Source: Bacteroidia bacterium | Lineage (GTDB): Bacteria > Bacteroidota > Bacteroidia > B-17B0 > Aurantibacillaceae | DNA length: 35,404 nt | Reading direction: 5' to 3' | NCBI GenBank assembly: GCA_020846335.1 | Contig: JADLED010000172.1 | Span: 1 to 35,404 of the forward strand | Shown here: in pieces, positions 1-35,404 of the stretch | Layout: the number at the start of each line of letters is the position of its first letter | Numbering within the stretch: the stretch's first letter is position 1 | Notes under the pieces: model-generated | What the model was told of the DNA's origin: nothing | What the model saw: the letters and a program-made list of their open reading frames with translations, nothing else | The model's database searches: none | Made by a program: the position numbers and the translations under genes

Positions 1-2
1 AA

Positions 3-1082
3 CTCACCTTTAGTATTAAAAATTACAGATCCAAAACCGTGACAGTGGATTTATCGGACATGGTGGGCTTTGTTGAAAAAATAAAGAATGTGAATTTTGA
101 CGCGATGCTGGATAGTATCAGAAATACGAACAGTGCCATTGTTCCACTTGCAAACACCATAACGGTTGTGAGTAGTTCGGCAACTGTTACAAAATTAAGT
201 GTTAACACAATGAGTAACACGGGGGTTTCTTCCTTCACTCTGTCCGCACCCGCTCAAACCTTACACACCAAAAACACGGTGTTACCCGACAGTGTTACCG
301 TTAAAAGCACAAAAAGCAGTAGTGTAAATCCATTACCCGACAAAATGCCGGAAACCCATACCGTGGCGGTTATTACATCCTCAGTTCCTGTTGTTAAAGT
401 GGCAGAAAAAAAAGACAGCATTCACGTAAGCCCTGCGGATAGTGTATTAAAGGCTTCTGTAAACACACACACACTGCTTATTAAAAATGATTCGAATCTG
501 GTAAAAAACACAAAAACAAAAACCGATAGTGTAACAAAACACATAACAAAAACAGACAGCGTAAATAAAGTCGCTATTGTTAAAACAACTTCGCTTACGG
601 GAACAACTCAACCGACTGTTGGCGTTTCGTCTCCAGGCCTTGTGGTTACATCAACAGTTAATTCAACCAACACCAAATCGCTCAGTGTAAAAAGCAGCAC
701 CAACAGCAGTGCAGGCAATAAAGTACTGAATGATAATTTTGAACCCAACACAGCCGTGCAGGAAAAAATGATGGTAAACGCTTACAGGTACGGCGATATC
801 ACCTACGATTCGTTGGAATTCAGGGTGCAGGTGTCGGCATTTAAAAACAACCAACATTATTTTTTTCCGAAGCTCGAAAAATTTGGAAAAATTGAGAAGG
901 TGGAATTGGGCGATGGCTACAAACGTTTGATGTTGGGCGGTTCGTTTAAAACCTACGGCCGCGCCTTTGCCTACGCCAAAAAAGTTATCCGCGCAGGCCA
1001 CGACGAAGTGTTTATTGTGGTGGTATATAAAGGCTACCGCTACAGTGTTGAAGATTTGGAAGCGGTTGGGATTTTTAAGTGA
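3..1082 (+). CDS. SPOR-like domain protein, 5' end cut by window
   Basis: The frame is open from the first complete codon at position 3 with no stop, so the gene starts before the window. The visible part has a long Ser/Thr/Val/Lys-rich, low-complexity middle with repeated TDSV and KTDSVNK-like units. It ends in a compact domain of about 75 residues that begins FRVQVSAFKNN and ends near VVVYKGYR. That pattern (RVQV.AF, then G..R...G.F..Y..A.....) fits SPOR domains, which bind denuded peptidoglycan glycans. The product is therefore probably an envelope or periplasmic protein, with the repetitive part acting as a linker. The N-terminal architecture (TPR, OmpA or PD40 modules in relatives) cannot be seen. 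It is host chromosomal, outside the element. Confidence 0.7.
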   Translation, partial: LTFSIKNYRSKTVTVDLSDMVGFVEKIKNVNFDAMLDSIRNTNSAIVPLANTITVVSSSATVTKLSVNTMSNTGVSSFTLSAPAQTLHTKNTVLPDSVTVKSTKSSSVNPLPDKMPETHTVAVITSSVPVVKVAEKKDSIHVSPADSVLKASVNTHTLLIKNDSNLVKNTKTKTDSVTKHITKTDSVNKVAIVKTTSLTGTTQPTVGVSSPGLVVTSTVNSTNTKSLSVKSSTNSSAGNKVLNDNFEPNTAVQEKMMVNAYRYGDITYDSLEFRVQVSAFKNNQHYFFPKLEKFGKIEKVELGDGYKRLMLGGSFKTYGRAFAYAKKVIRAGHDEVFIVVVYKGYRYSVEDLEAVGIFK

Positions 1083-1181
1083 GGGGGTAACGGTAATTTT
1101 TATCAGCGCATATAATTTCCATATACACTTATTTTTACTCAAAAGTTATTAAAACTGTCCGTTCCAACAGGCTTTTTTCAG

Positions 1182-1189
1182 TATCTTTG
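1182..1189 (+). promoter_or_regulatory. Bacteroidota -7 promoter element of pyrG
   Basis: TATCTTTG matches the Bacteroidota sigma-A -7 consensus TAnnTTTG and lies 37 bp upstream of the pyrG start. No clear TTG -33 box is seen at the usual distance. Confidence 0.6.
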
Positions 1190-1226
1190 CCTACAGTTTT
1201 TAAAAAAATCGTTTTAATAAAACTGT

Positions 1227-2828
1227 ATGTCTGATAATACCAAATATATCTTCGTTACCGGTGGTGTAACGTCTTCTCTCGGAAAAGGAATCATTGCTGC
1301 ATCGCTTGCCAAACTACTACAGGCAAGAGGCTTTACTGTTACCATTCAAAAACTGGATCCCTACATCAACATCGATCCGGGAACCCTTAACCCCTACGAA
1401 CACGGCGAATGCTACGTTACCGACGATGGCGCCGAAACCGACCTCGATTTGGGGCATTACGAACGCTTTTTAAATGTGCGCACCTCGCAGGCCAACAATG
1501 TTACCACGGGCCGCATTTACCAATCGGTTATTGAAAAAGAACGCAAAGGCGAATTTTTAGGAAAAACCGTTCAGGTAATTCCGCACATAACCGACGAAAT
1601 TAAAAACCGGATTAAAATTTTAGGTAAAACAAAACAATACCAGTTCATCATCACAGAAATTGGTGGTACCGTGGGCGACATCGAATCGCTGCCATACATT
1701 GAAGCCGTTCGCCAACTTAAATGGGAACTTGGTCACGATTGTGCCGTGGTGCATTTAACGCTACTACCCTATTTGGCCACATCTGGCGAACTTAAAACCA
1801 AACCCACCCAACACTCGGTTAAATTATTGTTGGAATACGGTGTTCAGCCCGATATTTTGGTTTGCCGCTCCGAACACGCCATTAGCAAAGAGATTAAGAA
1901 AAAAATTGCTCTTTTCTGCAACGTATCGGCCGAATCGGTGATTGAAGCACTCGATGCACCCACCATTTACGAAGTACCACTGTTAATGGAACAGGAAAAG
2001 CTGGATGAAATTGTGCTTAAAAAACTGGGAGTGGATGGACATTCGGAAGTGAAACTGGATAAATGGAAAAACTTTTTAAACAAGTTTCACAACCCGTCAA
2101 AAGAAGTTACCATTGGCCTCATTGGCAAATACGTGGAGTTAAAAGAATCCTACAAATCAATTGCCGAAGCCTTTATTCACGCAGGTGCTGTAAACGATTG
2201 CCGTGTTAAACTTGAGTGGATACACAGCGAAGGTTTAACTGCCGAAAACGTGAGCGACACTCTAAAAAATCTTCAGGGAATTTTAGTGGCGCCAGGATTT
2301 GGTAACCGCGGCATTGAAGGAAAAATAGAAGCCATTAAATATGCCCGCGAAAACAATGTTCCGTTTTTAGGTATCTGCCTTGGTATGCAATGCAGTGTAA
2401 TTGAATTTGCACGTAACGTGCTGGGTTTAAAAGACGCACACAGCCGCGAAATGAATCCGGCCACCAACAGTCCGGTTATTGATTTGCTTGAAGCACAAAA
2501 AAATATTTCGCACATGGGAGGCACCATGCGCTTGGGCTCTTACCCCTGCCGCATTGAAGAAGGTACGCTGGCGCATCAGGTTTATGGCAAAACCACCATT
2601 AACGAACGTCACCGCCACCGCTACGAATTTAACAATGAGTACACCAAAAAATTTATTGAAGCAGGCATGGTGCTTTCGGGGGTTAACCCAGATGCAGGTT
2701 TGGTAGAGATTGTAGAAATTCCCACACAGAGATTTTTTATTGGCGTTCAATTTCACCCGGAATATAAAAGTACGGTTGAAAATCCACATCCCCTGTTTGT
2801 GGGATTTGTAAAAGCAGCACTTGGTTAG
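1227..2828 (+). CDS. pyrG: CTP synthase
   Basis: CTP synthase makes CTP from UTP, ATP and glutamine-derived ammonia in the cytoplasm. At 533 residues it is full length for the family. The N-terminal synthetase domain opens with [14 protein letters not shown] (nucleotide-binding loop) and carries GTVGDIES. The C-terminal class I glutamine amidotransferase domain has GICLGMQC with nucleophile Cys384 and the His-Glu pair in VQFHPEYKS. The ATG at 1227 gives the conserved N-terminus and sits 37 bp after a TAnnTTTG promoter. rimM follows after three bases, so the two are probably co-transcribed. This is ordinary host housekeeping. Confidence 0.97.
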
Positions 2829-2831
2829 TTA

Positions 2832-3341
2832 ATGGAACTGAGCGAGGCCGGATATTTCAGCAAAACACATGGTATTAAAGGCGCATTGATTTTAAAAACA
2901 TACTGCGAACTGGATGTGGAAACACTCAAGGCCATTTTTGTGGAAGCCAATGGCGGCAAAGCACCTTATTTTATTGAAGAAGTAAAAGAGATTCAGGGTG
3001 GATTGATTCTGCGTTTGGAAGGTTGGGATGCGGTGGAAAAAGTAAAACTTTTGATTAACAAAAAAGTATTTGTTGCCAGCGAATGTGTGTTGGCCGAAGA
3101 AGAAAGCGATTCGGATTGGCTGGGCTACGAGTTAATTGACCATAAAGCCGGAAGCCTTGGTAAGGTGGAAAATGTGCTGGACAATGGCGTTCAGTTGTTG
3201 TTGAGCCTCACCTACAAAGGGCACGAAGTAATATTGCCACTGGTGGATGATTTTATTGAAAAGACCGATGAAGAAGCAAGAAAAATATGGTACAATGCCC
3301 CTGAAGGCTTAATTGACCTTTATTTGGAACAAGGGCAATAA
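2832..3341 (+). CDS. rimM: 16S rRNA processing protein RimM
   Basis: RimM is a ribosome maturation factor that assists 30S head assembly by binding protein S19. The 169-residue length is normal. The N-terminal beta-barrel begins with the family signature of Gly followed by KTHGIKGAL, where AGYFSKTHGIKG is visible at residues 6-17. The C-terminal PRC-barrel domain contains DWLGYELID, then GSLGKVENVLDNG, then the hallmark EVILPLVDDFIEKTD. It starts three bases after the pyrG stop and forms a two-gene operon with it. It is the last protein-coding host gene before the tRNA and the integrated element. Confidence 0.93.
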   Translation: MELSEAGYFSKTHGIKGALILKTYCELDVETLKAIFVEANGGKAPYFIEEVKEIQGGLILRLEGWDAVEKVKLLINKKVFVASECVLAEEESDSDWLGYELIDHKAGSLGKVENVLDNGVQLLLSLTYKGHEVILPLVDDFIEKTDEEARKIWYNAPEGLIDLYLEQGQ

Positions 3342-3377
3342 TTTTAAAAAAAGTGTAGGCAATAAATAAAAAAGTGA

Positions 3378-5072
3378 TTAAATTTGCTCTCCTAAAAAAA
3401 CGGTTAGGTGCCTGAGAGGCCGAAAGGACATGTTTGCTAAACATGCGTACGGGTTAAACTGTACCGAGGGTTCGAATCCCTCCCTGACCGCTGAACGTGA
3501 CTGGCCCTGAAATATCAGGGCCATTTGCATTTCCACTAAATGCGAATCGCCCGACAGACGGGCGATTGCAGCGATGAGTGAATTTACGTTGTCGGTTCGA
3601 AATGCCCCGATTTCCTTATCAAAAGCCAAACCGGAGGGGAATAGCAGCTTTTGCATTTTTTCCTTCACGCTTATTGTCCCCATCTTCCAGACGTTCAGCA
3701 AGTTAGAGGCAAATTCCAAGGCCCTTTTAAGGGTTTGTTTATGGTTCGAACTCGCCAAAGTGAATTTCTCCAATTCCTTTGCTATGTCGGCCAATTCCAA
3801 ACTATAACGTTGTTGGAATTTCTCGAAAGTTTCCTTACTCATTTCGCCCCCCATAAAGTATTTCTCTTCCAAAATATCTATCTTCTTTTTCACTTCAGTC
3901 TGCTGCTCTTTTAGGAATTTATCACGCCCCACATTTTCAGCGTTTAGGTCGTCAAAAGTTTTTTCCAGTTGAAATAATAGCGGTTCTATTAATTCGGGTT
4001 TGAGGGAAATTTCTGCTAATAAGGCTTCCCATTTTGAGTGAACATCTTTTGCGCTTCGGTTGCAGCGGCATCCTTTTTTACGGCACTTATAATAGTATAG
4101 TTTTTTGGCCTTAACTATATACCCCGTAAAAGGGCTGCCGCAATCCACGCACCACATAAAAACCTTGAGAGGCAAATTAATATCGTCGGCATTATGAAGG
4201 ATATTAAAGCGGGTGGAGTTTTCTAAAATATTATTGACCTTCAAAAATAATTCACGGCTAATCATTTTTTCGTGCCGTCCTTCAATCACCCTGCCGTTTA
4301 ACATACCGTGCGCAATCATGCCGCAATAAAACGGGTTTACCAAAATCCGCTGCACCTGCATCTTATTCATCTTTTTTAAGCCGAGGGCTTGGAGGCGTTC
4401 AACAATTTGCACGTTCATTAATCCATCCACTTTCCATTGAAAGGCTTTTGCAATTATTTTACCTTCTTCATTAACCACCAATTTTCGTTCCCCGTTTATA
4501 ATTACTGAATCGTAACCCTGCGGTGGGTTTACTGCCCAAATTCCCATCTCAAATTTGGCTTTTAAACCTGCCACTACCCGTTGGCTTCTTAGCTTATTGT
4601 CGAACTCAGAAAACAATAAATGCATTCCCTGACTTAAAACCCAGCTTGGATTACTTGTATCCACTGGTTGGGTTACTGCATAAATGTTTACCCCATATTT
4701 TTCACGGAGGTCAGTTGCCAGTTTAATTGCTGCGCCACCCGTTCTGCTAAATCGGTCGAGGGCGTAAACCATTATTTCATTCACCGCCCCCTTGCTTTTT
4801 TTAATGAAGTCAAGCATTCTTAAAAATTCCTTTCGGCCATCTGTTTTTGCGCTTTCATAAGTGCCACCAAAAACAGCCAATACGTTTCTGCCTGTTCGGT
4901 CGATGCAATCCTGTATGGTTTTGCGTTGGGTTTCCAAAGACAAATTTTTATCGGCTTGTTCCTTACTGGAAACCCTTGTGTAAATAACCACGTTTGGTTT
5001 GGCTATTTTTTCAAACACCTGTTTATGAGGGAGGCGTCCAAACTTTGCGGTTAACAATTCATCTGTTTTCAT
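3378..5072 (-). CDS. Large serine recombinase (integrase)
   Basis: This site-specific recombinase probably integrates and excises the element at tRNA-Ser. It has 564 residues. The N-terminal resolvase domain holds VVIYTRVSSKEQ with catalytic Ser35 and ALDRFSRTGG, which carries the conserved arginines. A recombinase domain follows at about 190-290, then a zinc ribbon with CVDCG and KCRKKGCRC, then a coiled-coil-like region (about 370-450). The last 30 or so residues, from VREGFEPS to the stop at 3378, are the reverse translation of the tRNA-Ser gene, so the C-terminal tail is supplied by the chromosome. It is the last gene of a three-gene leftward operon, and its ATG overlaps the preceding stop in TAATG. 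Confidence 0.92.
   Translation of the reverse strand: MKTDELLTAKFGRLPHKQVFEKIAKPNVVIYTRVSSKEQADKNLSLETQRKTIQDCIDRTGRNVLAVFGGTYESAKTDGRKEFLRMLDFIKKSKGAVNEIMVYALDRFSRTGGAAIKLATDLREKYGVNIYAVTQPVDTSNPSWVLSQGMHLLFSEFDNKLRSQRVVAGLKAKFEMGIWAVNPPQGYDSVIINGERKLVVNEEGKIIAKAFQWKVDGLMNVQIVERLQALGLKKMNKMQVQRILVNPFYCGMIAHGMLNGRVIEGRHEKMISRELFLKVNNILENSTRFNILHNADDINLPLKVFMWCVDCGSPFTGYIVKAKKLYYYKCRKKGCRCNRSAKDVHSKWEALLAEISLKPELIEPLLFQLEKTFDDLNAENVGRDKFLKEQQTEVKKKIDILEEKYFMGGEMSKETFEKFQQRYSLELADIAKELEKFTLASSNHKQTLKRALEFASNLLNVWKMGTISVKEKMQKLLFPSGLAFDKEIGAFRTDNVNSLIAAIARLSGDSHLVEMQMALIFQGQSRSAVREGFEPSVQFNPYACLANMSFRPLRHLTVFLGEQI
3379..3386 (+). promoter_or_regulatory. -7 promoter element of tRNA-Ser
   Basis: TAAATTTG fits the TAnnTTTG consensus and ends 15 bp before the first base of the tRNA, a natural distance for a tRNA promoter with a short leader. 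Confidence 0.55.
3402..3490 (+). tRNA. tRNA-Ser (GCT anticodon)
   Basis: The acceptor arms GGTTAGG (3402-3408) and CCTGACC (3483-3489) pair over seven positions, with discriminator G3490 and no encoded CCA. The anticodon stem CATGT/ACATG encloses loop TTGCTAA with anticodon GCT at 3436-3438. A long variable arm (GTAC/GTAC region) is typical of class II serine tRNAs, and the T arm GAGGGTTCGAATCCCTC is intact. The gene is complete. The recombinase gene of the element lies directly downstream on the other strand and its frame overlaps the tRNA, which marks this as the integration target. Confidence 0.96.
3502..3567. other. Two perfect hairpins next to the tRNA, inside the recombinase 3' end
   Basis: TGGCCCTGA (3502-3510) pairs with TCAGGGCCA (3515-3523) across a four-base loop. 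AATCGCCCG (3545-3553) pairs with CGGGCGATT (3559-3567) across a five-base loop. Both are perfect 9-bp stems, lie within 80 bp of the tRNA, and also sit in the last codons of the recombinase. The first could terminate the tRNA transcript, although no strong T run follows. Both could also be part of the left attachment site. Confidence 0.5.
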
Positions 5073-5320
5073 TAGGCTGCTTGTTTTGTTTGAATGTTAA
5101 TAATTTCGGCCTGTTGGCTTGGTTGCGCTACGGGGCTGTTTATAAACTCATGGAGGATAGCAGCGAGGCTTTGAATATTAGCCACCGTTGCTTGGGCATC
5201 TTTGTCGGTTATAGTTTCAAAGCCTGTAAAGGTTTTCAGTTTTTCAACTGTTAAGTCTTCCTTATTAGGATTTAAACTTTTACCGCTAATCAGTTCTTTA
5301 ATTTTAGCTGTGTTTTTCAT
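5072..5320 (-). CDS. Small protein between two recombinase genes
   Basis: An 82-residue soluble protein with no domain that I recognise. It is charged at the N-terminus and then predicted mostly helical (VEKLKTFTGFETITDKDAQATVANIQSLAAILHEFI), with a Gln/Ala-rich tail. It is tightly packed: it starts two bases after the resolvase-like gene and its stop overlaps the start of the large recombinase. Such coupling suggests a partner of recombination, for example a directionality factor. That is inference from position only. Confidence 0.75.
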   Translation of the reverse strand: MKNTAKIKELISGKSLNPNKEDLTVEKLKTFTGFETITDKDAQATVANIQSLAAILHEFINSPVAQPSQQAEIINIQTKQAA

Positions 5321-5322
5321 AC

Positions 5323-5712
5323 CTATCTTTTTAAGCGTTTTACAATTTTCAATATTGCCTCCGAACCAACACTATCATTAATGGCCTGTGGCCTTATTCC
5401 CAAGGCTTCGAGTTCCTTTACCATGTTTTTACCAGTAAATAAAATATCACGGGTAAACCTGTCCCATTTGGTAAAGAGCAGCAGGTCGGCTTTTAACTTG
5501 CCTGTTTTTAAAGCCTTGAGTAGTTTTTGAAATTCCTTTCTTTCAAAGTTTGTACCGCTTGCCACCTCTGAATATGCCCCGACGATTTCAATTTGGTTGT
5601 CCTGACAATAAACCATCAGGCAGTCGGTTTGGAACTTTAGTCGGTCAGGTTTTTGACTGGTGTCGATTGCTGCTACCCTTGCATAAAGGATAGCCCTTTT
5701 TTGTGTTTTCAT
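5323..5712 (-). CDS. Short resolvase-domain protein lacking the catalytic serine
   Basis: At 129 residues it corresponds to a serine-recombinase catalytic domain only, without a DNA-binding tail. It begins KRAILYARVAAIDTSQ. At the position of the nucleophile (YxRVSS in the full-length recombinase next door) it has alanine, reading ARVAA. The second signature is kept in part as FTKWDRFTRDILFTG. The fold is recognisable from QTDCLMVYCQDNQIEIVGAYSEVASGTNFER, which parallels family members. A dead catalytic domain could dimerise with the active enzyme or regulate it; alternatively a nearby serine (in DTSQ) could have taken over. It is the first gene of the leftward recombination operon. Confidence 0.8.
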   Translation of the reverse strand: MKTQKRAILYARVAAIDTSQKPDRLKFQTDCLMVYCQDNQIEIVGAYSEVASGTNFERKEFQKLLKALKTGKLKADLLLFTKWDRFTRDILFTGKNMVKELEALGIRPQAINDSVGSEAILKIVKRLKR

Positions 5713-6126
5713 AATTTGTTTTTTTTTTGTTTTTGTTTTACTTATGCCTTGCAGCCCTTTACAGTAAAGGCTTTCAGGATTTCATAACAAGATAAATACA
5801 CTGTTTTGCAACACCTCCTGATGGTGGCTATAGTTTTTCACTTTGCGAGATTTAGCAATTAAAACTTGCGTGTGTGCAATAAATAGTGCATACTCTTGTA
5901 AGGCAGCTATGCGCCCGCAGCAACAGGCATAGGCGGTGGAGAGTTTATGCGCTGTGTCTGCAAAAGCGAAAATGCTGCCTTAAACCAAAATTAGAATGTC
6001 GGTCGGGGGTGGTTTCCTGTATAGTCAGGACGTGGCCGTTTTTGGCCGGATTGTGTTGTTCTTTTTTTCATGGAGAGTTTCTTTGGGTTTAACAAAGAAC
6101 AAATACATAAAATGGGGAGAAAGAAT
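5713..6126. other. Gene-poor region upstream of the recombinase operon
   Basis: About 410 bp with no convincing gene. It contains a near-perfect palindrome CCTTTAC-A-GTAAAGG (5756-5770), 44 bp upstream of the resolvase-like start, which could be an operator. It also contains the long-range inverted repeat AAGGCAGC...GCTGCCTT at roughly 5900-5980, enclosing a GC-rich stretch that could fold. The short open frames here have no promoter, family resemblance or composition support. Confidence 0.4.
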
Positions 6127-6621
6127 TTAAGAAAGAAAATTAAGATGGGCAGCGTATTCTGCTTTGAGAGTTTTATCTGCCTCAAGCCATTCAGGGAGAA
6201 TATAAAAGTGCTTTCTGATTCCCGGAAGTTTGTGTGCGTTTAGTCGACCTGAGACAAGCATACGGCTTAAATAGGAGTTGAGAATTGCAAGAGGGTCACG
6301 GAAATCCTCAAAATGTTTGTCTGCTTTGGTAAGAGCCTCATAGATTTGTGAGGAGGTCATTGGACGTTGTTGGCTAAGAAGTATAAAACAAACTTTTTGA
6401 GGATACGTCCATTTTTGATTGTAGGTTGGTTTGGCCTCATCGCTTTTTAACTCCTGCTTTTGAATCAGGCTGTTATATTTATTTTCTAAATGAGTCCTTT
6501 CCTTTCGGATTTTTAATATTTCAGCAATTAATCGCTTTACAGACCATCCCTGGAACTCCGCTTGTGCGTTTTTCTCAGCGTTCAATTTAATCTGATAGTC
6601 TCTTTCGGTATTTTTTGCCAT
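6127..6621 (-). CDS. Hypothetical protein, coiled coil plus winged-helix-like C-terminus
   Basis: A 164-residue protein of no family that I can name. Residues about 25-60 are charged and heptad-like (WSVKRLIAEILKIRKERTHLENKYNSLI), suggesting a coiled coil. The C-terminal half (WTYPQKVCFILLSQQRPMTSSQIYEALTKAD..., then LNSYLSRMLVSGRLNAHKL) reads like a winged helix: helix, helix, recognition helix, and a wing around SGRL. A DNA-binding dimer is plausible. Its start lies about 35 bp from an array of 11-bp repeats, a possible binding site for it. The gene is leftward and separated from the recombinase operon by about 400 bp. Confidence 0.75.
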   Translation of the reverse strand: MAKNTERDYQIKLNAEKNAQAEFQGWSVKRLIAEILKIRKERTHLENKYNSLIQKQELKSDEAKPTYNQKWTYPQKVCFILLSQQRPMTSSQIYEALTKADKHFEDFRDPLAILNSYLSRMLVSGRLNAHKLPGIRKHFYILPEWLEADKTLKAEYAAHLNFLS

Positions 6622-6655
6622 TACTTCTGTTATTACTTATAAAACATTTAGCAGA

Positions 6656-6776
6656 ACCACGCTATAGCTATGCAAGAGCCACGAAAGAGCCATGCAAGAA
6701 CTATGGTTCCGCCATGAACTTAACTTTTAGAGCCATGCTAGAGCCACGCTATAAGCCATGATTACGCCACGGAACT
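6656..6776. repeat. Array of about ten 11-bp repeats (core GCCAYG)
   Basis: Direct degenerate units follow one another in an 11-bp register: GCTATGCAAGA (6667), GCCACGAAAGA (6678), GCCATGCAAGA (6689), ACTATGGTTCC (6700), GCCATGAACTT (6711), then a 10-bp spacer-like unit, GCCATGCTAGA (6732), GCCACGCTATAA (6743), GCCATGATTAC (6755) and GCCACGGAACT (6766). The period is not a multiple of three and there is no open frame, so this is not a protein repeat. One unit per helical turn suggests cooperative protein binding: replication iterons, or operators for the adjacent leftward gene. Confidence 0.75.
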
Positions 6777-7484
6777 TGTATGGTAAAGCTACAATTATTT
6801 TTGTTAAAAAAAATCTAATTGCTGAAATAGGTTGTCAAAACTGTAGCTTTTTTATAATTCACTTTCCTTTTTGCCGTCACTAATTTTCTTTTGTTAATCA
6901 ATTGGCACCTTTTGTATATTAAAAACGACCTTTTGCAAAGTAGCCTTAATTTTTAAATACCCCTTCGATATTTTTGTGTGGAGTTTAACCACAAAATAGA
7001 AATTATAGTTGGCTGGTTTAAATTCCGTTTTAACTAAAAACTTAATCTAAGTATCAGGAAAATACAGAACTAACCTGTCAGGGTAAAAGCAACTAAATCG
7101 TATGAAACTCAAAGTAGCATCGACGAAAGTTCGGAATATTTCTACCAAGTATAATACCTTAGCATTCAACCCCTGCCTACATTAAGGTAAAGCAGTTCTT
7201 AAAAAAAGACGGCATTATTTTTGTAGTGTTTTTGTTACCTAAATATTTTAGATTTTTTTAAAAAATAACCAACGTTTTCTAAAATTGAGGCGTATTAATA
7301 AGTAGAGACCCAAAGCAACCAGTTATGACAAATAAACGAACGCAAATAAAATATAACTGGTCGTTCTCCGTTATAACCGTTAAGCGAACAGCTAACAATA
7401 CAACCAAATAATTCTAAATTTTCACACGTTGTATTCCGGCAGCAACCCCTGCCTGGATGCAGCAGCTACTAACCAATAAAATAA
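6777..7484. other. Long AT-rich non-coding region with inverted repeats and promoters
   Basis: About 700 bp without a supported gene. Visible features are an inverted repeat AAAGCTACA (6785-6793) / TGTAGCTTT (6842-6850) followed by a T run (possible long-loop terminator); TATTTTTG boxes at 6969-6976 and 7216-7223 that fit TAnnTTTG; and an inverted repeat ACCAGTTAT (7318-7326) / ATAACTGGT (7353-7361). The phrase AACCCCTGCCT also occurs twice (about 7168 and 7443). A possible 27-codon frame (7102-7185) is too weak to call. Together with the 11-bp array this is the best candidate for an origin or control region. Confidence 0.45.
7216..7223 (+). promoter_or_regulatory. Possible -7 promoter element
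   Basis: TATTTTTG fits TAnnTTTG and could start the rightward transcript of the small DNA-binding gene at 7485, leaving a leader of about 260 nt that contains the 7318-7361 hairpin. No -33 TTG is apparent. Confidence 0.35.
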
Positions 7485-7775
7485 ATGTATATGAGTTGGA
7501 AAAACAGAAACAACACGGTAGGTCTCAGACCTTTTACTAAAACTGACTTGGCAGAGCATTACGGCGTGTCAATCCGAACATTTTACACGATGTTATTGCC
7601 TTATGAGAAAGAGCTTGGCCCAAAATTGGGCAGGTACTATTCGATTAAACAAGTGGAAATCATATTTGAAAACCTGGGTTTGCCACCCAGCCTGCTCAAA
7701 GACGAGTACGAGTTACAACCCAAGGAAGGCTCGTTCCTAAAACCCGTGCAAAAAAAGAATGACAATGCTGCGTGA
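7485..7775 (+). CDS. Small helix-turn-helix protein (paralogue of the 9149 gene)
   Basis: A 96-residue protein. After a short basic N-terminus, residues about 17-70 contain FTKTDLAEHYGVSIRTFYTM, which reads as a helix-turn-helix (LAEHYGVS-x-RTF), followed by LPYEKELG and YYSIKQVEIIFENLGLP. The same layout recurs without gaps, at 18 of 54 identical positions by eye, in the protein at 9149-9370. The role is probably DNA binding, either as an excisionase-like or regulatory protein; the exact family is not known to me. An ATG at 7491 is an equally possible start. It heads the rightward regulator region. Confidence 0.75.
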   Translation: MYMSWKNRNNTVGLRPFTKTDLAEHYGVSIRTFYTMLLPYEKELGPKLGRYYSIKQVEIIFENLGLPPSLLKDEYELQPKEGSFLKPVQKKNDNAA

Positions 7776-7791
7776 TTTGTGGATAGAATTG

Positions 7792-7799
7792 TACATTTG
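7792..7799 (+). promoter_or_regulatory. -7 promoter element upstream of the 7824 gene
   Basis: TACATTTG matches TAnnTTTG and lies 24 bp before the ATG at 7824. A TTG at 7777-7779 is closer than the usual -33 spacing. Confidence 0.5.
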
Positions 7800-7823
7800 C
7801 TTAATCCATTAAACCAATAGCAA

Positions 7824-8243
7824 ATGAAAACAAGCCACAACAATTGTACACTGATAGTTCCGCAAATCAAGTATGTGGATTACATGAATCAAACCACCGC
7901 TTACCTTGCCAAAGTCAAATTATCAGAAAAAGCAAAAGTAGAAATTACGCATCGCATTAATTCTCTTGGGAAATCATTTACGGATACACTAGCTCACTAT
8001 GCGCATGGAAAGCCGAAACAAAGCCCCAAAGCGTATGCGGCCATTGAATCCGGTATAAAGGAAATTCTGAGAAGAATCCGCATCAGCCTTGCTGTGAATA
8101 AAAAACACAGTAAAGAGTATATTGGCTTCTGGAAACATCTTTCAGAACTTTGCTTGGAAGACGCTGCCTTGTTGCGAGACCTTTATTTACTGAGTGTCTT
8201 TGAATCCTTCCATGAGTCAACACATAAACTGAAAGCAAAATAA
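7824..8243 (+). CDS. Hypothetical helical protein
   Basis: A 139-residue protein with no recognised domain. It appears all-helical: a segment around KVKLSEKAKVEITHRINSLG, a basic amphipathic stretch GIKEILRRIRISLAVNKKHSKEY, and an acidic segment LSELCLEDAALLRDLYLLSV. There is no signal peptide or membrane segment. It has its own -7 box 24 bp upstream and a strong terminator 31 bp downstream, so it is probably a monocistronic unit. Its place among small regulator-like genes suggests an early or control function, but nothing in the sequence shows what it does. Confidence 0.7.
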   Translation: MKTSHNNCTLIVPQIKYVDYMNQTTAYLAKVKLSEKAKVEITHRINSLGKSFTDTLAHYAHGKPKQSPKAYAAIESGIKEILRRIRISLAVNKKHSKEYIGFWKHLSELCLEDAALLRDLYLLSVFESFHESTHKLKAK

Positions 8244-8274
8244 TATTTCCTAAACACACGCCTCTCACACCAGT

Positions 8275-8304
8275 AAGGCCGGACATTGTCCGGCCTTTTT
8301 TTTT
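8275..8304 (+). terminator. Rho-independent terminator after the 7824 gene
   Basis: AAGGCCGGAC pairs with GTCCGGCCTT around a three-base loop, followed by an uninterrupted T run. It closes the 7824-8243 transcription unit. Confidence 0.9.
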
Positions 8305-8439
8305 GCCCTTTTGCGTTGTATCACAAACCCAAAAATGCTCTGAGTATGTTTAAACACAAACCAATACAAGCGAATAGGTGCGATTTCCGGCAATTTCCAT
8401 TTTAAAGAAAGTGTAATATATAATGTTACAGTATTAAAT

Positions 8440-8453
8440 ATACTAATAAGACC
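8440..8453 (+). promoter_or_regulatory. Box shared with the 9.4-9.8 kb repeats
   Basis: ATACTAATAAGACC resembles the box ATACTAGTAAGACC found in repeat 1 at 9452-9465 (variants in repeats 2 and 3). It lies about 120 bp upstream of the 8574 gene. It could be a common operator or promoter part, but a single 14-bp match in AT-rich DNA may be chance. Confidence 0.35.
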
Positions 8454-8573
8454 CATTTTTCATTTATGGGTTTGTTAGCCTATGTTTTTAAAAAAGCCAC
8501 TGTTTAAGACTGTTTCAGGAAATCGACTATTTTTTATGTCCGAACTTTGTATCAAACATAAAAACTAACAATC

Positions 8574-9152
8574 ATGACACGTATCACAAAAAACAGGGCA
8601 GTAGCCCAAACGCCAGAATCGGCACACGAAGCAAAAATTATTCAGATGCCAACCAATGAACAACCCGCCAAAGTAAAAACAGAAAAATTACTTGACGGAC
8701 TTTGGCAATTCGCACACGCCACGTTGTGGTTTGGAGAAAAGTTTAACAAGGCGGAGATCACTCATTTTAAAAAATTGATTGAGGCACATTTTCAAAAAAA
8801 CAAAACGCCACAACAAAATTTTAAAGAACTGGTACAACGGATTTGTCTGGCTAAACGTTATGCGGATTACAGCAAGGATAAAAAACTGGCTCAAGCAGGA
8901 GACTGGCTCAAAATTGGCAATCCCGAAGGTTTATCCGGCACACTGATTCCTTATGAAGAAATTAAATTCCTTCGTCAATACGAATCAGATTGTGAAACAG
9001 GCATTCAGGTATTAGCCAATGGTTTATTGCTTTACATGGGTTCTCCATTTTATTTTAAAACCTGCGTGAATAGCCTCAGTCGCTTAAATGAATCGGCACT
9101 CATTCAATTTTTTTACAACACCATTATTAACCTTCAATACTATTGCGTATGA
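8574..9152 (+). CDS. Hypothetical protein upstream of the HTH gene
   Basis: A 192-residue soluble protein of no recognised family. The first 40 residues are polar and probably disordered; the rest looks helical (GLWQFAHATLWFGEKFNKAEITHFKKLIEAHFQ, LVQRICLAKRYADYSKD). The C-terminus is rich in aromatic residues. Its stop overlaps the preferred ATG of the next gene in ATGA (9149-9152), so translation of the two is probably coupled and the products may act together. An ACTTTGT sequence about 35 bp upstream, resembling the ACCTTTGTTTTG of the nearby repeats, may be its promoter. Confidence 0.75.
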   Translation: MTRITKNRAVAQTPESAHEAKIIQMPTNEQPAKVKTEKLLDGLWQFAHATLWFGEKFNKAEITHFKKLIEAHFQKNKTPQQNFKELVQRICLAKRYADYSKDKKLAQAGDWLKIGNPEGLSGTLIPYEEIKFLRQYESDCETGIQVLANGLLLYMGSPFYFKTCVNSLSRLNESALIQFFYNTIINLQYYCV

Positions 9153-9370
9153 AAACCAATGATGAAAGAGAAGAAGGCGAATTCGAAGTACGTGTTTACA
9201 CCCGCAAAGAATTACGCTATTTGTACAACGTACCGGAACGTACTTTCCGCAGGTGGCTTGCACCTTTCAGAAAAGAATGGGGAATAAACAACAACAAATA
9301 TTTAACCCCTTTGCAGGTTACTTTAATCATTAACCAGTTCGGAGTACCGGGAATGATAAGGCGTTTTTAA
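9149..9370 (+). CDS. Small helix-turn-helix protein (paralogue of the 7485 gene)
   Basis: A 73-residue protein. YTRKELRYLYNVPERTFRRW forms the helix-turn-helix, with a basic second helix, followed by LAPFRKEWG and KYLTPLQVTLIINQFGVP. It aligns without gaps to the 7485 product, so the two probably arose by duplication and bind DNA in similar ways. The ATG at 9149 overlapping the upstream stop is preferred over a TTG at 9143. The gene is followed directly by the three copies of the 9.4-9.8 kb repeat, a natural candidate target for this regulator. Confidence 0.75.
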   Translation: MKTNDEREEGEFEVRVYTRKELRYLYNVPERTFRRWLAPFRKEWGINNNKYLTPLQVTLIINQFGVPGMIRRF

Positions 9371-9383
9371 TTTTTAAACAAAC

Positions 9384-9480
9384 ATTAAAGACATAAAGCG
9401 GCCACATTCGGACAGTACACAACCAAACCGGAAAGCTTCTCAAATACTAGTAAGACCTTTGTTTTGTAAATCATTACTAA
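9384..9480 (+). repeat. Direct repeat 1 of 3 (promoter-like)
   Basis: A roughly 90-bp unit starting TTAAAGACATAAAGCGGCC, with GGACAGTACACAACC, CCGGAAAGCTTCTC and AGACCTTTGTTTTGTAAATC inside. Copies 2 and 3 differ at only a few positions. The CCTTTGTTTTG near the 3' end could serve as a -7 region. It precedes a 22-codon peptide gene by 31 bp. Confidence 0.92.
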
Positions 9481-9510
9481 TAAAAAAATACTTCGACAAT
9501 CTCAGTAACC

Positions 9511-9579
9511 ATGAAAACAAAAAATAGTATCACCAAAAAAGTAGAGGCGCAAAATAAAAATCCTGTAAACGGAAATTAA
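9511..9579 (+). CDS. 22-residue peptide 1 in the duplicated cassette
   Basis: ATG at 9511, TAA at 9577-9579. The peptide starts MKTKNS and ends QNKNPVNGN; it is polar and basic with no signal sequence or membrane segment. The second cassette encodes a peptide of the same length with 11 of 22 residues identical by eye, sharing MKT, NS and QNKNP.NG. Conservation of length, start, stop and C-terminal motif between copies, with upstream DNA also duplicated, supports a real gene. An alternative is a decayed copy of the start of the 9862 gene, whose N-terminus begins MKIESFNI. A sequence CTTCGACAATCTCAG lies just before the ATG. Confidence 0.5.
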   Translation: MKTKNSITKKVEAQNKNPVNGN

Positions 9580-9664
9580 AGACAAAAAGCGGCCACTTTC
9601 GGACAGTACACAACCAAACCGGAAAGCTTCTCAAACCTTAGTCAGACCTTTGTTTTGTAAATCA
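9575..9664 (+). repeat. Direct repeat 2 of 3 (promoter-like)
   Basis: Second copy, nearly identical to repeat 3 through CAAACCGGAAAGCTTCTCAAA and then CCTTAGTCAGACC in place of TACTAGTTAGACC. It begins inside the stop codon of peptide 1, and ends 23 bp before the ATG of peptide 2. Confidence 0.92.
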
Positions 9665-9687
9665 CAACAACTAAAAATAAAAACGAA

Positions 9688-9756
9688 ATGAAAACATCAA
9701 ATAGTAATATCAAAGTTGTAGAACAACAAAATAAAAATCCTGGAAACGGAAGTTAA
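9688..9756 (+). CDS. 22-residue peptide 2 in the duplicated cassette
   Basis: ATG at 9688, TAA at 9754-9756. The peptide starts MKTSNSNIK and ends QNKNPGNGS. It is the paralogue of peptide 1: same length, and the same MKT and QNKNP.NG ends, with divergence concentrated in the middle (ITKKVEA versus NIKVVEQ). The middle differences are mostly codon-level replacements without frameshift. Whether the peptide is secreted, acts as a leader or regulates a neighbour is unknown. Confidence 0.5.
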   Translation: MKTSNSNIKVVEQQNKNPGNGS

Positions 9757-9848
9757 AGACAAAAAGCGGCCACTTTCGGACAGTACACAACCAAACCGGA
9801 AAGCTTCTCAAATACTAGTTAGACCTTTGTTTTGTAAATCATTACTAC
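9753..9848 (+). repeat. Direct repeat 3 of 3 (promoter-like)
   Basis: Third copy, beginning at the stop of peptide 2 and ending 14 bp before the ATG of the 9862 gene. The order repeat-peptide, repeat-peptide, repeat-long gene shows that each copy sits directly before a start codon. Confidence 0.92.
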
Positions 9849-9861
9849 TAAAAAAAACAAC

Positions 9862-10539
9862 ATGAAAATAGAATCGTTCAACATAGCCGAGTACCTGGAA
9901 ACAAAAACGGAAATTTCCAACTGCGAAAAACAAATTAACCCTTTGTTAAACATGTTAACTGAAAAATACAAACGAGTGTTAAGCGATTGCACACGACCTG
10001 ATTTTTTAGAACGTGCTATTAAACTTCAACAAGAGACGGATGATATAATTTTTGAACTAAACGTTCTTGGAGAAGAATCACGGAGTCATACCAAACAGGA
10101 AAACACTATTCAGTTTCTCAAAGTATCCTCTGCACGTTTTTTTGAGGCTCTTCAAAAAACTTATCCCTTCGAATGCATATTACCTGCGGTGGATAAAAGG
10201 ATAAAAAATTTCGCAGTTCTTAATTTCAAATCGACACATGATGTCATGAAACATTTGTTGGTTGTCATTAACAAAGTGTTTGTATTAAGCAAAGCGGGCA
10301 AATTGCTGCAACCACGAAATCCTGATTTTTTAAACCTCGATGCACTTGTCAACTTGGTGGATAATACTTCGCCTATTGACGAATTGTGGTTAAATCAATT
10401 TTTGCATTGCCTTGTGGTTAAAGAATTTGAAGAGAACAACCGGCTTATCAGACAGACCCCGCACCTTGTAATGGAATTTGCAGGTAAACTATTCACGGAA
10501 CTACACGGACTCAGCATCGATAAAATCAGGAAGGCTTAA
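9862..10539 (+). CDS. Hypothetical helical protein behind repeat 3
   Basis: A 225-residue protein, predicted mostly helical, without signal peptide or TM segment. It opens MKIESFNIAEYLETKTEIS and contains KRVLSDCTRPDFLERAIKLQQETDDIIFELNVL and the region HDVMKHLLVVINKVFVLSK. No family recognised. It is the only long gene downstream of the triplicated repeat, so it probably shares its regulation with the two small peptides. It is the last gene before the virion-like series, separated by 118 bp without an evident terminator. Confidence 0.72.
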   Translation: MKIESFNIAEYLETKTEISNCEKQINPLLNMLTEKYKRVLSDCTRPDFLERAIKLQQETDDIIFELNVLGEESRSHTKQENTIQFLKVSSARFFEALQKTYPFECILPAVDKRIKNFAVLNFKSTHDVMKHLLVVINKVFVLSKAGKLLQPRNPDFLNLDALVNLVDNTSPIDELWLNQFLHCLVVKEFEENNRLIRQTPHLVMEFAGKLFTELHGLSIDKIRKA

Positions 10540-10657
10540 CCCAAAGCACCCAAGCAAAAAAACCAACCAAATAAACAAGCAAAAAAATCTGCAACAGCGG
10601 ACTGGCCGAAGGCTTGCCCTAATGGAAGCAAATTTTTAAAGAACAAAAAAAACGAAC

Positions 10658-11245
10658 ATGGCAAACTGGAAAAAAATAGGATGGATAAGCGGAATCAGTG
10701 CAGGTTCATTGGCGGGTTTGTGGTTTCTGACAAGAGGGGTGGTGAATAAAACTGAGTACATCAAACAACTGCAAAGCCTCGCTTCACGCTTGGTCAGCGT
10801 ACCGAGTGCCAAAATACACAAGGTGGATTTAACGGGATTAACCATTCGTGTGGACGTGCAGTTAAAGAACCCCACTCTGATGGGCTTCAAAATGCAATAC
10901 CCCTTTATTAAAATGCAGTACGCTGGGGAGACCATTGGCAGCTCAAGTCCCGTGAATAAAACCATTTCCATACCACCAAGTGGAGAAGCAAAAATTGAAG
11001 CCATCTATTTTAATTTTCCGTTGCGCAGTATGTTAACGCTGATTAAAAGTCTTCTGGTGGCGCAGCAATCAGGCAGTGCAGTGAAACTCGACATCTTGAC
11101 CGAAAGTACGATTGACCCCCTTTGGTATGTGAATCCAAAAACAGGTTTATGGAAAGCAAGAAGCGATTACGGTTTTAAGCAGTTGCACACGATTCCTTTT
11201 GAGGACAAAAAGGAAATCACTCTAAAGAAACAGGAGGATAAATGA
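10658..11245 (+). CDS. Membrane-anchored LEA type 2 (WHy)-like protein
   Basis: A 195-residue protein with one N-terminal TM segment (about residues 6-28, IGWISGISAGSLAGLWFLTRG). The rest is beta-rich with a LEA-2/WHy-like pattern: VDLTGLTIRVDVQLKNPTLMGF, then IKMQYAGETIGSS, then ISIPPSGEAKIEA. WHy domains are small immunoglobulin-like folds found in envelope proteins. In this context it is probably a membrane-bound virion or assembly protein. Its TGA overlaps the ATG of the transglutaminase-like gene (ATGA at 11242), so the two are translationally coupled. It is the first gene of the rightward series. Confidence 0.7.
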   Translation: MANWKKIGWISGISAGSLAGLWFLTRGVVNKTEYIKQLQSLASRLVSVPSAKIHKVDLTGLTIRVDVQLKNPTLMGFKMQYPFIKMQYAGETIGSSSPVNKTISIPPSGEAKIEAIYFNFPLRSMLTLIKSLLVAQQSGSAVKLDILTESTIDPLWYVNPKTGLWKARSDYGFKQLHTIPFEDKKEITLKKQEDK

Positions 11246-13281
11246 AACGGGAGAGTGTAAAAGTCAGAGATGGCAAAGAGTTCGACCATTATTTCCCAAG
11301 GGCCAAACTCATTACCATCGTAAAAAAAGAGGGAGCAACGGTGGCCGACACCTTGCTTTTGATACCTGCTGTTATAAGGGAGACCGCTTTTCACACCCGC
11401 AGGTTTGCAAAGGAAGTCATACAGGCAGATACACTGGAAGAGACCTGCCGCAGACTTTGGGAATTTGTTTATACCTACATCGCCTACAGAAAAGACGAGG
11501 ACGGGAAAGAACAGATTCGGTCTCCTGCAAGAACCTGGCATGACCGTCACAACACGGATGAACAGGGCAATCCGATGGGGGTCGATTGTGACTGTATGAC
11601 GGTCTTCATAGTGAGCGTGCTTTATAATCTGCAAATCAAAAATATTTTTTTTCGGATTACAAAGTACAAGGAAAAGCACTTTGAACACATTTATCCCATT
11701 GTGATTAAACCCAACGGAGAACAAATAACAATAGACTGTGTGGTTCACAATTTTAATTACGAAGAACCTTACAGCGAAAAAAAAGACACAAAAATGGATT
11801 TAGAATATCTCAACGGAGTGTCGGACTCCACAATCGGCAAGTTTACCGATTCAACCGACCTGCTTGGCATCATGAATGAAGAAGAAGCCTTGTCGCAACT
11901 TGGGCGCATCCTTAAACGCAAAGCTTCCGCTGGAGGCAGCACTCCCCCACCTGCTCCAAAAAAGCCTTTTCAAAATCTGAAAAACAACATAACGAAAGTC
12001 ACTCAGAATGTCGTTAAAACCACTCAGAACATTGCCAAGAAGCCAGTTTTAAACCTTAAAAAGTCGCCGGAGCAAAAACAAAAAGCGGCAGAGAAAAAGG
12101 CAAAGGTTAAAAAATTTCTTGGCAAGGGACTTCACGTAACCAACCGAATCAATCCGGTAACGGTTGCACTTCGCAACGGGGTGTTGGCGGGAATGAAACT
12201 TAATTTTTTACAGATTGCCGGGAACCTCCGTTGGACTTATCTCTCAGATGCGGAAGCACAAAAGCGTGGCATCCTGATGGACAGGTTCAACAAACTAAAA
12301 ACGGTTCGTGAAAAACTCGACAAGATATTCTTTGGAGCCGGTGGCAAAGTTGAAAATCTTAAAAAAGCGATTCTCACAGGCAAGGGCAATCATGACAAGG
12401 CCGTTCCATTAAACGGATTAGGAGCCATTCTTTCGGGTAACGTGATGGGACTGAATGAAGATATGCCACTGAATCAACTTTTGGGCCAGGACATTTATTA
12501 TTCAGAAAATGTGGAAGGACTGGAAGGCATAGAAGGACTGGAAGGTTTTAGTGTAAACGGTGGAGACTTAGGTTCGGCTACAGCGGCAAGTGTGGCGGCT
12601 GCCTCCACAGCACTAACAGCCATTGCAGGTTTAATAAAAAGCATCGGCAGTATTTTCCCTAAAAATAATGCCGGAGGTTCTTCAACAGAAACAAGTAGTG
12701 AAACAAGCAGCGACTCAGGCTCACAAACAAGTACCGAAACAACAACCGAATCCGGTCAGGCAGAAAACTCAGGCAGCAGCGCAAGCGAAACAGGAAACGA
12801 ATCTAATCCCCCGGCATCGACCAGAAAAGCGGGAGGCGGTTCAACTAATTCAGGCAGCGATGCGGGCGACAATAACGGAGGCTCTTCTCCCCAAGCAAAA
12901 GCAAACAGTGGTAGCGGAGGTTCGGGCGGCAGCAATCTGCCCGCAACAACAAACAACGCAAACCAGCCGGAAGATGAGAATGGCGGAGACGGAGCCGGAA
13001 CTCCAAGTGCGGCCATAAAAGCGAAAGCACAAAGTTTTTGGGCGAATAATAAAAAGTGGATTAAACCCGCCGGAATAATTGCAGGCACGCTTGGCATATT
13101 GGCACTTGGTTTATATCTGCTAAAGCCTAAAAAGAAAAAAGAAACCAAGTTGGGTTTGCAAGGCTTAAAGAACAAATACAAGCCTAAAACAAACAAGCTC
13201 AATTTGGCAGGGCTTAAATCCAAAAAGAAAAAAGCGGTTACAAAACACGTAGACAAAAAGAAATCCATCCACCTGTTTTAA
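11242..13281 (+). CDS. Transglutaminase-like cysteine peptidase fold protein with C-terminal TM
   Basis: 679 residues. Residues about 60-170 resemble the transglutaminase/cysteine peptidase fold, with Cys116 in MGVDCDCMTVF, His149 in HFEHIYPIV and Asp165 in QITIDCVV forming a plausible triad. A basic helical middle follows, then the repeat VEGLEGIEGLEG (about 420-432), a hydrophobic Ala-rich segment, and a long Ser/Gly/Asn/Glu-rich linker (about 475-590). A TM helix at about 608-627 and a very lysine-rich tail end the protein. It could be a virion enzyme that processes capsid or cell-wall substrates, or a structural scaffold. Size, linker and membrane anchor suggest a virion-surface or membrane-associated protein. 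Function is inferred. Confidence 0.7.
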   Translation: MKRESVKVRDGKEFDHYFPRAKLITIVKKEGATVADTLLLIPAVIRETAFHTRRFAKEVIQADTLEETCRRLWEFVYTYIAYRKDEDGKEQIRSPARTWHDRHNTDEQGNPMGVDCDCMTVFIVSVLYNLQIKNIFFRITKYKEKHFEHIYPIVIKPNGEQITIDCVVHNFNYEEPYSEKKDTKMDLEYLNGVSDSTIGKFTDSTDLLGIMNEEEALSQLGRILKRKASAGGSTPPPAPKKPFQNLKNNITKVTQNVVKTTQNIAKKPVLNLKKSPEQKQKAAEKKAKVKKFLGKGLHVTNRINPVTVALRNGVLAGMKLNFLQIAGNLRWTYLSDAEAQKRGILMDRFNKLKTVREKLDKIFFGAGGKVENLKKAILTGKGNHDKAVPLNGLGAILSGNVMGLNEDMPLNQLLGQDIYYSENVEGLEGIEGLEGFSVNGGDLGSATAASVAAASTALTAIAGLIKSIGSIFPKNNAGGSSTETSSETSSDSGSQTSTETTTESGQAENSGSSASETGNESNPPASTRKAGGGSTNSGSDAGDNNGGSSPQAKANSGSGGSGGSNLPATTNNANQPEDENGGDGAGTPSAAIKAKAQSFWANNKKWIKPAGIIAGTLGILALGLYLLKPKKKKETKLGLQGLKNKYKPKTNKLNLAGLKSKKKKAVTKHVDKKKSIHLF

Positions 13282-13306
13282 GAACCCGAATTAAAAACAC
13301 AGAACC

Positions 13307-13903
13307 ATGACTAAAAAGAAAAAAAATCCTTACGAGGAGAAAGCCAAACAAAAATCGCTGTTTGGATTGGGTAACGTAACCACTTCGGAATCCAAAAAGG
13401 AAAAAGCAAGCGTAACACAAATGATTGCGGGAGGCATTGGTGGTGGCCTCGCCGGAATGGTGACGGGAAGAGCCTCTTTATTGCTCGGCCTTGCCATCAC
13501 CGGAGGTGGTTATTTTATGGGCAGTCCCACAGCGGCCATGTTTGGAGTTGGCCTGATGGCTTCGGGCGGATACCAGACAGCCAGTTCGGTGGTGAATGGG
13601 ATAGGCACAAATGGTGTGGACGGCATCAAAGAGCGTTTTGAAAATTTCAAAAACAGCATCAAACACCAACTCTTCCTGGATAAACTTAAACCAAAAAAAC
13701 AAAAAGACGAAACCACGCAGGGCGTTGGGCAGGTGCAATACTTCCGACACCCACAAACCGAAACAGGCAAACTGGATTTTAGCGAAGCGGAGCGTATTGA
13801 ACGCCAAATCAGCGAAAGCGGAAGACAGTTTGAAACTACGAATGGGGTGGGTGAAATACAAGGTATGGAAGGCGTGGAAGGCGTGGAAGATAAGCTCTTT
13901 TAG
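13307..13903 (+). CDS. Membrane protein of the virion-like module
   Basis: A 198-residue protein. The first 38 residues are lysine-rich. A glycine- and alanine-rich hydrophobic region (about 40-95, MIAGGIGGGLAGMVTGRASL, then LGLAITGGGYFMG, then AAMFGVGLMASGG) looks like two or three short TM helices. The charged C-terminal part ends with GMEGVEGVEDKLF. GxxxG-rich helices are common in membrane proteins of viruses with internal membranes, but also in many others. It shares the V/LEG motif with its two neighbours. No family is recognised. Confidence 0.7.
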   Translation: MTKKKKNPYEEKAKQKSLFGLGNVTTSESKKEKASVTQMIAGGIGGGLAGMVTGRASLLLGLAITGGGYFMGSPTAAMFGVGLMASGGYQTASSVVNGIGTNGVDGIKERFENFKNSIKHQLFLDKLKPKKQKDETTQGVGQVQYFRHPQTETGKLDFSEAERIERQISESGRQFETTNGVGEIQGMEGVEGVEDKLF

Positions 13904-14041
13904 TAAGCGAGAGACAAGAAGCAAGAGACAAGAATCAAAAAAGCAAGCGGTGAATTTCTGAAGGAGGCTCTGTGGTGGAGAACTCTCCCTTAGAACAGAA
14001 CTGCCCAAAAACAAAAAAAGTAAAACCAAAAAAAACGAATC

Positions 14042-14767
14042 ATGATTGACTTAGAAGGAATCAGCGAATACAACAATGCAGGTGCGTTGTTAGGATTGGA
14101 AGGCGCAGAGCGCGACGAATTAATGGGAGCCATTAATGAGTTAGACCCAATCACACGGGTAAGAGTTATTAACAAACTCGCAGGCGGTACACCCCCAAGT
14201 AAGGGCTCCCGTGCGGAAATGGAAAAACACTTTTCCGAACTGCCAAAGCACATCAAAGACGGTTTAAACAAAGGGGAGTTGCGTTTAGCAGACACCATTA
14301 TTTACAGCCGCAAACAAGTGAACTCCAAAACCATTAAGTTGTTTGAAACGCAGGACGTTAAAGCCGTTGGTATGCGTAATATCAGCAACGCCCAATTACC
14401 AAAGAACCAGGCTTTATTGGTAAGCGGTATCTTTTTATTAGCCGCAGTGGTAGCCGATGGTACTTTGAACGACGACAAAATTATGTCGGCCAGTTACGGT
14501 AAAATAGAAGATTTCCCGGCTATCTGCAATGGTGAGTTCACTCTGAAAGCCAACAAAAAAATAATCCTGAGTGATGTTTGTAACACCGTTTTCAAAACCT
14601 CAAACAACCACCAGTTGCCAATTGGTTACTACAAATTAGCCAATCCCCGCATCATTGTGGACGATGTGCAATTGGAGGCCACCATCGAGATAGGTTCTTT
14701 AACCGGAATAGACACCGCCAAGACCTTCTTATACGTGGGCTTGCACGGTACTATTACCACTCCTTAA
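14042..14767 (+). CDS. Candidate major capsid protein
   Basis: 241 residues, no signal peptide or TM segment. An N-terminal helical stretch (IDLEGISEYNNAGALLGLEG through RVRVINKL) precedes a beta-rich body: TIKLFETQDVKAVG, NAQLPKNQALLVSGIFLLAAVV, NGEFTLKANKKIILSD, YYKLANPRIIVDDVQLEATIEIG and FLYVGLHGTIT. The order of a polar loop then strand, 'NxQLPxNQALLVSGI', then 'GxFTLKxNKKIIL' and 'YKLxNPRIIVDDVQL' resembles small double-jelly-roll capsid proteins such as the 269-residue corticovirus P2. That likeness is by eye only. Support from context: it is in the middle of the module, separate from its neighbours by a large hairpin at 14780-14831, as expected for a highly expressed gene. Confidence 0.5.
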   Translation: MIDLEGISEYNNAGALLGLEGAERDELMGAINELDPITRVRVINKLAGGTPPSKGSRAEMEKHFSELPKHIKDGLNKGELRLADTIIYSRKQVNSKTIKLFETQDVKAVGMRNISNAQLPKNQALLVSGIFLLAAVVADGTLNDDKIMSASYGKIEDFPAICNGEFTLKANKKIILSDVCNTVFKTSNNHQLPIGYYKLANPRIIVDDVQLEATIEIGSLTGIDTAKTFLYVGLHGTITTP

Positions 14768-14779
14768 CCCAAGGGCTGC

Positions 14780-14831
14780 TTCAGGCTTCATGCACACATC
14801 TGACAAAACAGATTGTGTATGAAGCCCTGAA
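14780..14831 (+). terminator. Large hairpin after the candidate capsid gene
   Basis: The arm TTCAGGCTTCATGCACACAT (from 14780) pairs with the arm ending ATGAAGCCCTGAA (to 14831), about 20 pairs with one bulge and a few mismatches around a loop of roughly six bases (ACAAAA). No T run follows, so it is more likely an RNA-stability or partial-termination element that sets capsid mRNA levels than a full stop. It may alternatively be a site for processing. Confidence 0.6.
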
Positions 14832-14869
14832 TACGGCTTCACCAATTCACTCACTAAAACTAAAACAGC

Positions 14870-15244
14870 ATGCCAAAGTATTTTTCAAAGGACTTTAATA
14901 TCTCCGTTACAACAGCGGGGCAGTCCATCAAACAAAACTTCGAACTGGATAAAACCATGAAAACGGTGACTCACTTCACCATTTTGTCCAACCGTGAAGA
15001 CCTGCTTTATTACAGAGGCAGCTTTGGTTTGGATATTAACAAAGAAGAAGTCATAACCGAAGGATACAGCGTGAAAAAAGTGGTGTGCTGGCCATCCGTA
15101 CCTGCCGATTTACGCCTCAAATGCATCGGGGCAATGGATGCGGGAAGTGGTGTCATAAAATTTCAATACAGCGACACGCCGGACGGCCTGACCACTTTTC
15201 AACCCTATACGGTAACACTCAGTTTAGAAGGAGAAAGGGAGTAA
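14870..15244 (+). CDS. Small beta-rich protein, possible minor capsid or spike
   Basis: 124 residues, almost entirely alternating polar/hydrophobic strands (FNISVTTAGQSIKQNFEL, TVTHFTILSN, GVIKFQYSDTPDG, YTVTLSLEG). It looks like a single jelly-roll or other beta-sandwich. It is the first gene after the capsid hairpin and ends two bases before the next start. Penton, vertex or spike protein is plausible from composition and position; no homologue was recognised. Confidence 0.6.
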   Translation: MPKYFSKDFNISVTTAGQSIKQNFELDKTMKTVTHFTILSNREDLLYYRGSFGLDINKEEVITEGYSVKKVVCWPSVPADLRLKCIGAMDAGSGVIKFQYSDTPDGLTTFQPYTVTLSLEGERE

Positions 15245-15246
15245 AC

Positions 15247-15822
15247 ATGAACAGGGTAAGGCTTATAGTTAAGGACATCCATATTCAGTATCAGGGAGAA
15301 GTAAATTTTTTCACGATTAAACTCCCCAATAATATAAAACGGATAATTGGCGTAGAGAACGATGCCTTTATTCGCTCCGCTTATAGTGAACCAGTTTTTC
15401 CTTCCAATCCCGATGGTACTGTTGACAACCCCTTGGTGGTTAAATGGGCAGCGCAAAACGCACTCAGTCTGGGCAAAGTAAAATTGCAAAGCCTTGACCG
15501 CACAGGCATATTTTACGAAGCCTGGGTCAGCCATTTGTTTTACGGCAAGGGCGTACCCGACATGAGTTTTGGCAGAATACCTGTGGGATCACTCACCATC
15601 GACCGCAAAAACCGCCCCAAGCCAATGAACCTTCGCTGCAAGCACTTTTTTGTGGAAGGGATGTTTGAGGACTCACTAGGCACTCAACTCAATCACAACA
15701 TGGATTACCACATCCGGATTTTTGTGTGGGTTGAAACTACAGAGCCTGCGAAAGGCATCGCTTTTGAGTTTGAAGACAAAGACTTTGAAGGAGAACCAAA
15801 CCTGTTACAAATTAAAATCTGA
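15247..15822 (+). CDS. Beta-rich virion-module protein
   Basis: 191 residues. The start ATG at 15247 follows the upstream stop by two bases; an earlier in-frame ATG within the upstream gene is less likely. Body strands include VRLIVKDIHIQYQGEVNFFTIKL, VKLQSLDRTGIFYEAWVSHL and MDYHIRIFVWVETTEP, so another beta-sandwich is likely. The region about 110-150 (MSFGRIPVGSLTIDRKNRPKPMNL) is rich in Gly/Pro/Arg loops. It is part of the tight capsid-region cluster and could be a capsid or receptor-binding component. No family recognised. Confidence 0.65.
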   Translation: MNRVRLIVKDIHIQYQGEVNFFTIKLPNNIKRIIGVENDAFIRSAYSEPVFPSNPDGTVDNPLVVKWAAQNALSLGKVKLQSLDRTGIFYEAWVSHLFYGKGVPDMSFGRIPVGSLTIDRKNRPKPMNLRCKHFFVEGMFEDSLGTQLNHNMDYHIRIFVWVETTEPAKGIAFEFEDKDFEGEPNLLQIKI

Positions 15823-15826
15823 CAAC

Positions 15827-16162
15827 ATGAACACCGAACTGGCAATGGCCAATATCAGAAGCCGAATGCGGGACATGGGATATGCCGAAACCGACTACTC
15901 CACAACCCCTAAATACTTTGTGTTACAAGGTGACGGCCATCTGGATATTGAAGCCTATAATGAAATCTATTACCTCGAACATGAACCCGAAGACATGAAC
16001 ATCCGTTCCGACTTTGGCCTGTTTGATTTGAGTTTCACAAAATGCAACGAGCTCAAATATGAACACCGGGGTTTTGTGTCCATTCACAATTACTCAGCCA
16101 TGCCCAATGCGGTGCGCTTTATCCATGTAGTACTTAAACATCAACAAACGACACAACCATGA
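15827..16162 (+). CDS. Small beta-rich virion-module protein
   Basis: 111 residues starting at ATG 15827, four bases after the previous stop. The tail overlaps the next ATG (ATGA at 16159-16162). After a short helical start, the protein has strands typical of a small beta-sandwich (KYFVLQGDGHLDIEAYNEIYYLEH, GLFDLSFTKCNELKYEH, GFVSIHNYSAMPNAVRFIHVVLKH). The pattern of the C-terminal half is weakly like the 14870 protein, suggesting related domains. Its dense packing with neighbours makes it a member of the same structural complex. Confidence 0.65.
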   Translation: MNTELAMANIRSRMRDMGYAETDYSTTPKYFVLQGDGHLDIEAYNEIYYLEHEPEDMNIRSDFGLFDLSFTKCNELKYEHRGFVSIHNYSAMPNAVRFIHVVLKHQQTTQP

Positions 16163-17028
16163 CCTTCGACGCAAAACCATACGACCAAAGTGAGGTAGAC
16201 AACATCAAGCGTGTAATGGCTTCAGCCGCAGAGGATGGCAAACATCTCTGCTATGAAGTAAAACTCGACAACAAAATCATTATTCACGAAACCTCCAATC
16301 TTGAGCGCTTCGACATGATTTATTCCTTCCTTAACGAGAACAGTAAAAAACTGGTCATCTCTGTGAGTTCGCCTAATTCAAAGAACAAAGAGTGGTACAC
16401 TTTTTTAATGCAGGGTGCGGAAGCAGAATCTTCTTTGAACGGGGTAAAAGACGTGGATAAAATTCTGAGCGAGAAGATGACACTTTTTACCGAGCGTGCG
16501 GCAGCCGAGCGCACACTTGAAAAACTACGTGCCACCGAGGAGCAGTTGGAACAGGCCAACGATTATATAGATATCCTTACCGCCAAACTGGAAGAACTCA
16601 AGGTAAAACCAAATCACTTTGGTGGCTTTGATATCGGCAAACTTGCCGGCTCTGCTGTAAGTGAAATCGTGCGCAACTATCCACAAGCACTCGATAAAAT
16701 TCCGGTTCTAAATGGCCTTGCACGTTCCCTGAATGAAATTAGCGAATCTCCAGCACAGGAATCTCAGGAAGGCGGCATGAGCTTTAAGGCCAAAAGTAAA
16801 GAGACTGAAAAACCGGAAAACACCGAACATCAAAGCACCAACGGCAAGACTGAAAAAACAGAGGAAGATGAGAACCTGGCCATTGCTAAAAGGATGAGCG
16901 ATTTTTTATCGGAGCGCCTTACGCAAGAGCAAATCCTAATGGTTGAATCCATTATGGTGGCTTTGGCAGAGAACCCCGAAAACCTGCCCGATGTGGCCGA
17001 ACTGCTCAATATTGAAAAAGGGGAGTGA
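16159..17028 (+). CDS. Coiled-coil protein of the virion-like module
   Basis: 289 residues. An N-terminal alpha/beta region (to about 90) is followed by a coiled coil, ERTLEKLRATEEQLEQANDYIDILTAKLEELK (about 115-150), then a hydrophobic patch around DIGKLAGSAVSEIVRNYPQALDKIPVLNGLARSL, a charged disordered linker (about 200-240), and a helical tail ending LPDVAELLNIEKGE. No TM segment is certain. It starts inside the previous gene's stop codon. It may be a scaffold, spike stalk or assembly factor; no homologue recognised. Confidence 0.65.
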   Translation: MTFDAKPYDQSEVDNIKRVMASAAEDGKHLCYEVKLDNKIIIHETSNLERFDMIYSFLNENSKKLVISVSSPNSKNKEWYTFLMQGAEAESSLNGVKDVDKILSEKMTLFTERAAAERTLEKLRATEEQLEQANDYIDILTAKLEELKVKPNHFGGFDIGKLAGSAVSEIVRNYPQALDKIPVLNGLARSLNEISESPAQESQEGGMSFKAKSKETEKPENTEHQSTNGKTEKTEEDENLAIAKRMSDFLSERLTQEQILMVESIMVALAENPENLPDVAELLNIEKGE

Positions 17029-17037
17029 AGGTGCTGA

Positions 17038-17096
17038 AGGGACTCAAGGGACTCAAGGGATTCAAGAGATAAGAGACATCCTTCGACAAGCTCAGG
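17038..17096 (+). repeat. 9-bp tandem repeats and a CTTCGACAAGCTCAGG element
   Basis: Directly after the 16159 gene, AGGGACTCA occurs twice and AGGGATTCA once in tandem (17038-17064). Further on, CTTCGACAAGCTCAGG (17081-17096) is a short interspersed motif; relatives occur at about 19831 (CTTCGACTTCTCTCAG) and 9491 (CTTCGACAATCTCAG). Confidence 0.5.
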
Positions 17097-17138
17097 AACC
17101 AAGAAACCAACAACTAACAACAATTAAAAAAAGTAACC

Positions 17139-17318
17139 ATGCCAAAATTTGAATTTGAAATCAGCATCACTGCGCCTGTAGAAAAGGACGCAATCCAAAA
17201 AATGAATTGCCTCAATGCCATTGGCAGCAAGCTCACCATCAAAGAGCTGCAATTACTGGCAGACACCGTGAACAGTCCCACCGCACTGGCACTGGCAAAA
17301 AAGAACCTTGGACTTTAA
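17139..17318 (+). CDS. 59-residue hypothetical protein
   Basis: ATG at 17139, TAA at 17316-17318; too short for usual length cut-offs. The N-terminus is a strand (KFEFEISITAPV), followed by helices KDAIQKMNCLNAIGSKL and TIKELQLLADTV, with a final SPTALALAKKNLGL. There is no TM segment. It fits the gap between two larger module genes in the same orientation, and codon use and the amphipathic pattern support expression. It could be a small capsid-associated or regulatory protein. Confidence 0.55.
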   Translation: MPKFEFEISITAPVEKDAIQKMNCLNAIGSKLTIKELQLLADTVNSPTALALAKKNLGL

Positions 17319-17345
17319 AAAAAACAAAACAAGCAACACAAAAAT

Positions 17346-18140
17346 TTGAGCCGCCCACTAAAATATGTAGCAGACAGCAAACAACCTTCACAGGTTCCGG
17401 TACCACTTTTTCCCTCAAACAACCAGACACCTCAAAGCAATCCCACCACGGTTGCAACCGAGCAGGTGCAAACAAAAGAAGGAATGACGGTAAAGGAAAA
17501 ACTGGTGTATGGTTTTTTGGCTCTGCTGGGTATAGGTGGCAGCGCATGGTTTGTAACCAACCTTGTACGAAAAAAAATTGCCAACGCTGAAGAGAAAAAA
17601 AGTTTTGAAGAAGGCACACCCGCCACTACCGCCAAAAAAATAAAGATGGCTTTTGAGAACGATGGATGGTGGGGAACTGATACCAAAGCACTCAGGGAGG
17701 AGTTAATCGCAGTACCCTCCAAAGAAGAATGGGCCAAGGTATTAAAGTCGTATGAAAAACTATACAGCACAGGCACAAATAAAGCCAACCTGATAACCGA
17801 CCTCTCAGACGAATTGCAAAGCACCGAATACAATGAGATGCTGCAAATAATCGATAATAAACCTCAGAAGGCGGGACAGACAACAGGCAATATGTACAGG
17901 GCATGGGCCAAACGATTCAAAGCGGCCTTTGACAAATCCTACGGCTTTTTGCCGGGAACAGACAGCGAGGCGGTGACCGTGACCCTTCGAGAGATCCCGT
18001 CGATACAAGCCCTGATAAACACAGGACTGGAATACAAAAAGTTGTATAACACCAACCTGATGAAGGATTTAGAAAAGGAAGCCGAGTTTGGCCAATGGGA
18101 CGAGTGGAAACAAATCATAGCTCAAAAAAAGAAAAGTTAA
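17346..18140 (+). CDS. Membrane-anchored protein with two annexin-like repeats
   Basis: 264 residues from a TTG at 17346; an ATG at 17484 would keep the TM segment and is an alternative start. After a polar N-terminus a TM helix (about 53-74, LVYGFLALLGIGGSAWFVTNLV) anchors it. Two similar segments follow, at about 97-170 and 189-258. Each reads AF...GTD..A....L..(V/I)PS, then Y.KLY(N/S).., then a (D)L..E region and a final QII. The GTD start and YxKLY/L.DL core resemble annexin repeats; whether calcium or lipid is bound is unknown. A membrane-bound virion protein acting at the host surface is plausible. Confidence 0.65.
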   Translation: MSRPLKYVADSKQPSQVPVPLFPSNNQTPQSNPTTVATEQVQTKEGMTVKEKLVYGFLALLGIGGSAWFVTNLVRKKIANAEEKKSFEEGTPATTAKKIKMAFENDGWWGTDTKALREELIAVPSKEEWAKVLKSYEKLYSTGTNKANLITDLSDELQSTEYNEMLQIIDNKPQKAGQTTGNMYRAWAKRFKAAFDKSYGFLPGTDSEAVTVTLREIPSIQALINTGLEYKKLYNTNLMKDLEKEAEFGQWDEWKQIIAQKKKS

Positions 18141-18172
18141 GTATTCCCGAATCAACACAAAGAACAAGCAAC

Positions 18173-19330
18173 ATGGAAAATAATCAAACAGCCCCTGCAA
18201 AGACAGGAACGACAAAAAAAGTGCTACTCGGTCTTGGTGGCTTGGTTTTGGGAACACTGGCTTTTTTCGGAATTAAAAAATTAACCAACACTAAAAAACA
18301 AACACAAGATGATAACACTGATAAAGAAGGCGGGTCTCTGGATACTGAGAAGCCTGTTCAAACTGCTGCTAATAATTTGCCTCGTACCAATTTACCTGCT
18401 CACAGTCGTGGCGATTCCTTTCCTCTTACTCTTGGCTCCAAAGGACAAAGAGTCAAAACCCTTCAGCAATCCCTTATTGGAAAGTTTGGTGCAGGGGTGC
18501 TTGCAAAGTTTGGTGCAGACGGGTATTTCGGAAATGAACTTGCAGCAGCACTCAGAGAAAGGGGATATAAAATTCCGCTACAAGAAGAAGCCTACAACGC
18601 AATCACGAAAGAAACCAAGGAGCAAGGCTTAAAAAGTTTTGATGCCTTATCAGTAGCCAAGGGCTTATGGGTTGCCATCAATTCTAAAGATTACTCATCC
18701 GCCCTCACCCTTCTTAAATCCATCGGTAACCCCGGCAACTACTCTCTGGTATCGGAACACTTCAAACAGTTTTTTATTGCCGGAGTGCGCCACAGCATTG
18801 TAAACGCCATGCTTAAATTCTTTGATGAGAAATCACAAAAGGAAAACACCAAGCAGGTGTTGACAGAGATAGGACTCAAATACAATTCCCAAAGCGATAA
18901 GTGGTCACTGAGTGGATTTCAGCACGAACAAATACAAAGCAGCAGGAATTGTATTGTCTGGGATAGTCAGGGTAAAAGCACTGTGGTGGAAGCAGGTAAA
19001 ATTTTGGGATGGGTGGTCAGTGCCAACGCACAATCCATCAAATTTCTAAGCCTCGATAATCAGGTCTATACAACCGTTCCTGATTGTGTGCGCATGGTAA
19101 AAGAACCCGAACACTCCCTCACAGGAATCGCTTATAAAAGAGGCGATTGGGTTCAAACTTCCAAGCCCGCATTGGTGGTGATTGAATCCGATAAGCTGAT
19201 AATCGTACCCGCTAATATTCCCCTTGGCAGATATTTAGCCACCACAGACGGCTGGGCAAACATATCGGGTAATCCACATGACACCATGATGCTAAGAATA
19301 AAACAAACGCACATCATGAAGAGCCCGTAA
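18173..19330 (+). CDS. Membrane-anchored peptidoglycan-binding protein
   Basis: 385 residues from the ATG at 18173 (an upstream in-frame start would overlap the 17346 gene). A TM helix at about 16-34 (VLLGLGGLVLGTLAFFGI) is followed by a charged spacer. A PG_binding_1-like domain lies at about 82-131, with LTLGSKGQRVKTLQQSL and FGADGYFGNELAAALRERG, the classic G..V..LQ......DG.FG..T pattern. A longer C-terminal region of unknown fold follows. In a virus-like module this could contact the host wall during entry or lysis. Next gene downstream is an amidase, supporting a cell-wall role. Confidence 0.75.
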   Translation: MENNQTAPAKTGTTKKVLLGLGGLVLGTLAFFGIKKLTNTKKQTQDDNTDKEGGSLDTEKPVQTAANNLPRTNLPAHSRGDSFPLTLGSKGQRVKTLQQSLIGKFGAGVLAKFGADGYFGNELAAALRERGYKIPLQEEAYNAITKETKEQGLKSFDALSVAKGLWVAINSKDYSSALTLLKSIGNPGNYSLVSEHFKQFFIAGVRHSIVNAMLKFFDEKSQKENTKQVLTEIGLKYNSQSDKWSLSGFQHEQIQSSRNCIVWDSQGKSTVVEAGKILGWVVSANAQSIKFLSLDNQVYTTVPDCVRMVKEPEHSLTGIAYKRGDWVQTSKPALVVIESDKLIIVPANIPLGRYLATTDGWANISGNPHDTMMLRIKQTHIMKSP

Positions 19331-19374
19331 GGACAAATTCCAAAAAAACAAACCATTCATAAAAAATAATCACC

Positions 19375-19812
19375 ATGTCAAATACCAAAAGAAATATCGA
19401 ATACATCGTCGTGCATTGCACCGCCACTCCCACCAACACCACAATGGAAAGCATCAAACGTTACTGGAAAGAAACGCTCAAGTGGAATAATCCGGGTTAC
19501 CATTACATCATTCACCGTGATGGCAGAATCGAGCAACTTCTTGACGAAAGTCAAATCAGTAACGGTGTGAAAGGCTTTAATCCTGTTTGTGTGAACCTGT
19601 CTTATATCGGTGGCGTGGATAAAAACAACAACCCCACGGACAACCGCAACCGTGCGCAGGAGGATGCCATGTTCAATCTGATAGTTCACCTGACAGAACG
19701 TTATCCGAAAGCGAAAGTATGTGGCCACCGTGATTTTCCAAACGTTCACAAAGCCTGTCCAAGTTTTGATGTAAAGCAATGGCTGGCCAATTACGAACCC
19801 AAGCTTGGCTGA
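19375..19812 (+). CDS. N-acetylmuramoyl-L-alanine amidase (T7-lysozyme-like endolysin)
   Basis: 145 residues, close to the 151 residues of T7 lysozyme. It belongs to the Amidase_2/PGRP fold, which cleaves the bond between N-acetylmuramic acid and L-alanine. Zinc ligands fit: His14 in YIVVHCTA, His118 in CGHRDF and Cys128 in ACPSF. GYHYIIHRDGRI at 41-52 is the typical core. There is no signal peptide, so release would depend on the membrane-perforating proteins encoded just downstream. It is the lysis enzyme or a virion-borne wall opener. This is among the firmest functional calls in the element. Confidence 0.92.
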   Translation: MSNTKRNIEYIVVHCTATPTNTTMESIKRYWKETLKWNNPGYHYIIHRDGRIEQLLDESQISNGVKGFNPVCVNLSYIGGVDKNNNPTDNRNRAQEDAMFNLIVHLTERYPKAKVCGHRDFPNVHKACPSFDVKQWLANYEPKLG

Positions 19813-19914
19813 CCTCAATGACATTACATCCTTCGACTTCTCTCAGAGCAGGGATTAATAAATTTCAAAATTAAGCAAATCAACATTTCCCATTTAACAT
19901 TCAATATTTCTCAC

Positions 19915-20682
19915 ATGAGTTTGCAAAAAATAAAAGCCATTCTCCGTCATAAAAAGTACCGGATTTATTCACGCCCTTATGAGCTTAACATTGTTGGCCT
20001 GAGAAGCAAATCAACAGAACCGAACCGCTTTGATGACGAGATTCATGTCTTTTATAAAGTTTCTGCTCTCAACTGGCATTACCACGTTTTCAGTGCAACG
20101 ACTGACCCAGGCACCTATTGGTTGCGCCAACCCATGCAACCGCAGGGAACGGCCATCCTCTCGCAGGGACAATATGTGGATGCCTACGAGTTGGGATTAC
20201 ACAGGGGTCAATACACCGCCCTTGTGCAACGCAAACCACTAAGTATTGTGCGGGATTACAATCGGGATGCTGTTTTGGATTTTAACAACGGTCACACAAT
20301 CAATGGCCAGTTCGGAATTAATATTCACCGTGCCAACAGAACAGGAAGTACCCTGCATGTAGATAAAAATTCAGCAGGCTGTCAGGTATTTAAAAACGCT
20401 TCCGACTTTGAGTTTTTTATGGGTTTGTGCCATCACCACAAACAACTCTACGGCAACCACTTTACATACAGCCTGATTGATTTCCGGGCATTAAGAAGAC
20501 AAAACCTGCGCTATGTTTTGTCAGGCGTTGGTCTTGCCGGATTGATTGGGCTGGCCTATGCCACAGTGGTACATGGCGATAAGATTAAAAGTATAGCGGG
20601 AGAAATCAGCGATTTTTTTTCAGACCTCCTACAAACCAAAAAACAAACAACAACAACTCCAACACATGAAAATCAGTTTTAA
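19915..20682 (+). CDS. L,D-transpeptidase-like wall enzyme with C-terminal TM
   Basis: 255 residues. INIHRANRTGSTLHVDKNSAGC at 136-156 fits the YkuD-type signature HX(14-17)SxGC, with candidate catalytic His138 and Cys156. In general such enzymes cross-link or cut peptidoglycan peptides; in phage-like settings a cutting role is plausible. The C-terminal part holds one TM helix (about 200-219, YVLSGVGLAGLIGLAYATVV), so it is membrane-anchored. No N-terminal signal is seen. It follows the amidase and its end overlaps the next small membrane gene by 17 bases. Assignment to YkuD is from the motif alone. Confidence 0.6.
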   Translation: MSLQKIKAILRHKKYRIYSRPYELNIVGLRSKSTEPNRFDDEIHVFYKVSALNWHYHVFSATTDPGTYWLRQPMQPQGTAILSQGQYVDAYELGLHRGQYTALVQRKPLSIVRDYNRDAVLDFNNGHTINGQFGINIHRANRTGSTLHVDKNSAGCQVFKNASDFEFFMGLCHHHKQLYGNHFTYSLIDFRALRRQNLRYVLSGVGLAGLIGLAYATVVHGDKIKSIAGEISDFFSDLLQTKKQTTTTPTHENQF

Positions 20683-20905
20683 ACAACTCCTGTTGCAATT
20701 ACTACAGGATAAAGACGGCAACTTCTCTATGCGTGAAGCCATAGCACTTATTTATGTCCTAATGAGCATCATTGCCTGGATATCGCAGCAGTTTTTCGGT
20801 CACACCGTGCCGGAGTATATGTTTTACTCCTTCATGAGTATGATAGGTGCATCGGCCTTCGGTTATTCACTTGAACGAAAAAGTGACAAAGACCCGAATT
20901 CCTGA
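20666..20905 (+). CDS. Holin-like small membrane protein
   Basis: 79 residues with two hydrophobic segments (about 22-42, EAIALIYVLMSIIAWISQQFF; about 51-68, MFYSFMSMIGASAFGYSL) and charged ends (KDGNFSMRE; SLERKSDKD). Small size, two TM helices, a charged C-terminus and location directly behind two wall-degrading enzymes are the standard features of a class II holin, which would permeabilise the inner membrane for the amidase. The start overlaps the previous gene. Family membership is not established. Confidence 0.65.
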   Translation: MKISFKQLLLQLLQDKDGNFSMREAIALIYVLMSIIAWISQQFFGHTVPEYMFYSFMSMIGASAFGYSLERKSDKDPNS

Positions 20906-20969
20906 AACAAGAATCAAGCGGCAAGAAACAAGAATCAAAAATTAATAACTAAAAATCAAAAACTAAAAC

Positions 20970-21602
20970 ATGAAAACACTGCACATCATTATTTCGTTTT
21001 GTATCGGCTTGTTGCTCGGACACCTTTTGTTTAACCACACCAAAGAGGCGGGCGGCATTTCGCAAAACGAAAGCACAAACATTCTTCAGAAAACCAACAG
21101 CGTGGACTCTGCTTATCAGGTGCAACAAAACCTGCTGATAGAACGCAACAGGCAACTTAGCCTCCAATTAAAGGCAAGTGATTCACAACTGCTTAACTCC
21201 GAAAATAAACTCAGACAGCAACGCCTTCGCCTTCTTGCACTCACTTCGCAAGATAAAGACAGCAGCCTGTTTGTGTGTTTGGAAAGGGACAGTCTTGTGA
21301 ATGAAATAAACCAACTCAACACCATAACCGACACGGTGGTTCATTTCTATAAACGCAAAGTAGAGCTTACTGACAGTTTGGTGGCGGTGAGGGATTCGCA
21401 GGTGGTAGGTTGCAACAGGGCTTACCTGCAATTAAAGGGCCTGATTGGTGAACAGGCTGTTCGTGAAAACAAACTAAGGGAAGACTTAAACACCATTCTA
21501 AAGCAACAGAAACGAAAACTCCTACAAAACAAATTCATGGCCGCAGGGATGCTTTTTGTGTCGGGCATCGCTACAAGCCTGATTGTAAAATCAAGGCAAT
21601 AA
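20970..21602 (+). CDS. Coiled-coil membrane protein of the lysis region
   Basis: 210 residues: an N-terminal TM helix (about 4-22, LHIIISFCIGLLLGHLLF), a long periplasm-facing coiled coil (about 40-180) rich in Gln/Leu/Arg heptads, and a second hydrophobic segment near the C-terminus (FMAAGMLFVSGIATSLIV). The N-TM plus coiled-coil layout resembles an i-spanin, the protein that bridges inner and outer membrane at lysis, but the second TM segment is unusual. It may instead be a membrane structural protein. No Rz1-like lipoprotein gene was found in or around it. Confidence 0.6.
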   Translation: MKTLHIIISFCIGLLLGHLLFNHTKEAGGISQNESTNILQKTNSVDSAYQVQQNLLIERNRQLSLQLKASDSQLLNSENKLRQQRLRLLALTSQDKDSSLFVCLERDSLVNEINQLNTITDTVVHFYKRKVELTDSLVAVRDSQVVGCNRAYLQLKGLIGEQAVRENKLREDLNTILKQQKRKLLQNKFMAAGMLFVSGIATSLIVKSRQ

Positions 21603-21614
21603 AAACAAAACACT

Positions 21615-21827
21615 ATGCTAAACGAAAAAACAATAGTATCCGGGGTATCCCTTGTTGCTTCGCTGGCCACCTATTTCTATGCACGGGAATCGCAACGTGA
21701 TGTTGTGCCTTACGTGATGGTGGGTGGTTTTATTGGAGCCATCCTTGGGGAAGCCATCGCCGGAATAGTCTTGGACGACAAAAAAAAGAACAACAAAAAG
21801 GACAACGATAACCCTGAAAAAAAATAA
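21615..21827 (+). CDS. Small two-TM protein of the lysis region
   Basis: 70 residues: two hydrophobic segments (about 7-23, VSGVSLVASLATYFYA; about 30-52, VPYVMVGGFIGAILGEAIAGIVL), a highly charged lysine-rich tail. Possibly a second holin or antiholin next to the 20666 protein, or a small virion membrane protein. It lies 12 bp after the coiled-coil gene and 9 bp before the fibre gene. Confidence 0.6.
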   Translation: MLNEKTIVSGVSLVASLATYFYARESQRDVVPYVMVGGFIGAILGEAIAGIVLDDKKKNNKKDNDNPEKK

Positions 21828-21836
21828 AGAAACATC

Positions 21837-22484
21837 ATGGCAACACAAATCAGTAATAGCGGGGTGAGTTTAAAGATAACCACCAACGGTGCGGTTAAAT
21901 ACGTCACCAAAAGTAGCATTCTAACAGTAAGCGTGCTCACAGGCACAATTATTAAAATCGATATCGGTCGTGGTGCGCTTTACAATATCTATATTAATCA
22001 GAGTGATGTAAGCTCGCCCACAAGCACAAGCGTAAGCGACCTGCGCGACCAGATAGAAGCCATGCTGCAACCCACGGGATCTTCGGGAGGTGACGCAACC
22101 GCAGCCAATCAGTTAGCCCAAACCACCGAGCTAACCAATATAAAAAACTCGATTGCTACGCTTAATAGCAGCATGACCAGTTTGAATACAGGCATGGGAA
22201 CTCTTAATACGGGGATGGGCAGTCTTAACACCAGTATGGGTACGCTCAACTCCAACGTGAACATTATAAACGACAAGGTTTTTTACGAAGCAAAACTTGT
22301 GGACGAAACCAACGGCCTGATTGTTTACAAAGGCTTTGCCAATCCAGGAACCCGTGGAACAGACCCTAACTGGGCCATCCAAAGGGTTACCAACGACGAT
22401 GGTGTACTTTCATATCACTGGGCGAGTGGGGACAAAAACTTCGACAAAACCTGGGACAACAGAGCTTCTTACACTTATTCCTAA
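21837..22484 (+). CDS. Trimeric-fibre-like or receptor-binding protein
   Basis: 215 residues. The N-terminal domain (to about 60) is beta-rich. Residues about 104-145 are heptads: SLNTGMG, TLNTGMG, SLNTSMG, TLNSNVN, i.e. a 7-residue periodic helix that would form a trimeric coiled coil. The C-terminal domain (about 148-215) with DPNWAIQRV and YHWASGDKNFDKTWDNRASYTYS resembles a motif seen at the end of many phage structural proteins (W..A.G...F...WDNRA.YTYS). It is the last gene of the long rightward series and is followed by a terminator. A host-binding or virion-decorating role is inferred. Confidence 0.65.
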   Translation: MATQISNSGVSLKITTNGAVKYVTKSSILTVSVLTGTIIKIDIGRGALYNIYINQSDVSSPTSTSVSDLRDQIEAMLQPTGSSGGDATAANQLAQTTELTNIKNSIATLNSSMTSLNTGMGTLNTGMGSLNTSMGTLNSNVNIINDKVFYEAKLVDETNGLIVYKGFANPGTRGTDPNWAIQRVTNDDGVLSYHWASGDKNFDKTWDNRASYTYS

Positions 22485-22490
22485 ACTATC

Positions 22491-22519
22491 AAATCCCTGC
22501 CTTGCCGGGCAGGGATTTT
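22491..22519 (+). terminator. Rho-independent terminator of the virion-like series
   Basis: AAATCCCTGCC (22491-22501) pairs with GGCAGGGATTT (22508-22518) around a six-base loop, followed by a short T run. It separates the structural/lysis series from the methyltransferase block. Confidence 0.85.
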
Positions 22520-22550
22520 CAATTATTAGTCAATTAAAATTTAAAAAACA

Positions 22551-23801
22551 TTGGTTGTGAAAAACACTTCTGACATAATCCTTCTTGACTTGTTTAGCGG
22601 AACCGGAGGTTTTGCAAAGGGATTTATAAATACGGGTTTCCGAATTAAGGAGCATTATTTTTCTGAAGTAGATAAATACGCCATTGCCAATTACAACTAC
22701 AATTTTAAAGATGCGAAAAACATCGGGGACATCACCCAAGCCAAAGGCTCTAAAATCAAAAGACCCAACATTATTACATTTGGTTCACCCTGCCAGGATA
22801 TTTCAATTGCTGGCAAACAAGCAGGGCTTAAAGGAAAGCGAAGCCGATTATTTTTTGAAGCAATCCGGCTTATCAGAGAGTGCCGACCCGATGTTTTTAT
22901 CTTTGAAAACGTCAAAGGGTTATTCTCCAGTAACCAAGGCAAAGACTTTGAAGTCGTACTTAAAGCATTTGCCGACCTTGGGGTTTATGACATCCAATGG
23001 CAACTGCTTAATACTAAGTGGTTTTTACCCCAAAACAGAGAGCGGGTTTATTTTGTCGGATTTCTTAGAGGCCAATCCCGACCCCAAATATTTCCTATCG
23101 GAGAAGGCCATCAAAGGCATCATGCGCTCGATAAAGAAGAACCTCAAAGGAAAACTGTAAGCCCCACCATCGACACCAAGGTGGGCGATAACACACACCG
23201 TTCTCCTTATGTCTTGCACTGGAAAGGTTCCGTTAAAAAGTGGAACGTGGATAAAATGCAAACAAGTCCGACGCTCAACACGCAGCAGGATTGGGTACGC
23301 AATCCACTAATACTTGAAAAGAAAAAGAAACAGAAAAAACAACAAAGTAAAAAGTTCCTGTTTCATGTACCCGAAGCAACCCGCAAAGGATATGCTACCG
23401 CCACCGAAGGCGACAGTATTAATTTATCCTTCTTAGAAGCCAACCTTCGCAGGGGGAGGGTTGGCAAGGGCACAGCCAACACCATCGACACCAGCGTCAA
23501 CCAATACACCTTAATGAAAGGTAACCTTCGCAGGTTAACGCCCGTGGAATGTGAACGCTTGCAGGGATTTCCAGATGACTGGACAAAATCGGGATTAGTC
23601 GATGGCCTTAAAATTGAAATATCGGACGCACAACGCTACAAATTATTAGGCAATGCAGTAAGTGTGGCCGTGGTGCAAGCCATAGCACAACGACTGCTTG
23701 GGAAAGCACAAACACAAATTGATCCACCGCAGAATGACAAAGTGGCTCTGCTCACTCTGGAATTGCAACTCGAACTCTCACATTTTAAAAAAGCAGCATG
23801 A
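22551..23801 (+). CDS. C5 cytosine DNA methyltransferase
   Basis: 416 residues. It methylates C5 of cytosine in a specific site with S-adenosylmethionine. Motifs in order: I LDLFSGTGGF (12-21), IV TFGSPCQDIS with catalytic Cys81, VI FENVKG, VIII QNRERVYFVGF, target-recognition region in the middle (about 185-320), IX LTPVECERLQGFPDDW, X YKLLGNAVSV. It is complete. The start could be TTG 22551 or GTG 22557. No cognate endonuclease gene is adjacent, so it is probably an orphan enzyme that protects the element's DNA from host restriction. Its last four bases overlap the next gene's start. Confidence 0.93.
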   Translation: MVVKNTSDIILLDLFSGTGGFAKGFINTGFRIKEHYFSEVDKYAIANYNYNFKDAKNIGDITQAKGSKIKRPNIITFGSPCQDISIAGKQAGLKGKRSRLFFEAIRLIRECRPDVFIFENVKGLFSSNQGKDFEVVLKAFADLGVYDIQWQLLNTKWFLPQNRERVYFVGFLRGQSRPQIFPIGEGHQRHHALDKEEPQRKTVSPTIDTKVGDNTHRSPYVLHWKGSVKKWNVDKMQTSPTLNTQQDWVRNPLILEKKKKQKKQQSKKFLFHVPEATRKGYATATEGDSINLSFLEANLRRGRVGKGTANTIDTSVNQYTLMKGNLRRLTPVECERLQGFPDDWTKSGLVDGLKIEISDAQRYKLLGNAVSVAVVQAIAQRLLGKAQTQIDPPQNDKVALLTLELQLELSHFKKAA

Positions 23802-24655
23802 CACAATTAAAAACACCAATCACGTATTACGGAGGCAAACAAGCCCTGCTTAAATACCTGCTTCCCTTAATACCCCCGCACAAATTATATTGTGAACCTT
23901 TCTTTGGAGGCGGTGCCTTGTTATTTGCAAAGCCACCTTCAGAAACAGAAATAATCAACGACCTGAATGGCGAGGTGGTTAATTTTTTCAAAGTGGTAAA
24001 AACCAACTTCAAAGAACTCCAAAAAGAAATACAAGGCACCTTGCACAGCAGGGAGCTCTTTAAAAGAGCCAAGGCCATTTATGACTTCCCTGATATGTTT
24101 ACCGATGTTAAAAGGGCTTGGGCATTTTGGGTGCTAACCAATCAGGGCTTCTCCGGCATGATAGGTTCGTGGGGCTTCGGCAAAACAAATTCAAAGGAAC
24201 GTGCGCTGCTTAATAAACGGGAGGATTTTACAATGGCTTATGCCGACCGCTTTGAGGCCGTGCAGATTGAACACAACGATGCACTTAAAGTAATTGACCG
24301 CTGCGATGACAAGGATTCATTTATTTATTGCGACCCGCCATACATTAACTCTGACCAAGGCCACTACGCAGGTTACACGCCCAGCGACTATCGACTGCTG
24401 TTGGAGAAACTCGTAAAGTTTAAAGGTAAATTTTTACTGAGCTCATACCCCAATAAAGACCTTACCGCCTTTATAAAAAAGTACAAGTGGAAAACCAAGG
24501 CGGTTAAAAAATCGGTGGCCGTTACCAAACTCACCGACAAACAAAAAACCGAGCTCATGGTGTTTAATTATGACGAAAAAATCGGTGGGAAGTTTGTTTC
24601 TGAAAAAGAAATAAAAGAACTGGAAGCAAAACTCAAACAACTAAACTTTTCTTAA
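23798..24655 (+). CDS. Adenine-specific DNA methyltransferase (Dam-like, D12 class)
   Basis: 285 residues. The N-terminal ITYYGGKQALLKYLLPLIPP and EPFFGGGALLF form the SAM-binding signature (FxGGGAL) of the D12 class; the catalytic motif IV is CDPPY at residues 178-182. It has the helical domain typical of Dam between (about 60-150). Such enzymes make N6-methyladenine, often at GATC; the site cannot be told here. It overlaps the C5 methyltransferase by four bases, so the two are co-expressed, and it precedes the ATPase gene by one base. It is probably anti-restriction or a replication-timing mark. Confidence 0.93.
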   Translation: MTQLKTPITYYGGKQALLKYLLPLIPPHKLYCEPFFGGGALLFAKPPSETEIINDLNGEVVNFFKVVKTNFKELQKEIQGTLHSRELFKRAKAIYDFPDMFTDVKRAWAFWVLTNQGFSGMIGSWGFGKTNSKERALLNKREDFTMAYADRFEAVQIEHNDALKVIDRCDDKDSFIYCDPPYINSDQGHYAGYTPSDYRLLLEKLVKFKGKFLLSSYPNKDLTAFIKKYKWKTKAVKKSVAVTKLTDKQKTELMVFNYDEKIGGKFVSEKEIKELEAKLKQLNFS

Positions 24656-24656
24656 C

Positions 24657-27600
24657 ATGAAAATCACAAAAGATAATTACTTCGAACATATAAAAAGGAT
24701 TGGTTTTGAAAAGCTACCATTGGTTTTAAAACAATCCCACATGGTTATAATGACCAAAACCGATAATGGCAGCGACTGGAAACTTTACAACTCCGACAAG
24801 GATTTAAAACGCATGATTGATTTAACCTTTGAAAAGTTAAAGGAATACATCGAATCGCAATTTAAAAATGAGAAGGGGGTGGATGGTTTGGATGGTAAAC
24901 ATATGACGCCAAGGGACGTGGCCACTAACCTGATTAAGCCCCATGTCCTGCGGGGAGATACCATTGAATTGCATCCCGCCAATCGCTTGTCGGTGAAGGC
25001 ACAGGATTTTGCAGCGCACATAGAAGGTGAGCAGGTGATTGTGACTATGCTTTATGGTACGGAAATATCGGAAGTGTTTTTGGTAAAGGATTTAATCGAT
25101 GATATTATATTTGAAAGGAAGCAAGACCATACCGCCACACCTAATCCACCACGTAAAAAAAGAGAAACGTTTAAACACAAACAACCTGAATTCCGCTATT
25201 TAAAAGCCATCATTCACTGGCACAATATGCTTGTAACAAAACGAATGGTGAGCCATTTTGCGGAAGAGGTTAAAAAAGCCTTACGTGATGGGGAGGTAAA
25301 TAAATCCTCACCTGTGTATAAAGAAATTAAAATACTTGAGGAGAAGCTCAATAAGTTGAACAAAGAAATTGGCGACACCATCACTGTAAAAATGAGTGAG
25401 GAGAGCAGAACACTTTTTAAGAAAGCATTAAATAAAGTAACTGACCCTGAAAAGAATGCATCAGGGAAAAAAAGCAGTGCTGCCGATTACGAAGGTGAGG
25501 GACTCTCAGGCAAAGACAAAAAGGGTAATTACGAAACCGAACACAGGTACATCCAATTAATGCTTGACCTGGAGGGTAAATCCTTAACCCGAAAACAACT
25601 CGACGATATTATTACCGAATTGCAGGTGTCTATTGAACGCAGGGAAATAACAAAGCACTCACCATTTAAATTTGAAATTAACTTCATTCAGGACGAGTTG
25701 GTGAAGCTCTACAATAACATGAAGGGACAAAGCACCGATGTATTTTTGAGAGATTTTATAAAAGAAAAACTACGCTTTGCCCTGAAAAAAACTCTTAAAG
25801 AGGAGAAGAATTCTGATACTCCCATCTTACCCGAAAAGCAACGCAATGTTACACTCAAAGGTATTGAAGCCCCTGTTGCCCCAACAGCAGCGGTAAACAA
25901 GCCGGAGCCGGTAAAGCTGATTAACAGCAGCGACTTTGCCAACATGAATTTTGAAACTATCGGCTTTACAGGCAAATGGCTGGCCTTTATCGGTAATCCA
26001 AGTCCGGGATTTAAAGCAGCGGTATCGGGTATGCCTAAAATGGGTAAGACCTATTTGTGCATTGATTTTGCAAACTATCTTTCTTTGAATCACGGTAAAG
26101 TATTATACGTGTCCAAGGAAGAATACATGAGTCCTACACTGCAATTAAAACTCAAAGAAAAAAATGTGGGAAATGAGAACCTGGATGTATCAGGTTCAAT
26201 ACCTTCTGACCTTACACAGTATAAATTTATTTTTTTAGACAGTGTAAGCAGCCTTAAACTTTCAGTTGACGATTTAACCAAACTCGAAGCCGCCAATCCC
26301 GGTAAGAGTTTTATTTATGTTTTTCAGGTTACCAAAGCAGGGAAGGCAAGAGGCACAAATGAGTTTATGCACAACGTGGATATTATTATCGACGTTCCCG
26401 AAAAAGGAAAAGCCGTTCAATACGGCAGGTATAATCAGGGTGGAGAGATGAATATTTTTGATAAAGAAAACTCTACCACTTCGGGAGTAGATAACTTTCA
26501 TGCAGACCCATCTGAGTTGTCAGGCGTAAATAAAAAATCAACAGGAAAAGCTAAAGCGCCGGATTGGACAGAGCCACCGTATTTAGGTACCTCAGACCAT
26601 CTTGCTTTAAAGCGGATTAAGGAACTTCATGCCGAAGGGGACTTCAGGGGAGCGTTCCTTTTTGCCTCCGATTTAGATACAATTGTACGGGAGGAAATAC
26701 CACCAAGAATATGGTTGGACATTGGTGGCACTCTTTCAAAGGTAGGATGGGAAAAACTTAGGAAAAGTGAAAAGGGATTGTCTGGAAATAAAAACGAGAC
26801 GCTCGAAAAAATTAAGGTGGCCATTAAAAAACTTGAAAAGGTAAACGCATCCATCTACAAAACAAAAAATGCGAACTGGGGTGACGTGGCTTCCCTTTGT
26901 TTAATTCATAGTAATTTAGGTGAGCGCCTACACGATGGTTACGATGGGGACAAGGGTTATTCTAAAAGCCTGAGTGAGGGCTTAAACAGACATTACAATG
27001 CTAATATTAAACTCCTGAAAGAAGTCCTTGCAAAAATGTCGGAGTACGCAAAAAAGAATTATAGTGCAGAAATGAATGATTGGTATTCCTTTCTTGAAGA
27101 AGAGGTGGAGAGATTTAGTTTTGAGCTCAACAAAATTGAGGAACGAAAAAACACCAGAAGGGAAATCAGAAAAGGAAATATTAAAGGAGACGATGTTATC
27201 CACATAGAAACAGAATTCATGGTGCCGATTGAAGTATTGGGTTCTGTACTGTTTGTGCAACCTGAAGAAGAGGACGTGCTGGATAAAATTCAAAATGCCA
27301 CTCAAGAAGTAGAAGAAGCAGCCAAAGGTCTGGCAGAGGACGAAATCGCACAAGGATTAACCGAAGCCGAAAATGCTGCAAAAGAAAAACCTGTTAAAGT
27401 TGTTTCAGTAAAATTTGTAGAGAACGACGATGAGGATATGGCGCACGGAACTTCCTTTTTCAAAGTTGTGCTTCAAGGTAAGGAATCCGATTTAAGAAAA
27501 ACTGCGGGACCTGATTCACTTTTCTTTTACCGTTGGAAAGACGGACTGGCTGGCCGAGATTCAGGAACAAATCAATTGCCCGACAAACAAGTTGATAAAA

Positions 27601-28100
27601 AAGAAGAGCCGGTTGTCCAAGCACAACAAGAAGGTGAACTCGAAGGAGCCAGGCAAACAGGTAAAAGCGCAAGCCAAACATTTAAAATATTGCTTTCTGC
27701 TGATAACAGCGATGCCTACACCAAGAACGTTCTTAAAAAAATATGGAACGCTTCGTCAACCATCAAACGACAAGTAATTTTAAGAAAAGCAGGTTTTTCT
27801 GAAAAATACTCAGATAGTAGTTTTGAAGATTTAAGCCCTGCCATCCAATCGAAAATTATTACCCTGCGCCACGATTATGTTTGGAACGGGGAATTGGAAG
27901 CCTATCCCGCTTGGACTGAGCCGCAGGGTTTTCCGAAAAAAGACTGGAAGGATTTAAAAACCTTTTACGACCTGTATTCGGAAGGAGATTTTATGAAGGC
28001 AGCACAATTTGGGGCAAAACTTGATACTGTAATCAGAGAAATGATACCCGATAAAATTTACAAAGCAATGGGTTGTAAAAATCCACCTTTTTTCGACTGA
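24657..28100 (+). CDS. Large multidomain protein with RadA/RecA-like ATPase
   Basis: 1147 residues. The N-terminal 400 residues are mostly charged helices. The ATPase core has Walker A GMPKMGKT at 458-465, Walker B KFIFLDS with Asp528, and a region IYVFQVTKAGKARGTNEFMHNVDIIIDV which is characteristic of RadA/KaiC-type RecA-fold ATPases. Beyond it a module of 55 residues occurs twice, at about 637-691 and 1086-1140 (WTEP...LK....EGDF..A..F...LDT..RE.IP..I, 23 of 55 identical by eye), flanking a large helical part. It may act in replication or recombination, or be the DNA packaging motor; only the fold is supported. It is preceded by both methyltransferases and closed by a terminator. Some features recall polyvalent proteins of mobile elements. 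Confidence 0.75.
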   Translation: MKITKDNYFEHIKRIGFEKLPLVLKQSHMVIMTKTDNGSDWKLYNSDKDLKRMIDLTFEKLKEYIESQFKNEKGVDGLDGKHMTPRDVATNLIKPHVLRGDTIELHPANRLSVKAQDFAAHIEGEQVIVTMLYGTEISEVFLVKDLIDDIIFERKQDHTATPNPPRKKRETFKHKQPEFRYLKAIIHWHNMLVTKRMVSHFAEEVKKALRDGEVNKSSPVYKEIKILEEKLNKLNKEIGDTITVKMSEESRTLFKKALNKVTDPEKNASGKKSSAADYEGEGLSGKDKKGNYETEHRYIQLMLDLEGKSLTRKQLDDIITELQVSIERREITKHSPFKFEINFIQDELVKLYNNMKGQSTDVFLRDFIKEKLRFALKKTLKEEKNSDTPILPEKQRNVTLKGIEAPVAPTAAVNKPEPVKLINSSDFANMNFETIGFTGKWLAFIGNPSPGFKAAVSGMPKMGKTYLCIDFANYLSLNHGKVLYVSKEEYMSPTLQLKLKEKNVGNENLDVSGSIPSDLTQYKFIFLDSVSSLKLSVDDLTKLEAANPGKSFIYVFQVTKAGKARGTNEFMHNVDIIIDVPEKGKAVQYGRYNQGGEMNIFDKENSTTSGVDNFHADPSELSGVNKKSTGKAKAPDWTEPPYLGTSDHLALKRIKELHAEGDFRGAFLFASDLDTIVREEIPPRIWLDIGGTLSKVGWEKLRKSEKGLSGNKNETLEKIKVAIKKLEKVNASIYKTKNANWGDVASLCLIHSNLGERLHDGYDGDKGYSKSLSEGLNRHYNANIKLLKEVLAKMSEYAKKNYSAEMNDWYSFLEEEVERFSFELNKIEERKNTRREIRKGNIKGDDVIHIETEFMVPIEVLGSVLFVQPEEEDVLDKIQNATQEVEEAAKGLAEDEIAQGLTEAENAAKEKPVKVVSVKFVENDDEDMAHGTSFFKVVLQGKESDLRKTAGPDSLFFYRWKDGLAGRDSGTNQLPDKQVDKKEEPVVQAQQEGELEGARQTGKSASQTFKILLSADNSDAYTKNVLKKIWNASSTIKRQVILRKAGFSEKYSDSSFEDLSPAIQSKIITLRHDYVWNGELEAYPAWTEPQGFPKKDWKDLKTFYDLYSEGDFMKAAQFGAKLDTVIREMIPDKIYKAMGCKNPPFFD

Positions 28101-28116
28101 TAAAGCAACCTAAACG

Positions 28117-28150
28117 AAAAGCCCCCAAGCAGAAGCAAGGGGGCTTTTTT
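28117..28150 (+). terminator. Rho-independent terminator after the ATPase gene
   Basis: AAAAGCCCCC pairs with GGGGGCTTTT around a twelve-base loop and is followed by a T run; it ends the 22551-28100 transcription unit and could also serve the leftward 28182 gene. Confidence 0.85.
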
Positions 28151-28181
28151 ATGAAATCACAAAACTAGCATTTATCCTATT

Positions 28182-28511
28182 TTAAAGCGTTTTTTCATTC
28201 AGCACTTCCATTCCCGTAATAATCTGCTTACCCGCTTCAATTATTCTTTTTTGGTGGGCATAAAAATTACACTCATGGTAGGAATCGAAAGTTTGGTTCT
28301 TAAATCCGAGTATTTCACAGATGCACCAATTGACCGATTCAATTTCCCTCTCTGCCGCCTGAATTTCCCTGTACGGCCTTATTTTTTGCTTTAGGGTATT
28401 AGCACAGGTATTTAGTTCTAAAAACGCCTCAGCGGGGCTGTTTTTATAGTCTATACTCAAAACCTTTTTAAGCAGTTCCTCTATTCCTTCACCATTCGAT
28501 ACCTTCATCAT
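28182..28511 (-). CDS. Hypothetical helical protein
   Basis: 109 residues with no family recognised: charged and helical throughout (EELLKKVLSIDYKNSPAEAFLELNTCANTLKQKI, then REIQAAEREIESVNWCICEIL), no TM or signal. Start at 28511 or the Met directly after it. About 60 bp upstream of the start is a perfect palindrome TGCTACAA-T-TTGTAGCA, a likely operator. It is leftward like the ParB-like gene, from which it is separated by a terminator, so it is a separate unit. Confidence 0.65.
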   Translation of the reverse strand: MMKVSNGEGIEELLKKVLSIDYKNSPAEAFLELNTCANTLKQKIRPYREIQAAEREIESVNWCICEILGFKNQTFDSYHECNFYAHQKRIIEAGKQIITGMEVLNEKTL

Positions 28512-28570
28512 GTTAAGCTGTTATAAATTACAAGCGATTATAAAATTAGCTTGCCTTCATGCTAAAGCCT

Positions 28571-28587
28571 TGCTACAATTTGTAGCA
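28571..28587. promoter_or_regulatory. Perfect 17-bp palindrome, probable operator
   Basis: TGCTACAA and TTGTAGCA flank one central T. It lies about 60 bp before the start of the leftward 28182 gene and 90 bp beyond the ParB-like gene. The half-site GCTACAA recurs at 6788-6794 in the long non-coding region. A dimeric repressor or ParB-type site is possible. Confidence 0.5.
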
Positions 28588-28626
28588 TTGCGGACTTTTG
28601 GTATTTAGACGGGGTTTATTTAACAG

Positions 28627-28660
28627 AAAAAAGGCCACCTCTTTTGAGATGGCCTCTTTG
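28627..28660 (-). terminator. Terminator of the ParB-like gene
   Basis: On the minus strand GAGGCCATCTC pairs with GAGGTGGCCTT around a short loop, followed by a T run. It is 18 bp downstream of the ParB-like stop. Confidence 0.85.
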
Positions 28661-28677
28661 TTTATAAAATTCAGTGG

Positions 28678-29637
28678 CTATTTTTTAGTCACTTTTTTCT
28701 TAGCAGGGGCTTTTTTTACCGCCTCTTTTTTGGCAGCCTTTTTATCTTTTGGCGGGGTGGTTTTGGCGGGTTTCTGTTTGGCGATGGCTGCTTTTTTCGC
28801 CTTATCTATAAACATCTCCTCGGCCACTTGTTTGGCGGGTTGCCCGTTTTCATAGCGGATAAGCAGTTTTTCTAAAATGCTTAGTTTTTCGGCATCGATG
28901 TCTTTTCGGTCGGCAAGGGCATCAGTTATCACGCTGCAAAATTTAAAGAATTTACCGTGCGATGGTTCTTTCTCTTCGTTACTTTTGGCGAGGTGCTTGG
29001 GTGTGGCCTTGCTTTTACCGCTTGCCGCTGCCGCTTTAATGGCCTCTTCTACCGCTTCGATTAATTTGGCCTCGTCCTGTTTTACCTCCCTCAAAATTTG
29101 AATTACTGCGTGTGCGCTTATTTTTCCTTCACGGATGTAGTTTTCGATTACTTTGGGTAGGCGGGTTAGCATTATAAGGTTTTCAATATACCCTCTTGCC
29201 TTGCCCGTGCGTTTTACCACCTCGGTGGTTTTCCAACCGAATTTTATCAGTTGCCCAACCACATCGGCCTGTTCTAACATGGTAAAGGGTTTGCCATCGT
29301 TATTAATCAAAAATTCCAAAGTGCGTTCTTCATTGGTAAGGGTTCTTTCGTCAATTAACACTGGTACCCGTTCAATTTTTTTGCCGCTTTTAATCGCAAG
29401 GTTTACCGCCCTCATTCTTCTAAAGCCTTCTCTCAAATGAAGTTTTCCATCTTTGCGAAAAACCTTAATGGGGTTGCGGAGGCCGTTTTCAATGATGGAA
29501 TTCATTAGTTCTTCTACTTCCCCGTATTCTTGGCGGGGGTTTAATTTTTCGTCCACCACTATTTCTAAAGGTGATACCATAAGGTGGTTTTTTAATTCAA
29601 CCATACTTGTTCCTGTTGTTTTTTTTGTTGTTGCCAT
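28678..29637 (-). CDS. ParB/Spo0J-family DNA-binding protein
   Basis: 319 residues. The ParB N-terminal nuclease/CTPase-like domain is visible at about 14-110 (NPRQEYGEVEELMNSIIENGL, then PIKVFRKDGKLHLREGFRRMRAVNLA, the ParB box). A helix-turn-helix region follows at about 125-180 (MLEQADVVGQLIKFGWKTTEVVKRTGKARGYIENLIML). The C-terminus is very rich in Lys and Ala, which suggests nonspecific DNA binding. No ParA partner gene is seen in the window. In phages and plasmids such proteins serve partition, regulation or replication. It is leftward, with its own terminator, and marks the provisional right end of the element. Confidence 0.88.
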   Translation of the reverse strand: MATTKKTTGTSMVELKNHLMVSPLEIVVDEKLNPRQEYGEVEELMNSIIENGLRNPIKVFRKDGKLHLREGFRRMRAVNLAIKSGKKIERVPVLIDERTLTNEERTLEFLINNDGKPFTMLEQADVVGQLIKFGWKTTEVVKRTGKARGYIENLIMLTRLPKVIENYIREGKISAHAVIQILREVKQDEAKLIEAVEEAIKAAAASGKSKATPKHLAKSNEEKEPSHGKFFKFCSVITDALADRKDIDAEKLSILEKLLIRYENGQPAKQVAEEMFIDKAKKAAIAKQKPAKTTPPKDKKAAKKEAVKKAPAKKKVTKK

Positions 29638-30041
29638 TTTGCTTGTTTTTTAGTTTTTAATTTTTGTTTATTTACCGCCTTCGTTGGCGTTGCAAGTGGT
29701 GTATCAGGTCTTGTGCCACAAATGGCCTGTGGGTAAGGTATTTTAATGAAATTGGCGGATTTTAGCTCTTCTGCCGGTCACTCAGGACTTTGTGTCAGAG
29801 AAAGGCAGGGAATTAGCTTTGAAAGTGGGAATAGGCTAAATTCTGCTACTATATGGTGCAGGAAATAAACCAGTAAAAATTATTTTTAATAATCACTTTG
29901 AAATATTATTTTTGCCCCCGCTGTGCTTCTTTTTGGGTTTAGGAGCGCAGTCAACGCCCCGACTGAGTAATTGGTTTTGGGGCGTTTCCTTTTGCATAGG
30001 GTGGTATCCTAAAAAATTGATACTTTTACGCCCCTGAATTT
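29638..30041. other. Intergenic region, no gene seen
   Basis: About 400 bp between the leftward ParB-like gene and the rightward 30042 gene. It contains a TATTTTTG box (29907-29914) fitting TAnnTTTG, and a hairpin AACGCCCC (29953-29960) / GGGGCGTT (29979-29986) followed by TTCCTTTT, which could be a leader attenuator or terminator. The right end of the element could lie here, but no repeat of the left tRNA junction was found. Confidence 0.4.
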
Positions 30042-30380
30042 ATGGACAATTACATCATTTATCACAAAGTACTGGAACTTGAAAAAAACAAGGAGTCCGC
30101 TTTACGCATACCTGCAATTTTTAATCCTGCCACCAGTGAATTTATAATTGAAATTAATCAGGCGGCCTTGGAATTAAATCCCGCCATAGAACTATGCTTC
30201 AAAGATCCAAGGCTTTCTTTGGGTATTGAACCAATCAGCATAAAGATTGAAATAAACAGTTTGGTAACGCAAATTAAACCTGACACCCAATTCGGTCTTA
30301 CTTCCAAAGACTTGCTTTTTATAAGCGTGCGTTCAAACGCTACTTTTAAAGTAGCTGTGAGTATTAAGGATTTGAGGTGA
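30042..30380 (+). CDS. Hypothetical small beta-rich protein
   Basis: 112 residues without signal peptide or TM segment. Alternating hydrophobic patterns (FIIEINQAALELN, ISIKIEINSLVTQI, LLFISVRSNATFKVAVSIKDL) suggest an antiparallel beta fold. No family recognised. It is preceded by a possible leader with promoter and hairpin, and followed by a bidirectional terminator. Whether it belongs to the element or to the chromosome is not clear. Confidence 0.6.
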   Translation: MDNYIIYHKVLELEKNKESALRIPAIFNPATSEFIIEINQAALELNPAIELCFKDPRLSLGIEPISIKIEINSLVTQIKPDTQFGLTSKDLLFISVRSNATFKVAVSIKDLR

Positions 30381-30482
30381 GAAAGAGAAAAAATAGAAGT
30401 AAACTTTTTTAGTCACCTTATTTATAAAAGTGTTGGACTTATTGAATTCAATTGACCTAACTTAACTATTTTTAGAATCACG

Positions 30483-30518
30483 AAAAAAGCCGGAACATTA
30501 GTTATGTTCCGGCTTTTT
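30483..30518. terminator. Bidirectional terminator
   Basis: AAAAAAGCCGGAACAT pairs with ATGTTCCGGCTTTTT around a five-base loop. It has T runs on both strands and serves the converging 30042 gene and collagen-like lipoprotein gene. Confidence 0.92.
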
Positions 30519-30524
30519 AAATTC

Positions 30525-31037
30525 TTAGTTTGATAAATTTTGAGCTCTGGTAATTTGTTTAAAATCTACATTACCGCTTTCGGGTTTTGGAGCCTTAGCA
30601 GCGGGAGGAATAACCACCACTTTGAATTGTTGTCCTCCAGGGTTGTTAGGAGCGTTACCATTAGAAAGAGTTACACTAATAATAACCTGACCTAATTTGT
30701 AGGAATAATTATATTGCACAATGCCGTAAGAAAATGGTAGGGCTGCCCATTCAGAACCATTACCATCACTAATAAATACTTGCACCGTACCCTTATCAAT
30801 TACAGATTGAGTAATTGCTGCATAAGTTAATGTGGCGTTGTACGAATTGTCAGTATTGTCCAATGTCCATGTTGAATTATTGGTGGTTACCGTTCCGGTT
30901 TGAATGTTGGCCACGCCATTAGTACCCGCCGTACCCTGCGGGCCAGCCGGGCCAGTGTCTCCTTTTTTGCAGGAATTTAGTGTTAGACAAATTGTTGCAA
31001 GGCTTAAAATTAATGTAGTTTGAATTGATTTTTTCAT
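30525..31037 (-). CDS. Lipoprotein with short collagen-like segment
   Basis: 170 residues. A signal peptide (residues 2-22) ends in a lipobox with Cys23 (LTLNSC), so it is a lipoprotein, probably outer-membrane or surface exposed. Directly after it come five collagen-like triplets (GDTGPAGPQGTAGTNG). The rest is a beta-rich C-terminal domain (VQVFISDGNGSEWAALPF, YKLGQVIISVTLSNG). Such short lipoproteins with collagen stalk and globular head are common in the phylum, with unknown ligands. It is a monocistronic leftward gene ending at the bidirectional terminator. Confidence 0.8.
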   Translation of the reverse strand: MKKSIQTTLILSLATICLTLNSCKKGDTGPAGPQGTAGTNGVANIQTGTVTTNNSTWTLDNTDNSYNATLTYAAITQSVIDKGTVQVFISDGNGSEWAALPFSYGIVQYNYSYKLGQVIISVTLSNGNAPNNPGGQQFKVVVIPPAAKAPKPESGNVDFKQITRAQNLSN

Positions 31038-31165
31038 GGTTTAAATTGTTTAGGAGTTTAGTTTGGGACGAAAATAAATATTTTTATTAGATTATTGAGT
31101 ATAGAAACAATTTGTTATAAAATAATTTCTTTGAATTTTAAATGGAAAACCCTTATTTCAATTCT

Positions 31166-31816
31166 TTAAGGTTTTATAATTTTGTTTTTAATTGCATAGG
31201 ACGTAAGCGCAGGTGCATTCTGAGACTTGGTTTTGCGAATCATGTTATTCATGTGAAAGTTTATGGTTTCGGGTTTCACACCAAGTTTATCGGCCACGTC
31301 CTTTCGGGGGATGCCTTTGCTTACAAGTTTTAAAACCTCAATTTCGGTAGCTGATAATAAAGGCTTTTTAGTGTTTTTAGTCCGTTTAACCACCTTTACA
31401 TGACTAGCCAGTATTTTACTTACTTCCCTATCTGTGTATATGTCGTGTTCATAAACAGCAAATATAGCCTCCATCACTTTTTCAATTTTATCGTCCTTTG
31501 CTAGGAAGGCTTTAACGCCATATTTAAAGCATTCAATAATATGGTCTTCGTCATAGTGGCTGCTTATAATGATAACCTTTAGGCTGCGGTGTTTTTGATT
31601 AATCCTGTCAAGTATTTCATGCGCTTCCATTCCCGGCATTTTAAGGTCAAGCAGAAGTATGTCAGGATTGTTTGTTTTCAAACTCTCAAACAACTCCTCA
31701 CCATTTACCACCTCAAACAATAAATGAACGGTCTTAAACCTTTTCAAAAGCATTGCCAATCCGTGTCTTACAAGCGGATGGTCGTCCGCTATTCCTATTT
31801 TGATTTTTTCTTTCAT
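31166..31816 (-). CDS. LuxR-type response regulator (NarL family)
   Basis: 216 residues. Receiver domain (about 1-120) with acidic pocket ADDHP (10-14), phosphoacceptor Asp57 in LLLDLKMPG, and a conserved lysine near KAFLAKDDK. C-terminal LuxR helix-turn-helix (about 150-213): LSATEIEVLKLVSKGIPRKDVADKLGVKPETINFHMNNMIRKT. It is the last gene of a leftward cluster. Its ATG overlaps the kinase stop by four bases, so the two form a cognate two-component pair. The target genes are not evident. Confidence 0.93.
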   Translation of the reverse strand: MKEKIKIGIADDHPLVRHGLAMLLKRFKTVHLLFEVVNGEELFESLKTNNPDILLLDLKMPGMEAHEILDRINQKHRSLKVIIISSHYDEDHIIECFKYGVKAFLAKDDKIEKVMEAIFAVYEHDIYTDREVSKILASHVKVVKRTKNTKKPLLSATEIEVLKLVSKGIPRKDVADKLGVKPETINFHMNNMIRKTKSQNAPALTSYAIKNKIIKP

Positions 31817-32622
31817 GCTTTTACTGGCACCGTTAATTTAATGTAAGAAACACTGTCCGCCATCGTGTAATCAATGTTGGCGTTTAATAAAATTGTTCTG
31901 CTTTGCAGAGATTTTAAACCAAGTCCCGCACCTGATTCTCTAATCCTGTCAATCTCCTCGTTGGTTATTCCGTTTCCATCATGGGTAAACAAGAGTTCAA
32001 ATTTATCCGTTACATCTTCTAAGGAAATAGTCAGGTATTCAAAATCGGAATGTTTATCCAGGTTATTAATGAGCTCAGTGCAAATACGAAAAATTAACAA
32101 TTGCTCGTTTGCGGTTAATGGTAGCTTACCACTAAAAGTGGTGTTGTTTACAAATTGTGCCTCACCACCCGAAGACTTATTAAAGTTAGTAACATACGCT
32201 TCAATGGATTTTAATAAACCAAAGGAAGAGAACATTTTAGGCACAAGCCCATGTGATACTTCTCGAATCCGTCCGGAAATTGTAGTTAATGTTTCCATGT
32301 CACTTTTAATTTCAGAAATATCCAAACCTTCGGTTGCCCACTCTGAAAGTTTATAATTTATATTGCGGCTTGTGGCCGCCACCAATGGGGCAATTTCGTC
32401 GTGCAAGTCGGCTGCTATGCGCTGCTTTTCATTCTCTTCGGTTTGGACAGTGGCGTTGAACAATTCAAATTGTTTTTGTTTTTCTAATGCCTGTAGTTTA
32501 TTTTCCTGTTCAAGACCCCTGCGTTTGACAATGTTTAGATATAAAACAAATAAGAGAATAATTAGAAGTACGAATAGTCCTCCTCCTACGGCAGTAATTA
32601 ATATTTTGGTTTCAACTTCCAT
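31813..32622 (-). CDS. Membrane-anchored sensor histidine kinase (HisKA_3 type)
   Basis: 269 residues if the start is the ATG at 32622 (an earlier Met in frame would overlap the upstream gene heavily). One TM helix (about 7-28, ILITAVGGGLFVLLIILLFVLYL) and no extracytoplasmic sensor domain. A coiled-coil leads to the H-box QRIAADLHDEIAPLVA with His74. The ATPase domain has the N-box (ELINNLDKHS) and G-box (SGAGLGLKSL). It belongs to the NarX/DesK-like class that partners with LuxR-type regulators. The multi-TM protein encoded directly upstream may supply the sensor. The overlap is 25 bp with that gene. Confidence 0.9.
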   Translation of the reverse strand: MEVETKILITAVGGGLFVLLIILLFVLYLNIVKRRGLEQENKLQALEKQKQFELFNATVQTEENEKQRIAADLHDEIAPLVAATSRNINYKLSEWATEGLDISEIKSDMETLTTISGRIREVSHGLVPKMFSSFGLLKSIEAYVTNFNKSSGGEAQFVNNTTFSGKLPLTANEQLLIFRICTELINNLDKHSDFEYLTISLEDVTDKFELLFTHDGNGITNEEIDRIRESGAGLGLKSLQSRTILLNANIDYTMADSVSYIKLTVPVKA

Positions 32623-33254
32623 ACTCCTATTGAGATTAAAATATTCGTTGTAAAATTTAAAAATTGGTGTAAACCCCAAAAAATGTAAGCAGTGGTTTGT
32701 GTGCTCTTTCTTAAAAAATCCATATTCATAAACAACATAAAAACACCACTGAAGTATATCAGAAAAGAAAGATTTATCCAATAAGAATAAAGCTTTGTTG
32801 GTTCTTTCACATTGTCATCCATTTGCAATTTGTACATAAATGCACCCGATAGAACTATAATAATAGCGGCTTCGATAGTGCGTACTATTGTGTCCGCTTC
32901 ACTAAATTTATTAAAAGCAATAAAAGTCAATGCTGCAAAAAGCAAAAAGATTAAATAAAGAAAGAGTGTTAGAATTTTGCTGCGTCTAGCCAAGTATAGG
33001 GTATAATAAATGTAGCATATTAAGCCACATTCGACAATAGTAAAAGAATTATATAATATGTTAGAGCCTAGCTCATTTTGTAAAAGTAGCAAGCCTATAC
33101 CTTCAACCGTTATGCAAATAATCAAGTATAAGAACAAGGCTCGCAATGTCAAATTGAGAGCCTTGATTCTAATAATACAAATTAAGATGGGAATGAAAGT
33201 ACTTAAAGCTGCTATCGTTCCTAAAGAATTATATAACTCTGACAAATTCATCAA
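32598..33254 (-). CDS. Multi-TM protein upstream of the histidine kinase
   Basis: 218 residues with six or seven hydrophobic helices: LGTIAALSTFIPILICII, LFLYLIICITVEGIGLLLL, ILYNSFTIVECGLICYIYYTL, TLFLYLIFLLFAALTFIAF, IIIVLSGAFMYKL, YSYWINLSFLIYFSGVFMLF and the last TTAYIFWGLHQFLNFTTNIL. No soluble domain. It is translationally packed between the 33251 small protein and the kinase, which itself lacks a sensor domain. A split sensor or membrane module for the kinase is the simplest reading. No catalytic motif recognised. Confidence 0.75.
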   Translation of the reverse strand: MMNLSELYNSLGTIAALSTFIPILICIIRIKALNLTLRALFLYLIICITVEGIGLLLLQNELGSNILYNSFTIVECGLICYIYYTLYLARRSKILTLFLYLIFLLFAALTFIAFNKFSEADTIVRTIEAAIIIVLSGAFMYKLQMDDNVKEPTKLYSYWINLSFLIYFSGVFMLFMNMDFLRKSTQTTAYIFWGLHQFLNFTTNILISIGVWKLKPKY

Positions 33255-33559
33255 GAATTTAAAGAATTAACAGAACCCTTATACGGAGGGCTTAAAAATG
33301 ATTTATCGCCAATTAAGCCTTCAAATAAATCATTTTCATTCGCATCAACACCAACAACAACTAACTGGTCGCTACCATCCGCTTTATTAGCGTAGTAGAC
33401 CCTTACACCAACGCAATTTGGCTGTGCGAGTAAGTCTGTTAATATTTTTCTGCCAAAATAGCCCCCAAGGGTTTGGCCGGGGTGCGCATTCCTGTAGTTT
33501 GCTGTAAGCTCACTTGCTTCCTGCAAGGTAATTGCCTGGTCTTCGTTTCCTGTAAACAT
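33251..33559 (-). CDS. Small conserved-type protein of the signalling cluster
   Basis: 102 residues, soluble, no signal. It contains GGYFGRKILTDLLAQPNCVGVRVYYANKADGSDQLVVVGVDANENDLFEGLIGD and a short SPPYKG end. This pattern (GxxFG..I...LLAQP.CVG.R.YY, then LVVVGVDANxNDL) is one I have seen as small Bacteroidota proteins of unknown function. The DANEND stretch could bind a metal but is not a proven EF hand. Its stop overlaps the multi-TM gene start by four bases. It probably heads the leftward cluster. Confidence 0.7.
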   Translation of the reverse strand: MFTGNEDQAITLQEASELTANYRNAHPGQTLGGYFGRKILTDLLAQPNCVGVRVYYANKADGSDQLVVVGVDANENDLFEGLIGDKSFLSPPYKGSVNSLNS

Positions 33560-33714
33560 AAAATAATAAATTTAATTGGTTGGTGTTAAATATAAAACGA
33601 AAAAACGGGTAATAAAAGAGGTGCTAACTTTCCAAAGACCTAATAGCCCTTATGTTGTTTAGCATATATATTAGGTAATATCATACTAACATAAATATTA
33701 GTTTCAATTAATTT

Positions 33715-34368
33715 CTAATCATTTTCATTTGCAATTCGGTTGCGGATTGCGTACTTAACTAAATCAACCAAACTCGCACTTCCTGTTTTTTCCATTAATT
33801 GTTTTTTATGATAACGGAAGGTTGAAAGTTCGATTTCCAGGTTTGTAGAAATTTCTTTTTGACTAAGTCCTTTGCATATTTCTTTGAGCACTTCCACTTC
33901 TCTTACAGACAATTTCGTATCCTCAATAATATAGTGCAGTTTCTTATTTTCAGCAAGGCGTTCTAAAATACTTACTGAAATAGGGTCTTTAAAATAAAAG
34001 CCTTCTTTGTAAACTTCTCTTATTACTTTTAAAAGTTCATCTGAGTCTGTTCCCTTTTTCATAAACGCAGAAGCCCCGTTAATTATGACATCCGTCACAA
34101 CATAGTCAAAATAATCCATGCTCAAAACAATTACCTTAATTGAAGGATAATCACGTTTTATTAAACCTAATGCTTCGTGTCCGTCCATTAAGGGCATCCT
34201 TAAATCAAGCAAAACAATATCTGGTCTTACATCTTTTAGAAGTTCTAATAGTTCAATTCCGTTAATGGCTATGCCTAGTATTTTCATATTCTCATCTTCC
34301 AATAAACTGGCTAAACCTTGAGCGAATACTTTATGGTCGTCGGCTAGTACTAATTTTATTTTTTTCAT
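33715..34368 (-). CDS. Second LuxR-type response regulator
   Basis: 217 residues. Receiver domain: acidic pair LADDH (9-12), phosphoacceptor Asp55 in VLLDLRMPL, and Thr/Ser- and Lys-type switch positions (VLSMDYFD; AFMKKGTD). C-terminal LuxR helix-turn-helix, LSVREVEVLKEICKGLSQKEISTNLEIELSTFRYHKKQLMEKT. It has no kinase gene directly adjacent and is separated by 155 bp from the kinase cluster. It may share the same kinase or act as a stand-alone partner. It is leftward, with a shared intergenic region to the divergent 34522 gene. Confidence 0.92.
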   Translation of the reverse strand: MKKIKLVLADDHKVFAQGLASLLEDENMKILGIAINGIELLELLKDVRPDIVLLDLRMPLMDGHEALGLIKRDYPSIKVIVLSMDYFDYVVTDVIINGASAFMKKGTDSDELLKVIREVYKEGFYFKDPISVSILERLAENKKLHYIIEDTKLSVREVEVLKEICKGLSQKEISTNLEIELSTFRYHKKQLMEKTGSASLVDLVKYAIRNRIANEND

Positions 34369-34437
34369 GCAAACTAAATTTTTGCGAATTATATAAATGG
34401 ATTATTTGCCTTGCAAAATAGGTAATATTCTAAACTA

Positions 34438-34468
34438 AAACACCTATCACAAAAGATAGGTGTTTTTT
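34438..34468 (+). terminator. Terminator-like hairpin in a divergent intergenic region
   Basis: AACACCTATC pairs with GATAGGTGTT around a six-base loop and a T run follows on the plus strand. It lies 54 bp before the 34522 start, upstream of both divergent genes, so it would not end a known upstream gene. It may be an attenuator, or end an unannotated short transcript. Confidence 0.7.
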
Positions 34469-34521
34469 AAATTTATAGTGCTTATTTTTACATCACCTCA
34501 CCCAAGGAAAAATTTATCAAC

Positions 34522-35404
34522 ATGGAAAATAATTTATCAGTACGTAGTTTAGAAACAATTTTTTTAGGTTACTCCCCATTTTGGGAAGGTTGGATTAAAC
34601 AACAATGTAATTCTTTGCTCCTTCGGGATATAAGGCTATTAAATGCAAGGTTCAAGTACAATACAACTACAAAGTACACTCAGGTTATTCCTAACTCCAC
34701 AATTAAACGTTTGGAATCAGACTTGTCTTTTTATAAAAAGTGGGCTGTAGCTCAATTTAAAACGGAATTAAAAAATCTTTTTAGCAGTGGCTCTCTTAGT
34801 CTTGTTTATTTTGAATCAATAGAAGGTTTACCCTTAGACAAGGAGCTTATAGAAATCTTAAAACGTTTCGGTAAACATACAGTGCCACAAATAATTGATG
34901 AATTAAGTGAGAGCGTACTTAGTGGCAAGTTGTATTTTGAAAACATACTAAAGTTTAAAGAAAGATTAAACGAAATTGAAAATTCTAACAAAATGAAAAC
35001 AACAGCCTTGGAGCTTAAAAAGTCTTTCGCTTGTTATGCTCCTTTTTGGGAAGAGTGGTTAAATTATTCCTTCAACACTCTAACAATCGAAGAGATAGAT
35101 GTAATAAACAAAATGGTAATTATGGGTTTCAACATCCAAACACATTTAATTAATGAGTCAGAAATAGAATTAATTGTTGTTAAACTTAAAAAGTCACATT
35201 CAGCCTATATATCCTGGGCTATAATGAAGTTTGAATTTATGCTTATAAAAATGTTTGATGTAGATGCTTTGGAAGACTGTTTTGAAACGCCTATCAAACA
35301 ATTAAGTATAGATAAGCCTCTGAAAGATATTTTATTGCGGTTTGGAATTCCTACTCTGAATTTACTTTTTGAACATAGAAACAAAAGTAAATTGGCAAAC
35401 GGTA
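34522..35404 (+). CDS. Internally duplicated protein, 3' end cut by window
   Basis: At least 294 residues; the frame is still open at the window edge. Two halves, about residues 10-130 and 165-285, align with period 155 residues: YSPFWEGWIKQQ / YAPFWEEWLNYS, followed by similar helical segments, then ILKRFGKHTVPQIIDE / ILLRFGIPTLNLLFE. The repeat is helical and hydrophobic-charged with no TM or signal. No known family. A possible promoter is TTATTTTTA just after the preceding hairpin. The gene is divergent from the response regulator, which may control it. Confidence 0.75.
   Translation, partial: MENNLSVRSLETIFLGYSPFWEGWIKQQCNSLLLRDIRLLNARFKYNTTTKYTQVIPNSTIKRLESDLSFYKKWAVAQFKTELKNLFSSGSLSLVYFESIEGLPLDKELIEILKRFGKHTVPQIIDELSESVLSGKLYFENILKFKERLNEIENSNKMKTTALELKKSFACYAPFWEEWLNYSFNTLTIEEIDVINKMVIMGFNIQTHLINESEIELIVVKLKKSHSAYISWAIMKFEFMLIKMFDVDALEDCFETPIKQLSIDKPLKDILLRFGIPTLNLLFEHRNKSKLANG

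Follow-up and report, generated by a model that had tools for sequence, protein, structure and literature searches.

Phage and prophage operons can be preceded by tandem promoters, several lying in series before one operon, and in leader-peptide attenuators a short frame lies between the promoter and the main gene. The locus described here resembles both arrangements, with several putative promoters in series before one operon and two short frames placed between promoter and main gene. Unlike tandem phage promoters, its copies are near-identical and appear locally duplicated, with short frames between them, and relatives usually carry a single copy before the main operon. It differs from leader-peptide attenuators in having no terminator, stable hairpin or run of one regulatory codon, and in that a third putative promoter lies downstream of both frames.

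Published Bacteroidota promoters comprise a -7 box, TAnnTTTG, and a -33 box, TTTG, with a mean leader of 33 nt (PMC6847099). The -7 box and the leader lengths found here fit these promoters. The repeats share with the primary sigma-ABfr promoters (PMC6847099) the nAnnTTTG -7 box, an A-rich leader of 30 to 50 nt and the absence of a Shine-Dalgarno sequence. They differ from them in carrying element-specific blocks (GGAAAGYG and YCAAACC, between -25 and -9) and, in many relatives, 10-bp repeats further upstream. The -7 box of the copies described here, GACCTTTG, matches five of the six defined bases of TAnnTTTG, the first T being replaced by G (by C in many relatives), and a clear TTTG at -33 is not seen in them; these promoters may thus depend on an activator.

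Three tandem repeats and the family promoter

The window, that is, the whole stretch of DNA analysed, is one complete contig of 35,404 bases from a Bacteroidota genome assembly. Three tandem repeat copies of about 100 bp each are found in it, together with the following features:

9385..9485, plus strand: putative promoter copy P1; -7 box GACCTTTG with its A at 9455; 30.2 bits with the relatives-only matrix
9490..9510, plus strand: extra stretch of about 20 bp in the P1 leader, dispersed-repeat-like by sequence matches (ACTTCGACAATCTCAGTAACC)
9511..9579, plus strand: frame 1, 22 codons (MKTKNSITKKVEAQNKNPVNGN), probably a non-conserved stub
9576..9675, plus strand: putative promoter copy P2; -7 box A at 9646; first bases form the stop of frame 1; 36.2 bits
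9688..9756, plus strand: frame 2, 22 codons (MKTSNSNIKVVEQQNKNPGNGS), probably a non-conserved stub
9753..9856, plus strand: putative promoter copy P3; -7 box A at 9823; first bases form the stop of frame 2; 33.5 bits
9862..10539, plus strand: 225-aa ORF, first gene of the operon; no known family, with homologues in four other genomes of the host family

The initial annotation had described a 90-bp repeat occurring three times before start codons; the three copies are confirmed but are somewhat longer than proposed. As it stated, the first two are followed by 22-codon frames (9511 and 9688) and the third by the 225-aa ORF (9862), which P3 directly precedes. Start codons in the window lie 39-56 nt downstream of the -7 box, the last bases of the three boxes being 9461, 9652 and 9829. 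Within an 85-nt core, from -68 to +16 around the -7 box, the copies are 93-96% identical (79/85 for copies 1 and 2, 82/85 for 1 and 3, 81/85 for 2 and 3), and self-BLAST returned one match of 320 bp (82%, E 2e-89) and another of 104 bp (96%). This similarity is far beyond chance. Assembly stutter was rejected as the source of the copies because each has its own substitutions. Apart from the three copies themselves, no close relatives of the repeat DNA were found in 87 genomes of the host family, nor were any found in viral contigs or phage records.

The extra bases of copy 1 sit just 5' of the frame 1 ATG. They resemble a repeat scattered through related genomes, matching genomes of genus g7 at about 91% (query positions 92-124), and are similar to CTTCGACAAGCTCAG at 17081. 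Short dispersed-repeat-like sequences of the form CTTCGACAA(T/G)CTCAG occur at 9491 and 17081, one of them immediately 5' of the first peptide start codon.

A promoter weight matrix was built from 34 non-redundant relatives only, with the window excluded. It identified the three window copies and no other site above 6 bits within the 35 kb, and its top score on 20 random windows was 16 bits. Leave-one-out scores of the relatives were mostly 20-48 bits, a range that includes the window copies (30-36 bits), which align without gaps to the relatives' consensus. This consensus reads roughly AAA-n-CC-GGAAAGYG-n-(S)YCAAACC-n-YTG-n4-ACCTTTGT-n-CCGnAA and lies some 12-70 nt 5' of the start codon; conservation within it is strongest in the ACCTTTGT box, whose distance from start codons is as expected. 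The relatives carry a matching promoter at the equivalent place, before a ~60-aa ORF or a homologue of the 225-aa gene. As in the relatives, the window copies lie between genes of the 9149/8574 type and the main operon, and many relatives carry a second promoter copy before the upstream regulatory pair (the 8574/9149 homologues).

Across 48 distinct loci, window included, 74 promoter sites were found. An ORF of 58 aa or more follows 71 of them; two of the copies in the window and one in the related element L085 lack such an ORF. In a wider class-level sample, six elements outside the training set contained 10 sites, each of them preceding an ORF of 61 aa or more. Leaving aside L126 (one and the same contig as L047), no other element of that sample had a site exceeding the matrix threshold. 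The promoter-like character first proposed for the repeat is thus strongly supported by window-free matrix hits and by a conserved position in dozens of relatives, and these comparisons point to the repeat as the probable promoter of the element's main operon.

The surrounding element and its candidate regulator

The repeats lie in an integrated, prophage-like element of Bacteroidota whose genes span about 3.4 kb to 29.6 kb, much of this content being conserved in relatives. It encodes a large serine recombinase, two small related helix-turn-helix-like proteins, an amidase, two DNA methyltransferases, a large ATPase-domain protein, a ParB-like protein and a long run of genes on the same strand. 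The large serine recombinase ORF (3378-5072, minus strand) overlaps by its 3' end a tRNA-Ser gene (3402-3491, plus strand), which suggests integration at the tRNA. Features flanking the repeats are:

7485..7775, plus strand: 96-aa paralogue of the 9149 protein; weak PHROG match to an excisionase/regulator family
9149..9370, plus strand: 73-aa predicted helix-turn-helix-like protein, candidate regulator, directly upstream of the putative promoters
10658..28100, plus strand: downstream gene run of 20 ORFs with gaps of up to 138 nt, including a 241-aa protein at 14042

The three promoters would drive the 10658..28100 run, in a main operon of about 18 kb. Genome searches revealed four distant relatives of the 225-aa protein, and pattern scans revealed none. 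In L010, the homologue of its gene (about 13294-13857, minus strand) has an in-frame TGA stop. In nearly all relatives a gene for a ~60-aa protein lies directly 5' of the 10658 homologue; it is missing from this place in the window (10540-10657) and was not found elsewhere in it. The 241-aa protein (14042-14767) is strongly conserved, occurs also in L012-L040 and L119-L120, and has matches in 32 of 87 host-family genomes and 29 of 395 class genomes, with up to five element copies per genome. The predicted structure, of only moderate confidence (pLDDT 62), has many β-strands and resembles a jelly roll, and the top match of the model among solved structures is a Sulfolobus polyhedral virus 1 protein, with a low TM-score. 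Searches of 50,697 phage and 72,556 plasmid records gave no match to this protein. The element may represent an unrecognised, non-tailed, virus-like lineage.

The model of the 9149 protein has a strand-helix-helix-strand-helix arrangement (mean pLDDT 75), for which a fold search gave nothing significant. Matches of the small helix-turn-helix-like protein to ribosomal protein S4 among PDB sequences were short and weak, and were dismissed. Upstream of the family promoter, direct repeats spaced by 10 bp were detected (lag-10 z=9, lag-20 z=4), a signal absent from random stretches of the same loci; in the window copies alone it is not significant (P 0.2-0.4). Such repeats are seen at -95 to -34 in relatives including L010, L047, L048 and L050; the L048 example, CTACCAATAG CTACCAAAAA, is a possible array of regulator sites. 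Given these repeats, the region upstream of the promoter probably binds something, and their spacing suggests head-to-tail binding by a small regulator.

Duplications comparable to that of the window were observed in four related elements. In L010, the promoter lies before the homologue of the 225-aa gene and again before a ~60-aa gene (113 bp, 86%). L082 carries a duplication of the regulator gene plus promoter (401 bp, 78%), and L086 an 81-aa ORF between two promoters (68 bp, 78%). L085, a distant element, has a 45-codon frame between two promoters (93 bp, 80%), and thus independently presents a doubled promoter with a short frame in between. As these four cases show, duplication and gene turnover at the operon promoter are recurrent in the family, which offers the simplest account of the window.

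The two 22-codon frames

Frames 1 and 2 are equal in length and align without gaps. They differ at 14 of 69 bases, with two differences in the last 30 nt and 12 in the first 39. Their stop codons, TAA at 9577 and 9754, belong to the next repeat, in the string 'TTAAAGACA'. This string is also present 5' of copy 1 (9385) and terminates no peptide there. The initial annotation had pointed to conserved peptide ends; the N- and C-termini are indeed shared, but they adjoin the repeats, and the conserved C-terminus is largely repeat-adjacent DNA, since the stops are repeat-derived and the last 30 nt hold so few differences. It had also noted that substitutions keep frame and stop. Both frames are open, but a neutral simulation leaves such a frame open with a probability of 0.55, and the stops come from the repeat. 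In 27% of random local sequence, a frame of 22 codons or more begins at a first ATG placed 12-60 nt downstream.

Eight codons have changed between the frames, seven non-synonymously and one synonymously, giving a synonymous fraction of 0.125 against 0.14 expected in the neutral simulation. The base changes peak at codon position 2 (3, 7 and 4 at positions 1, 2 and 3), and 13 of the 14 are located in residue-changing codons. The promoter is better conserved than the frames (6/85 versus 14/69 differences, P=0.017). This comparison of two copies only, which has low power, gave no sign of purifying selection on the encoded residues. The frames are absent from all of about 60 related loci, and motif, blastn and tblastn searches found no homologue of the peptides. 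Such an absence is what the initial annotation had named as refuting its peptide reading, although no relative above ~76% identity in the best-conserved protein was found, so that a lineage-specific peptide would escape detection. No terminator or stable hairpin was found at the frames (fold z-scores of 0.3, -0.2, 1.0 and 1.3), nor any Rfam family. With no homologues, neutral-like changes and neither a terminator nor a structured leader, the two frames look like DNA caught between duplicated promoters, that is, unconserved by-products of promoter duplication and not real peptide genes. The peptides are perhaps translated, without sign of selection for them.

Alternatively, the frames could be true small genes for regulatory peptides, inhibitors or toxins, both served by their own copy of the element promoter. 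Promoter copies of the family normally head a real gene (71/74 sites), and the frames begin at the usual distance and keep equal length, gap-free alignment and shared termini. Set against this are the lack of a homologue in any related locus, the preponderance of residue-altering changes (7 of 8 codons) with their peak at position 2, the frequency with which neutral drift or random local sequence leaves such a frame open (55% and 27%), and the supply of stop codons by repeat DNA. We consider this explanation unlikely, and the paralogous peptide genes of a decision module proposed initially find no support in the relatives or in the pattern of changes. There is likewise a slim chance that the frames give rise to functional peptides that evolve fast and are restricted to this lineage. 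Each would be made from its own promoter copy along with the structural genes, and would act either on the regulator of the element or on the host.

A derivation of the frames from decayed promoter-headed genes is doubtful, whether from an accessory gene since lost, from the ~60-aa gene missing here or from the beginning of the 225-aa gene. Such a derivation would agree with the promoter-gene-promoter cassettes seen at this spot in L010 and L086, and with the loss from the window of the ~60-aa gene that nearly all relatives keep before the 10658 homologue. The 225-aa gene start, already suggested in the initial annotation, shares an 11-mer with frame 1 (P about 0.04-0.07), which is no more than a hint, and frame 2 gives no significant match; this is the best similarity of the frames to any gene, none being significant, and nothing convincing was found across all loci. 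As for the repeats themselves, they are most unlikely to be protein-binding, packaging or recombination sites that lie before genes by chance. The family's 10-bp spaced repeats, absent from random stretches, would suit such sites, but the letters most strongly conserved are those of the ACCTTTGT box at the distance expected from a start codon, and a same-strand ORF starts after almost every site.

A model of serial promoters

The reading we favour, with a probability of roughly 0.7, is that the operon promoter of the element is present in three tandem copies separated by short, unconserved frames. An operon promoter copy would have been tandemly duplicated twice, so that three promoters now follow one another ahead of the 225-aa gene and the ~18-kb run. 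The primary sigma factor of Bacteroidota should recognise each -7 box, and transcription would start from all three copies. The 9149 protein, and perhaps the 7485 protein, probably binds just upstream, by which a neighbouring helix-turn-helix-like protein would control the three promoters together. The result would be more initiation, or more regulator binding, ahead of one operon, and presumably a higher operon output. The frames would be bases trapped between promoter copies, starting at the usual gene start and stopping in the next repeat, and P1 and P2 transcripts may be translated in them. One point speaks against such stubs: both frames stayed exactly 22 codons long though the leader length changed.

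The tempting reading of this locus as a peptide signal thus gives way to what is most likely a promoter duplication. A testable promoter model is gained for a widespread, uncharacterised family of Bacteroidota elements. Should the neighbouring regulator be confirmed, the number of promoter copies would act as a simple dial for the main operon.
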